Part shown: piece after piece, positions 1 to 64,000 of the stretch
How positions within the stretch are numbered: the stretch's first letter is position 1
Layout: the number at the start of each line of letters is the position of its first letter
Assembly (NCBI RefSeq): GCF_026151205.1
Contig: NC_087075.1
Location: 5,448,858 to 5,512,857, forward strand
DNA from: Bolinopsis microptera
Lineage: Eukaryota; Ctenophora; Tentaculata; Lobata; Bolinopsidae
Reading direction: 5' to 3'
Length of the DNA stretch: 64,000 nucleotides
Notes under the pieces: generated by a model
What the model was told of the DNA's origin: nothing
Seen by the model: only the letters and a program-made list of their open reading frames with translations
The model's database searches: none
Program-made: the position numbers and the translations under genes

Positions 1-55
1 GTGTTTCACGCTCCAGCTAGCCCCTTGTAGGAATCAGCTCTCAAACTCCAAGAAA

Positions 56-3000
56 ATGGAAAATTCAAATCAAGTACCTCAGATGCCAGCCCTGTCCTGT
101 CACCTCAACGAAAACACTCATAGCCTACTTACACCAAGAACAACAGATCTGCCAACTTTAATACGTGCACCCTTCAGCGGTTTGGGTCAGGAACAAACGA
201 ACACCTTAGACTACACAACATCAGTAACTCAAAACAATGTTCAGAAGAGTGAAGTCACCGAAGATCAGTCATTACCAGTTTTTCAACCAGCAAAGGAAAT
301 TCCAGCAACAATCTCCTGGGGTAGCTTCAAAGGACAGGAAATTACAGACCAACTCCACGTGATGTACAACAGAATAATCAGTTGGAAACGTAACATCTTC
401 AAGATCCCATCAGGTACCCTCGGCAAAGCATTTATCGGAGAAATAACTCGACTGCTTGACCTTTGGATCAACAAAACATCGATGGAATCAATATCATTTC
501 TCGCTCTTAACGTATTTACTGCAACAATGCTCCAAAAACCTTCGAAAACCTCAAAAAATCGAGATCATATCAAATACCTCGGAGAACGTTTGGAGAAATG
601 GAAAGCAGGAAAGTTCAAAAAGCTCTTGTCGGAATGTGAGGCTATACAGAAGAGAATACCCCAAAACACACAGCAGAAGAACCAAACCCATGTTGCCAAA
701 GTTTTCACACGACTGATGCTACAGGGCAAGGTTGCGGCAGCTCTGAGATGGATAACAAACAACAACTCACAACCCCTGGAAATCAGTCCCGAAGTTGTCA
801 AAAAACTGAAAACCAAACATCCTGACGCAGCCCCACTAGCAACTGGAGTACTCAAAAAGGATAAGGTGCCCATCGTCGAACCTGTCATCTTCGAAAACAT
901 CGACGCCGAACTGGTCTACAAAGCCGCAAAAATCACGAAAGGAGCGTGCGGGCCCAGTGGCCTTGACAGCGACACCTGGAGGAGGATATTGTGCTCAAAG
1001 TCGTTCGGAAAATCCTCCTCAGACGCTTGTGATTCAATAGCCAGGGCATGTAGGAGGCTCTGCACCGAGAACGTTGACCCGCAGCCAATCGCACCCTTGC
1101 TAAACTGTAGACTTATACCTCTCGATAAGAACCCAGGCATTCGTCCTATAGGTATTGGTGAGGTCTTGCGACGAATAATGGGAAAAACGGTGGTCATGTT
1201 CCTGAAGCCCGAAATCATCAACTCCGTCGGGCCACTACAGCTTTCTGCGGGTCAAGAGGGAGGATGCGAAGCCGCCTGTCATGCAATGTCCGACATATTT
1301 GCTGAAGACGACTGCCAGGGAGTCCTACTGGTGGACGCAACGAACGCGTTTAACAGCCTCAATCGCCAGACAGCACTGCACAACATCAGACACACCTGCC
1401 CCGAATTCGCCACGTACCTAATTAACACCTACAGAAACCCATCGAAACTATTCCTCCCCGATGGCAATCACTTATTATCTAAAGAAGGAACAACACAAGG
1501 TGACAACTGTGCGTCCGGTTTTTATTCCATTTCCACTCTCATGCTTCTACAAGAGTTGTCACTCATCGTCGGCTGTAAGAATATCTGGTACGCCGACGAC
1601 GGAGGAGCTGGCGGCTACTTGGAGTCACTCAAAGCCTGGTGGGACAAACTTCTGATAATTGGACCTCCCATAGGATACTTCCCAAATGCCACAAAGACAT
1701 GGTTAGTTGTCAAACAAGAACACCTAGACAAGGCACGAGAGCTATTTGATGGGACAGGAATCCAGATTACTCAGGAGGGAACTGGGGATAAATCAGGAGG
1801 GCAGAGATACCTCGGCGCTGCCATAGGGACACAGTCATTTATCAAGCAATATGTACAAGATAAGGTGGCAAAATGGGTCACAGAGCTTGAGGAGTTATGC
1901 AAGATCGCACTAACCGAACCCCAGCTGGCGTACTCAGCGTATATCACTGGACTCAGCAAGAGGTGGACATACGTGATGAGGACAATACCAAATATAGCCG
2001 ACCTGTTCGCCCCACTGGAGGCATGTATTCGCTCAAGTTTTCTACCAATAATAGTTGGAAACCATGCTTTCACGGACACAGATAGGGACATTTACAGCCT
2101 ACCCACAAGATTCGGAGGCCTAGCTGTATCCAATCCCGTGGAAATGTGCCCATTAGAATATAGCCTCTCCAGGAAAGCCACACAACCTCTCACTGAGGCT
2201 ATCTTAAACCAGAAACTCACACTCTCCCCTGAGGAAACCCATGAAATGAACCAAAAGATCAAACATGCGAAAAATGGCATTTCTAGTGAGAAAACCCTCT
2301 ACAATAAGTACAAGTTGGCCTCTATTAAAGCAAAATGTACTGACGACATCAGCAGAAACCTGGACATTCTCTGCCAGAAAGGAGCATCGTCATGGCTTAC
2401 CGCTTTACCGCTGGAGGAATTCCACTATACGTTATCAAAGCAGGAATTTTCCGACGCCGTCCTGATGAGATATAAACACCCAATCAGAGACAGGCCGCAG
2501 ATATGTGCATGCTCTAAAGCGAACACCATAGACCATGCACTATCCTGTGCTATGGGAGGTTACAGGGATATGCGGCACAACCAGATCCGCGACCTAGAAG
2601 CCAGTCTCCTGGAAGAGGTATGCAAAGACGTTCGGACAGAACCAAAATTGCTACCTCTTACAGGAGAAACCTTCAAACTGAAGACGACTAACACCCGACC
2701 AGATGCAAGGCTGGACATCACGGCAAGGGGGGTCTGGAACACCGTGGACAAGACGTTTTTCGACGTTCGAGTCTTTCATGACGGGAATAAAAGCAACAGT
2801 GGGCCCATTGACAAAGTGTTTCAGAAACACGAGGCTGAAAAGAAACGAACATATAACAGCCGGGTCCTGGAAGTGGAGAAAAGCACATTTACACCCCTCG
2901 TTTTCTCCACTAGCGGAAGCATGGGGAAAGAGGCTGAAGCTTTCCATAAGAGAATCGCAACACTCATATCAAACAAAAGGGGAACACCCTATAGTGATAC

Positions 3001-3151
3001 GATTTCTCACATACGCCGAAAACTCCGCTTCTCAATCCTCCGCACAACCCTCGCCGCCATCCGAGGACACAGAGGAAGAGCAGTCCAATGGTGCGACGAC
3101 ACGAACAGCGACATCAACCTCATACCAGGATGGACTAGTAATATGTGTTGA
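56..3151 (+). CDS. R2-type LINE polyprotein: reverse transcriptase plus restriction-like endonuclease
   Basis: This 1031-residue ORF copies element RNA into DNA at a nicked target. Visible in order: a basic N-terminal region; RT core with LLVDATNAF near residue 425 and the catalytic YADD near 512; a CCHC knuckle starting CACSK near 816; and a PD-(D/E)XK-like nuclease signature (RPDARLDI, then FFDVRVF) near 880-905. RT followed by CCHC and a restriction-like endonuclease is the layout of R2/R4/NeSL/Utopia-type non-LTR elements. The frame stays open upstream of the ATG to base 2, so the true start may lie outside the window. No internal stop is seen, so the copy may be young. The exact clade is not assigned. 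Confidence 0.88.
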   Translation: MENSNQVPQMPALSCHLNENTHSLLTPRTTDLPTLIRAPFSGLGQEQTNTLDYTTSVTQNNVQKSEVTEDQSLPVFQPAKEIPATISWGSFKGQEITDQLHVMYNRIISWKRNIFKIPSGTLGKAFIGEITRLLDLWINKTSMESISFLALNVFTATMLQKPSKTSKNRDHIKYLGERLEKWKAGKFKKLLSECEAIQKRIPQNTQQKNQTHVAKVFTRLMLQGKVAAALRWITNNNSQPLEISPEVVKKLKTKHPDAAPLATGVLKKDKVPIVEPVIFENIDAELVYKAAKITKGACGPSGLDSDTWRRILCSKSFGKSSSDACDSIARACRRLCTENVDPQPIAPLLNCRLIPLDKNPGIRPIGIGEVLRRIMGKTVVMFLKPEIINSVGPLQLSAGQEGGCEAACHAMSDIFAEDDCQGVLLVDATNAFNSLNRQTALHNIRHTCPEFATYLINTYRNPSKLFLPDGNHLLSKEGTTQGDNCASGFYSISTLMLLQELSLIVGCKNIWYADDGGAGGYLESLKAWWDKLLIIGPPIGYFPNATKTWLVVKQEHLDKARELFDGTGIQITQEGTGDKSGGQRYLGAAIGTQSFIKQYVQDKVAKWVTELEELCKIALTEPQLAYSAYITGLSKRWTYVMRTIPNIADLFAPLEACIRSSFLPIIVGNHAFTDTDRDIYSLPTRFGGLAVSNPVEMCPLEYSLSRKATQPLTEAILNQKLTLSPEETHEMNQKIKHAKNGISSEKTLYNKYKLASIKAKCTDDISRNLDILCQKGASSWLTALPLEEFHYTLSKQEFSDAVLMRYKHPIRDRPQICACSKANTIDHALSCAMGGYRDMRHNQIRDLEASLLEEVCKDVRTEPKLLPLTGETFKLKTTNTRPDARLDITARGVWNTVDKTFFDVRVFHDGNKSNSGPIDKVFQKHEAEKKRTYNSRVLEVEKSTFTPLVFSTSGSMGKEAEAFHKRIATLISNKRGTPYSDTISHIRRKLRFSILRTTLAAIRGHRGRAVQWCDDTNSDINLIPGWTSNMC

Positions 3152-3365
3152 TATTATCTTTATATTTTCAAATTGTATTGTATATAATAATTTTACACTT
3201 TGACCGTTGGGAGCGGTACCTTCAAAAAAGTATGTCCGCAGGCTAGGTTATCGTCAAGGGAAGCATTACCTTACCGTAGATGTTTACTTAACGGCTAGGA
3301 AAGATTCATAGATTCCTCTACTGGGTTAACTTCCGGTTAGCTGATTAAGATTTGTATATGAAGTC

Positions 3366-3425
3366 TTGACCCCCATACCATTGTCGTGACCCCTATACCA
3401 TCATGTCGTGACCCCCATACCGTTG
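3366..3425 (+). repeat. Short minisatellite, about 18-22 bp unit, three imperfect copies
   Basis: The motif cgtgacccccataccat recurs three times with small changes in the presumed 3' region of the upstream LINE. Confidence 0.7.
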
Positions 3426-3520
3426 TCGGTCCACTTAGTGTCGGGTGCAAACGTGAGGTAAAGTAAGATCATTTCCAGAAATTTCAGAAATCCTCCATAA
3501 ATTGCAGAATGTTTAAGGGC

Positions 3521-4711
3521 TTTTTTTTTTTTTTTTTTTTTTTAGAGAGGCTGGGCCTGGTTGGCCCACGAGAGGATAGCATATGAATGCTTTGCCTACC
3601 TCTGGGGTATGGCAGTCCTGTGGGAGGATGCCAGTGGAATCAAGATGTGTAATCAAGGATGATGGTAAGTGTTGTGGGGTGTGTCATAGATAAACGCTTA
3701 AGTGGTGGTTGAGTGTGGAAGAGAGAGGCGAAATAAGACGGCGTTAAAGTAGTCGCTATGTTACACCTGTCTGGTCCAACTCCTCTGGCACCACTAAGCG
3801 TTTAGTGTGGTTTGTAAAGTTGACAATGGTGGAGATGTGTTGGTTGTCGAATATGTCATTGACAGAGAGGTAGTAGTCCCGGAAATATTGACCTCTTATT
3901 TGGGCAATAGCCGGGCACTGTCCGAGAAAGTGTGAGACAGTCTCCTCTTCGTCGCCGCATTTAGGACAAGCACTTGTGTCTGATTTGCGAATGGTGTGTA
4001 GGTGTTTGTTGAGGCCACAATGTCCCGTGATGAGGTGCACTGCAGTTCTATAATTTTGTCTGTTGTTACTGAGTGTAGTGTTGAGATTTTTGATGATGTT
4101 GATGTTTTTATGTCCAAGTGTCAGTTTAGTGTGTCTGGGACCATCAGTAATCCATGATTCTTGATTAAGTTTTGTGACTTTGTCGTTGATCAGGCGTTTG
4201 ATGTAAGATTGTGGAATTGGGCAATTCAAAGTGGATTCACTGGTTGTACCATTTTTGGCCAGCTCGTCTGCTTTTTCATTACCCCACAATCCAATGTGTG
4301 CAGCTATCCATCTGATCTCTAAGGTGTTAGTGGATCCGAGTGTATTGAGGGTGTCGTAACAGTCTCTAGTAGTCCTACTCCTCGTTGAAGGTGAGGATAT
4401 GGCTTGAATAGAGGAGAGACTGTCTGACCATATGATGATGTGTGTGTTTGTATAAGTTGATAGATATTTACAAGCTTCGATGATGGCAGTGAGTTCTGTT
4501 TGATAAACGGTGCAATAATCGGGAAGCTTGAATGATCTTTCATCTAGTGTAGTGTTGTTGTTGTCTGTGGTGATAATATAACCAGCCCCGCTACCTGAGT
4601 CTGTGCGTGACCCGTCTGTGTAGCAGGTGATGGTTTCACTGGGGATGTTGTCGATGGTGTTTTGGAGTGAGCCTCTATAACCAATGTTGTCAGCTCCAGG
4701 AGTGGTGACCG
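3521..4711 (-). mobile_element. 5'-truncated LINE with RNase H domain, bounded by an 8-bp target duplication
   Basis: On the minus strand the element ends in a poly(A) tail (23 T at 3521-3543 on the plus strand) and begins inside its ORF2 at about 4711. TTAAGGGC lies directly outside both ends (3513-3520 and 4712-4719), a clean target-site duplication. The target is the left end of the hairpin repeat that continues at 4712. Confidence 0.85.
3756..4711 (-). CDS. LINE ORF2 C-terminal fragment: RNase H and zinc knuckle
   Basis: About 318 residues. An RNase HI fold is visible, with acidic residues in CYTDGSRTDSGSGAGY, the glutamate in YQTELTAII, aspartate in IWSDSLSS, and WIAAHIGLWGNEKADELA carrying the His and last Asp. 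A Cys-His knuckle follows (CPKCGDEEETVSHFLGQC). RNase H in non-LTR elements is typical of I/R1/LOA-like clades. The endonuclease and RT parts are missing by 5' truncation, so the copy is dead alone. There is no ATG at its start because the frame simply enters from the truncation point. Confidence 0.85.
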
Positions 4712-5190
4712 TTAAGGGCTGTTCCACACCAATTATACAGTCTTAAAATATTTCTTGTTTCATTGAATCATTCAGTCGGCTAAGCTAATTTATCATTCGA
4801 TCCCACCGCCAGCTCATTTCTGGACTTGTGTCTTATTTTCAATTTTCAATTTTCTTCGTCCATCAAATTTTCCTGAACGTCACTTATCATATATTATTAT
4901 TGACTTTTTCCGCCAAGTGACCCTTGGAAACATCATATACTAATAGAGTTTTCTGTGCCTCCAGCAGACCAAGGAGAACATTTCCTTCGTTAACTTACGG
5001 CACAATAAAGTTCTCATAGTTGTCATATTCTGGACAAAAAGTTCGAAATGGACAAATTTTTGAAAAAATTTCAACGGACTTTAACTTGGACGGACATTAA
5101 TTGAACGGACTTTATTTGAACGGACATTAAAATGAACGCTAGGGCCTCCAGCGTTCAAGTAATGTCCGTCCAAATAAGGTCCGATAAGGT
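4712..5190 (+). repeat. Hairpin-bearing dispersed repeat, copy 1
   Basis: About 480 bases matching 5537-6114 closely. Near the right end lies an imperfect inverted repeat (5106-5143 against 5148-5183, about 36-40 bp arms) that would fold as a near-continuous hairpin. Homology ends at gataaggta in both copies. The LINE at 3521-4711 sits at its left edge. Confidence 0.85.
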
Positions 5191-5414
5191 AGTTCCCAAA
5201 AATTATTTCGACAAAAATTTTGGCGGCTTTCCCGTAAATTAATGGCACATATAAATGTTTGCATTGCATTGACACTTTTATTTGTCACTGACACTATACA
5301 ATATACATGTACTTGTAGTTAACCTTAAATTATTTCATGTTCAATTCCATTATTATTCCAAAACCTAAAATTGGGTAATAATATAAAGTGCATGGAACGT
5401 AACAAAAGTTTCCT

Positions 5415-5505
5415 TTTTCCAAATAAAAAGAAATGATATCAATTTAAATTACCGTTTCTGTACTAAACGCGAAATGTTGCCGAGAATGAAATCGGTCGTG
5501 AATGA
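5415..5505 (+). repeat. Diverged copy of the palindrome arm found at 16.4-16.7 kb
   Basis: The stretch contains ccaaataaaaagaaatgata and then gccgagaatgaaatcggtcg. These match in order, with drift between them, the arm at 16430-16500 (ccaaacaaaaggaaatgata, ...accgagaatgaaatcggtcg). Only one arm is recognisable here. Confidence 0.65.
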
Positions 5506-5536
5506 ATCAGAATAAGAAAAGCTAACGACCAACAGT

Positions 5537-6114
5537 TTAAGGGCTGTTCCACACCAATTATACAGTCTTAAAATATTTATTGATTCATTGAATCATTCAG
5601 TCGGCTAAGCTAATTTATCATTCGATCCCAACGCCAGCTCATTTCCGGACTTGTGTCTTATTTTCAATTTTCAATTTTCTTCGTCCATCAAATTTTCCTG
5701 AACGTCACTTATTATATTATTGACTTTTTCCGCCAAGTGACCCTTGAAAACATCATATACTAGTAGAGTTTTCTGTGCCTCCAGTTGTAGGTTTACAACC
5801 TACCAGGACGCGCGCCGAGTTGGACTCGTCGACGGTCCAATATATGGAACAGATATTTTACGAGTATCACCCGTTAATGCCTCCAGCAGACCAAGGAGAC
5901 CCTTTCCGTCGTTAACTTACGGCACAATAAAGTTCTCACAGTTGTCATATTCTGGACAAAAAGTTCGAAATGGACAAATTTTTGAAAAAATTTCAACGGA
6001 CTTTAACTTGGACGGACATTAATTGAACGGACTTTATTTGAACGGACATTAAAATGAACGCTAGGGCCTCCAGCGTTCAAGTAATGTCCGTCCAAATAAG
6101 GTCCGATAAGGTAC
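5537..6114 (+). repeat. Hairpin-bearing dispersed repeat, copy 2, with a 93-bp internal insertion
   Basis: It aligns with copy 1 at 4712-5190, including the terminal hairpin (6028-6105). It differs mainly by an insertion at 5785-5877 flanked by TGCCTCCAG on both sides (5776-5784 and 5878-5886), a 9-bp duplication. The insert starts with a small palindrome, gtaggtt tac aacctac. Confidence 0.85.
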
Positions 6115-6165
6115 TCCTGGTCATGCTACTGAAACAAGTACTCTGCGGCACACAATTGTGAATGG

Positions 6166-6305
6166 TAGATGAAAAAATGAACACGAATATTTTTCGATTT
6201 GACAAATTCCTCGAACCAGTGGTGGTAGCAAATCATACCAGAAAGAATTATTTAAAATTAAATTGGGCACTCAGTGACTGAGCTATTATATTAAGGCCAA
6301 CGTAT
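6166..6305 (+). repeat. Dispersed repeat, inverted partner of 14861-14995
   Basis: Shares gacaaattcctcgaaccagt and tgggcactcagtgactgagc with the reverse complement of 14861-14995, with the same spacing. It lies just upstream of the pentraxin-like pseudogene start. Confidence 0.75.
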
Positions 6306-6545
6306 ATGGGTACTGACTTTTTAAATTTTACAATTTTAGTAATGTTTGGTTGTATTTCCTTCTTCCTTGTCCTGTCCTTGACGCTGCCTGGAGCTACTGG
6401 CGCTGGTACAGCACTAAAAACCGTTCAATATTACGGTGAACCTCAAACGGTCAAACGAGTGTGACATTTCCTTATAGTTTTGGTTCTACTTTTGCATACA
6501 AATGGATGTTTTGCGGTTGGCTACGGTATTCGGGAACGGTATTTA

Positions 6546-7713
6546 TGTGCGCTTAGGGGGTAATTTGGTAGAAGGAGTTAAAGTTGAGAGTTTTAGGCGA
6601 GGTCAGAGGTGTCTTTAGCTTTTCTTTACTTTCGAGATAGAGTGGGGACAATTGAGACAAGTTCGTAAACTAATGTAAAGCGAAGTGGAGTAAAGTATAA
6701 ATACTACTTGTCACAAAATGAGTCACAGTATAGGATTCTGTACCCTCAGTACTGGAACTTACAAACTTAAAAACGTCAAACATTGGGACTTAAGAGTCAA
6801 GGCCCAAGAAACAAGAACCCAGAGCTCAAAAGACAAGAACCTATAACCAAGCCCTAAGACCTAAGGGTCTGAAGCCTAAAAGTTAAGAGCCCAAAGCCAC
6901 TTATTGGATGAAAATACGACCTTATAAATAATTCCTTATCGCATTCATGACGTCATTCACGTGTCTGAATCGTAACAATATCATTATCAATGTCTCTGAA
7001 TTCCGTGCAAAATTCAAATCAATTTATCTGATCTCGTTCTTAAAAGTGTTATAATTGTCTTCGTAAATCTCGTTGCTACTAAAACAATATTGCAAAACAT
7101 TCTTACGTCCTTCTCTTTCAAAGGGATAACCTCCTTATCTTTCAAAGGGAAAACTCGTCTTATAAATCATATGCTACAACAATATTGCAAAACATTCTTA
7201 CGTCCTTCTCTTTCAAAGGGATAACCTCCTTATCTTTCAAAGGGAAAACTCGTCTTATAAATCACGTTGCAAATACACAAAACTCGAACAGCATAAACTT
7301 GTCTCCGTGCGAATCTCCACAGTAACATATTTCTTCACACGATCTTATTACTTTAAAAATTCTAAAATAAGCGCACGTGAAAGTCTGATTTAAATTCCTG
7401 CAGGCTTGGATCATTAACCTGTAAATAATTCTAAAACTTTGTTAATTATCACCTTATCATGAAACCTGGAGATGAGCCGACTGGCTCAATCAAAATACTA
7501 GTCAAGACCATTCAAAACTAACCACTTGGAATGCTCGGAATATCAAGAACTTAAATCTAAACAGCTTAAAATAAGGGTACAGAATCCGTGGGAGGTTCCG
7601 TAGTAAATGGGCTGTAAGTTTCAAGGTCTTTACAATAATTTACGATCATATTAAAATGTGTTATTTGGACTTAAAGAAATGCTCGAATCAGGACGGATAT
7701 TAAACAGCGTACA
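6546..7713 (-). repeat. LTR at the left end (3' LTR of the minus-strand element)
   Basis: The LTR is 1168 bp, with no indel relative to 9829-10996, and all stretches I compared are identical. It carries an internal tandem duplication of about 95 bp (units from 7085 and 7180). The same duplication is in the other LTR, so it predates insertion. Confidence 0.9.
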
Positions 7714-9828
7714 ACACTTCCCTCTTAAAAAATGCTAAGATTGATTCTCTCTGTACAGTCTTTCAGTTAAGATACAGCTAACAGATCTCATATCATATTA
7801 CATGCAGTGTTTCTATGAATCCTTAAAGTCTAAATCACATGCTGCGTTATTAAAGGCTTACGATCATCGATGATAATATAATTATAACATGTCATATTTA
7901 TCGGGTTTATAATCACGAAAAGTTACAATGTAATATCTATTTAGTTAAGGAGGCAATGTTTATTCATAACTGCATTAGGCAGTGAGCTTCAAGTTCATAT
8001 ATCAAATACTGTGTCTTTAATTCGCGGCTGAAATCTGCAGAGTTATTCGTTAGCTTTGTTTTAATCTTCCAAGCTTGTCCGATGTCTTTTCCGTGACTTT
8101 TTTCGAGGAACAGCTTGTCTAAAACTTGCTGGGGGTTGTTATAGAGTGAAGAAGAAGTAGTGAGAGGGTAGTTTCCAGAGTGGTATCGTTATACCTTCTG
8201 TAAGGTTCCTGTTACATAAATTGTGATTCTGCAACTATCATAATTTGCAAAATTACATCAATTCTTTTGGATCATGTCCATGTTCGACCAGTGAGTTATC
8301 CTCTGTTGTCGAACTGAAGAGTGGGCTGGAGGTTCTTTCAGGAGTGATTTAATGTCAGCTTCGGCTTGAACTTTTGCACTCAGCAACATTCATTAGACCT
8401 GTTTTCTTACTGTCAAATCAGCATTTCAATCGGAATGTCTAACTATTTATGGGTATCAAGTGCAACCTTTGTCATCAAGTTCGAAACAGTTAAAAGTTTC
8501 AGCCGTTGCAAAACTACTTATACCAACAGGTAGATCAAATCTTCCAAGTATTTACTACATGGACTCATCAACTAATGGTAGCAACTCCTCGTCAATGAAT
8601 CACTACTTGGTAGAGTTAACCAGCCAGATAGGCATTCATAGTTCTTTCCGTCGTAATAAGTGTCTTTCAGTAACTTTCGGTGTCTTTCAGTGTCTTTCAG
8701 AATCTTTCAAAATTTCATGTGGAAAGGGAGACAGGACCAGTTTTGGCCAGAGTAGACTTGAGAAACGATGGAGCGAACAATGCAAATTAAAGCTTGGGCT
8801 AACCTTTGAAGAGCGAAAAATATCCTTTTTGGTCTGGGGTTGTACCTAGTTTGTTCAGTCTCTGAGCGGTCCGGGGCATTGTTTTCATTCATGGGTTCGC
8901 TGGTTGGTGCTTCCATTTCCATAACAGTGCCGAACATCAGTTTCGTCCTTTCACTTTCGTCCATCGGATCAGATATCTTGTGGTTCTCATCGTCATTGGT
9001 GATCTTTTCAGTAGCATTGCCGGTTCCTTTGCATATCAAGGTTCTTCTAATTGATATCTCTAGAGTGCTCGGATCAATTCGACAAGTCTATACTTCGCTT
9101 ATTATCAACTAAAGCTAGCAAGTAGCGATCAACGTAACAACTGACAAGGGTCATCGTGATGCTAGAATGGGGTCTCTGGGAGGTAGATCTCAGCTAGGGT
9201 ATTTGCTGCGGGTTCATCAGCAAAAGCAGCAACTCCTTGCAATGAACCACTACTCTTAGCTGGGACCCGATCAGATGAACAATCACATTTGTTGATTTTA
9301 TCACCATAAGATATCAGTCCTTGACATTTCTGTAAGTAAAAGTCATAATCCTTCAGGTGGACGAAACTAATTAGTAATTAGTTAGAATGTTAGATGTGGA
9401 TCCTAACCTAGCTTCATCAACTTAGGCATGTTAGTTTCATCGGGTTGTGCTTGTAAGGTATTGTTATCTAGTGTTGACTAGGAGTTTCAGCTTTGCGTTA
9501 ATTTGTAGGGATAAGCTTTATTGTGTCAAAATGGCACACAATCTGCTTATTCGTTTCCAGGTGTTGTACCAGGTAGGTCCAAGAGGCTAGAACTTTGAAG
9601 ATCTTCGAGGGTTCAAGGGTTCCAGGACTGTGTCAATTCTTGAATTTTCTGAAATCTGTAATGGAGAGGCTAAGAAGTTTCCACATTAGGACCAAGTCGT
9701 CTTCAACTCTAATGTAGCAAGTGGATCTCCCATGACTAATGTAGTAAATTATAACCTCGTTTGGGATCGGTTGGCTGAGTTCCAATAGACTGCAGCGTAC
9801 AACTCAGTGCCCGGGTTCTCCACCAAAT
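7714..9828 (-). other. LTR element interior without recognisable retroviral-type genes
   Basis: Open frames here are short and mutually overlapping on both strands. The longest minus frame (8707-9039) lacks an ATG start. It has a basic RYNPRPKRI stretch that might be a decayed remnant, but no domain can be named. Confidence 0.6.
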
Positions 9829-10996
9829 TGTGCGCTTAGGGGGTAATTTGGTAGAAGGAGTTAAAGTTGAGAGTTTTAGGCGAGGTCAGAGGTGTCTTTA
9901 GCTTTTCTTTACTTTCGAGATAGAGTGGGGACAATTGAGACAAGTTCGTAAACTAATGTAAAGCGAAGTGGAGTAAAGTATAAATACTACTTGTCACAAA
10001 ATGAGTCACAGTATAGGATTCTGTACCCTCAGTACTGGAACTTACAAACTTAAAAACGTCAAACATTGGGACTTAAGAGTCAAGGCCCAAGAAACAAGAA
10101 CCCAGAGCTCAAAAGACAAGAACCTATAACCAAGCCCTAAGACCTAAGGGTCTGAAGCCTAAAAGTTAAGAGCCCAAAGCCACTTATTGGATGAAAATAC
10201 GACCTTATAAATAATTCCTTATCGCATTCATGACGTCATTCACGTGTCTGAATCGTAACAATATCATTATCAATGTCTCTGAATTCCGTGCAAAATTCAA
10301 ATCAATTTATCTGATCTCGTTCTTAAAAGTGTTATAATTGTCTTCGTAAATCTCGTTGCTACTAAAACAATATTGCAAAACATTCTTACGTCCTTCTCTT
10401 TCAAAGGGATAACCTCCTTATCTTTCAAAGGGAAAACTCGTCTTATAAATCATATGCTACAACAATATTGCAAAACATTCTTACGTCCTTCTCTTTCAAA
10501 GGGATAACCTCCTTATCTTTCAAAGGGAAAACTCGTCTTATAAATCACGTTGCAAATACACAAAACTCGAACAGCATAAACTTGTCTCCGTGCGAATCTC
10601 CACAGTAACATATTTCTTCACACGATCTTATTACTTTAAAAATTCTAAAATAAGCGCACGTGAAAGTCTGATTTAAATTCCTGCAGGCTTGGATCATTAA
10701 CCTGTAAATAATTCTAAAACTTTGTTAATTATCACCTTATCATGAAACCTGGAGATGAGCCGACTGGCTCAATCAAAATACTAGTCAAGACCATTCAAAA
10801 CTAACCACTTGGAATGCTCGGAATATCAAGAACTTAAATCTAAACAGCTTAAAATAAGGGTACAGAATCCGTGGGAGGTTCCGTAGTAAATGGGCTGTAA
10901 GTTTCAAGGTCTTTACAATAATTTACGATCATATTAAAATGTGTTATTTGGACTTAAAGAAATGCTCGAATCAGGACGGATATTAAACAGCGTACA
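9829..10996 (-). repeat. LTR at the right end (5' LTR of the minus-strand element)
   Basis: Constant offset of 3283 bases from the left LTR over its whole length. The primer-site candidate lies at about 9806-9826 on its inner side. Confidence 0.9.
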
Positions 10997-12749
10997 TTTA
11001 CCTACAGTTTAAACGGAAAGATAGCCTTGAGCCTAACGATGCGTGCTATAGTTCGAATACATTCTGGGTCTATGACCTTGGCCGGAATAAGGAAGCCCGT
11101 CCCAAAAGATGGCTCATGGTTCCATTACTGCGCAAAATATGATCATAATTTTTACAGAGGATACATCAACGGAGAATTAACAGGTTCCCATTCTCTTTCG
11201 GCCTTACCGCTCCTAGAAGCAAACGGCGCCATGGAAATAGGACCATTTACAGGTGAGATTTGTTGATAAAGGGAGTTTATACCTGAATTTAGAGCCACAA
11301 GGCCAGGTGTGGTTTTAGATAGGGAATAATCTGGATTTTCAAGGGTTTACACTTTACACTTTACCCCTAGTAGACGGTTTACTTTTGTATGGGGTCATTG
11401 CATTGCTGATATTATATTTATATTGTTTGAATACTAATTATTTTTAGGTCTGATGTTTGATCTCAACTTCTACACAACTTTGATTTCGGATAGTGAGATA
11501 ACTGATCTGTACGATGCTGCACTGGCAGGTGCAAAGGTTGAACCTTCTTTGTCAGACAAATTTTCTAAATACAAGGCGTTCGGTTGGGAGGATTTACTGA
11601 AAAAGACCAGAGAGATTAGTGGTACAAGTTGCTTCTCCGAAATTCATGCAGGATTCCCTGTGAGTATAAGCTTTGAGAAGTTACACAAGTTTCTCCAGTC
11701 TATTGAACGAAATGTGGTTTTCGGAAAAGCCATGGTACTACATACTATTACTATGCTTATTGTTTGAATTGGATTTGATATAAACTAGGTATTTGTTCAT
11801 TTATTAATTTTTTATTTCTTCAGGACAGCGGGCATGACAGTGACGATGACAGCAAGGATGACAGCGACGATGACAGCAAAGAAGACAGCAAGGATGACAG
11901 CAAGGATGACAGCAAGGATGACAGCGACGATGACAGCAAGGATGGCAGTGATCTTGAGTCGGATCTGAGAAACATAAAGACAGAACTGGAATACACAAAG
12001 TTGGAACTAGAAAAAGCAAAGAAGGAACTCAAGAATGGAGCTGAATGTGAATTGGATCTGAGTAACATAAAAGTAGAAGTAGAACTAGAAAACGCAAAGT
12101 TGTAATTACAAGAAGCAAAGAAGGAGCCGGAGAACGTGGCTGAATCTGATGAACTGCAAAAAGGAGAGCTGGCGATATGGGATGTTTTATACTCGTCTAA
12201 CTTCACAATAAGAAGTTTACTCGCAAAATTCAAAAGAAATTCATCCGAATGTGGAGAAAGAAAGCAAAGAAACTGTTTGGGAAGAAGTTGACTGACGAAG
12301 CCATAGAAAAGTTCAAGGATCTAAACAATTAGCACGCAGATGACAATTGTGAAACTGATTTCAGGACTTTCTTTTAACTTGAAACTATTAGAGTATTAGT
12401 ATTACTATTTCTCATTAAAAACTGAACTGCTAAATTTAACTAGATAGAGGTAGTGTTACGGTCAAAATTTCAAAATATTTTTTTCTGCTTGTTCCATATT
12501 GTTCTAATTATCTTCCAAAATTATCTTCGCCACTACAGCTCACGATTTTATTTTGTTATATTTGCGTGGAAATTCATTTGATGAATTACAATTTATTGTA
12601 CTACATACTACTATTTAACTATTTAACTATTATATACCAATGCTATATTAAGTCATATGGTTTGACATCTAAGAGAATAACGAATTTGTAGCATCTACCG
12701 ATTCACTGGTTCAGTCTGAGCAGCAGGTTGTGCAGGCAAAGTTTCCGAA

Positions 12750-12820
12750 CACAGGGTTTCAGCCTATGGGGGTGTTTCGGAATCAGCATCGAAAAGTACA
12801 TCGAATGATAATACTTTCAT
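12750..12820 (+). repeat. Fragment of the telomere-like dispersed repeat family
   Basis: The words gtttcggaatcagcatcgaa and tacatcgaatgataa resemble 18290-18335 (atccggaatcagcgtccgaa, tacatcgattaaag). Confidence 0.5.
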
Positions 12821-13280
12821 ATGCTCAGGGCTGATATTCGGACGATGACGCCGCTTTAAATCAATAAGTCACTTTTGTGGAAACGCGCCCATTGAACACA
12901 TAAGCTTGGTTTATGCATTATGGCATTCTTGGGTCATACAGCATGACTGGATAAAGATAAGTTTAAAATTAGCGTTCATGCCACCGGCCCTGTACTCCAA
13001 AATGTCAGTGTCGGTTGCTGAGAAACCAGCTGTGATCGCTAAAGTAGTCATGGCGAATTACAAAACTCAGAATCTACCATTACATTAACACATTCTGCTT
13101 CAATAACATATAAAAACATTTTTATAGAAATGAAATATCTTTTACCATTTTGAAATTATTTGAAAAGTGAATCAATACACAATAAATGACTTTTTAAGAT
13201 TAAACACCATGACTTTTGAAAAACCATGTATACAACATAGATATTTAAAAAATCTGTCTTCCAAATAATCCTTAAACTCG

Positions 13281-13345
13281 AAATTTGCAGTCGATTTGAA
13301 CAAGCTGCCTTGCATAATTTCAGATCTGTAACTCAATTATAACGC
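13281..13345 (+). repeat. Dispersed repeat segment shared with 17799-17865
   Basis: Both hold tttgcagtcgattt, then a gap, then atct-taactcaatt-taac, in the same order. Together with 12750-12820 this suggests a decayed second copy of the 17.8-18.3 kb repeat. Confidence 0.55.
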
Positions 13346-13587
13346 AAAACTAACACAAATTTTGTCGGGGTCGAATATTTTGTTGTTATTTTGAATATTA
13401 AATTAGAATATTTTAGGCTGAATGAAATGGACCTTTAATTAACTTCTGAATAGTGAGTCGCAAGCATTGTGGAAATATAAAGGTCAAGTTTCAAGACTGT
13501 TAATATTTTCTTTCAAATTCAAAATATCGAATGCATGACTAATACTAATAGTAAAACTGTATAAATACATTTTTTCCTCAGCTAATC

Positions 13588-13665
13588 AGCTAAGATAAGA
13601 AGTTGGTATAACACTAAGTAAGATAAGAAGTTAGCATAATATTAACTAAGATAAGAAGTAATCAT
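13588..13665 (+). repeat. Tandem repeat, about 29-31 bp, three units
   Basis: Units contain aagataagaagtt followed by ataa-acta. The last unit supplies the C-terminal codons and stop of the minus-strand gene at 13642-14472. Confidence 0.75.
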
Positions 13666-14472
13666 ATTACTCGTTCTTCTATACGTTCTTGAGACTGGTT
13701 TGAAGCACATTTGCTTCGAACTAACTACTTCTTTCTTCTTCGGTTTAACCCTGGTAACCCTTATCTCGTGAAACTGCCATAGCTCATCTGTTGCCCTGGT
13801 GACGAATATACACTCTACTTTTCCGACGTTCTTCAGATTAAAGAGGGAAAATTCATCCGACTCCCCCACTAAAAAGTCGTCGGTTTCTGGTTCTTCTTCG
13901 ATCTCATCATACTCACCGTATTCATAATCATCTTCGGATCCATAATCGTCCTCTGCACCTAGATCATCCTCCGGATCCACATCATCCTCCGGATCCACCC
14001 CAATCTCCGGAACAAACTCCCCCTCGACATCTGGAGCAAACTCTTCGCCTCCCAGGTCGGGGGTGTGACCCTTTGGGTTGCCGCTAAACACAATCGTAGC
14101 CTGTACATTTTCTGCATCTCCCCACATTTCGTTAGCTGTTGTGATCTTCAACGTGTAAATCTGGGCTCCTAGTTCGCAATCCTCATCCGACCAACCGTAC
14201 CTGTTCCCCTGAGAACCACTGTCTCGAGGTGTCTTCTTCATGGATATCCTGTCAATCTTGAGATCGTAGCAGGACTCCTCAGGGAACGTGAAGCACTGGT
14301 ATCTCTCCACGTCAGCTAGAGACTCAACGTCTACAATGTCAGGGGTTACGTTAAACCTCTCCTCATCCTGGTCCTCATCCAGTAGATCTATTCGAACAGT
14401 TCCTCTGCAAGGGTTTATCTCTAGGAGAAGATCCCGTTTTGGGGGTTGGTTCCTAGGTTCTTCTTCTTCCAT
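13642..14472 (-). CDS. Probable PLAT/LH2-domain protein with an acidic insert
   Basis: 276 residues, single exon as far as seen. Residues about 104-130 (IYTLKITTANEMWGDAENVQ, then ATIVFSG) and about 205-245 (DEFSLFNLKNVGKVECIFV, then ELWQFHEIRVTRV) match the first and second halves of a PLAT beta-sandwich. That domain usually docks proteins to membranes or lipids. Between them lies a strongly acidic stretch (EDD, EDDYEYGEYDEIEEEPE) longer than a normal PLAT loop. The N-terminus (MEEEEPRNQPPKRD) carries no signal peptide or membrane segment. The start is the first ATG. The last residues come from a tandem repeat, so the C-terminus may be an unspliced or altered end. The product is inferred from fold pattern, not close similarity. 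Confidence 0.6.
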   Translation of the reverse strand: MEEEEPRNQPPKRDLLLEINPCRGTVRIDLLDEDQDEERFNVTPDIVDVESLADVERYQCFTFPEESCYDLKIDRISMKKTPRDSGSQGNRYGWSDEDCELGAQIYTLKITTANEMWGDAENVQATIVFSGNPKGHTPDLGGEEFAPDVEGEFVPEIGVDPEDDVDPEDDLGAEDDYGSEDDYEYGEYDEIEEEPETDDFLVGESDEFSLFNLKNVGKVECIFVTRATDELWQFHEIRVTRVKPKKKEVVSSKQMCFKPVSRTYRRTSNMITSYLS

Positions 14473-14860
14473 AGTTCAGGGGTCGACTTAAAATGTCAAG
14501 TTATAATTAATAACAGCACTATTATAAAACTGAAACCAAGAATGTTGAAACTGTATGGTGTGCTGATAAGTCAGAGTAGCTATTATATTGTGTTGGAATG
14601 TTGGGACAATGAACAGTAAGTTCTGAGCTGTTATTGTAATATGAGTACTCTTAACACAGTTGAAATTTAGTGATGTCCCGATCTGTTTTTTGGTAGTTAT
14701 ATTGGTAATATGATTTATATTTCAGTTTCACCGGTTTGCGCAGTTCATTCGCATGGATTTGTTTATATTTATAATATCTAATTCTGTGTAGGGTGGTATA
14801 GGATCTAGTACTCTAAATATACAGGGGGGGGGGGGGGGCAAAAGTCAGTGTGCAAAAGTT

Positions 14861-14995
14861 GGCCTTAAATTGAATAGCTCAGTCACTGAGTGCCCAATTT
14901 ACATAATTCTTTCTGGTATGACTTACTAATGCTACCATCAGTACCACTGGTTCGAGGAATTTGTCAAATCGAAATATATTCGTGTTCATTTTTTT
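14861..14995 (-). repeat. Dispersed repeat, inverted partner of 6166-6305
   Basis: Contains gctcagtcactgagtgccca and ccactggttcgaggaatttg, the reverse complement of blocks in the other copy. A G-run (about 14824-14838) lies just to the left. Confidence 0.75.
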
Positions 14996-15144
14996 CAAAT
15001 GAAGGTTCATTTTCGCAATTATTTAATAGTTTGGATAGTCGGATCGAGCCAAATTTTATTGAATTGTTTTTGGCCATTCGAATTACGTTTGTCCAGAAAA
15101 AAATGAGAGTTTTAGCTTCTCAGATGACCGAGATACGAAGCATA

Positions 15145-15306
15145 AGGGGTCGTTCACTTAAAGTTAATCATATTACGTAATCAGCTGGAGGGGGGGGGGG
15201 GGGTTCCAAAAACTAACGGTTGATTACAGGGGGTGGATCTTGATTACGGAGGGGGGGGGGGTAAAAATTGCTAAAATATTGATTGCGTAACATGTGAACG
15301 ACCCCT
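15145..15306. repeat. MITE-like element with GGGGTCGTTCAC termini
   Basis: Left end aggggtcgttcac and right end gtgaacgacccct are inverted. Just inside are attacgtaatcagc and gattgcgtaacat. The centre has two G-runs. Related elements are at 43018-43110 and 45848-46016. Confidence 0.75.
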
Positions 15307-16314
15307 TGGCCTTGGTTAATGGTTATCCTCGTAGTTTAAATCTGATTGATAAAATGATATTGATATTATGGCAATTCGGCAATCTGTCGATGGTCACTTA
15401 AAGTTAACGCACGGTTAAGGTACTTCAACCGTCAACGACGAGACTCTAAGTTTAAAACAAGCCTCAACAAAACAATAACGAACTAACAGACTAGTTGACT
15501 GTTAGTGCTCCAGTTGAGTAGCGGATACAATAGAGGGGCTAAATTACGTAGGTCACTACAAATAATGATCATTGTTGCTGCAAAACAAACATTCCACTTA
15601 ACCCCACCGCTAAGTTAATGGTTTTAATGACCTCTAAAACTATTACTGATTATCCTATCTTCTCCTCACTCTCAGCTAGTGCTACCTGATAGCACCAGGA
15701 TTTAATGATCTCAATGTAAATATTTCTAGTGAATTTGTACCTTGATTCAAGAATTCATAGAAAAAATGTTGTTGTTTTGATGTAAACTCACAACTCTAAG
15801 TCTAGTTACAGGGAAAGCTTTTGAAGGCTGGAAGTGCGCGTAATAGTGCACCCAGATAAGAGTTTTAAATATAAACTAGAGAAATGTTAGGAGAGGAGTT
15901 TTTACTACTACTAGTGTCTTTAGTAGTGTCTTTACCTAGTGTGTACATAGCACTTTAGTAGTGTACCTAGCAGTAAAGCAGTTAAATTGGCGGTTAGATA
16001 AATACACACTTAACATTAATACCCTATTAGTAAGTCTATTATTAGACTCATTCAATCGTCAGTGGCTTGATGACGAAGAAAACAGCTTTGTTTATAAGCC
16101 ATTGTTAACAGTTGCTTCTTTGATACTATTTGTACAGAAGGACAAACAGCTACAGTTGCTTAGGTCGATCGAAGAGACAGTACAAACAACGGTGGAGTCA
16201 GGGATTCAGAGCTACAGTGCAGCTGCATACAACAGAACAGTGCAAGTGGTACGGTCTGCAACATGCAACAGAAACATTCTGAAGAAGGTCCGGTGATGAA
16301 CAGTGTGGCTGCAG

Positions 16315-16360
16315 AGGAGGACAGGAGCTTACCTGAGGACCCCAGGCTATTAGTATTATA
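16315..16360 (+). repeat. Short repeat shared with 18593-18638
   Basis: ggaggacaggagcttacctg, then ggaccccaggc-attagtatta, is found at both places with two or three mismatches. Confidence 0.75.
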
Positions 16361-16367
16361 TTACTAT

Positions 16368-16699
16368 TATTTGACCAAAACCCATAATCATGGGTAGAGT
16401 GTACCGCTGCCAGTGTCTCTCTTTTCCAAACAAAAGGAAATGATATTAATTTGAGGAACAGTCCGCTAATGCAAATTGATACCGAGAATGAAATCGGTCG
16501 CTCGCTTTTTCAAATCAATAAGCTTTATTACAATTCGTAAGCCGTGATCGAATGTAAAAAAGCGAGCGACCGATTTCATTCTCGGTATCAATTTGCATTA
16601 GCGGACTGTTCCTCAAATTAATATCATTTCCTTTTGTTTGGAAAAGAGAGACACTGGCAGCGGTACACTCTACCCATGATTATGGGTTTTGGTCAAATA
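16368..16699. repeat. Perfect palindrome: 143-bp inverted arms, 46-bp spacer
   Basis: 16368-16510 is the exact reverse complement of 16557-16699 at every base I compared, and the coordinates are symmetric without indels. The spacer holds aataagctttattac, itself partly self-complementary. The termini (tatttgaccaaaa / ttttggtcaaata) could be transposon ends of the foldback type. No target duplication is obvious. Confidence 0.9.
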
Positions 16700-18019
16700 T
16701 CATCTCTTTTTGATTATAATGTCAGGATAATTTACACAGCTAGTCGAAACTTCATTAACAAGGAGGTAATTTCGACGATTTCGAAATTCTGCCTTTGAAA
16801 ACGTTTCCTTGTGTTTAGTTAGGTATTTCTGTCGATAACCGACTGAATATGGCACTTTTTACTCATTCAAGTTGGCATTAAATTCATATATAATGCCATT
16901 TAAATATCGTGGAAAGCAGAATATATTCGAAATCACGAATGAGCAAATTTCTCACCTTTCGCACGTGCAAACTTTGAGCGGACGTCGCGTGCTCATACAA
17001 TATTGAATCACCGTACATTTTTGCATAGTGGTATTTAATATATAGTTTGATAAGCATGCAAAGTTTCAGAAGATTTCAAAAAGAACTTGGATCACAACGG
17101 GACTCCAAAGTTGATAAAAATCGTGAAAATCAAAATTTTTAGCGATTTTAGCTATTTTAAATGAATTTGGGCGTGTCCCCACGTGTGCAACTTTTCGATT
17201 TTTAACTTTAAAACTAGCCTATAACACAATTTACACCTTTAAGAAGCAAAATTGACCTCCACAACCCAAGGGATGGCCCAACACCAGAGAATACTAATTC
17301 ACAACTTTTGTGTTTTTATAAAATTATTCTTCAAAAAAGCACTAACTTCAATAGCAAATATCTTTATGGAGGAGCAAGGTAGGAAACTATTCCGGTAGAT
17401 TTTCGGAATGCTTGAACAATTATCTAAGATGAAAATGTCCTCAGATTTTGAATAAAATTACTCCTTAATAGTGTAAAATCGATTTAAAAAGTTGTTACTT
17501 TGTCAAAAGTCAAGTTTTAAAAACACTTAACTTGATGACGTCATCAAGTGATGATGATGACGTTAAATTATTTTTCAATACAATGTAAACTAAAGCTTAA
17601 ACAATTATCTTTAAAACCTGTGGTTCGAGATGACTGTATCGTTTATACTTTTGAATCTACGGACACTTAAATGTAGGCTACAATTGACTGCAAAAAGCGT
17701 CTATACATATATGATATATATCTTCACGACAATCTGTTGTAAAACAGGAGTTCCAGAAAACCCACTTCCCGATACTCCTGAAACATGACATTTTTTTTTG
17801 CAGTCGATTTGGACAAGGTCTAGACGCCCTGCAAAGTTTCAAATCTCTAACTCAATTTTAACATGGTTTTTAAGGCACCTGAATATGGCGATTTTGGGTT
17901 TTTTACCTAATTTCGTATAACATGCTGGCGCGTATTTTGCGCAAATTTCTTAAAAACCTCCACATAACTATTTCTTATTCCTGTCATCTTTAACATTGAA
18001 TTAGAATGTTTTGAACATA
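16700..18019. other. Gene-free stretch
   Basis: A-T rich with no long open frame. 17799-17865 holds the segment also seen at 13281-13345. I see no RNA gene. Confidence 0.5.
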
Positions 18020-18345
18020 ATTATGGATGATAATTAATCACTCTACACTCGACTGTCACGTGACTTTTTCAACCCGTTCTCTAGCTGGTCCTGAACGACT
18101 ATTCGAAACCCTAACCCTCTTATCTGATCCCAACCCTAACCCTAACCCAATCCTTAACAAAAGCATATGCTGAAACCCTAACCCTTACGAGAAATTAGAC
18201 TAACTTCCTTATACGGTCATATCACGTGATCGAGACAGTTTTTCGCCTATATCTCGTCAGGGGAGCATTTTAACCGTATGTCATGGGGGGTGATCCGGAA
18301 TCAGCGTCCGAAAATACATCGATTAAAGTTGGTTTCAACTGTCGG
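18020..18345 (+). repeat. Dispersed repeat with telomere-like CCCTAA motifs
   Basis: Contains several aaccctaaccct words within 18100-18195, embedded in unique-looking sequence. It is repeated in inverted orientation at 42330-42668 with the same order of blocks on both sides (cactcgactgtcacg, tctagctgg-cctgaa, gagaaattaga, tcacgtgatcgagaca). Confidence 0.85.
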
Positions 18346-18533
18346 GGGGCCCTTTTAGAACAATCTCGAAGATCGACTGTAGAGTGATTTAGTACGCTCG
18401 CATAATTATACCTGCTGAACTACTTTCGATGAGTCTTAATGCCGGGAAAACAATAAAGGGGATATACTAGTATAGGGGGTAAATAGTATTGTGAATATAA
18501 GGGCGACGGTAATGCTTGCCAGCATTGTGATAT

Positions 18534-18695
18534 GTTCATAAAACACCGAATAGAGATTCAGCGGAATGACAGGCTGAGCGCGGCCCAGTAAAGGAGGACA
18601 GGAGCTTACCTGGGGACCCCAGGCAATTAGTATTATGTTCATAAAACACCGAATAGAGATTCGGCGGAATGACAGGCTGAGCGCCGCCCAGTAAC
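18534..18695 (+). repeat. Tandem duplication, 59-bp unit separated by 44 bp
   Basis: 18534-18592 and 18637-18695 differ at only a few bases (gttcataaaacaccgaatag...cggaatgacaggctgagcg). The spacer is the short repeat also found at 16315-16360. Confidence 0.8.
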
Positions 18696-19949
18696 TGTAA
18701 GACAGGAGCAAGAACCTGATTTGTGATTGTGTTGGCTTCGTCAGATTTTTGTTGGCACTATACCGAAAAAACCAGTCCCATAACTCTTGCTTACCGTTTT
18801 CTTGATGAAACCGCTCGGAAATTTGCTTACAGATTTACTGGGATTATTAGTATTGATACCAAAGCGCCATGTTACCGAATTAAACCGTTTTTGCGATAAT
18901 AATAAAGTGTGTAACAGGAAGTCGCGCCAGACCTTAGATGTCTTTTTAAGGGACCGTTCACATAAACATATATCATTAGTTTTTTATTGCAAATTCTTCT
19001 TCCTAAGAACTAAAAATTATTATACATACCTATTGTGTGGAAGCGACATCAACGTAATCATAACGATGTATGTGAAGATCTCCAATTTTGATAAATTTGG
19101 TACCAAAAGTTGCCTCTAAAGTGTGAATAATACAAATTCACCGTGCAGCACGATAAGCTGTATGTGCAATGCAAATGTGGGCTTCCTGTGCATTGCAAGT
19201 TTGTAAAATAGACGAAAAATGAACATTTTCGCGCACGAGTTTTCAACCTTAGACATGACCTAAAATGCCGAAATATTTTCAAATACTTTTGGTACCAAAC
19301 TTATAATATTTGGAGGACCATATTTTTTAAAAAATTTTTAAAATTCACACAATTAAAACATACAATTTTATCAAATTACTTAAAACGGTATGATGATATT
19401 AATACAGGGCAACATGGAAACAAAATGTAGATATAGAATCAACTACAGCCACAAAAGGCCCACTAAAACATTAACAAATAATAAAATATATTCTGCCACA
19501 AACTCGGCTTATCGTGTTGTTACCCTGCTCAGAAATGAAACATCTATTTATATAACGTCCAGAAACGGATTTAATATCTGATGGTATGATGCTGCCTGAA
19601 AATGGCCATAAACCGAGTTTTTGTTAATGGGTATTAACCGTCATTGTACACCGATAAGCTAAACGTATCTTGAAATGAAAACAGATATATTGATTCGGCC
19701 AAAATAAAGCTTCCTCCAACGACGTGTATTTCAAGCACTAAAATGTAAAAGCTGAATTATAAATTGGATTCAGTAATAAGACGATCATGGCTAGTCTGTC
19801 TAGTAATAAGTTACTCTTCTTTCATTATTATATGACATAACATGGTTATTGGTCTCGTCAGGTGAGATTAGACACAAAACAGGAGGTTGTTTCACGGGTA
19901 TTTCAGGTATTTCAGGTATGTTGAGTGTAGAAAGAGTGTCGGAGACAAT

Positions 19950-22900
19950 TTACCATCTGCCTCTGTTGTTGTAACCCCCTCTGTTGTTGTTGTTGTTGTT
20001 ATGGTAACCACCTCTGTACCCTCCACCTGGAGAGAAAGGAATGTTTGAGGAATTCTAACTTAAAGTAGCGTTAATATTGGGTACTGTTTGGGAGTTGGTG
20101 GACACTAGACATTGTGACAGACATTTTCTTGTAATATGGAAGAATATCAACAATACCTCCCCACCAGTAGCCACGTCCATGATTCAGTATAATATCTGCC
20201 TTCCCACTAGACATATATTCAGTATAATATGTATAAATAACTCTCCAACTAATAGGAAAGTTGTTTCTCAGGACATATTGTTATTTAAACTGTAACTAAC
20301 CTTGTCCGCCTCCGTACCCGCCTCTGTGACCTCCGCCTCTTCCACCACCGTACCCTCCACTTCCACCGTACCCTCCTCCGTGCCCACCTCCTCCTCCTCC
20401 TCTTCCGCCTCCATACGGACTGTATCTGTTATCTCTGAGGGTGAAACATGTTAGATAAGAGTTATTATTGTTTAGAGGATTTTGTTGCATTTTTTTGTGT
20501 TGGTTATTTTTGCATTGATTCTGTTTCTTTCACCATGTTATGAAGTATAAAACACTTTTCTTCTGATATCAATCCTAGGGTAAAACCACAAGAGCAGATC
20601 AGTGCAACAAATTTTCAAAAAAGTTATTTTCACAGCTACGAAACTTGAACACCTAACCCCGCCAAGAATTAACCTGTAGTTGTTATAAGCCTTGTAGTTG
20701 TTGTTACCGCCACCTCCTCTATAGTTGTTATTGTTGTTATAGTAACCGCCTCGGCCCCCGTGATGGTAAGGACCTGATCTTCTCCTCCGGTTCTTTTTCA
20801 GCCAGTTCTGTCCGTCCAAGTTGTAGACTTTAACTCTTTCAGCTACCTCTTCTACCGTGGACTCCGGGTATATCACCTGGTTAAGTTTTGAGGTGAACTG
20901 TAAATTATAACTTCGTCTTGTTGAATATAAAAGATAGTCACGCTTCTGAGGAGATGGATGTTTGACTTAATGTTTGAGTGAGACTGTATTTTTTGAGTTT
21001 TGAGATACATTAGTAAAAGTAGAGTCAAGGTCAGGAGAACGGAATGGTTATGTACCGAAGATTTTGTACCAATTGCAAAATAATCATGGGAATTGAGTAA
21101 TTGGCAAGGGAAAAACTATGTTCTTACCTCAGAGACTTGTTCAGGGCAGGCTGGTATGGTTAGATAAGCTTTCATCTCGTTCTGAAGATCTTTAGGTAGC
21201 TCCTCGTGTCGCTCTGCTTCTGCGATAGCTTCAGAACGCTCTTTAAGTGTGTCTTCAGATGGGATTATTGCAACAGCTCTCTTCTTGTAGCCTCCTAGTA
21301 GGGGTGACAGTTAGTGGGGGATAAACATGTGTGACGTCACGTTAAGGAGAATGTGAAGGAGATGGAAAAGTTTATTTGCACTCTAGAGAATATGACATCA
21401 TGAAGTGATATCACAAACTTCAAACTAACCATTAAAATAGTTAAGTTTCCTCCTCTGTGCGGCTGACTGACAGTTATGTTGATCTATAATGTAGTTCCTG
21501 GCTCTCCTTCCCGCCAGATCGAATACTATTCGCAACATATTCTCCGCGTGGTTTATCATCCCGTATCCCATTCTCCCGTTCTTTGTCTTTTTCCGTGCTT
21601 CCACCGCATCGTTCATCCTCTTCAGGATGTACGACGTACCGAGGATGTTGTAGCTGAAAGTTATTTTAGTTAGAATTAGTGTTTAGTAGTGACTCGCAGG
21701 GTCTGAATTCTGATACATAATAGAACATAAACCTTGAGAATTTAACATCGAGAATAACTATAAGTGCAGCAAATCAACTGCACGCATCTGCAATATGCAA
21801 ATACAAAACTTAAAACGACCATAGCCAAAGGACATAAATAACCAAGAAAACATCAAAACAAAGTCTCCAAGTATTAGTTGGCAACTAACTGTTTATCAGG
21901 GTTTTCAGCGACGTGTTTCTTAACGTAAGTAGTCTTGCCAGCACTGGGGAATCCTATCATCATCACCACCTCACATTCCTCACGAGATTCCGGAGCTACG
22001 GGTCCCCGAACTTTGTCTTCGTGCTCCTGGTTTGCAGAAGAAATTAGAGGATAATGCGAACGGTTGAACAAAAAAACCGAGAATGTTTATTGTTTAAAGA
22101 AAAATGTTTATAGTGATAGCTCAATGACATATAAATCATGAGATATAGCTAACAATTCACATGCGACAGCTAATAAAGTATTAAAGCCATATATTACGTA
22201 ACAAAAAAAGAAAAAGGTCGCCCAACCATCATTTTAAAGTACCTGCATGTACGTGTAGCCCTCAGGAAGGAAGACATCCTCTCCAGATTCAGTAGTCAGA
22301 GTGAAGGGCATGTTCCTGATACCTAGACTTGGGAACAGAGTCGTATCTTGCATTGTTTTTGGTAGGGGGATCGCCTCTCCTACTGACTCTCCGTTCACGT
22401 AGAAACTAGGGGAAGACGGACGTTACGTTAAATGGTAAATTGGAGGCATGTAAAGATGGATGTGTTCTCATCAAGTGCCCCCCCCCCCCCCTCCCCCCTG
22501 GCCCTCAAGTTCAGATCACCAAATATCGTACTTTCGAATCGATTCAATAAGTGGCTTGGACCAAATGGTCACAAAAAACAGCATAAGTCACACTTCAGCT
22601 GGGGAAATGAGAAATAAACGTTTTATATCTTTACCTGACGTTGAGCTCATCAAAATCAATAGCAACAGTAACAATGTCTTTTTCTTTGAGCGTTGACGTT
22701 TCTTCTTTAAAGTACTGATCGACCGCACCGTCAATATACTTCTTCCCTGAAAAAATCAGTCAATCAGACAAGATAACAACAATATGTTCACTAACTAGCC
22801 TATTAAATTTTGGATACAAGAATAATAGTCGGACGAAGCTATTATAGATTGTAATTTGATCCGACTCACCGAAGTTATCAATACAGACACTCTTATCATC

Positions 22901-23862
22901 CATGCCCGGTACAATACTGGCAGCCTGGGTGCTAAAACCAATCCTGAACTGATGTTTCTCAACCCCAAAGTTCTCGTAACTCCTGCACTCCAACTTCTCC
23001 TTGATAGTTGCGCCGTAACACACTTTACCGCTAGATACTCCGTATGTGGTGCGACCTGAGATTGGGAAGATTATTAATTGTTTTTAATATTAATTGTTTT
23101 AATCTTATTAATGTATTGTTTTTATGTTTATGTTGGCGGCTTCTTTCAGATCGCTTTTACAGGAATTAAGAATTTAAAGACCTCAAACAGTTTCCCAGTC
23201 AAACTGACGTAAAATACAAAGTAGTAATTCAGCGATCTTAGTAAAAAGGAATAAGAATATAAACAGAATATAAAAGTACATTTGTTGGCCAGAAATCAGC
23301 TGAACTAAAAACATAAAGTATGTTACCACAAGTCCAGAGTTGAGAGAATCCAGACTCGACCCTGTTTGAGCCAGTCATTCCTTTGTCTTCAATCTTAAGG
23401 AACACGTCAGAGTTGTAGAAGTCCAGAGCTACTCTCTCTTCGTCTATTTCTGGTCCTTTGTCTTCAGGAGGAGGGGGCTTGCTGGAACAGATTGAGAGTT
23501 TTACATTTTACTTTAAACTATTTTATTAAATAGTGCATATCAGTATTATATGCTTGTATTACCAATAATATTGGCGTAACAGAACAGCATTCTAATTCTG
23601 GTACATCTCCTAAGAGTTTAAAAGTGGTTGGTATATCTCATAATCAGCACAAGTTTTGCAACGAACAAAAGACTTACCTCTCCCTGTTGGGGGTCCTGGA
23701 CGGGTAGCTGCTGTACGTGGTCTTCTGCTCGTTGTTATTAGTGTACGTGGTCTGGGGCTTATCAGTAGCTTTCTCTGTTGCTGTGTCGGACGATTCCGCT
23801 GCTTCCATCGGTTCATCTGAAATAATTTGTTGAGAGGACTGAGGAATTATTCTCTTGGACAT
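19950..23862 (-). CDS. 3' half of the hnRNP U-like gene: SPRY, P-loop kinase-like domain, RGG tail
   Basis: Exons from 23838 (or from the in-frame ATG at 23862) to TAA 19950-19952. The SPRY domain starts at [19 protein letters not shown] and runs through [19 protein letters not shown] and [15 protein letters not shown] to [14 protein letters not shown]. Next is [18 protein letters not shown], a Walker A motif (GFPSAGKT) close to hnRNP U GLPGAGKT, then [14 protein letters not shown] and [17 protein letters not shown] short helical region ([11 protein letters not shown]-like) precedes glycine-arginine-asparagine repeats of the RGG type ending NNRGRW. All introns have GT-AG borders. The first exon lacks a SAP domain, which is supplied upstream. 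Confidence 0.93.
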
Positions 23863-26800
23863 CTCATTTCCGCTTCAGTAATTTAGGCGGGCAGTCGTAC
23901 TCAGTGTATCAACTTAATTATTTGGAGAAAGATTTTAGCGCGCGCCGCGCATATTGATGATATGAAATGTGGTACTTTTCATTTAAATGGGCCGAATTTT
24001 GAAGGTTAAACTTAGAGCATCCAGCAAGTTTGAATGCGAACACTAGTAGAGATTTAAATTAAACATTTATTGCAATTTGTATCCGTTTTTTGGAATTTAT
24101 GTTCGAGAACGTGATTAAATGCAGCCCGAATATAACCTACGCTAGATGTTTGATTCAATAAAGAGACTGTGGTAAGCGTACAGAAATTTTAATAAAATAA
24201 TGTGTAATAAATTGTTGTGTAATAAGTCAGATATTCACGATCACTGAAAACAGTACCATGGGATCTAGTTGAACATCATTTCCGTTTCCAGGGAGAAAGC
24301 TTAGTTATAGTGCATTATTTAACTTGGGCCCTAAATCTGGGTCAAGTTTTGTGCCAAGAATTGACCATTCTGTCAAACAATTTTGTGAGTGGATCAAAAA
24401 CTGGCAAAACTTAAACAAAAATATAGATTATTAATCTTAATGGGTGGTAATAAGCCCAAGAAGTTTTTGTGAGATAACAATCACAGATAAACAGCTTCCT
24501 AGTTTTGAAAAATGGTCCATCCCGGTCTGAAAAGTCAAGATGGTTATTTCTTGTAGCCATCTTTGACACACTTAAGGTAAAGCTACAATTGGACTCTTTA
24601 CTTTAAATTTGTTACGTGGAATAATAATTTAACACTTCACACAAAAGTTTTTAACTTTAAACGATATCAATACTTTCGTCAACCTTAAAAACTTCAGTGT
24701 TCACAGATTTAGCAGGCCAAGCTCCCAGCTTAGCTTTGGAAAAAGCGTTGTTGATACTGAGCTTTACAGCGTGATACTCATCAGCTAACGCCTTACACGC
24801 AAAGTAAGTGGACGGAATCTCCTTCCCGACCTTTTGACACAATTTAGTGTACAACCCAAACCCTGCTATCTTAGAAAGCTGGCTTGGACGCATTGATTCT
24901 CGGATTTTCTTAGCGTTAGCAAGCTTTTTCTCATAGTACTCCACGTCGTCCTGACAGTCTGCGTGTATGACTGACACGTGGTCACTATCGTTAATAGCCA
25001 TACCCTCAGGGCTTTTAATAACCTCCCATTGCCCAGAGGACAGAGCCCAACCTGACATATTGTTCATTTTATCATTCCCGTTATACAATATCCGAGGAGG
25101 CCGCACTGAGTATGTCTCAATATCAGGCTTAGTTATCTTGTAAGGAAGTGGAACTTTGTAGATCTGCGCTTCAATCCGCTCGTATAGCGCCCGGGTTACA
25201 GCCGGAACGGACAGAAAGAAGGACTTGTACAGCATGTATTTCTGTATGTATACCGGGTCTAGGAACTGCGAGAGAAGGGCACCTTGTAGCCCCGCTATGT
25301 TACAAACAGCTAGTTTATCTGAAGGACATGCTATCACATGTTTTGCCTGGCCTCTCTTTTCTATGAGTTCCTCAGTTAGGTATTTGTTGCCGTTGGAACA
25401 CCTGAACTGCATTGCTCCTGGGTTACCTTGTGTGACATGGGAGGTTGCTCGCACACTGTTTCTCTTGTTGGGGTTCCGTTCTGATTTTTTAGAGGTGCTC
25501 TCTATCACTAGGGCATCTCCAGTAGGTGGCACATTCTTCAACATCACAACCTTGTATTTAAACATGATACGGTATTTATCAGAACCCTCTATTTTCTCCA
25601 GAATACTATCTTTACCATCAATAGCCTTGTCTAACTCTCCAAATAAATACAGCCTAAACGCTCGGATTGCTAAGATCTCCGCGTGCCAGTCATGAATAAC
25701 GGAACCGTTTTGTTTCAGTCTTTTAGCATCCACAGAACCTGTTCCCACTCCCACAGAGATAACCTCGTAATCTTCAGCTGTGGAACCCTCTCCGCTCTGC
25801 AGTAAAATACCTGCCACATTGAACGTCGAGATGAAATCTTTACAGACTTTCTCAGTCTTCTGGTCGATTGTCTGAAATACCTTGGCAGCTAGTTTATCTT
25901 GAAGAGTTTCTAGTTTACCGGGGTCATCAAAGGTATTATCAGCTCCCTCAATCCCTTCCTCTTGCACTCTCATAAACTTGGGAGGTTTCACCTCAAAGTG
26001 CTTCAAACAAGTGTACACAACCAGCTCCTTGGCTTTCTTCTTATTGGCAGCCACCTCCTCAAACACCTGCTCGCCTACCTTGAGAGTTGCTTTGTACACG
26101 GTCCGGGGTGGTTTACTGGGTGAAACCAGCAGAGGATCATCCAGCAGAAACTCAGCGTGAACACTGTACAGTTTCATGAGGTACACTGTAACGTCTCCTT
26201 GGATCTTAGTTTTGTACTCCCCCGCTCCTGGGTTCAGTCTGAACTCTCTCATTACTGTTACCTGTTCTAGAAGGTCTCCGTTGAGGTGTGATGTCATCTC
26301 GGAGAAGCCATCAGGGGTGATATGTTGGAGTGCAGCGTATCCTGCCTCGTGTTTTGCAACTTTCTCGTTAGGACCAGCCCCTACGAACACTTGGTTGTTG
26401 TGAGAAGGACAGGTTAGGGTTACGATCCAGCGGTTAGACAGGCCCACATACTTGTTAGTGGCAACAGTTTCAAATGTAGCACCAGGGAATATGTCTACTA
26501 TTGCTTGAGCGGGGTGTTTACCCGCCACAGATTTGATCTCTGGTACAGATAGTGTGATGCCACCTCTAACTCTACCTCTACCCCGGTCACCTGTACCCCG
26601 ACCACTTACACCACCACGTCCACCACTATCACCACCAAACCCTCCTCCTCCTCTACCGCCTCTCTGGTATCCTCCCCTGCCTCCCCTACCACCACCCCTT
26701 ACTCCTGAACCACGGCTGAATTTAGAAGCCTGAAACCCACTGTCCCCGCTATAAGGACGTTTGGGGGCCGAGGAGTGGTTCAACAGCAGAGAGGTTTTAG

Positions 26801-29800
26801 GCACAGTTTGAGCTGCAGCTTCTGCATCCAAATCCTCCTGCAATATCATCGACCCTGATGGCCTTTTGTGTTTGTTATAGTTGATAGCAGGAGTTCTGGC
26901 AGGAAATGCGCTCGGTACTTGGGAGCTATATCCCGAGTACTGGTTATCTGGGTAAGGGTTTGAGTATTGGGGCTCGGCTGTGTAGCTTGGGGCGGCATAG
27001 CTTGGAGCGGCATAACTCGGGGTAGCATGGTAATCTGCTGCGCTACCCCCACCATAATATCCATCTGCTCCATCGTAACCATAGTTTGCCATGATTACCT
27101 TGAAACTGATTAGATTTGTTAGGTCATTTCAAAACGAAGCCTGTCCGCTTTGGATGCATTGATTTAAACCAAATTTTGGAACTTGCTATATGAATAATAT
27201 GATTTCAAGACTTTTAAAAAATCATTTTTAATCGTTCAAATTCAATTGAATAACTTTAATACGTTAAAATGCATTGAAATTATACCGATTAAACTCAATA
27301 GTCAATACCGATATAATTGTAACATTTGTATCCGCATTTTGATGTTTATAATTCCGAAAAAGTCACAAAAAGTCAGTGGCTTTTTGAAATTGTTTAATAT
27401 TTTTATTTAGGTCTTTTCCAGACACTCTCAAGCAAATTCTGTTTTTAGCATCCAAAGCAAGGAAAGGCTAAATGAATATCATAACAGAATTTGCAACAAA
27501 TTACATCCAAGTAAAGCAAACTATATTTAAATTGTTTCTGAAAGTTATACACAGTACAATTGTGTAATGTCATAACATTCTGAAACTGAATTAAATCAAT
27601 GAATAATAAACTCATTATCAAGTTGTATATATCAAGTTAAATTAATTCATTAGTGTATTATCTGAATTTTGGATAAAGAAAATGAAGCGACATATCACCA
27701 TGAACATAAGATATCATGTGACTATCTACTTAATTCTCTTAATTAGCTTTCTAATAGCACATGATGAGCTTACTAATTGTGTGATGATGATTTATAATTA
27801 ATCAATAATATCTCAAATCTGCTAGCTAGCATCACCTGTCAATCTTTATGTACATTTTACTAGAAAACCGATATGGATTTAATCAATTTGAATGAATATA
27901 CATTTTGTCATAAATTCCGACAGCGATTCAGCAAAAAAGTGGTTGATCAATTTAAGTCTTAGCTTTGATTATATGTACTTATTATTCAGAAGTTAGACTA
28001 TTTAAATTGCCTGTATCAGCAGGTTTTAAGGGCCAGTTTCCTAACCCAGCATCAGCAAAGGCTTGCTTAACTTTCAACTTAGCAATTTGGTATGTAGCTG
28101 CATTAACTTTACCAACACAGTAAGACAATGGAATGTCTTTACCAAGACCTTTCAAAGCAGCATTAAATTTTTCGAAAAACCTACTTTTGCACAGCATACT
28201 GGGTACCAGCAATCTCTCAATTTCCTTAGCAACTTCCAATTTTCTCTTAAAGAAGTCTATATCACTTTCAGAACTGTTTTGCATAGAGAGCCTTGGAATT
28301 TGACTAAGCGCTTTGCCTTCCGGAAGCTTGATGACCTCCCAACTGTTTTCAGTGTTTTGACAGTCAACCCAACCTGCGAATTTCCCATACATTTTATCAA
28401 CAGGAAGTTTGCTGGAGGCGGTTACAAACTCGGGATTATTCACTTGAAAGGGAGGCGGAATGTCAATGAGGTGCTGCTCAATGCGCTCATAGAACGAGCG
28501 CTTTAGCACATCCTGACAAACCGCCACTGTTTTTTGCAGAACATATTTGGTAACAAACACTGGTAACATCAGCTGAGACAGAAGGCCTCCCTGAATACCC
28601 ACAATATTACGCAATGTTAACTTGTCTGCGGGACTAACAAATGCAGGTTTATAGCGCCCAGTGTCTACCTGAAAGTGAGTATCACAGACAAACTTGAGCC
28701 CTTTGGGTTGGCCAGACTTAATAATAGGTATCGCATATTGCAGTGCACCAGGTTTATCTTGCTGGCAGTTCAAGATATGTTTGATGTTAGCACGTTTTGG
28801 TAATGAGTTGAAAACCAGCGCGTCACCAGATGGAGGATGGTTCAGTATCATCATAACTCTGTAGTTATCTTTCAACTTAAACAAACCTGACTCCACATCC
28901 TTCTCAACAAACAACTCGTTTGAACTATGTGTATCATGGACTATCAAATTGTTTATCTGATTGTAGAGGGCCAATTTGAAGGCTCTCAAAGCAAGAATCT
29001 CAGCGTTACAGTCATGTAACACGGTTCCAGTGGAGATCAAGCCATCACTGTTAATTGTATCACCTCCAGTTGCAACAGCTATTAGCCCAGATCGCTTGAC
29101 TTCTGCGTGTTTTGTGTCATGAAGATAAATACCAGCCATGTTTCGAAACCGGAGTAAAGATTTGGGAAGACCGTGAGTTTTCTCTTTCAAAGTTTTGTAC
29201 ATTAGTTCCATTAAACTGTCTTCAAAAGTCGCAGCCTTCAAGGTTGGCACAACAATATTTACATCCCTGTTTTTGAGTGTCTTGATGCAGGTTATGGCGA
29301 CTGCTTCCTTTGCTTTTTTCTTACTGGACGCAAATTCCTCAAAGTTGTATCCTTGCACTGCAACAGATGCTTTCCATAAAGGTGTCTTATTCACATGGAT
29401 CTGGACTGGCTCAGTGAACTTAACTCCTGGCCCGAATATTCTGATAACATAACCCACCACATCAGAAATACCCTCCACCTGCAAATCCCTCTGAGTATCT
29501 GATGGCAGAGTGTACCTTATCATTTTTTCACTGCCTGGGATTTCGAAAAATTTCAACGCTGCAGTAGCGGCCACGTTTTTAGCCAACTTCTCCAACCTTC
29601 CTTTACCACTGAACTCTATATTGTTTTTGGAGGGCAGGGTAAGACTGACATTAAATTCCTTGCCTGAAGTGTTATCACTCGGTTTGCTCACAGAAACAAG
29701 TTCAAATTTGTGGCGGGGGAAAAAGTCTGACAAACATTTGACAGGTAGTCTCCCTGCTGCTGTTTTGTGAGGTCCTCTACCAGACTTTGTGGGTCTACCT

Positions 29801-32800
29801 CCGGGCTGCTTCAACATTCTAGAAACTTTTAACTCGGTCAGATAATATAAGTAAGCTTACCTAAGATACTTTTTTACTTCTTTAATATATGTGTTTTTTT
29901 TGTAAATAAATGTGTTTTACAAAGTACTTTGAAATTGGCGAATTACCGTTACACTTGGGCCCATTCAGATTTGTTTTCATGAATAAATAAAAGGGCTTCA
30001 GGCACAATATATAAATTGAGCTTGATAAGTATTTTGATATTTAAGTACATTTTGTATACGTCATGAAGAGAATAAAAATAAATGGAGGGTATGAATGATT
30101 GGATTGATTTTGTACGTCATCAAGGCAAAAGCTAGCTGAATTACCATTATATTATATTACATTTTGAAAAGTATGACAATTATTGTTATTTTAGAAAACT
30201 ATTGTTGTTTTTATTATTGTCTCAAATACAAATTAATATCGGACTTTTATTTATTATCATTCAGAATTGGCAATGGTTGTTGCTTCCAAAAATGTAAATC
30301 ATTCCCCACTTCATTTTTACTGAATGATTCCTTCCCATTAAACACTAACTGAAACTAATGCACAGCAAATGGCCTCTTCAACAAGTTATGGCTTTATGGC
30401 TTTAAAAGTTAAAGATAGAACAAAAAAGCACTAAAAATCGACGACGAGGAAGAAAAACAAATGGGTATCGGCTGGTTGGGCTGGGGCCGCCGCAAGATCC
30501 CCATCTTGAAACCTACCCATGGACATGAAACTCTGAAAATAACTTGTTAGAATTGTGTATAATTTTAATCTCATTATATCATGCATTGCACACATCCTCA
30601 CTTCTTCAATTATTCTTATGAAGACTAAAGGGAATTAGGTGACTTCAAAGGTTCTCTTATAATCTCAGAACCTTGTATAACCAAGAATACCAAAGCAAAG
30701 GCAAATAATAATCTCAGAACTAATATTTTCAAACAAAATATAATCAAACATTCAAAAACTCAGTCGACAGATACTAGAAGAAAGTATAAAGTTGAGAAGT
30801 ATCAACTGTTTAGTAGTATTACTTTACCTTGCCCTGGTGAAGCGAGTGGTTCATGCGACGCCAGCGATCACACAAACGGAGGCAAAGCTACCTGCGAGTG
30901 AAGTGTTAAGTGCTGCGCGTTAGCACTGGGGAGCGCTTGTGCGCTGAAAGCACAAGCGCGTGAGGAGAGGAAGATGGTTGATGACGAGCAGCTCATGTTG
31001 TTACCATGACAACATTGTTACCCCGCGTTACCAACGCCCTGTCGACAGGATTGTCTCGCGCCGCATTGGCGCCCTTGTGTGCCAAAACTTATTGCGCCAC
31101 CTTTGCGCCCATGTGTGCTAAAACTATTTTCACCTAACTATCTCTTACCGTCCTTATTTTGTATCTTTATAATTGAATTTATTGTGTATTTTTTGCACAC
31201 AAAACTTTGTTCCTGCCTTGAATTCTGATCCAGTCTAGTTAATGAGGTGAGTAATGGGTGGAAAATGGTATTAATAAATGTAACAAAATATTAATAGATT
31301 TAAAATGAATTAAATGAAAGACAAATCACGTAGGACTTATTTGCAAACTTGTAACACTAATAAGGTAAGATTTGTAATTTTAGGTTACGAAAGCGTGTAA
31401 TTATTTATAAGTTGTGACACATTTAGCATTATGAACATTTTCGTGAAAATTTTAGTGTGGTGATTTTAAATCATTTGCCTCCGTTCAAATACCGGAAATA
31501 TTAAGGGGTCACCAAATTTGCAGCTTCCACGCATCAAAGTTTATCATTTTTCATTATAATTTAGCATTATCCCGTCATCAGACCTTACCAAAACAGGATG
31601 TAATAACCAGAGATTTGAGAATTTCTTCCAAAAACTTGGTCAACTTTTTAACGATATTGAAGGACCCAAAAACCAGTCCTTTGCTTTTGGCATATGATTA
31701 CCTCAATTTAGCCGTGGTCAATAAATAATGTCGCAAATAACAAACTCTGGGATGAAACATGGACACGACCAATCTCCTACACAGTAAGGAATGACCTTAT
31801 TTACGAGAATCTATATTATAAATAGGGACTGTATCAGCAAGATTGCACAAGTCTACTACGTCTGCAGGGGTGAAGAAGATAGGTAGGGATAACTGTCAAT
31901 AATACAGTTACAAAATTGTTGCGATCAATTGTGATAAGTTATCTGCACCATGTTCCCGATCTTAAATTTATAGTCACACTGGGCCGGGCCCTAACATGAA
32001 AACTGTATAACAATTCACATTCTCAATTTCCGTCTTTTTATTTGGCAAATTTTTGAATACAACATGACGTAACAATTTATGTTTTCATAATGGTTTAAAA
32101 TTTCATATTTCTATCAAATATATTAGGTATTATGAATTTTACCATTTTAGCGATCCTTGTAGTGTAATTCATATTAGTTTATTTGGTCTGTGCTTATTTG
32201 CGTTTATTTTTCCATGTAACAACTGATTGACAAGATGGCAGCATAACATGCAGATTACATGTAAAAAGATAATTAATTAATTAACTCACCAGTTTTAGTT
32301 TCAGCTACAGTCTCCTGGGAGATAATGGATTTAATTAATTTAATTAATAATTAATAATTAATATTAATAATAATAATAATTAAATAAAAAAAATTATCGT
32401 TGAATAATTTATGTGATTTGAACTATTTAACGTTAATTGCTCAGAATAGAGTTAAATGGAGAAGTATGCAAATTGCATGACTTTTGTTTTGAGAAAGATT
32501 AGGGGACAGAAATGTTTACTTTGTTTACTATCTGTTTCTTAGAGCTTTTGTTTATATAATTAATAATTGTGAAAACATGTTACTTTAAACTGCCAGTGTA
32601 TTTTTTCTTAGAGAGATTATTTAAAAATACTAACAACTTTTAAAATCGCTAATATATTATGACACTGGTCCTTATAACATGTAATCGAATCTAACTATCC
32701 TAGAATAAGATAACAAATAACCTTGGGTGGGGACAAATCTAGAGTCTCTGTTTTCATAACCTCATCTTCCTTGGTGTCCACAACATTCTCTTCCTGTGGT

Positions 32801-35321
32801 TGTTTTTAACTATTAAATTAATTTGATTAACTGAATATTATATATTGTCATGATTTAAATTCGTATATAATAATTAGTAATTATCTAATTAGTCAATCAG
32901 AGTTACCTGCTGGTCCATTTTTTCATCATCTTCATCATTACACTGCACGACGTCCTGGAAATATTATTTGTGTTCACACGTACTCAGTGAAAAGGAATTA
33001 AACTTCAGAGATTCAAACAACAAAAACTGAGGAATTTTCGAGCGCTTGTAATAAAATTAGATCACTGAACTTTCTATTCTGTTAAATCATGACAACAATT
33101 TTGTGATCTTTTCCTTGAAGTGCTAAATAGTGATTTTTTAAACCAAAAATAATATTGGAATAAATTTGAGCAATAATAGGTAGGGTTTAAGCTAATGGCC
33201 ATTTAAAAAAAAAATACCGCAAGATAACTAACCTCAGCAACAGGAGCAGCTTCTTCTACTTTCATTCCCACCTCCTCTGCAACTTCTTCTGCTGCAGGTG
33301 AAGCTTCCTCGATAACTGCCGGCTCTGCAGGGATGGGTTCTTCAGCAGGGATGGGTTCTTCAGCTGGGGCTGGTTCGTCTGCAGGAGTGGGATTTTCTGC
33401 AGGAGTGGGATCTTCTGCAGGACTTGGTTCTTCAGCTATTGCCATTTCTTCAACTGGAGCTGCTTCTTCAACTGGAGCTGCTTCTTCTGCTGCCACAGAT
33501 TCTTCAACTTGAGCTGCTTCTTCAACAGGAGCTGGTTCTTCTGCTGCCACAGATTCTTCTACTGGAGCTGATTCTTCTACTTCAGCTGGTTCTTCAACTT
33601 CAGCTGCCTCATCAATAGCTACATCTTCTTCCTCTTCAGCTGCCTATTTATAATTCGATTAAAAATTGGATGAACCCATCCTTAGTTTTTGAAATTGGAC
33701 CTAAAATATCTCTATTCAATTTGAGGAGGAATGTTGATGTTAAAGGATGAGGGGACCTTAGAATTTACTTCCAAATATTCGCGTTTAAGTCCTGTGAAAG
33801 TGTGTAGAATCAAAAAATACGCCGGACTGTGAAATCGATAATTCGTGCAATATCACGCCGCGCTCCTATTGGCTGATAGCAATTTTGGGCTGTGACGTCA
33901 CTTATGTGTTAAGACCAACGTGCGCGCGCACCCTTTGCTCGTGTCAACATTCTGTTCTGTTCTGTTTTAATTACGTCGTGTTACCTTTGGCGTTTGCGAG
34001 AGCGGTATCTTTGGTTGCACTGAATTAGTCTAAGTTACGAATAATTCTCTTTAATAATAATAGTTAAATGTAACTCAGAAAGGCTTTCTTGTAGTTGTAG
34101 TAGGTATTTCTATTTATAAATAGCTAACGTAAGTAGCATCCGCTAACTAAACCACAAACTGCTATTTTGTTTTGACTTGTTTGAAACCCGATATGGACAC
34201 AATTAAAAAGAATGTATGATGTAGTAGAAGACATTTTACTAGCTGGCCCTTGGCGCCTCTAGTCCTATCTGAGTACGCACGTGCGGTTTGACACTGCGCG
34301 TGTACCGGCCTTTAGTTGTATACTCATTTATAATTTACCGTTTTAGTTTGCTGTGACTTGAGTGTAAAGCGTAACGAATGTGGATGTGTTCGTCTGCTAT
34401 GCTTGGTATAATATTGCTTGGTGTAATAGTTGCAAATCTTGCTTACGTTATAAGTAGTGTCACATAGTGAGTTAGAACTTAAAAGCTTGGTGCTTGTCCA
34501 ACTGGAATGAAGACATGCATTTCATACCTACCCGATCCATTTTTATTAGGACCGTGTTGTGTTGATATGACATGTTGATATATCAACTGTGGTACGAAAC
34601 AGGGAGTTGCTAGGTGTTACGTTGGGAGCTATAAATATACATAATTTACATGCCTTTCTGTGTGACTTCAATCTTATTCCAGGTGTATCTCGGCTCATGG
34701 TTATCGTAGGGTGATAATTCATTTTTCAACCGGTCATAAAAAGTCTCCTCTCCATTGGTTATAGGCTCGTTAGTATCGTAAATTGTTAATTTATTCTTAA
34801 TTAGTAATTTAGTTGGCCCGCACGCTCATTTTACCTGTATTTCTATATGCGCGGATCAGAGCAACTCACATAATTGACGTCACAGGTTCAAATTGTTTTG
34901 GCTGGATATCTCGGCGTGCGAATGAAATACAACTTTGCGGATTTCACTAAAGTGGTTTATACGATTAATGTAATAAAAGGATTTGTACGAGAAAAAAACT
35001 TTTTCTAAGGTCCCCTCATCCTTTAAACTGGCCAGGAAAAATGTCTTAATTTTTACTTTACTTTACTTCACTTTAAAGTTAAAATGGTACGTAAATGAAG
35101 TCAAACAAAGTGAAAAGTAAATTTGCGGAATGTGGTGTAGGGTAATTCACTAATTGTGTATAACAATTGAAATTAGTTATATGAAATACCTGCAACTCTT
35201 CAATCAAGCGAGAAACAAGGATTGCTTTATTGCCATTTGTTGGCAGACCTCTTGCAGAAAGCTCAGCTTTCAATTCAGCAACCTTTAGTTTTTTAACATC
35301 TGCCTCATTCAGATCAGACAT
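19950..35321 (-). CDS. HNRNPU-like: hnRNP U-like protein (SAP-acidic-SPRY-P-loop-RGG), 15 exons
   Basis: Joined model: 35321-35190, 33643-33233, 32954-32907, 32793-32722, 23838-23678, 23481-23327, 23055-22870, 22746-22635, 22405-22243, 22026-21890, 21653-21430, 21294-21128, 20876-20674, 20434-20301, 20026-19950. Summed length 2382 bases, 793 residues plus stop, every phase fitting; vertebrate hnRNP U is of similar length and the same domain order. The family binds nuclear RNA and scaffold-attached DNA and acts in splicing and chromatin organisation. The fourth intron (32721-23839) encloses two complete intronless genes. The link between exons 4 and 5 rests on phase, domain order and the acceptor attcctcag/TCC. 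A separate start at ATG 23862 is the alternative. Confidence 0.72.
23863..24656. other. Spacer within intron 4, no gene seen
   Basis: A-T rich; no open frame or repeat recognised. It probably includes the 3' UTR of ADAR-like protein 1. Confidence 0.5.
24657..27092 (-). CDS. ADAR-like protein 1: RGG region, two dsRBDs, deaminase domain with altered zinc site
   Basis: 811 residues in one exon. Residues 1-100 are Tyr/Ala/Pro-rich, 127-178 RGG-rich. dsRBD1 spans about 194-258 (ends [16 protein letters not shown]), dsRBD2 about 303-367 (ends [18 protein letters not shown]). The adenosine-deaminase domain covers about 445-805. H470-A-E472 (WHAE) keeps one zinc ligand and the proton-shuttle Glu. 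The first Cys ligand motif PCGDA reads PPTGDA (Thr524), and the second, SCSDK in ADAR2, reads CPSDK, moving the Cys by one. The residues equivalent to Arg-Trp after SDK, which hold inositol hexakisphosphate in ADAR2, are Val-Cys. Editing activity is therefore doubtful; an RNA-binding pseudo-enzyme like ADAD1/TENR is likelier. It lies in intron 4 of the hnRNP U-like gene, 890 bp from its paralog. Confidence 0.9.
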   Translation of the reverse strand: MANYGYDGADGYYGGGSAADYHATPSYAAPSYAAPSYTAEPQYSNPYPDNQYSGYSSQVPSAFPARTPAINYNKHKRPSGSMILQEDLDAEAAAQTVPKTSLLLNHSSAPKRPYSGDSGFQASKFSRGSGVRGGGRGGRGGYQRGGRGGGGFGGDSGGRGGVSGRGTGDRGRGRVRGGITLSVPEIKSVAGKHPAQAIVDIFPGATFETVATNKYVGLSNRWIVTLTCPSHNNQVFVGAGPNEKVAKHEAGYAALQHITPDGFSEMTSHLNGDLLEQVTVMREFRLNPGAGEYKTKIQGDVTVYLMKLYSVHAEFLLDDPLLVSPSKPPRTVYKATLKVGEQVFEEVAANKKKAKELVVYTCLKHFEVKPPKFMRVQEEGIEGADNTFDDPGKLETLQDKLAAKVFQTIDQKTEKVCKDFISTFNVAGILLQSGEGSTAEDYEVISVGVGTGSVDAKRLKQNGSVIHDWHAEILAIRAFRLYLFGELDKAIDGKDSILEKIEGSDKYRIMFKYKVVMLKNVPPTGDALVIESTSKKSERNPNKRNSVRATSHVTQGNPGAMQFRCSNGNKYLTEELIEKRGQAKHVIACPSDKLAVCNIAGLQGALLSQFLDPVYIQKYMLYKSFFLSVPAVTRALYERIEAQIYKVPLPYKITKPDIETYSVRPPRILYNGNDKMNNMSGWALSSGQWEVIKSPEGMAINDSDHVSVIHADCQDDVEYYEKKLANAKKIRESMRPSQLSKIAGFGLYTKLCQKVGKEIPSTYFACKALADEYHAVKLSINNAFSKAKLGAWPAKSVNTEVFKVDESIDIV
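27093..27981. other. Spacer between the two ADAR-like genes
   Basis: 889 bp, A-T rich. It should contain the 3' UTR of the upstream gene and the promoter or trans-splice region of the downstream one. No clear motif could be named. Confidence 0.5.
27982..29817 (-). CDS. ADAR-like protein 2: two dsRBDs and a pseudo-deaminase domain
   Basis: 611 residues, one exon, no RGG region. dsRBD1 about 27-93 (ends [16 protein letters not shown]), dsRBD2 about 118-183 (ends [18 protein letters not shown]). Deaminase domain about 240-600. All three zinc ligands are replaced: HAE reads N271-A-E273, PCGDA reads PPSGDA (Ser330), and SCSDK reads SPADK (Pro396). The Glu is kept. This cannot be a classical zinc deaminase. 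Family layout (dsRBDs then deaminase fold) and the intact frame over 1.8 kb argue for a selected, non-catalytic RNA-binding role. A splice-acceptor-like word (gtttctag) ends one base before the ATG. It shares most domain boundaries with the neighbouring paralog, so a tandem duplication after one retroposition event is likely. Confidence 0.9.
   Translation of the reverse strand: MLKQPGGRPTKSGRGPHKTAAGRLPVKCLSDFFPRHKFELVSVSKPSDNTSGKEFNVSLTLPSKNNIEFSGKGRLEKLAKNVAATAALKFFEIPGSEKMIRYTLPSDTQRDLQVEGISDVVGYVIRIFGPGVKFTEPVQIHVNKTPLWKASVAVQGYNFEEFASSKKKAKEAVAITCIKTLKNRDVNIVVPTLKAATFEDSLMELMYKTLKEKTHGLPKSLLRFRNMAGIYLHDTKHAEVKRSGLIAVATGGDTINSDGLISTGTVLHDCNAEILALRAFKLALYNQINNLIVHDTHSSNELFVEKDVESGLFKLKDNYRVMMILNHPPSGDALVFNSLPKRANIKHILNCQQDKPGALQYAIPIIKSGQPKGLKFVCDTHFQVDTGRYKPAFVSPADKLTLRNIVGIQGGLLSQLMLPVFVTKYVLQKTVAVCQDVLKRSFYERIEQHLIDIPPPFQVNNPEFVTASSKLPVDKMYGKFAGWVDCQNTENSWEVIKLPEGKALSQIPRLSMQNSSESDIDFFKRKLEVAKEIERLLVPSMLCKSRFFEKFNAALKGLGKDIPLSYCVGKVNAATYQIAKLKVKQAFADAGLGNWPLKPADTGNLNSLTSE
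29818..32721. other. Intron 4 upstream part with a GC-rich island
   Basis: Mostly A-T rich. 30830-31135 is more GC-rich and holds a hairpin (cgcttgtgc gctgaaa gcacaagcg at about 30927-30951) and two imperfect copies of a ttgcgccc-tgtgtgc-aaaact word (about 31063-31125). It lacks the T-arm consensus of a tRNA. No gene assigned apart from the possible exon at 30431-30532. Confidence 0.45.
30431..30532 (-). CDS. Possible alternative terminal exon of the hnRNP U-like gene
   Basis: A good acceptor (gttattttcag) precedes an open phase-0 stretch of 33 codons ([20 protein letters not shown]...) ending in TAG. Exon 4 ends in phase 0, so splicing here would give a short protein with only the SAP and acidic parts. 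It lies inside intron 4, upstream of both ADAR-like genes. There is no protein-family support. Confidence 0.35.
   Translation of the reverse strand, partial: SFMSMGRFQDGDLAAAPAQPADTHLFFFLVVDF
32722..35321 (-). CDS. 5' half of the hnRNP U-like gene: SAP domain and acidic exons
   Basis: Exon 1 encodes a SAP DNA-binding motif ([19 protein letters not shown], then [10 protein letters not shown]), very like the hnRNP U N-terminus. Exon 2 is 137 residues of Ala/Glu/Pro/Val repeats ([17 protein letters not shown]). Exons 3 and 4 are 16 and 24 acidic residues ([21 protein letters not shown]). All four exons start and end in phase 0, so they can be skipped freely. A splice acceptor (ttttattgcag) lies 15 bases before the ATG, so an upstream non-coding exon or a trans-spliced leader is likely. 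Intron 1 holds a TTAA-flanked transposon. Confidence 0.88.
33744..35022. mobile_element. Non-autonomous DNA transposon flanked by TTAA, in intron 1 of the hnRNP U-like gene
   Basis: Termini aggatgaggggaccttagaa (33744-33763) and its exact inverse (35003-35022) are each flanked outside by TTAA (33740-33743, 35023-35026). TTAA targeting fits piggyBac-type transposons, although the first bases are not the usual CCY. The 1.28 kb interior shows no transposase. Confidence 0.75.
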
Positions 35322-35507
35322 CTTTCAACCTTCCTACTGCAATAAAAAGTATTAAATATCATTAATTAAATGATAAAAACCTGAACATCAAGTAGTATGA
35401 AAGTTGTTAAAAAGAAGATTTATGCATCTACTAGAATGTCAATTTATTTGGTGATCTTGATTCATATTTAGATAAACAATCAACATGTGCACGTACTAGA
35501 CCATATA

Positions 35508-37570
35508 TGGGCAATTCCACGATAACGGTAACCAGTAACAAAATAATAAAGTTTGGAGGTGGTTTGGGAGAGATAGAAAATCTTTAAGATATTTGACCAT
35601 ATTTTCAGGGGCAAAAAACCGTTTGTTGATATCTAGCCTAGTTTAAAAACTGTAGCGCGTCAAAGTTGGCTTAAATTTAGTGTATCTTTAGTGTGAATAT
35701 CCAGTTATTTTCCGAAAGATTTTAGGGAGCTTTATTAATCGTAGAATTCAATATTTTATCCTGTATATCAACTTAGTGGGCTTCAGATAGAAGGCCAGCC
35801 TAATTTTGAGGGCAAAATTTCTTTACTTTTTGAGTGTCTTATGATCAAATTTTTCCTCTTCGCGTGTGAATAACGCTACCAAATAGTGAAAAATGTTTTA
35901 CTGTGGCTACACTATAAGTCTGCTTGATTCGTAACCCTCTCTCTAACGGCAACTTTAGTCATCTATAAAGGTCAGAAAATTTCATTCGTTTTGTCACACT
36001 GGAAGTGCAAAAAGTAGGGGTAGTGTGATTCACAGGTAGCGTAATTCACAGCTTGGTAGTGTAATTTACACAGCGGAAAACTAATAAAACAAGTGGTTTA
36101 AATGCTTTGTTGTGAAATAAATTGTACTTTCAATACTTCCAGGGCAATTCCAGGGACCTATTTTCAACAAATGCCTGAAAGTGTTGGTAATTTAATCTAA
36201 ATTAGGGTTCCGCCAGGGCAAAATGTGCCACTTTTAGACCTTAAATCACAAAAATAATGATTTTTAAATGGATTAGGACATCAAAATTGACTTGAAAGTG
36301 TTTTATAGTCATTGTTAGGTCTGGGAACACTTATTTGAGTAATTTAAAGGCTTATTTTCAGAAAATATCAGCAATTTGGGGCTAAAATTACCTTATTTTC
36401 TTGTCACGTAACTAAATTTTGCTCAAAAGAGCAGTGTTTTTGCCCCAAAAAATTCTAATTTTTATCAAAAACCATGTATAGAGGTATCAAATTAAAGCTC
36501 TTGATGACCTCTTCACATTAAAAACACAAAGAAGTAGTTTAGAATTGATATAAGTGATAAAATGGTCTAAAAATGGATTCATAAAGTTATAAATTTCGCC
36601 CAATTTCTGTCTAATCATGAACCTTTGAGAGCTCATAAAAAAATCATGCCACAATATTACACTGTACATTTTTCTAGGATTACTCTAAATGTCCTATACT
36701 TACAGATAGATCAACTTATAGATGCTTACCAAAGTTAATTTGCAACTTATTTTTGTAGTTTGTCCTAAAAAATGGCAAAAAATTGCCAAAAAATGCAATT
36801 TTTGACAAAAAATGAGGTAAAATTAATATTTGAGGTCAAATATCCATTTAATCACTCTAAAAACCTTTTTAAACGTTATTTCGGGGCAAGATACCCTTAG
36901 AATACATGTTTTGTGGTATATCATACCCTTTAGTCATGCCTATATCTTATGTCTACCTCGCATGGGCGCCCCGACCACTGTGGTATGGCAGTAGGGTGTA
37001 ATCTACACCATTACCAGTATCTAATTGGACCGATTAGTAGTCAATTTAATTTAAAATCAGTAATAGTCAGTCTACTTCACCATTTTACAATAGCAGCAAC
37101 CAAATCAAGAACAAGAAAACATCAATACAACGCACAAACAGAGCAACTGGGCAGAGTGTGAGTTACACTACGTCCAAATGTGAATAACGTTTACTTCCTA
37201 TATTGTCCCTGTACTACACACATTCCACAAATTTATGTTAGGAAGGACATAGGAAGTTGAAAAAATGTGTACTTCATTGTGATCAAGCCTTATTGTAACT
37301 TCTGCTATTACACTGGGGCACGAATTGCAATTTTAAGGCAAGATTTCTAAAACACCAAATTATGCCTGTGAATAACGCCTACTTTTTAAAATGCTGCTCA
37401 CATAAAAAGTATAAGAGATAGACATTAAACTTTTGTTGCCACATCATCACAAACGTTTAAACTTCATTCTGACTTTATATTATCATGCTGCTAATGTTAG
37501 CCTACAATTAGCATGCAATTAAAAGCTAAATTTTGTGCAAAGTGTGAATTACACTACGTGGAATTGCCCA
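35508..37570. mobile_element. 2.06 kb TIR element flanked by TA
   Basis: Left end tgggcaattccacg and right end cgtggaattgccca are inverted, with TA directly outside both (35506-35507, 37571-37572). Interior words such as gtgaataacgct and gtgtaattcaca recur on both strands. No transposase frame is seen. It resembles a Tc1/mariner-like non-autonomous element by its TA target only. It lies just upstream of the hnRNP U-like start. Confidence 0.7.
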
Positions 37571-37660
37571 TATGGTATGCAAAAATTAGACCATAAACAC
37601 TTTGAAAAGGAGCATACAAAACCCATTTTTGATAGACTAAAAATTCTAACGGCTCAAAAC

Positions 37661-37762
37661 TTGGGGGGGTGGGGGGGCAACCATATTAAAGTATATTAAA
37701 ATGTAGGATTTTTCCCGATTTTGACCCGGGGATATACTTTAATATACTTTAATATACCTACA
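37661..37762 (+). repeat. Left terminal block of a poly-G-tipped inverted pair
   Basis: Reads as a G-run, caaccatattaaagtatatt, a core (aatgtaggatt...gattttgacccgggg), tactttaatatactttaata, then cctac. Its outer parts are inverted relative to 39821-39925, but the core is in the same orientation in both. Confidence 0.8.
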
Positions 37763-38258
37763 ATATACTTTAATATATCCCTATCTCCTTGGAGGCCTAC
37801 ATCAAAAATTGTTGCCCAAAATAAGCTTGAAATGCAATTCTTAATCGATTCCAAAAAGTTCTTGAAAAAATATTGAAAACTGATAGAGTTATTTCAATTT
37901 TAATGAAGTCATTTTGGCTAGTATTCCGAACCGAGATATTATGTGCAATTTTCTTAATTTTGTTCATGGAGGTCTTCTTACTTAGTATAATAATAATAAT
38001 AAAATTTGGTAGCTTAAACACAAACTCTAAGCCCAGTGGATAAACCACAAAACTTATGCTCTATTGTGTGAAACAAAGATACTAGATCAAGATAATTATC
38101 AAGGAGTGTATGCATAGGACATAAAAAGTTTTGGAACGAAGATGACATGCTTGTGAAGCGAGCTAACAGTCTAATTGCTAATAAGTTCAAAAAGATCATG
38201 ACATTAGGTTGCATCCTAAACAGTTTAAGCAAATAACATAAAGTTATTATATTGTCAA

Positions 38259-39551
38259 TTAATCGCTCATGCCATAACTTTTCTTAAACAGGTGAGTTTT
38301 TAATAATGTTTTGAACAGATCAACATCGGAACAAGTCTTAATTTCAATTGGTAGTTGGTTCCAGATTTTCGGAGCAACAGTCTGAAATGCTCTTGGGTGT
38401 GATCTTGTAGATCCGACGGGTAGGTGTAAGGAGGAAGTTCTTCTGCTACTCGAACTAACAAATGTTACTAGATCACACAGATATGCAGGAGCAACACCAT
38501 TGACTGCTTTGAAAATCAGTAAGCATAACTTAAACTCAATCCTCTCCTTCACCTTGAGCCAATGAAGGGATTTGAGCTTCTCCTCGACTGAGTCTCTCTT
38601 CTTTAATCCAAAAACCAGACGGCATGCTCGGTTCTGAATGTTCTGCAGCTGCGTAATTGAGGCTTGACTACAACCGTAGTAAAGTGCATTGCAGTAGTCA
38701 AGCGATGAGATTACAATTGCTTGAGTCAGTGTTCCCATCTGTTTGGTTGTGAGGAAAGTTTTCATCTTAGCAAGGTCTCTTAGTTTCAGAAAACACGATG
38801 TTTTAAGTTGCTTGATTTGCTCACCAAAGTTTAGTTGAGAGTCGAGACGAAATCCGAGGTTCTTTGCAACAGGTGACAGCCTGACACACGTCTCAGAGTT
38901 AACAAACACGCCCCCTATGGACAGCTGCTGGAGAACAAGCGGTGTCCCAAAGACAAGAATCTCAGTTTTTCCTGCATTGAGCTGTAGATAATGTTTTTTC
39001 ATCCAGTCATTAATTTCTTGGAAACATTTGGGAACATCGTTGATAAGGACGGTGGGCTCCTCGTTTGGCTTGAAACTTTTATACAGCTGATGATCGTCGG
39101 CGTAACCCTGGATGGAGAAGTTCAAATCATGTGCTGCTGAGTACAAAGAGCGAATGTAGATGTTGAACAGGACCGGACCCAGCACAGAGCCTTGTGGGAC
39201 TCCAAACTTAATCACTATCTCATAAGATTCCTCATTTCCAACTTTAATCGTTTGACATCTACCTGTGAGGAAGCTGCTGAACCATTTCCAAGCTGTCCCT
39301 GTTATTCCCAACTCATTTCTGAGGATGTTCAGTAGTTTGCAGTGGTCAACTGTATCAAAAGCTGCGCTGAGATCTAGGAGAAGAACAACAGTTGCCTTGC
39401 TTTCTGTAGATGCAATGAGTAGATCGTTAACAACTCTCACAAGCAGAGTCTCGGTGCTGTGTTTTGATTTGTATCCAGACTGCTGTGGGATGTTCAGGTT
39501 GTTGTTTGTAGTATCCACTATATTCAACAAACACTGAGTTATATCTTTCAC
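38259..39551 (-). CDS. L2/CR1-like LINE ORF2 fragment (reverse transcriptase)
   Basis: 430 residues. RT motifs seen: GYKSKHSTETLL, LLLDLSAAFDTVDH, GVPQGSVLGPVLFNIY, GYADDHQLY, and a C-terminal region ending KSYGMSD. The endonuclease and the first RT blocks are missing, so this is a 5'-truncated copy. The frame has no ATG at the start because it enters at the truncation. It lies between the two poly-G-tipped terminal blocks. Confidence 0.9.
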   Translation of the reverse strand: MKDITQCLLNIVDTTNNNLNIPQQSGYKSKHSTETLLVRVVNDLLIASTESKATVVLLLDLSAAFDTVDHCKLLNILRNELGITGTAWKWFSSFLTGRCQTIKVGNEESYEIVIKFGVPQGSVLGPVLFNIYIRSLYSAAHDLNFSIQGYADDHQLYKSFKPNEEPTVLINDVPKCFQEINDWMKKHYLQLNAGKTEILVFGTPLVLQQLSIGGVFVNSETCVRLSPVAKNLGFRLDSQLNFGEQIKQLKTSCFLKLRDLAKMKTFLTTKQMGTLTQAIVISSLDYCNALYYGCSQASITQLQNIQNRACRLVFGLKKRDSVEEKLKSLHWLKVKERIEFKLCLLIFKAVNGVAPAYLCDLVTFVSSSSRRTSSLHLPVGSTRSHPRAFQTVAPKIWNQLPIEIKTCSDVDLFKTLLKTHLFKKSYGMSD

Positions 39552-39588
39552 ATAGAGTTAGTCTCATTAAAAAATATTAAAATTTTAT

Positions 39589-39654
39589 CGAATTTGGGCA
39601 AAAGCGAATTTGGGCAAAAGCGAATTTGGGCAAAAGCGAATTTGGGCAAAAGCG
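39589..39654 (+). repeat. Tandem repeat gcgaatttgggcaaaa, four to five units of 16 bp
   Basis: Consecutive near-identical 16-bp units directly beyond the 5' truncation of the LINE. Confidence 0.9.
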
Positions 39655-39820
39655 TATGCCCAAATATGGGCATATTTTTTAAAGCTCATAGCTCAGCCAA
39701 TTTTTGACCAATCTGGATGGAAATTCATGTACTAGTCCTAAAACAGGCTTATCTTGAGAATCTGAGTGAAAAATATAGTTCATCATGTAAATCTTAACGA
39801 AGAATATAAATCTTCTAATT

Positions 39821-39930
39821 GTAGGTATATTAAAGTATATTAAAATGTAGGATTGTTTCCGATTTTGACCCGGGGATATACTTTAATATACTTTAATATG
39901 GTTGGCCCCCCCCCCCCCCCCCCAAACTTG
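39821..39930 (+). repeat. Right terminal block of a poly-G/C-tipped inverted pair
   Basis: Reads gtagg, tatattaaagtatattaaaa, the same core as in 37661-37762, tactttaatatactttaata, tggttgg and a C-run of about 20. The outer ends mirror the left block; the core does not. Confidence 0.8.
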
Positions 39931-39997
39931 TACAAATATCACTGCATTTTAGAATTCTCTAAGATTATCAAGTACCACTGCCCGCCCCTACTCCCTT

Positions 39998-40180
39998 TAT
40001 GAGGCCATCAACATTTCAAACCGTGCAACGAGTCTAACGGTTATTCTTCTGAATAAATCAAATACCTTTTTGTTTAATGCAGCCAAGCTTTGGAACACAG
40101 TTCATAACAAATTTTTAACTTCAAGCAATTACCTAGAAACTTCCATTAACTTGATAAAATTGAGAACCAAAGCACTATAA
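39998..40180 (+). pseudogene. C-terminal LINE ORF2 remnant, plus strand
   Basis: Sixty codons, with TFLFNAAKLWNTVHNKFL then ETSINLIKLRTKAL, ending in TAA. This is the usual end of CR1/RTE-type ORF2 (an NAAKLWN-like block). An AAT-repeat tail lies at about 40278-40299. All upstream domains are absent. Confidence 0.65.
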
Positions 40181-40493
40181 GTACAATCACAGGCAGCTGA
40201 CTTAAAAGATACCTGGACTCCATCCAATTTTAAATTGCAGTAATCAAATTGCACTTGCAGCGGCACACACTACTATCATAAATAATAATAATAATAATTT
40301 AAACTTATAGATTATAGTGGCACAACAACTTAAAATGCACAGGTGTGCCACGAAAACAAATCAGGATACAAGAAAACCTGAAAAGCAATCCACAATTAGG
40401 TTCCAAACCATAGAAAATTACAAAGACTTGATAGACTAAATTACAAGGTTAAGGGTATGCACTTAACAGTAGAAACGTTGAAAAAATAGTAAA

Positions 40494-41858
40494 TTAATTA
40501 ATATCAAAAGCACGTTTAAAAAGAAACGTTTTCAGATACACTTTAAAAGATTCCAGTGACATGCAATTCTTAATTTCAAGAGGCAGCTCATTCCATAATT
40601 TAGGGCCAACTTTCTGAAACGATCTTTCTCCATACTGTGAATATACTCTTGGTTCAGTCAAATAGATAAGATGATTATAATTGGCATATTTAAACACATC
40701 ACTTAAATAATCTGGTCCCATACCATTAAGACATTTATAGACAAGAAGCAATAACTTATATTGAATTCTGTAACTAATAGGTAGCCAATGAAGGTCTTTC
40801 AGAGTGTCTCCTAGATGATCATATTTGTATAGTCCTACTATAGCTTTAGCAGCTGCATTCTGAACGAGTTGGAGTTGGTGGATGAGGTTGTCACTAATTC
40901 CATAATAAAGAGCATTGCAGTAGTCCAATTTGCAGAGAATGATGCTGTTAATTATAAGCTTGAGCTGAGCTTTACTAAATAGATATTTTCTCCTTATTAC
41001 ATTCCTAAGGAGTCTGAAACAATGCTTTTTGAGGGACATGATTTGAGGCTCAAAAGTAAGATGATGGTCAATTTGAACACCAAGGTTCTTTGTTGTGCTG
41101 ACAAATCTGATACAGGTATCATTTGATAGCTTAACTCCCCCTATACTGACCTGGTTTAGAACTTGAGGTGAGGCGATGATAAGTATTTGTGTTTTTCCAG
41201 GATTAAGTTGAAGGCAATATTCAACCATCCAGCGCTGTATGGTCCTAGCGCAATTCACAATTTGGATGCCCAGAACATTTACCTGATCACAAGGTTTGAA
41301 AGTTTTATATACCTGGTGGTCATCTGCATATCCTTGCACATTGAATCCAGATTTCTTGATGGTCCTATACAGAGATCTGATGTATATGTTGAATAGCACC
41401 GGTCCTAACACAGAACCTTGAGGTACACCAAATTCTAGAATGATCGTATCACTAGTAGAAGAGCCTATTCTGGTTCTTTGAGTGCGGCCTACCAGGAAAC
41501 TCTTGAACCATTTAAGAGCAGTACCTCCGATATGGATCTCTTCAGAAAGAATTTTGAGTAATTTTCTGTGTTCCACTGTGTCAAAGGCTGCAGATAAATC
41601 GAGCATCATGAGAACAGTGGAGGATTTGCTATCACATGCCAGCAGTAGGTCATTTGTTACTTTTAACAAGATGGTCTCAGTAGAATGGAACTTCTTATAG
41701 GCAGATTGCTGTGGAACATTGAGATCATTTTTAGCCAGATGTTCATTTAACCTTTTCAGCACAACTCTCTCGATGAGTTTACCCAGAAAAGAGAGGTTAG
41801 ATATAGGTCGATAGCTCTTGAAGTCATTTGGATCAAGTTTGTGGTCCTTGATGGTAGG
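40494..41858 (-). CDS. L2/CR1-like LINE ORF2, reverse transcriptase half (separated from its endonuclease half)
   Basis: 455 codons open from the insertion point: KDHKLDPNDFKSYRPISNLS, LMMLDLSAAFDTVEH, GVPQGSVLGPVLFNIYIR, GYADDHQVY, and an end FLFKRAFDIN. The first eight bases (41851-41858) duplicate 49590-49597, where the N-terminal half of the same ORF breaks off. The two halves are in the same frame, so the parental ORF2 was intact before insertion. Confidence 0.92.
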   Translation of the reverse strand, partial: PTIKDHKLDPNDFKSYRPISNLSFLGKLIERVVLKRLNEHLAKNDLNVPQQSAYKKFHSTETILLKVTNDLLLACDSKSSTVLMMLDLSAAFDTVEHRKLLKILSEEIHIGGTALKWFKSFLVGRTQRTRIGSSTSDTIILEFGVPQGSVLGPVLFNIYIRSLYRTIKKSGFNVQGYADDHQVYKTFKPCDQVNVLGIQIVNCARTIQRWMVEYCLQLNPGKTQILIIASPQVLNQVSIGGVKLSNDTCIRFVSTTKNLGVQIDHHLTFEPQIMSLKKHCFRLLRNVIRRKYLFSKAQLKLIINSIILCKLDYCNALYYGISDNLIHQLQLVQNAAAKAIVGLYKYDHLGDTLKDLHWLPISYRIQYKLLLLVYKCLNGMGPDYLSDVFKYANYNHLIYLTEPRVYSQYGERSFQKVGPKLWNELPLEIKNCMSLESFKVYLKTFLFKRAFDIN

Positions 41859-42329
41859 CCCAGTGCGAAATTATTTCAAAGCCAGTAGGAATAATTTTTT
41901 AGCCTAAAAAACCAGTAGTAAACCAGTAAATAACAAATAGTATATAATAGTAATATAGTGAATTTTTGACCCTTTTCAGACTGAAACGTTTTTCTTATCA
42001 GATGTTTTCTAAAGAATATTTTCTATCAGAAAAAGATACCACCCCACAAAATGACAAACAAAAACCAAGTGAATAAAATCAATTTCAAGGTATATATTCA
42101 CAAGTGTCAAGTAAGTATTGTTTTCAGAAATTCGCAATATCTGAGGTACAACGTAATAAAGGCCTTTTGTGGAAACATACGTACTCACTGTCTCCTTACT
42201 TTTCAAGGCTAAAAGTGCACGGCTTAAACTTCACTTATGACCAATGATGAAAAATACAAAATTGAATTTTATGTATTACAAATTCGACCGTGCTCAATCA
42301 CTCAGTCGATTTTCGAGAAATTTCCCGGC

Positions 42330-42668
42330 AGTTAAAACCAATTTGAATCGATGCATTTTTGAACGCTGATTCCGAATTACCCTTCATCATGATATGAAGG
42401 CTTCATGACATGGGTTAAAATGCTCCCATGGCAAGATATAAGGGAAAATTGTCTCGATCACATGATATGACCGTATAATGAAGTTGGTCTAATTTCTCGT
42501 TAGGGTTAGTGGTTAGGGTTTCAGTGTATGCTTTTTAAAGATTGGGTTAGGGTTGGGATCAGATTAGAGGGCTAAAATTTCGAATAGTCATTCAGGGCCA
42601 GCTAGAGAACGTGTTTAAAAAGTCCGTGACAGTCGAGTGTATAGTGATTAATTATCATCATTCATCCA
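42330..42668 (-). repeat. Dispersed repeat with telomere-like TTAGGG motifs, inverted copy of 18020-18345
   Basis: gttagggttagtggttaggg and gggttagggttgggatcaga lie between the same flanking blocks as in the other copy. It is not a telomere, as it is an interspersed element. Confidence 0.85.
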
Positions 42669-43017
42669 TACAACTTTCTGATCGTGATTCATTTTATATT
42701 GTTACATGTTATGTCATCAATTAAGTAATTTACGTTGCATCAGTTTATAATTATGTTAAGACGCGCAGCTTAAGTCATGCGTTACGTATTTTAGTTATCA
42801 ACGTGCATATGCGTATATAATCAAAAAGTGGTACATGACAAGCTTGTTTCACAAAAAAAGACAATTTTGATTGCTAATTACGGTCACGCGCGCTATTGCA
42901 AGTTTAAAAGCTAAAGCTGCCCGGGCCGGGGTAGGGCTCCACAAATATGATGCAACAATGAATGTTTATGGTACCATGCACATGTAATTATTTATTTGTC
43001 CATTCTTAATTGATTTA

Positions 43018-43110
43018 TGGGTCGTTCACATATTACAAAATACGTTATCATTTATGAATTTATGTTCCAAAAAGTGAAAACGTAATGTATTAATATGTGA
43101 TCAACCCCTT
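43018..43110. repeat. Short MITE, GTCGTTCAC family
   Basis: gggtcgttcacatattac at the left and gtgatcaacccctt at the right, about 93 bp, with attac/gtaat words inside. Confidence 0.6.
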
Positions 43111-44201
43111 TAATTAAATTTTTCATGTAATGAAATGGTTAAATATAGCAGCTGCACAATTTTATTTTTCATAACGAGAAACGACTGACTATTATCCTGA
43201 TGCTTCAATGCTTGCTCAACTGTGCGAAATCGTGTATTTAAAGGAAATAAACGATATCTCTCCCACTGCAGTTTTCCATATCACAATTTATACTTTATCA
43301 TTTCGTATCACAGGATTGGCCTTACAAACTAGACAGACTTTTAAAACACTAATTATCTATTGTTCAGCAGTTTAGTACTTAGATATATTAGAATGGTAAG
43401 TCAATGATAATGTGAAGTATTGTTTAAATTAATTATTAAGTCATCGTACCATTAAACAAATTATGTTTGATTTTAATTAGAGAGTTGGTTAATGGTTATG
43501 CTAAGAACAGAGTTTATTTAAACTTGACATACAAAACTTATTGTCCTTGCGTTTTAGATTTTCTATCAATGAAACAAGAAATTTTTTTCAATGAAACAAG
43601 AAATTTAATTTTAGCACATTTTTACAGAATAAAAAGATGTAAAACAATTCATAAAATATAATGCCCATTTGGTGTATGACTTTTTGTCCTGACTGCTAGT
43701 TTGGTTTATGAAGGACAGGTAACTAACGGGGCAAGGAATGCGCGTGCCTGGAAGCTTTTGCCCACACCGAAACGCTAGTTCAGTTAAGTTTTTAGAGACA
43801 AGGCTCAGATTAGGACTAGAAGAAAAATTGTTAGCAGACATTAGAGGTTCTGTTTATAATTGTTACTATAGGTTGCAGTCTTGTTGTGACAAAAAGTCTA
43901 CACTAAAACATGATTTAGTTTATATTTAGGATATAAAATGCAGCTTCAAGGTGGATATTGGAGAGCTGGTGAAAGATTATGGCCTTTGTATCAATTGTTA
44001 TAATAAGCTATAAATATCTTAAACTAAACAGTGCTAATTAAAAATTTCTTTAACCTTCATTCTCAAATTAGATTTTTAAAATTCAAAAATAAATATACAA
44101 TGATTTTATTAAAACTTTCTCACACATACTTTACTCACAGGACAAGACTTGGAAAACAGTGGCCTAGCGTAATTTTAATTGAGATGTGTGTGACCAGCCA
44201 G

Positions 44202-44810
44202 TTATGTTTGGACAATAACATTTGTGCAGTCAAAATCTTTGACGGTCCAATCAAGCAGGGCGTGATTATGTTGATTAGCTAATAGCGCACGTTTTAACTT
44301 ACCTCGCAAGCACATTACACTAGTAGTAAAGTCAGTCATTCTGAACTTTGGGGTTAAAATGTTAAAAATTTTGGTTGATCTAGTGTTGTGATTGTCAGGT
44401 GGGTCTGCCTGACAGATTAGAAGACAGGGTTTCCTTGAGGAACATGTGTAACCCTCATGTAGGGATATTGGAGCACGGAATTTCATTATCTTGTAGAGCT
44501 CGAGGTAACTGTGGTATGTATAGAGATTTTGTATAGATAGAATATTATTATGCTTAAATATCGGTTTGGTGTGCTCTTTTATGAAAAATTTTTGGTCAAG
44601 TTTCTGGTGTCCTATGGGCCTAGTACGTGCACAAGTCTTGAACTTATCAAGGTACGCCAGCCTGTCACCAAATAGTACTCTGAGACAGTACTTCTGAGCA
44701 GTAAATAATGAGCTTATACGTTGTTTCGCTGCCCCACCTATGACAAAACAATAATAGTCCTTTTTCAGCTTTTTTTTGTTTATAAACAAAGTTGTAACGC
44801 ACAGTTCCAT
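44202..44810 (-). CDS. 5'-truncated LINE ORF2 C-terminal region
   Basis: About 202 residues: IGGAAKQRISSLFTAQKYCL, LRVLFGDRLAYLDKFKTCA, HTKPIFKHNNILSIQNLY, NHNTRSTKIFNILTPKF. This is the post-RT region of a CR1/Jockey-type LINE; the RT itself is gone. Confidence 0.75.
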   Translation of the reverse strand: MELCVTTLFINKKKLKKDYYCFVIGGAAKQRISSLFTAQKYCLRVLFGDRLAYLDKFKTCARTRPIGHQKLDQKFFIKEHTKPIFKHNNILSIQNLYTYHSYLELYKIMKFRAPISLHEGYTCSSRKPCLLICQADPPDNHNTRSTKIFNILTPKFRMTDFTTSVMCLRGKLKRALLANQHNHALLDWTVKDFDCTNVIVQT

Positions 44811-45690
44811 TCAATCAAAGGAATATCATCTCTACTCAGTTATCATCTAATCAACGTTAATAAATCATTTTTCTTTATCTTGATTATAAAAAGACAATCA
44901 TGATTGGGACTGAAATAGTCATCTTGCAACAACTGATACTTTGCATTGTCTAAATTTGTAACTGTAATATATACAGTTACAAATTCAGATATATATCACT
45001 TTTTTAAACAACACGATAATCTCTATTTTCAGGATTTTACCAAATTATCGAAAATAACCAGACTAATTAATTCCATATTAAGGATTTTAAACAGCAATTT
45101 CTACTGACATTACAATCAATCGATAAAGATTAAAGGTTAGTTATATTATTAAGAACAATAACTAATTACACTCTCGTTGATTTTTTGGGATAATTGGTAC
45201 AATTTTCTATAATTCGTTTAATAATATAGTTTACTACTTAATACTTTAATACAAGCAGGTAGCAGGTTATGTTATGCTCTGTATTAAAAAGCTCTACCGC
45301 TAAAACACAATTATCATCAAATAGTTTTATTAAAACTGATGCCTGCTGAAGATTCTGTGATGGTTTACGTATACATGCACAGCTATATCTTGGATCTTGC
45401 TATCAGAGTTGTGTGATGAGAAGATGAGTTTGCTCCTTAACACATCCTGAATTGGTGGGTTATTTTTAAGATTTATGAAAGTTGTTACAAAAATTCTGAA
45501 TCAATGATTATTAATTAATTAATCAATAGTTCAGGTTCCATGAAATGAATTAACTTTTCAACTTTATTTCCTTCAGTTATTTTGTCGTATCTTTTTAATC
45601 AACAGACCAGTTGCTAATTAATCTAGCTAGCTTTTGACATTATGTACGGCTTAAATTTTGAACAACTGTCCAATCATTCAGTTTACACAG

Positions 45691-45810
45691 GAGTCCGTCA
45701 ATCGCCATCAGCACTGCAGACGAAGGATAACTGGAGACAGTGTGGCCACTGGTCAGTACCTATTGGTGACCCTACTTTAATGGTAACGTTCGGACTTCCC
45801 TCTCAATCCT
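45691..45810 (+). other. Possible exon of unknown gene, plus strand
   Basis: Acceptor gtttacacag and donor cct/gtaagt flank one open frame (DNWRQCGHWSVPIGDPTLMV...). No family is recognised. It may be chance or a fragment of a captured gene inside the 7.7 kb insertion. Confidence 0.3.
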
Positions 45811-45847
45811 GTAAGTTTCACGAGTTAATCTACTATAAATATTTATT

Positions 45848-46016
45848 GTACCATTCACATATATTACGTTATCGCTTTTTGGACAATTTTTACCCCCTCC
45901 CCCCTTCCGTAATCAGTTTTACACATAGCTATTGTGTCAAAATGACAGTAGCGTAATCATTTGGAACACCCCCTCCCGTCCCCCTCGGCTGATTACGTAA
46001 TATGTGAACGACCCCT
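45848..46016. repeat. MITE-like element, GTCGTTCAC family, decayed left end
   Basis: Right end gattacgtaatatgtgaacgacccct matches the inverted right half of 15145-15306 in parts, and a C-rich middle equals its G-runs on the other strand. The left end is attcacatatattacgttat. Confidence 0.65.
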
Positions 46017-46875
46017 AAGTGCAAAAATGGTGCAAAATGTTTAATCGTGATTTATAAAACTTGACAAACTTGTTGCGCAATGCAGCCAACTTAAATCCTT
46101 GTGCAACCAATTTACCTAAAAGTTCGGTACGATTTTTGAAACCCTTGATTATCGAATTACCTCTAGCTAATCATATTAATTGAGAAATAAATCTTCCAGA
46201 CAAATTGTTTGGAAAGTTTCTATCTAAAAAGGAAATGATATAATTTTAAAGTTGTAATCTTTTATTTTATCATAAAATGACACTCTAAACTTCCCTTGAC
46301 AAAACTAATGTTTAAGTCTAGATAGCAACATTTTCGAGCCGAAATATTAGTATTATTAACTATCACTTCCTTCGAAAAAATATTTTCTGATACATTCTGT
46401 AATAAACTAAAATCATTAAAAACTTTCGAATCATCTTGGTAGTTACGAAATGTGTCTTTTAATCTTTTGAGATTTTCTGTATCCCCTTGTATTATTGGCC
46501 TTGTTCTATTAAATTATGTTTAATATATTTATACTCGTATACATGTAAATAAACAATAGCTATTTGTGGTGCTGCATTGGTACCCATTAGTATTCCAATG
46601 ACGTATATAAATTTGGCCCTGATAAGTAACATAAGAAATATCTATCAAATACGATTTACTTTAAAGCTTGTGACTGTGTACTGCCTACAGGCTACCGCAA
46701 ATCTTATGAACTGATTCTTTCTTAAACTATTTGCAGGGTGACAATGGAAATATTTCTGGCTGAATTTTCTGAGTACAAGCCGTTGTTTATGTTTTAACTA
46801 AACAGTTTGTACATTGCACAACAGCAGTTATTATTCACTATGAAATGATATCAAGTTTAAATCAGATTCACTTAC

Positions 46876-46971
46876 CTTCCAGACCCGAAATCTACAGAAC
46901 ATAGAGGAACCTACAGTTTGGAAACGGAAAGCATTCCTTGTTGAGTTGTTGTACCACACGTTCTTGTAGTT
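46876..46971 (-). other. Possible exon of unknown gene, minus strand
   Basis: Exactly 96 bases, phase 0, fully open, with acceptor cattaccag and donor gtaagtg. It encodes NYKNVWYNNSTRNAFRFQTV and then GSSMFCRFRVWK. The product is unknown, and the flanking exons were not found. Confidence 0.4.
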
Positions 46972-47049
46972 CTGGTAATGAGGTTAGTTATTTATAGTTC
47001 CAGTTGTATAAATGTCTCAGTTATTCACAGCGTCAGCATCATATCCGTC

Positions 47050-47560
47050 TCCCTCCCCTTTCCCTCCCCCTCCCCCTCTCAGTCTCTCCCTCTCAGTCTC
47101 TCCCTCTCCCCCTCCCTCTCAATCTCCTCCTCTCAGTCTCTCTCTCCCCTCCCCCCTCCCCCTCCCCCTCCCCCTCCCCCTCCCCCTCCCCCTCCCCCTC
47201 CACCTCCCCCTCCCCCTCCCCCTCCCCCTCCCCCTCCCCCTCCCCCTTTCCCTCTCCCTCCCCTTTTCCTCTCCCTTCTCTTTCCCTCTCCCTCTCCCTC
47301 CCCTCTCCCTCTCCCCCCTCCCCCTCTCAGTTTCTCCCTCTTCCTCTCAGCCTCTCCCTCTCCCTCTCCCTCTCCCTCTCCCTCTCCCTCTCCCTCTCCC
47401 TCTCCCTCTCCCTCTCCCTCTCCCTCTCCCTCTCCCTCTCCCTCTCCCTCTCCCTCTCCCTCTCCCTAGCTTCATAGCCGTCTCCTTCCTCCCTCCTCCC
47501 CTCCCCTGTCCCTATCCTTCTCCTTTTCCCTCTCTGTCCCTGTCCCTCTCCCTCTCTGTC
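47050..47560. repeat. Polypyrimidine satellite, CCCTCT and CCCCCT units
   Basis: C/T only on the plus strand for most of its length. 47157-47247 is mainly ccccct and 47340-47466 is a pure ctccct array. The long proline, serine or leucine frames here are artefacts. Confidence 0.95.
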
Positions 47561-47718
47561 CCTTGTTAGATGACCGTTAGTTGACCAATAAAACCCGTAT
47601 TTGTCGTATGTACAAAACCTGTAAAACAAAATACTTTGTTGCATAATAGAATAACTTTACAACGAAATTAAACCAATTCCAAATAAATGCCTAATAACAA
47701 AACATTATAAATAATTAC

Positions 47719-47945
47719 CCCTCTCCCTCTCCCTCTCCCTCTCCCTCTCCCTCTCCCTCTCCCTCTCCCTCTCCCTCTCCCTCTCCCTCTCCCTCTCCCT
47801 CTCCCTCTCCCTCTCCCTCTCCCTCTCCCTCTCCCTTTCCCTAGCTTCATAGCCCTCTTCTTCCTCCCTCCTCCCCCTCCCCCTGTTATGTCCCTCTCCC
47901 TATCTTTCTCCTTTTCCCTCTCTGTCCCTCTCCCTCTCCCTCTCC
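47719..47945. repeat. Second polypyrimidine satellite array
   Basis: ctccct units in 47719-47835, then less regular copies. tagcttcatagcc follows the pure array at both this and the previous locus, so the two arrays look like a duplicated block. Confidence 0.95.
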
Positions 47946-48124
47946 TTCAAAAACACGTTACAATTTTTCGTACTCCCGACGGCCGGCCCCTCTCCCTTTT
48001 CTTCATAAACATGTTCTAACAAATTAGAAATGATTAAAATCTGAAATTAAAATTTAAATATTTAAATTACTGCAGTCTGCAACGAGAAACTACGTGTTTT
48101 TAGTTATTATTATTATTATTTTAT

Positions 48125-48303
48125 ATATATGTATTGTCCATAACTAGGGTGGCCTGCTAACAGAACCATGATCTGCCTTGATTCATCCTTCAGCACAGAG
48201 AAAAGCTCCTTTTTATACATTATGATTACAGAGGATCTGATATTTAGATATATATTGCTGTGCTGTAAAAATTGACTTTATTTATTTATTTATTTATTTA
48301 TTT
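48125..48303 (+). mobile_element. LINE 3' end fragment with (TTTA)n tail
   Basis: It is the inverted twin of 53716-53896 (gggtggcctgctaacagaac, tgctgtaaaaattgacttta) and ends in repeated ttta, which marks the 3' terminus. The rest of the LINE is missing. Confidence 0.85.
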
Positions 48304-48331
48304 TAGTCAATACTAAAGATTGTCATTTCAG

Positions 48332-48513
48332 AGTTCCTGGCACGAAAACCTGGGACAGTTCCTTTTGCCATTAACCCTCTTGGATTTGGTTGTCTCTACC
48401 GTTCATTCACACAACGAAACAGTCATGCTGATGGAGGAGGAGTAGAAATTAAAACTCTCCCGGCCAACGTTAATTTTTGCCACCCCTGGTTTTTAGAAAA
48501 GACAAGCAATTAA
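48332..48513 (+). other. Open stretch behind a splice acceptor, unknown
   Basis: attgtcatttcag precedes 60 open codons (RKPGTVPFAINPLGFGCLYR...) ending in TAA. Its phase does not join the possible exon at 45691-45810 (the junction would read TAG). Low support. Confidence 0.25.
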
Positions 48514-49597
48514 GATATCGGGATATTATGTGCAAGTTATTATTAACATTTATTTTGCAGTTGTTAATCATAATGCAACGTCCAAGCTATAAACATATTT
48601 GCAATTTCTTTCCGACATGAAAATCACGGCTAGTTTGGCGTCTGATAATGGATAGTGCTTTAATTTGAAAATAAAATCATTCTAGATATAAAATTTGCCG
48701 AGTCTAAATCCTATTTTTAATACGAAAAAAGTGTATCCGCATTACCTATCTTTGTTGATTACGAAAGTGATAATGTAAATATCAAACTTTAATTATTTTT
48801 ATGAGAAGAAATGCTTGTATTATTTAGTTAGTCCCACAAAACAGTGCAGTCAAACCGCAGTTTACTGTTAATGTATGTTCCATAATTTTACGGCAATGCG
48901 AATATCATCTCTCTTTTGTTCATAACTCTTGGCTTCAGAGGTGTGAATTTTTATAGTTCCACAAAATTAAACGATATGAATTATAATGCATAACAATTAA
49001 CATATAACAACATGATTTTTATCTGGTTGATGATATCATAAATCTGTTATGGGGGTTTCGGCTACAAAATATAGATCGTTTGAGATAGCAGCAATAAACT
49101 AAAACAGAATATTGACAGTTAAATCACCAATTTGATCTATGAAGTATCTGTTATAAAAATAGCTTATTATTTAATTGAAAATCACGCACAATTTACTAGA
49201 GTCATGTTAGCTTAGCACGCTGGATTATATTACGGACAGTAACACGCCAAGCTTATTTTGTAATAAAATTTCAATGCCAGCATTTACATTGCGCATAACG
49301 CGCGCAAATTATTCCTTGGCTGGTCTGAATCGACCAATCAGAACCGTTATTCCCATTATTCCCTCAGATTCCTCCAATCAGAGGCCTGAGTGCACGAAAA
49401 AGCAAATTTCAAAGGTATAATCAGCATTTCATTGGAATAACACGCGCATCATTTGGCGAGGTATAAAACTTCCGTTTACTGACTTACTATTTCATTATTA
49501 GGGGATGAATCTGCTTCTTTTCAACATGGAATTCCTGCCTGAAACCAGTAGGAATATTATTCCCATATTCCTTCAAATTTCGCACCGGGATGGTAGG

Positions 49598-51076
49598 AAT
49601 AATGTCAGCAGTCTTCAAACCGTCGAATGTGCCCTTAGCTAGAGACTGGTTGACCAGTTTGCATAAGACAGGAATGAAACTTGTGATATTGTCTTTGAGG
49701 ACAGTTGTTGGAAGAAAATCAGATGGTGCACACTTGATTCCACTTTCTTTGATTATTTCAGACAGCTCATCCTCTGTGCATGGTTCAAATTCATATAACC
49801 GACCTCCACAGTTGGAATTGTTCTGTTGATTCATAATGTGTTTATCAACATCAAAATCTTCTATGCTGGGGAAATCTTTCCTAATGTTCTTGATCTTTTC
49901 ATTGAAATAGTGATTAAAATCACTGCAAAGTTTTGAAACATCTTCTGATTCTGGGAGAGGAGTATTCTGATGTCTGTCAAGCTCACGATTGACAATGCTA
50001 TATATAGCTTTAACATCATGTTGATTTTTGTCAAGTAAACATTTATAATACTGTTGTTTTTTAAGATTAGCCATGTTCGTTGTTTCATCTCGGATCTCTT
50101 CAAAGAGTATCCTGTTCTCCTCACTTTTATGCTTAGTTCTCTCGGCTTTCCTTCTAAGTTTCCTTTGATCTTTGTACTCAGAATCAAACCAGGGAGCATT
50201 GGGAACAAAGCTTATAGTCTTTTGGACCAAAGGTGCATGTTCATCGAGGACACTACCAATACATTGGAAGAATTGTTCACAAGATTCAACAAAGCAGTCT
50301 GCCAATTCATAGTCAGAGGAACACATCAGTAAATCAATCGCCAACTGATCACAATCCACGGTTTTAAGCTGTCTAGTGTTGATTGTTTTAGGAGCTTTGA
50401 GGTTAGTTTGAAACTTCTTGGTGGCAAATATGATGGGGAAGTGATCACTCAGGGTACAGTTTTTCAGGATTTCAATTGTAGACGTTTCAATCAAGTTACT
50501 CTGGTCAAAGAGCAGGTCAATAGTTCCTCCACTCATGTGGGTCGGATTTTCAATAAGTTGCTTGAAACCATAAGATGAGGTGGTCTGCAGCAGTTCAGTT
50601 GAGTTTACAGTAATTGACTCTGTGTGAATATTGAAATCTCCTCCAATTATTATATAGTTACTTTTCAGACTTGCAGAACCCAATAAGTCATCAAGTTCCT
50701 CAAAGAACTTCTTTGAGACAGGGCCAGTTCGATAGATGCATAGGACAAGGATCTTCATGTCAGGAGTGCACTTTATAGATCCAGCGATGAATTCAAAGGT
50801 TGTCAGGTTCGGAACTTTCAAATTAACAACAGAGAAATGTAACGCCATGTTGTAAATCAGAGCAGTGCCACCACCTCTGTTGTTTGCTCTGAAATCATGA
50901 ACAATACTGTAGCCATATGATTTAATAACTGCTGTTGTAGTATTGGCTTGGTCAGATAGCCATGTTTCAGTTACAATAGCAACGTCTACATCATGGTCTT
51001 GAAGTAAGCACATAATGTCGTCACACTTATTATTAAGACTTCTAGCATTCCAGATCATATATCGAAGTTGATGCAA
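49598..51076 (-). CDS. L2/CR1-like LINE ORF2, endonuclease half
   Basis: An exonuclease-endonuclease-phosphatase fold: MIWNARSLNNK, VAIVTETWLS with the catalytic Glu, IIGGDFNIH, and TLSDHFPI with the Asp-His pair. A linker then leads to the start of the RT region at DIIPTI. Beyond 49597 the frame runs into the inserted element (to 49487) and loses homology. The first true ATG is in MIW at about 51058. It starts about 20 bases after the ORF1 stop at 51097. Confidence 0.92.
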
Positions 51077-51096
51077 TTTCTTTGGTTTGGAGGAAA

Positions 51097-51285
51097 CTAG
51101 TTTTTTGAATAATAAGCTAGGGAGGCTTTAAGTTTCTCTTGCTGAACCCGGTAAGAAGGACACTCAGTAGAAAATGCAGCATGTTTACATAAATCATCAG
51201 GTGAGCCAGACTTTTTGCAGTTGATACAACAGTATGTGGGCATTAGATCATTTTTCATCATTTCAACACTACTATATAACAAATA
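51097..51285 (-). CDS. LINE ORF1 C-terminal remnant with zinc knuckle
   Basis: Residues TYCCINCKKSGSPDDLCKH, then TECPSYRVQQEKL, form a Cys-His knuckle typical of the end of ORF1 in L2/CR1-type LINEs. It sits directly before ORF2 on the same strand. The rest of ORF1 is missing; the 5' truncation lies at about 51280-51330, next to the plus-strand LINE. Confidence 0.75.
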   Translation of the reverse strand, partial: YLLYSSVEMMKNDLMPTYCCINCKKSGSPDDLCKHAAFSTECPSYRVQQEKLKASLAYYSKN

Positions 51286-51339
51286 ATTTGAGGTATGACC
51301 AAAGTAATACGAATGTAATACGAATGTAACGTTAATGGA

Positions 51340-53253
51340 ATGGAACAAATCTCACATGTGAACTCTTCAATTTGCTTCAATTCAAATCAACAACTTAATT
51401 CAAATCATCAACTCAATATCATGGACGATTCAATGGAAAAATTTTTTGGAAAACTATTGTCGGAATGTGATCAAAAATGCAAAAACTGTACTGCACTCAA
51501 ATCTCATGTCAAGTTTCTCGAGCGGAAAGTGATCATCCTAGAAGACATTGTTCAAACTTCTCAGACTATAGCAGAGATTAATGGTACGTTGTTACATCAA
51601 AGTACCAATCAGTCAATAGATTATCGGGCTGTCCTGGATAGGTGTTCAGATGTTGCAGTTCAGACAGAATTTGAAAACGATCAGATTGAATATGACAGTG
51701 AATGTGAGGTGCCTGAATCCTTCATGCTAATCAATAGTGATGGCATCATTGAAGCACCAGATTCTATCATTTCCAACAACACAGAAAATCAAATCAGTGA
51801 GAGTACAGGATCTGTCAATCCATGGAGTGGCAAGTATTATGCTGAAATAGATGTAACACCCATATCTAGTGTGGCCTTAAGTGTAAATGACGAAAGCCCT
51901 GACATTATCATACCACCTGTTGAACTCATTGATCAGGCACCGTTTCAAAAATTCTCCTTAGACATCTTCCTGAGAGAATTGGATTTTAGCCACCAGTTTC
52001 AAAATAGGAAAACAGCTTACTTTGGGGACTTCCCATATGTGTATAATGGGGGAAGTCACGAGGCGAAGGAGATACCACATCAGTCCTATCTGGCTGCTAT
52101 CTGTTCATATCTTGATGTGTTACTCCCGGATTATGTTTACAACAGTGCTCTCGTTAACTACTACAGTACTGGGACAGAATGCATGCCTATCCATAGTGAT
52201 AATGAAGAATGCATCGATGAAAACTCTTACATTGTTACAGTTTCTCTGGGTGCCTCTAGGACGATGCAGTTCACAGAAATTCAAACAGGAAAAGTGGTGT
52301 CTGCCCTAGATCTAAAGCATGGGGATGTTTGTATCATGTCTAAAAAATCCCAGCTTCATTACAGACATGAAATCTGTACTCAACCATCTTGTACAAACAA
52401 AAGGATCAGTATCACATTCAGACTGATCAAACCTGTAGCTGTTGTCCAAAGATTAACAAGTACACCAACCAACATGTGCAATGACAATTACCATGACCCA
52501 TATGAAAACATCTCCAACTCCAGCGGCTATGTACCTTATCAAGAAGACGAGTTTATAGTTCATCCATCAAGGAAAACGAATGGTGCTTATCAGCACCGAC
52601 CTCTAACCCCACCCTATACATCTCCACCACCCCATCAATCAGGGCGGCATGTTAACAGACAACAATTGTTCGAAAAGGAGACACCCAACGATGTGAGCAC
52701 AGTTTATATCAGCAGCAGCATCTTCAGGCATCTGAATGAAAAACTGTTGAGCTCTTCATCTCAGAAGGCCAAAGTATTTTTCTACCCAGGGGCCAACTCA
52801 ATCCAAATGTCCCAAAGACTCTTTAGTGACAGTCAGTTCAAAGTTCTCAACAAAGAAAAGGTTAAAAAGGTTGTTTTACTAACTGGTACTAACTGTGTTG
52901 ATCCAATTGACCTCAACACAATGAACTTCAACAGTGCCACCAATGACATGGAAGAATTTGTTCAAAAATTGTGGGCAGAATTTAATAGTGCAAAAATATA
53001 TATCTTAAATATTCTGCCTAGAGCTGTCACTAGTAAGAACATTATAGTGCAGGGACTTAATCGATACTTAGAGAATATGTGTTATAAGCATGGGCTAATA
53101 TACATTAACACAGAACATGAAAATAATCTCTTTACTTTAAATTATAATAGAAAGGACAAGTATTTTGGCAGGGGCCATGACAATGTGCACCTCAATAAGT
53201 TAGGAATTGCCAGGCTTGGTAAGCATCTCAAATATGTAACTCACTTGTGTTAA
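51340..53253 (+). CDS. LINE ORF1 with AlkB-type dioxygenase and SGNH hydrolase domains
   Basis: 637 residues. A short coiled coil (about 40-80) with a Cys-pair (KCKNC) leads to an acidic linker. At about 205-365 lies an AlkB-like Fe(II)/2-oxoglutarate oxygenase: NYYSTG, H285-S-D287 (IHSDNE), H343 (YRHEI) and R355/R361 (KRISITFR), so the metal triad and co-substrate arginines are all kept. AlkB enzymes remove alkyl groups from nucleic-acid bases by oxidation. At about 455-637 is an SGNH/GDSL-type hydrolase: YISSSIF with a candidate serine, LTGTN near 515 and DNVHLNKLG near 613-616 with the Asp-His. Esterase domains are known in CR1-type ORF1s. The ORF lies 291 bp before the plus-strand ORF2, same strand, no visible boundary between them. 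Confidence 0.85.
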   Translation: MEQISHVNSSICFNSNQQLNSNHQLNIMDDSMEKFFGKLLSECDQKCKNCTALKSHVKFLERKVIILEDIVQTSQTIAEINGTLLHQSTNQSIDYRAVLDRCSDVAVQTEFENDQIEYDSECEVPESFMLINSDGIIEAPDSIISNNTENQISESTGSVNPWSGKYYAEIDVTPISSVALSVNDESPDIIIPPVELIDQAPFQKFSLDIFLRELDFSHQFQNRKTAYFGDFPYVYNGGSHEAKEIPHQSYLAAICSYLDVLLPDYVYNSALVNYYSTGTECMPIHSDNEECIDENSYIVTVSLGASRTMQFTEIQTGKVVSALDLKHGDVCIMSKKSQLHYRHEICTQPSCTNKRISITFRLIKPVAVVQRLTSTPTNMCNDNYHDPYENISNSSGYVPYQEDEFIVHPSRKTNGAYQHRPLTPPYTSPPPHQSGRHVNRQQLFEKETPNDVSTVYISSSIFRHLNEKLLSSSSQKAKVFFYPGANSIQMSQRLFSDSQFKVLNKEKVKKVVLLTGTNCVDPIDLNTMNFNSATNDMEEFVQKLWAEFNSAKIYILNILPRAVTSKNIIVQGLNRYLENMCYKHGLIYINTEHENNLFTLNYNRKDKYFGRGHDNVHLNKLGIARLGKHLKYVTHLC

Positions 53254-53544
53254 ACTTCATTAAAATTCTATAATCCAAGGGTATCAACATGAATAATAAC
53301 AGGATTACTGTTTTATCTGGTTTAAAATGTTAGATCAGCACAAATTTCTAATAACTTAATGTTTTTATATCTCTCAAGCTATATTTATCACAAACAGAAG
53401 TGAGTTACTATTTTATGCTGTTAAATTTTATGATTTAAACTGCAGTATGATTGCTGATCCGAAATCCAATTTAAATCATATGTATGACATGATTTGAAAC
53501 TTAGTCTACTTGGGGAGACTGCATGTGGATTTGTTCCCCATTAG

Positions 53545-53715
53545 CTTTGGTTTAACCTTATTCGTACCTCAATAAACGATAATCTCTCTCTTGGTCTATG
53601 TAATATACAGGGTGGCCTGACTAATCTGGCAAAAACTCTCGAACTACAGGAGCTAATATTTCGCGAAAAGCTTGACATAATTGGAATTAATGAGACAAAC
53701 CTTAAATCTGATATA
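53545..53715 (+). CDS. LINE ORF2 start (endonuclease N-terminus), cut by a LINE insertion
   Basis: The frame opens after TAG 53542-53544 and encodes LGLCNIQGGLTNLAKTLELQ, then LDIIGINETNLKSDI, the first endonuclease strands with the catalytic Glu. At 53715 it meets the (TTTA)n tail of the inserted minus-strand LINE. It continues in the same frame at 57152. No ATG is seen near the beginning; re-initiation or an unusual start would be needed. Confidence 0.75.
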
Positions 53716-56700
53716 AATAAATAAATAAATAAATAAAGTCAATTTTTACAGCACAGCAATATATATCTAAATATCAGATCCTCTGTAATCATAATGTATA
53801 AAAAAAGGAGCTTTTCTCTGTGCTGAAGGATGAATCAAGGCAGATCATGGTTCTGTTAGCAGGCCACCCTAGTTATGGACAATACATATATATAAAATAA
53901 TTAAATTATAATTTTAAAATTGTGTCAAGATTGAACTAAAACATAACTCAGGGTAAAATAGACGTATTCCCTTCGTCAAATTAACTATTTACAATACTAA
54001 ACTTAAACGAACTCCGAGTAAAATAAACGTAATCCCTTTGTCAAACTTGCTATTTACAATAAGTTAATAAATTAATACGGTTGAAAATTATTTCATATTC
54101 AATAACAATGTAGCATCAATATAATTGATACAAATGAGGAGCATACAGCGAGAATTGCACATAACAGGAGGACTGGAGGTATGGAGCAATAATGATTGAC
54201 AGTGCACCTTTCCACTGATGTTCCTAATTTCCTGTAATAGCTTAATAGGCATGGAAATACTTTGATTGCAGGGGATAGATTGGATTCACTTATGTACTGA
54301 GATAACTTAACCGAAATAACATAACTGCCTAGATACATTGGCTAGTGTTGGGTGGGATCATGAATTTATCGTAAGAGTTATCCCCTTGGTAATTCTCATC
54401 AGTTAGCAACATATTCATAAGAGTTTCTTTGTATAACTTAGAAAATTTCTTAACGTCGTCACACTCTCTAAGGGACTTTGGTAATATGTTCCAGGCCTTA
54501 GTTCCTAGATAGTTAAACTCCTTGTGAGATCTTGATTTAGGAGTATAAAGATTGCAGTTTTCTGCCTCACGTGATCCACCAGAAATATACGAGAATTTCC
54601 CGATAAAATGCTTTGGACATGTTTCATTGATTATACGGTACATATATGAGCTAAGATGAACCTGTCGTCTCAAATGGAGAGGAAGCCATCCCATATTTTT
54701 GTATACATTAACCGACCTCTCTCTGATGTTTACATCTAGGGCTATTTTAGCAACCTTTTTGTACATGATATCTAACTCTCCTAGTCGTTTTTTATATGTT
54801 CTTGACCAGATGGTGTCTAAGTAGTCAAAATGTGGCAACATAAGTGCATTAGCAAACATCTTCCTGAACTTGAGAGGGAGAAGTTTTTTTGATCTATACA
54901 TAGCACCAATTCTTTTGGATATCTTTTTCTTAATGTTATCAATATGTTCATTAAATGTCAATCTGCTGTCAACTATAAGTCCAAGGTACTTATGGGATTC
55001 AGTTTCACAGATTACCAAAGTAAGGTCATCACAAATTTCAACAAGGATGGCATCAAGGTTAGGCTTAGAGTCAAGGATCATTAGTTTTGTTTTTTCATTA
55101 TTCAGGGATAGTTTATTAGCCTGAAGCCATCTGATAACTAATTTCAACTCTTGTTTGATGTTACCATAGTTTCCTCTAGATATATTGTCAAAATATAATG
55201 CACCGTCATCAGCAAATAGATAAGGTTTAGAAAATAGGCATGCATTAGGCAGGTCATTGATAAAAATGCTGAATAGAATTGGTCCTAATATACTTCCTTG
55301 AGGCACTCCAGAGTTCAATGAATGTAAACTGCTTATCCTACTCCCAACTCTAGTTTGCTGTAATCTATCTGTGAGGAAGCTCCTAAACCAGCTCAATGCA
55401 GTATTTTTTATTCCATAATGCTTCAGCTTTTGAATGAGAATATCATGGTTAACAGTATCAAATGCCTTTCTGATGTCCAGGAAGATAATTGCAGGATGCT
55501 TGGCACTGTTCTTAGCAGTAAATATACGATCAAACAGATCTAACATGAGATAAGTTGTAGAGTGATCTTTACGGAAACCATATTGATGCTCTGAAAGTAT
55601 TCCCTTTTCATCAAGATATTGAGTCAGTTGGGAGTTCACACAAAATTCGATGCACTTTCCAAGAATCGGTAAAATTGAGATTGGTCGATAATTACTAGGA
55701 TTCTCAGTATCACCATCCTTATGGATTGGGGTGACTTTTGCAACCTTGCAGCTATTTGGCATGATGCCACTGGATAAACTCAAATTTACAAGATGTGTTA
55801 ATGGAGCAATAAATGCAGGTAAAATTTGTCTAAACACTCTCAATGGTATATGATCATTAGTGGATTTGCTACAAGGGATACTTGCCACATAGTCTAAGAT
55901 ATTGGACTCAGTTATTTCAGTAAAGCTATTCAAGCTGGTCTCGTTGTCAATCTGCTCATTTTGTAGATAAGATAGAAATTCATTTTCATTTTCCAGCTGC
56001 ACTTCTGCTTGGATCTTTGGACCTATTTCAGCAAAATATTTATTGGTGGTTTCAGCATCAAGATTGTTATTGATATTGTTAGCTTTAACAGGCAGATTTG
56101 ATGCTGTCTTTATCGTTTTCCATACACCCTTTAGATCATTCATGGCACACTTGGCTTTCAGTTCTGTTGTTAAGTTAGTCTTCCTATTAATTCTAGACAA
56201 ATAGGTTGAATAGTTTCTCTGCCGTTTATATGCCATCCATAATGAGTCACATTTATTACAGTGTATAAGACCATTTGGATGTATACGTCTGTTCTTGTTG
56301 TGTGTTAAAAATTTACGGTAAAGTTTCCCTTTCAATTTCTTACTTTCTAAAAATTCTGGAGATGGCTTATGGATGTAATCACTATGGCACTTAATTTGTT
56401 TAATTGGACAGAAGTGATCATAGTAGTGATCAATATGTTCGTTTAAACCATCAACTGCATCATTCAGACTAGTTGAATCTATTATTGGTCTATAATCACA
56501 GGTTTCCAAAAATTCTTTAAGAGCAGTAACATTCATTTTGCTGTGATCTCTTATTAGTAACTTCTTGAATTTTGAGGCCTTATGCACATTGAAATCGACA
56601 ATGAACTTTACGACCTGATGATCTCCTATACAATCATCAAGGACTTTGCAGTCAAGAAACTTGGAGTAAGTGTTTGTTATGACAACATCGATTGTGGTCT

Positions 56701-57146
56701 TTGTGATTCTGTTTCCTAGTTTAGCAATGCGGGTAATATCCTGAACTACCTGTACCATTCCAAACATTTTCATTGTAATGTCTAATTTCTTATAGTTCAT
56801 ACTGCTGATGTTGTTTTGGTCTACATTTACATCACCCAGCCAAATAACATTCTTACTTCCTATACTCATCATGCAGTCTGTCATATAATCTAAAAATTTG
56901 TCAAGAGGACTAAACAACTCAGATCTGTAGAAACAGCAGATGAAAATATTGCAATCTGTAAGATGGATCCAAATAGCCTCGATTTGGTCATATTGCAAAA
57001 CTAAGTTTAGTTGAATCATTTTAAACTTTATGTGCTCACTGATGAGAATGCCACATCCCCCATGACCATTGTCGTTAGGACGGTCTTTGCGGATAAAAGT
57101 AAAATTCTTGGGTAGGTTTAGACTGGCTGAGTCAATATCCGACTTA
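53716..57146 (-). mobile_element. Minus-strand CR1-like LINE inserted in the plus-strand LINE
   Basis: ATATA at 53711-53715 and 57147-57151 flanks the insert. Its 3' end carries (TTTA)n at 53716-53738. The 5' end is truncated within the endonuclease. The 3' UTR has a tandem duplication of about 65 bp (53945-54066). Confidence 0.85.
54329..57145 (-). CDS. CR1-like LINE ORF2 (endonuclease, truncated start; reverse transcriptase)
   Basis: The frame enters at KSDIDSASLNLPKNFTF. An ATG at 57019 is internal. Seen: DRPNDNGHGGCGILI, LGDVNVDQN, CIGDHQVVK; RT blocks NYRPISILPILGKCIEFCV, FLDIRKAFDTVNHD, GVPQGSILGPILFSIFINDL, YLFADDGALYF, and the C-terminal block WNILPKSLREC. No internal stop, so the copy is fairly recent, but the missing N-terminus leaves the endonuclease incomplete. 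Confidence 0.93.
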   Translation of the reverse strand, partial: KSDIDSASLNLPKNFTFIRKDRPNDNGHGGCGILISEHIKFKMIQLNLVLQYDQIEAIWIHLTDCNIFICCFYRSELFSPLDKFLDYMTDCMMSIGSKNVIWLGDVNVDQNNISSMNYKKLDITMKMFGMVQVVQDITRIAKLGNRITKTTIDVVITNTYSKFLDCKVLDDCIGDHQVVKFIVDFNVHKASKFKKLLIRDHSKMNVTALKEFLETCDYRPIIDSTSLNDAVDGLNEHIDHYYDHFCPIKQIKCHSDYIHKPSPEFLESKKLKGKLYRKFLTHNKNRRIHPNGLIHCNKCDSLWMAYKRQRNYSTYLSRINRKTNLTTELKAKCAMNDLKGVWKTIKTASNLPVKANNINNNLDAETTNKYFAEIGPKIQAEVQLENENEFLSYLQNEQIDNETSLNSFTEITESNILDYVASIPCSKSTNDHIPLRVFRQILPAFIAPLTHLVNLSLSSGIMPNSCKVAKVTPIHKDGDTENPSNYRPISILPILGKCIEFCVNSQLTQYLDEKGILSEHQYGFRKDHSTTYLMLDLFDRIFTAKNSAKHPAIIFLDIRKAFDTVNHDILIQKLKHYGIKNTALSWFRSFLTDRLQQTRVGSRISSLHSLNSGVPQGSILGPILFSIFINDLPNACLFSKPYLFADDGALYFDNISRGNYGNIKQELKLVIRWLQANKLSLNNEKTKLMILDSKPNLDAILVEICDDLTLVICETESHKYLGLIVDSRLTFNEHIDNIKKKISKRIGAMYRSKKLLPLKFRKMFANALMLPHFDYLDTIWSRTYKKRLGELDIMYKKVAKIALDVNIRERSVNVYKNMGWLPLHLRRQVHLSSYMYRIINETCPKHFIGKFSYISGGSREAENCNLYTPKSRSHKEFNYLGTKAWNILPKSLRECDDVKKFSKLYKETLMNMLLTDENYQGDNSYDKFMIPPNTSQCI

Positions 57147-57151
57147 ATATA

Positions 57152-59977
57152 GACACTAGTACACTTAACTTCCCCTTAAACTTTGATTTTATAAGGTGTG
57201 ATAGACCTAACGATAGAGGAAGAGGAGGGTGTGGTATATTGATCAACCAAAATGTTAACCACAAATTACTCAATTTAGATATAACCTACTCTGATATTTC
57301 TAAAATCGAAGCTATATGGATACAACTCAAGGACGCCAATCTTTACATTTGCTGCTTCTACAGATCACAAAACTTTTGTCATCTAGATACTTTCCTTGAT
57401 TATATGACTGAATGTATGATGAAACTTCAAGGTAAGAAAGTAATATGGATTGGCGATGTTAATGTTAACCAAAACTCTTTATCTGATCTAGATTATAAAA
57501 AGTTAGATATAACAATGAAGCTCTTTGGAATGATACAGACTGTTACAGGAATTACTAGAGTTGCAAACTTAGATGGTAGAATAACGCAGAGCACAATAGA
57601 TGTTGTAATGACTAACTGTTACTCTAATTTCATAGAGTGTAAAGTACTTGATGATAGAATAGGAGATCACCAAGCTCTCAAATGTGTTCTCGACTTTAAA
57701 GTAAATAAAGCTAGTAAATTCCAGAAGGTCCTTATTAGAGACCACTCCTTAAACAATCTAAAAGCATTAAGCTATTTTCTGGGATCCTGCAGTAACTACA
57801 GTAATATTCTAAGCTGTACTAATGTAGACCATGCCCTAGATGGACTTAATCATCACATCCAGGAATCGTATGACAATTACTGTCCACCTAAACAGATAAA
57901 ATGTAATAGTAACTTTCTTTGTAATCCCTCTAAAGAACTGTTGGCAGAAATACGGAAGAAGAAGATGCTTTTCAGAAAGTATAAAAAGTGTTTAGGACAA
58001 TTAAACAAATTCAAGTGTAATTGTATTAATGGAATATGTAAATGCAGAAAAAGTGAACTACATAAGAAATGCTCTACTTCGTGGGATAACTATCGTCCCC
58101 AAAGAAACTATGTGACAAAATTATCCAAAGAAAACAGACGTACAAATATTGTTCAGGACCTTACTGTGAAAAGTGCAAAAAACGATTTGAAAGGTATTTG
58201 GAAAACTATCAAACATGCTTCAAACTTACCTGGAAAAATAAGTAGCTCTTCCCCAAGCAACTTAAATGTGAACGGAGTTAACCTGCATTTTGCCACAGTT
58301 GGTACAATAATACAAGAATCGATTAAGGAAAAGGATTCAGACGACTTCCTAGAATATATGCCGCCTCCAACAGAGTGTAAACTCTCTGTATTCGAAGAGG
58401 TGACTGTTGAACAAGTAAAAGAATATATACTCAGTATACCATCAGATAAATCGATTAACGATATCATGCCCATTAAAGTATATAAGTATATTATTCCCCA
58501 AATCATCGATCCAGTAGCTCATATTATAAACCTTAGTATGAAAAGTGGAACAATGCCGTTGGCATGTAAAATTGCATCAGTCACTCCAATTCTTAAAACT
58601 GGTGACCCTAATGATCCAAATAACTACCGGCCAATATCCATACTCCCCCTACTTGGAAAATGCATAGAATATTTTGTTAACCAACAGCTTACAGAGTATG
58701 TTGAAACCAATAAACTGCTTACCAACCATCAGTATGGATTTAGAAAAGATCATTCCACCACTTTTCTAATGCTTAATCTATTTGATAAAATATTTACGTC
58801 TAAGGAATCACAGAAGAAACCTGCAATTGTATTCTTAGATATTAAAAAGGCCTTTGACAAAGTAAGCCATAATATTTTATTAAAAAAACTTAAGTATTAT
58901 GGAGTTGATGGCTTTGTCATAAAGTGGTTCAAAAGCTACCTTGGGGACAGAAAGCAGCACACCAAAATACGTGGTAATGTAAGCACATCACTCCCTGTTA
59001 AAACAGGTGTGCCACAGGGTAGCATATTAGGACCAATTCTATTTAGTTTATTCATAAATGATCTCAGTAGAAATTGCACACAATCTACTGTTTACTTATT
59101 TGCAGATGACAGTGCACTATATTTTGATAACATTTCCCGAGGCATATATGAGAATGTAATTAAGGATATGAAAATTGTGTATGAATGGCTTAGAATCAAC
59201 AAGCTGAGGCTAAATGCTGCAAAATCTTCATTCATTGTATTTGATAGATCACCTAATCTGGACACGTTGTCAATCCCTCTGGATTTGGAAAAAGAATGCC
59301 TATTTATAGAAGAAACTAAATCTCAAAAATATTTAGGTCTCATGATAGACAATTTATTGAACTTTCAAGACCATATTGATTATGTGAAATCAAAAATTGC
59401 TAAAAGAATAGGGGCATTATACAGGTCCAAAAATCTTCTTCCACTGAAATATAGAAAAATGTTTGTAAATGCTCTTATGCTCCCCCAATTTGACTACCTG
59501 GATATAATATGGTGTAGGGCTGCCAAAACCAAACTTAATTCTCTTGATATATTATACAAGAAAGTAGCAAAAATTGCTCTGGATGTTCATTGGCAGGAAC
59601 CATCAGTAAATGTATATCGAAATATGAAGTGGTTACCCTTACACTTAAGAAGACAACTCCATCTATCAACGTATATGTATAAAATTCTTAATGAGGCTGC
59701 ACCATCATCATTCACAGATAAATTTTCTTATGTATCCGGAGGATCACGTGATGCTGAGAGGTGCAACCTTTATATTCACAAATCAAGAACACACAAAACC
59801 TTTACATATTTAGGTGCAAAATGTTGGAATACAATTCCAGAGAACATAAGGACTATAGAATGTAGTGTAAAATTCTCACAATGTATGAAATCTAAATTTA
59901 TGTCAGATGTAATTCAAGGAGTCTCATCCTATGAAATAAACAATAGTTTCGACTATTTCTACACTCTAGCTATGTGA
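57152..59977 (+). CDS. LINE ORF2, rest of endonuclease and reverse transcriptase
   Basis: 942 codons including stop: FIRCDRPNDRGRGGCGILI, GDVNVNQN, DRIGDHQAL (endonuclease Asp-His); then RT blocks NYRPISILPLLGKCIEYFV, VFLDIKKAFDKVSHN, GVPQGSILGPILFSLFIND and YLFADDSALYF with the FADD catalytic pair; the end contains a WNTIPENIR block. A Cys-rich insert (CNCINGICKC) precedes the RT. The family resembles the minus-strand LINE at 54329-57146. The 3' UTR runs to about 60300. Confidence 0.92.
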   Translation, partial: DTSTLNFPLNFDFIRCDRPNDRGRGGCGILINQNVNHKLLNLDITYSDISKIEAIWIQLKDANLYICCFYRSQNFCHLDTFLDYMTECMMKLQGKKVIWIGDVNVNQNSLSDLDYKKLDITMKLFGMIQTVTGITRVANLDGRITQSTIDVVMTNCYSNFIECKVLDDRIGDHQALKCVLDFKVNKASKFQKVLIRDHSLNNLKALSYFLGSCSNYSNILSCTNVDHALDGLNHHIQESYDNYCPPKQIKCNSNFLCNPSKELLAEIRKKKMLFRKYKKCLGQLNKFKCNCINGICKCRKSELHKKCSTSWDNYRPQRNYVTKLSKENRRTNIVQDLTVKSAKNDLKGIWKTIKHASNLPGKISSSSPSNLNVNGVNLHFATVGTIIQESIKEKDSDDFLEYMPPPTECKLSVFEEVTVEQVKEYILSIPSDKSINDIMPIKVYKYIIPQIIDPVAHIINLSMKSGTMPLACKIASVTPILKTGDPNDPNNYRPISILPLLGKCIEYFVNQQLTEYVETNKLLTNHQYGFRKDHSTTFLMLNLFDKIFTSKESQKKPAIVFLDIKKAFDKVSHNILLKKLKYYGVDGFVIKWFKSYLGDRKQHTKIRGNVSTSLPVKTGVPQGSILGPILFSLFINDLSRNCTQSTVYLFADDSALYFDNISRGIYENVIKDMKIVYEWLRINKLRLNAAKSSFIVFDRSPNLDTLSIPLDLEKECLFIEETKSQKYLGLMIDNLLNFQDHIDYVKSKIAKRIGALYRSKNLLPLKYRKMFVNALMLPQFDYLDIIWCRAAKTKLNSLDILYKKVAKIALDVHWQEPSVNVYRNMKWLPLHLRRQLHLSTYMYKILNEAAPSSFTDKFSYVSGGSRDAERCNLYIHKSRTHKTFTYLGAKCWNTIPENIRTIECSVKFSQCMKSKFMSDVIQGVSSYEINNSFDYFYTLAM

Positions 59978-60366
59978 CAACTGAAACAAATTTTATGGTG
60001 CTGGAGTTTTTGTCGGGTGGAAAGGCCCCCTGCGTTATATATGACATATTTCCAGAAGTATAGAACTTTAAACATCTCCTTTACTCGTTCCCATTTGTTA
60101 TCATTGCCAATCTATTATTGTTCTATACTTCTCTGTTTATAACTTTAAATAACATTACTAACGTAATCCCAAAGTGGGCATCTATGTAATCTTAATTGTT
60201 ACCTTCATGCCCACAGTTCACTGTTAAATCATATCTTATTTTATCACTCATTAATTTATTACTCATTATTTTTTACATACTATATCCTTATGTCCCTAGA
60301 AGGGTGTTCTGCTAACAGTTTTCGACTGACTTGAATGTCCTGCACAGCAGATTGAAGCTTCTTAAA

Positions 60367-61404
60367 TTATTTTTTATTCTTATTGTATTGCTGTGTAAAT
60401 TTGATTCTAATTCTAATTTTCTCCTCTGAATTGTTGTCCTTATTATCACATTGTTGAGTTTCATGTCCAGGGGCGGCGCAGAAACCACAATACACTTCGT
60501 TTTTACAAGTCTTAGAATAGTGACCAAAGCCTTGACACTTGTTACATCTCTTTATGTAAAGTTGGTCATACACTTGGCAAGACAGTAAACCAAAGAACAA
60601 CCTGTTATTATTATCTCGTATAGCAATTCTAATATTATCACTCAACCTTATGATGGCTTGTTTGATATTTTGGTTTGCACGGAGAGGTTTCACAGACAGA
60701 ACATCAAACAGTGAACAGTCTGCTTTGAGGCAGTGAGAAATGTAAGGATTTTGCTTCAGGATGGTGTTCCTTATCTCTTCTTTGTGATCTCTATTAAAAT
60801 CCTTAGGTAGACCAACAACTGAGATAGTGGGATATCTTTGCTTTGGTTCTTTCAGTTGATTAGCAGCTATACCTGATGATATCAGCTCTGTCTTCAGATT
60901 ATCTCGTGAAGCTTGGGTTGGTAATATGAGTACTTGATCACCATTACTATCAACATATTGCTTATGAACCTGGATACCATTATCAACCACTGTTTTTTCT
61001 AGATCTTTACATGGAACATTAGCACCTTTTGTAACAACCAGCAAGGATTTTGTTCTTATTTCATCGAGCCACACGTTCTCGCCCTGATCAGTAGCTGGTT
61101 TCAAGGTACACTGTGCTTTGGCTATCGAGATGAGATTATCAACAGGGGAATGGTTAATAGATTTCCCAGCAATTACATTCTCCAATAATTTCTTAATCTC
61201 TGTGACATCACTAGCTAAGTGTGTTACTCGGTTGTCAAGTACCTGAACATGATCATTAGTTGTGCTAGTCTGCTTCACTTGATGATGTGTAAAGCAAGGA
61301 TCACACATAAAGAGAAAGTTTCCCATATGTTGTTCTTTACTTTTGTTAGAACTGTTTTGTACAAAAGCTGTGTAGAAAGACTTGGTACAGGGATTATTAG
61401 GCAT
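60367..61404 (-). CDS. LINE ORF1-type protein with double zinc knuckle
   Basis: 345 residues. The N-terminus has spaced Cys/His (CDPCFTHH), then a coiled coil (VLDNRVTHLASDVTEIKKLL) and an RRM-like region (YPTISVVGLPKDFNRDHKE). The C-terminus has two knuckles: CNKCQGFGHYSKTC and CGFCAAPGHETQQC. This is the nucleic-acid-binding ORF1 of CR1/L2-type LINEs. No ORF2 follows on its strand; the neighbour is the end of the plus-strand LINE, so it is an orphan fragment. An open stretch continues beyond its stop (KKLQSAVQDIQVSRKLLAEH). Confidence 0.85.
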   Translation of the reverse strand: MPNNPCTKSFYTAFVQNSSNKSKEQHMGNFLFMCDPCFTHHQVKQTSTTNDHVQVLDNRVTHLASDVTEIKKLLENVIAGKSINHSPVDNLISIAKAQCTLKPATDQGENVWLDEIRTKSLLVVTKGANVPCKDLEKTVVDNGIQVHKQYVDSNGDQVLILPTQASRDNLKTELISSGIAANQLKEPKQRYPTISVVGLPKDFNRDHKEEIRNTILKQNPYISHCLKADCSLFDVLSVKPLRANQNIKQAIIRLSDNIRIAIRDNNNRLFFGLLSCQVYDQLYIKRCNKCQGFGHYSKTCKNEVYCGFCAAPGHETQQCDNKDNNSEEKIRIRIKFTQQYNKNKK

Positions 61405-61651
61405 TGACTTGATTGAACTATAAGCTGAAAAGCTTTCAGATCAATTTTAAACCACCTGATGTAATGTTAATAATAATTAAATATTCTATTCTACAAATTT
61501 TTATCAGATCGAACCTATATTTGATTATCGAACCTATAAATTTGATAATCGAACCTATATTCGATAGTTTAGTTTATGCGATAAATTGATATTGATATTA
61601 TTATTGTTGAATGAAGTTAACTCCTGAGATAAATTTTATTACTTTTTAACA

Positions 61652-62237
61652 AAGGGACTTGGAGTATAAAAGACCAAGTTCGCATAAATGCCTACCCAAC
61701 CAAGAATTTAGGAGGCAAGGGTAGGTGCGTAAACTTTACGGTCTGCACTCTCCGATCCTGTATCACCCTGGATTCTTTTTGACGTATTTTTGTAATAGGC
61801 ATATATACCTAAATGAATTGATAGTTGAAACAATATACACATAATATAGCAACGACCCTATATAAAAATAATTATAATTATAAAAATTCTGTAAAAATGG
61901 TACAAATTTAAAAACTGAGGTAAAATAAAACCCTTTGTAATAATATATGTAAAATCCACTAAATCACATCACAACAAAAAGCAGTTTAGACCACCATCCA
62001 ACAAGCACTCCATGACCTTTTAGGGTTTAAGAGTGTTGATCAGGTTAAGGTCCAAATCACTTATTGCCGTGGGTGGAAGGGTTCTGGTACCTCTGTACCC
62101 CCTGATAGAGATTATACAGGTTCTGAGTAGATCAAAACGCAGTCTGCGTCTGACAAATGACATCACATCACAATACCGTTGGCCTTTCTATATATATATA
62201 TACCTTCTATCCATTCTCTTGCTACTCCAAGTCCCTT
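61652..62237. repeat. MITE-like element, about 586 bp
   Basis: Left end aagggacttggagta and right end tactccaagtccctt are perfectly inverted. The interior is non-coding and holds a TA microsatellite at 62190-62205. No target duplication is certain. Confidence 0.7.
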
Positions 62238-62239
62238 AA

Positions 62240-64000
62240 GATATCTGTGATCTGGTAAAAAAGTCCTGCTAGTTATATATATAAAATATATATACGTTTG
62301 CTTTAATTGATACTAAATAAAATTGTTGTTTTCTTGAACGAAATATTTTATATTAACGATCTGACTACAGACTGGCGATCAACGTTCCCCGTATAGTAGC
62401 TCAACGGAGGGGGTAATCAGGGAACGTGTTAATGAAAAATGTACGTGTCCTTCCACAATCCCTTCTGTTGGGTCACACGTTATTGGGAACTGAGATCGCT
62501 ATCGTGTAACTAGAAGCAGTATATGCAAAGTAACTTTGGTGATAGGTGATAGGCAATATGAAATTACACATCTTACTTTAACTTTATCCCGTCACCCATG
62601 GACTTATTAAGAATGCCGGCCCATCGAGGAAAATCTTTTTACTTTGTATTTTAACCATTATGAAGTATGATTAGTCGGATATAGTACTGAGTTCAAACAG
62701 TCCCCGAAACGAAAAAGCAAACATTTGATTTTTGTTTCGGCGACTGAATTGTTGATGGGCCGGAAAATATTTGTTGTCGAGTAGTGTTGAATACTCATAT
62801 TAACATGATTATTGATTTAATTTAGGAATTGTATATAACTATCTTTGACCAAGTTTAATTGTTAATGAGAATGCACCCCAGCACTGGGCGCGCGCGGCAG
62901 CTTTGATGTTAGCGGCTACAACATACAAGCTTGAAGCTAGGCAGCTGCAGAAAAAACGCCGCGCGCGTTCACAGTTCAGCGTACGGCTTTTCGTTTTTGA
63001 TTTTACAAATGACAAAGCAACTTTTAATGATTATTAATGGAATTATCGGATATTTATAATTCAATATGTATTGATTCTTCTGTGGAAAATAAAAATTGTA
63101 TTTTACTTAATAAAAGAAAGTTATTGCATTCCATAAGTGTTACCATATTTAGTGGGATAACTCAAAGAGTTAAGATTAATCTGCATTCACATTAACTCAA
63201 ACTATGTAGAGATTACAAAAATGTTCAGCAAAGATTGTTAGTTTTATCGTCATCAGTGCAAGATTGGCCAATATCAGGTGTGCAAGATCAGTTAATAACG
63301 CATCGTAATAATGACCATTGAAGCAACCAATTTTGCATGGAAGGAACAAAGGTGATATCCTTTTGACACAATAGGATAACTTGACTACCTTTCATTACAA
63401 CAGTTTAAGGTCGTGCAGGAAGTGTAAATCAGGATATGCCAAAGGAGCTTCTCTTTTAGAATCGAGGTTGACTACGGAGCATGGAAAAAGAAAATAAAAG
63501 TCTGTGAGTTCGGAACAGATGTTGCTGTGAAAAAAAACAAGGTCCAAGTCTTACTATTGACTATACTGCTATACCGAAACTCCTCTCACATCTGAGGGAA
63601 AGGACATTATCTTAAAAAGGGAGGATCCTGGACCCCGAAATTAACTACTTTTCTGTACTGAGTCTCATTGTACATTGTAGCGCGATGCGCTACTGTGCCG
63701 CGCCGCGCACTCAATGAGGCTTCTCACAGCGACATTTGACATCGGCGAGATGCGCTACTGTGCCGCGCCGAGCTGCGATGAATTGACATCGTCAATTAAG
63801 AGTCTCTTGACATACGTTGCATGCCACTTTTCGTGCGCAAAGCTCTGATATTTGTGATACGTGACATGTATCAAAGTGCAAATAGTAAAGGCTCTTACGG
63901 GCAAATAAGGCACTCTTCTGCTGGAGCCCTTGGCCTTAGGCTCCTGGAATGATTGTTTTATGGACTAGTAATTAATGCCGCATCGATAACATATCTCAGA
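62240..64000. other. Gene-free right end of the window
   Basis: No long frame. Contains GC-rich inverted words (gcgcgcgcggc at 62889 and gccgcgcgcg at about 62958) and two copies of gatgcgctactgtgccgcgcc (about 63684 and 63750). The first is preceded by a short perfect palindrome (gtagcgc gat gcgctac). Confidence 0.5.

Follow-up and report, generated by a model that had tools for sequence, protein, structure and literature searches.

An esterase-type LINE ORF1 with an intact-looking AlkB dioxygenase domain in the ctenophore Bolinopsis microptera

The window, by which we mean the whole stretch of 64,000 nucleotides analysed here (B. microptera, NC_087075.1, positions 5,448,858 to 5,512,857 of the forward strand), contains at 51261..60418, on the plus strand, a copy of a LINE referred to as family A. 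Its anatomy was established by comparison of 19 fetched stretches, the window itself being one of these, and its segments are common to loci L009-L015. The copy opens with the final 32 nt of a spliced leader of the ctenophore type, shortened here at its 5′ end (51261..51292), followed by ORF1, which encodes 637 amino acids (51340..53253). Residues 48-87 form a long helix in the AlphaFold2 model, probably a coiled coil (51481..51600), residues 190-367 an AlkB dioxygenase domain of the ALKBH2/3 type (51907..52440) and residues 451-637 an SGNH hydrolase domain (52690..53250). ORF2 starts on the same strand with the first 57 codons of its open frame (53545..53715, mapped from L010) and is then interrupted, within the endonuclease, by another LINE, so that family A sequence runs up to 53715 and resumes at 57147-60418. 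The nested element (53716..57146, minus strand) is a 5′-truncated family C LINE of 3.4 kb without its ORF1, 99.1-99.5% identical over its length to L021-L024 (in two pieces in L022), and its own ORF2 part (EN-RT) occupies 54329-57019 according to Pfam. It is bordered by a target duplication, ATATA (left copy 53711..53715, right copy 57147-57151), the empty site being seen in L010; a target duplication is demonstrated only for this nested copy. The remainder of the family A ORF2 (EN-RT; 57147..59977, RVT_1 2.8e-39), again mapped from L010, is followed by a 3′ untranslated region and the start of a TTCTAA-type tail (59978..60418). Since the nested LINE splits ORF2, the window copy is incapable of producing a whole ORF2 protein; an unbroken ORF2 frame of 996-998 codons is present in several other copies.

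The hallmarks of a LINE are present, as ORF2 matches both Exo_endo_phos and RVT_1 (APE-type endonuclease and reverse transcriptase) and the tail is of the TTCTAA type. A Ty3/gypsy-type AlkB element is ruled out by this EN-RT ORF2, in which Pfam finds no RNase H or integrase match, and by the ends of the copies, which consist of leader and tail repeat. Rfam gave no match at gathering score over 51000-61000. In the ORF2 frame of L010 (family A), no in-frame ATG precedes the start of the endonuclease, the first one being codon 142, and in that of L021 (family C) the first ATG is codon 39, inside the endonuclease start motif; translation of ORF2 may begin at a non-AUG codon or by another route. 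The window also holds further retroelement pieces with RVT_1, RNase H or endonuclease matches (56-3151, 3756-4727, 38259-39551, 40494-41762 and 49487-51076), long C+T-rich tandem arrays of a 6-base unit (47044-47556 and 47719-47945) and two neighbouring ADAR-like ORFs (24657-27092 and 27982-29817, minus strand) with adenosine-deaminase (editase) and dsRNA-binding domains.

A sequence-only reading of this locus had described ORF1 as a LINE protein in which an apparently intact AlkB dioxygenase is fused to an SGNH hydrolase. This description is borne out by profile matches to both domains, by the fold and by the kept catalytic residues, and we regard it as nearly certain that ORF1 is a LINE protein with an intact-looking AlkB domain flanked by a probable coiled coil and an SGNH domain. 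A first homolog search returned 78 proteins, 53 of which were aligned with P0001 to give 54 rows, the other 25 being excluded by length and coverage. At E 0.01, Pfam recognizes AlkB in all 54 rows and Lipase_GDSL_2 in 47, and the iron triad, both arginines, E289, Y235, S460, G516 and N518 are invariant. To remove the effect of this selection, the residues were recounted in 86 homologs (P0002-P0087), 80 of which have an AlkB match of enough coverage. The HxDxE motif (H285, D287, E289) is found in 80/80 domains, H343, R355 and R361 (iron and 2-oxoglutarate pair) in 79, with one gap, and Y235 in 78, with two gaps. The N-x-Y 2-oxoglutarate pair, N273 and Y275 in the window copy, is kept in 37/80 and 70/80 domains, respectively. 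Judged by these residues, the domain looks catalytically competent.

The AlkB part of the window ORF1 has a double-stranded beta-helix fold, and its nearest solved relatives, by profile as well as by fold, are ALKBH3 and ALKBH2, the substrates of which are m1A and m3C. This kinship and the conserved tyrosine, which corresponds to Tyr143 in ALKBH3 (PMC10816986), suggest an m1A/m3C substrate. No ALKBH5 or FTO chain occurs among the 42 profile matches to solved structures at E 0.01, nor among the 50 fold matches listed, and both sequence and predicted fold point to ALKBH2/3 rather than to the m6A eraser ALKBH5. This bears on a possible role in counter-defence, as proposed for an orchid Ty3/gypsy element, whereby AlkB would free the RNA of the element from a mark written by the host, be it m6A or some other, and so allow it to escape decay or silencing. 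Seven MT-A70 methyltransferase matches in the genome and the m6A demethylation achieved in vitro by the AlkB protein of an orchid element (PMC9289625) would be in line with such a role. The orchid domain is, however, ALKBH5-like, whereas the LINE domain is nearest to ALKBH3/ALKBH2, and we consider counter-defence unlikely.

The proposed catalytic residues of the SGNH domain, S460, G484, N518, D614 and H617, are kept in 54, 53, 54, 52 and 51 of the 54 rows, respectively, and a profile made from these rows matches 77 of the 78 homologs, including 24 of the 25 outside its building set. The domain is basic (net +9, pI 9.5). When it was compared alone with solved structures, one irrelevant match at E 0.29 was returned and ZfL2-1 was not found. 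Near the N-terminus, C47 and C50 are present in 28/54 and 30/54 rows; an N-terminal zinc finger/leucine zipper characterizes the type IVB subtype of ORF1. Because the esterase is not the sole enzyme domain, AlkB being present as well, this ORF1 is best viewed as a variant of type IV (esterase) ORF1. ORF1 proteins with an esterase are thought to form multimers and bind membranes, and lack a known, structured RNA-binding domain (PMC3905857); no RRM is detected by Pfam in the window ORF1 either. The AlkB fold might accordingly be imagined as a nucleic-acid-binding module that replaces the missing RRM, catalysis being secondary or absent. Yet the domain is acidic (net -5) and keeps its iron and 2-oxoglutarate residues in 79-80 of 80 cases, which makes this explanation very improbable.

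A search of the genome (264.65 Mb, 232 contigs) in which 69 of 808 candidates were scored, so that the counts are lower bounds, gave at least 97 matches to ORF1. Family A comprises at least eight full-length, stop-free copies at 99-100% identity, window included, family B at least 14 nearly full-length copies at 59-60%, and family C at least 29 copies with the AlkB part at 49-53%; these LINEs have apparently been active recently. Had ORF1 and ORF2 belonged to unrelated elements, a possibility that the sequence-only reading had itself raised, they would not be expected to recur together. ORF2 lies downstream of ORF1 on the same strand in 8/9 family A and 13/14 family B copies, which rejects that possibility for these two families, the gap in the window being the nested family C LINE. 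The same arrangement was seen in 6 of the 20 family C copies tested (out of 29), the genome search for ORF2 having scored 46 of 6664 candidates, and in 4/4 fetched family C loci, ORF2 being broken in L023. Moreover, in five ORF1/ORF2 homolog pairs the longest contigs of the two partners are equal in length (5883, 2407760, 513782, 5585 and 5431 bases). This suggests that the partners share a contig, and does so best where the length is 2407760 or 513782 bases. Eight of the 78 ORF1 homologs carry a species name, Mnemiopsis leidyi in every case, and one gene model of this species (P0076) holds both RVT_1 and AlkB. A separate observation concerns P0124, a relative of ORF2 with 56% identity. Its metagenome-assembled genome bears the label Tenacibaculum sp., and it perhaps represents animal DNA binned with a bacterium. 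Chance or a local artefact is rejected by the many copies. The separation of ORF1 from most of ORF2 by the nested element could be taken to mean that a host AlkB gene has joined a LINE in a single, local fusion, or that the two frames come from unrelated elements; however, in view of the numerous copies in three families, the Mnemiopsis homologs, and host-type ALKBH2 and ALKBH3 genes that sit elsewhere and branch apart, the probability of this is negligible.

Comparison of families A and B makes an exchange of ORF1 directly visible: their ORF2 proteins are 98.6% identical (dS 0.041) as against 59.5% for ORF1, and the sequence common to both families begins at window position 53560. In a tree of ORF2 with 12 rows, in which the window is present twice and from which L009, L011 and L026 were excluded as too short, the five family B copies form one clade (support 1.0) inside the spread of family A; divergence in ORF2 is 0.59-2.16% among A copies and 1.06-2.58% between A and B. 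Near-identical ORF2 with divergent ORF1 implies that one ORF2 lineage recently exchanged the ORF1 it had, taking on another, related one of the AlkB-SGNH type. Reticulate evolution of ORF1 has been described in the Jockey superfamily (PMC4120745). The dN/dS ratio, computed across copies as had been proposed, is 0.14 for the AlkB domain between A and B (66.3% identical amino acids, dN 0.22), a rough value given that dS, at 1.6, is near saturation; dS is saturated for SGNH between A and B, and for both domains between A and C. The AlkB domain is nonetheless under constraint, and its rank is a clearer sign of this than dN/dS. It is better kept than SGNH both between A and B (66.3 vs 52.4%) and between A and C (54.0 vs 38.0%), and roughly on a par with ORF2 (55.3% between A and C).

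The 32 nt leader has a single match in the window and none in shuffled sequences, and its 32-mer occurs in 1121 exact copies in the genome, as compared with 0 for the control. A similar spliced leader is described in another ctenophore, Hormiphora californensis (PMC8527503). Of 17 LINE copies inspected, 16 carry a leader of this kind at the 5′ end (7/8 in family A, 5/5 in B and 4/4 in C); L015 is devoid of one, and the leader is shortened in the window copy and in L010. The hexamers that follow the leader are of 14 different kinds in 18 places (20 fetched loci, two pairs of which represent the same place). Numerous leader copies with varied flanks are what would be expected for a spliced leader brought into the genome by retroposition. 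GTATGA, which comes after the leader in the element and might have been a remnant of unspliced leader RNA, is not among the 14 hexamers and is therefore taken as element sequence. In each of families A, B and C, one and the same element sequence is found behind two or more different leaders; across the window and L009-L024, at least three ctenophore-type spliced leaders occur at LINE 5′ ends. The simplest reading is that the LINE RNA that was copied had probably been trans-spliced. It is conceivable that the AG end of the leader itself might act again as an acceptor.

AlkB is not confined to these families. With 150 of 587 candidates scored, the genome contains at least 151 matches to PF13532. 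Long open frames hold most of those listed, and frames of 551, 593, 676 and 707 amino acids are among those with AlkB. An ORF of 843 amino acids (L052; L052 and L053 correspond to G000:C1:21678600-21682500) has AlkB first (1.6e-22) and a weak SGNH match last (0.0079), in which DS, GVND and DxxH motifs are visible. Downstream of it are a weak endonuclease-like start (0.012) and, in another frame, a reverse transcriptase (2.5e-28) that is only 31% identical over 183 amino acids to that of family A; this is a second, distant LINE, the ORF2 of which has apparently decayed. In addition, a frame of 3388 amino acids (L051, G000:C10:16874500-16878000) has an SGNH match (7.5e-5, under the cut-off) upstream of AlkB (2e-21), and Helitron_like_N is found in all six AlkB frames of at least 2225 amino acids, L051 included. 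AlkB thus lies beside SGNH in three arrangements in one genome, L051 being the only Helitron frame read. The earlier identification of an AlkB-SGNH LINE ORF1 stands, with two amendments: a further LINE is inserted in this copy, and AlkB is no isolated oddity, being present in Helitrons as well as in LINEs of at least two kinds.

Host-type ALKBH2 (L048, 3.6e-60) and ALKBH3 (L049, 4.6e-40) sit elsewhere in the genome. In a tree of 89 of 96 AlkB domains (P0072, P0058, P0076, P0080, P0083, P0087 and human ALKBH2 having been dropped for want of a match or coverage), they group with human ALKBH3 in a single clade (100) that excludes the LINE ORF1 domains, which argues against host capture of the LINE ORF1 AlkB. 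The Helitron and second-LINE domains attach near the host clade with weak support (49 and 87). A viral source was sought by scanning viral contigs with two patterns, both covering the SGNH part only; the 44 pattern matches included no relative. It is tempting to speculate that AlkB and SGNH make up a cassette of two enzymes, which unrelated mobile elements of ctenophores have either shared or put together more than once, and which serves to remove a methyl lesion or a mark of the host from their single-stranded intermediates. We regard this as rather doubtful; if true, it would imply an arms race over nucleic-acid methylation in which elements carry their own demethylases, with more than 100 AlkB domains per genome. 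Helitrons move through single-stranded DNA, and the presence of AlkB in those of this genome would also be compatible with a DNA substrate, in which case AlkB would act on single-stranded cDNA, on the nicked target or on the DNA of the element and rid it of methyl lesions or marks. Indeed, ALKBH2 and ALKBH3 act on DNA (PMC10816986, PMC10377887). ORF1 proteins are, however, thought to package RNA (PMC3905857), and a DNA substrate appears improbable.

Our preferred reading, held tentatively and with slightly less than even confidence, is that the AlkB-SGNH ORF1 protein demethylates the element's own nucleic acid for full-length copying. Methylated bases of the m1A/m3C type block reverse transcriptases. 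The activity, its substrate, the order of events and the benefit would be as follows. The coiled coil would multimerise the protein on the trans-spliced element RNA and the basic SGNH domain would dock the particle on membranes, as proposed for zebrafish ZfL2-1 ORF1p; AlkB, with Fe(II), O2 and 2-oxoglutarate, would then strip m1A/m3C-type methyl groups from single-stranded RNA, perhaps also from cDNA, and the methyl-free template would be copied to full length by ORF2p. Such action on the element's own RNA, which the sequence-only reading had suggested by analogy, is plausible, AlkB fitting as an enzyme on the nucleic acid packaged by the ORF1 protein, and is supported by the retention of AlkB, its linkage to EN-RT and an SGNH domain that is basic like the lipid-binding ZfL2-1 esterase (PMC3905857). 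On the other hand, a Helitron with AlkB and SGNH has no RNA template, so that repair of RNA templates cannot cover every case; the need common to these elements would rather be tied to a host mark, or to single-stranded nucleic acid of whatever kind. The acidity of AlkB and the incomplete retention of N273 and Y275 also speak against the mechanism. Alternatively, AlkB might act on other cell RNA or protein, for instance on tRNA methylation, in favour of element translation or growth; AlkB homologs do demethylate DNA, RNA and protein (PMC10060643), but we find this highly unlikely. Since the copies are young and often stop-free and the key residues are known, a catalytic mutant could be compared in an ordinary retrotransposition assay.

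If demethylation of its own nucleic acid is confirmed, this would be an animal LINE with its own nucleic-acid demethylase, raising the question of whether transposition is limited by methyl lesions, or by marks that the host places, on the RNA or DNA of elements, and whether the elements counter these enzymatically. No AlkB in a LINE was found in the open-licence literature, as far as the available portions of PMC6015446, PMC9289625, PMC8141815, PMC4120745, PMC5408684, PMC3905857, PMC8857917 and PMC3136472 extend; the terms AlkB and dioxygenase are absent from the main text of PMC4120745, and AlkB and oxygenase from PMC3905857. The closest known counterparts are the type IV ORF1 proteins of CR1/L2 LINEs such as ZfL2-1, which likewise have an N-terminal helix and a C-terminal basic SGNH domain upstream of EN-RT, and no RRM (PMC3905857, PMC4120745, in the parts available), but differ from the window ORF1, which has AlkB between helix and SGNH. 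Human ALKBH3 and ALKBH2, about 23-24% identical to the LINE domain in structural alignment, are cellular repair enzymes, and ALKBH3 belongs to a separate clade. A GDSL esterase module also occurs in bdelloid LTR and Athena elements and is in this sense common to different retroelement classes, although there it sits in ORF3 without AlkB (PMC5408684, available text). Plant RNA viruses too are mobile RNA genomes that encode AlkB, for which RNA repair has been proposed (PMC9289625), but as part of the viral replicase. The orchid Ty3/gypsy element is likewise a retrotransposon with an AlkB demethylase; it differs in being a plant LTR element with an ALKBH5-like domain in a separate ORF, and a fusion to SGNH goes unmentioned in the accessible text (PMC9289625). 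Thus, AlkB was already known from orchid Ty3/gypsy retrotransposons and RNA viruses; what we rate as new is that a LINE ORF1 of the esterase type has a second enzyme, one that modifies nucleic acid.
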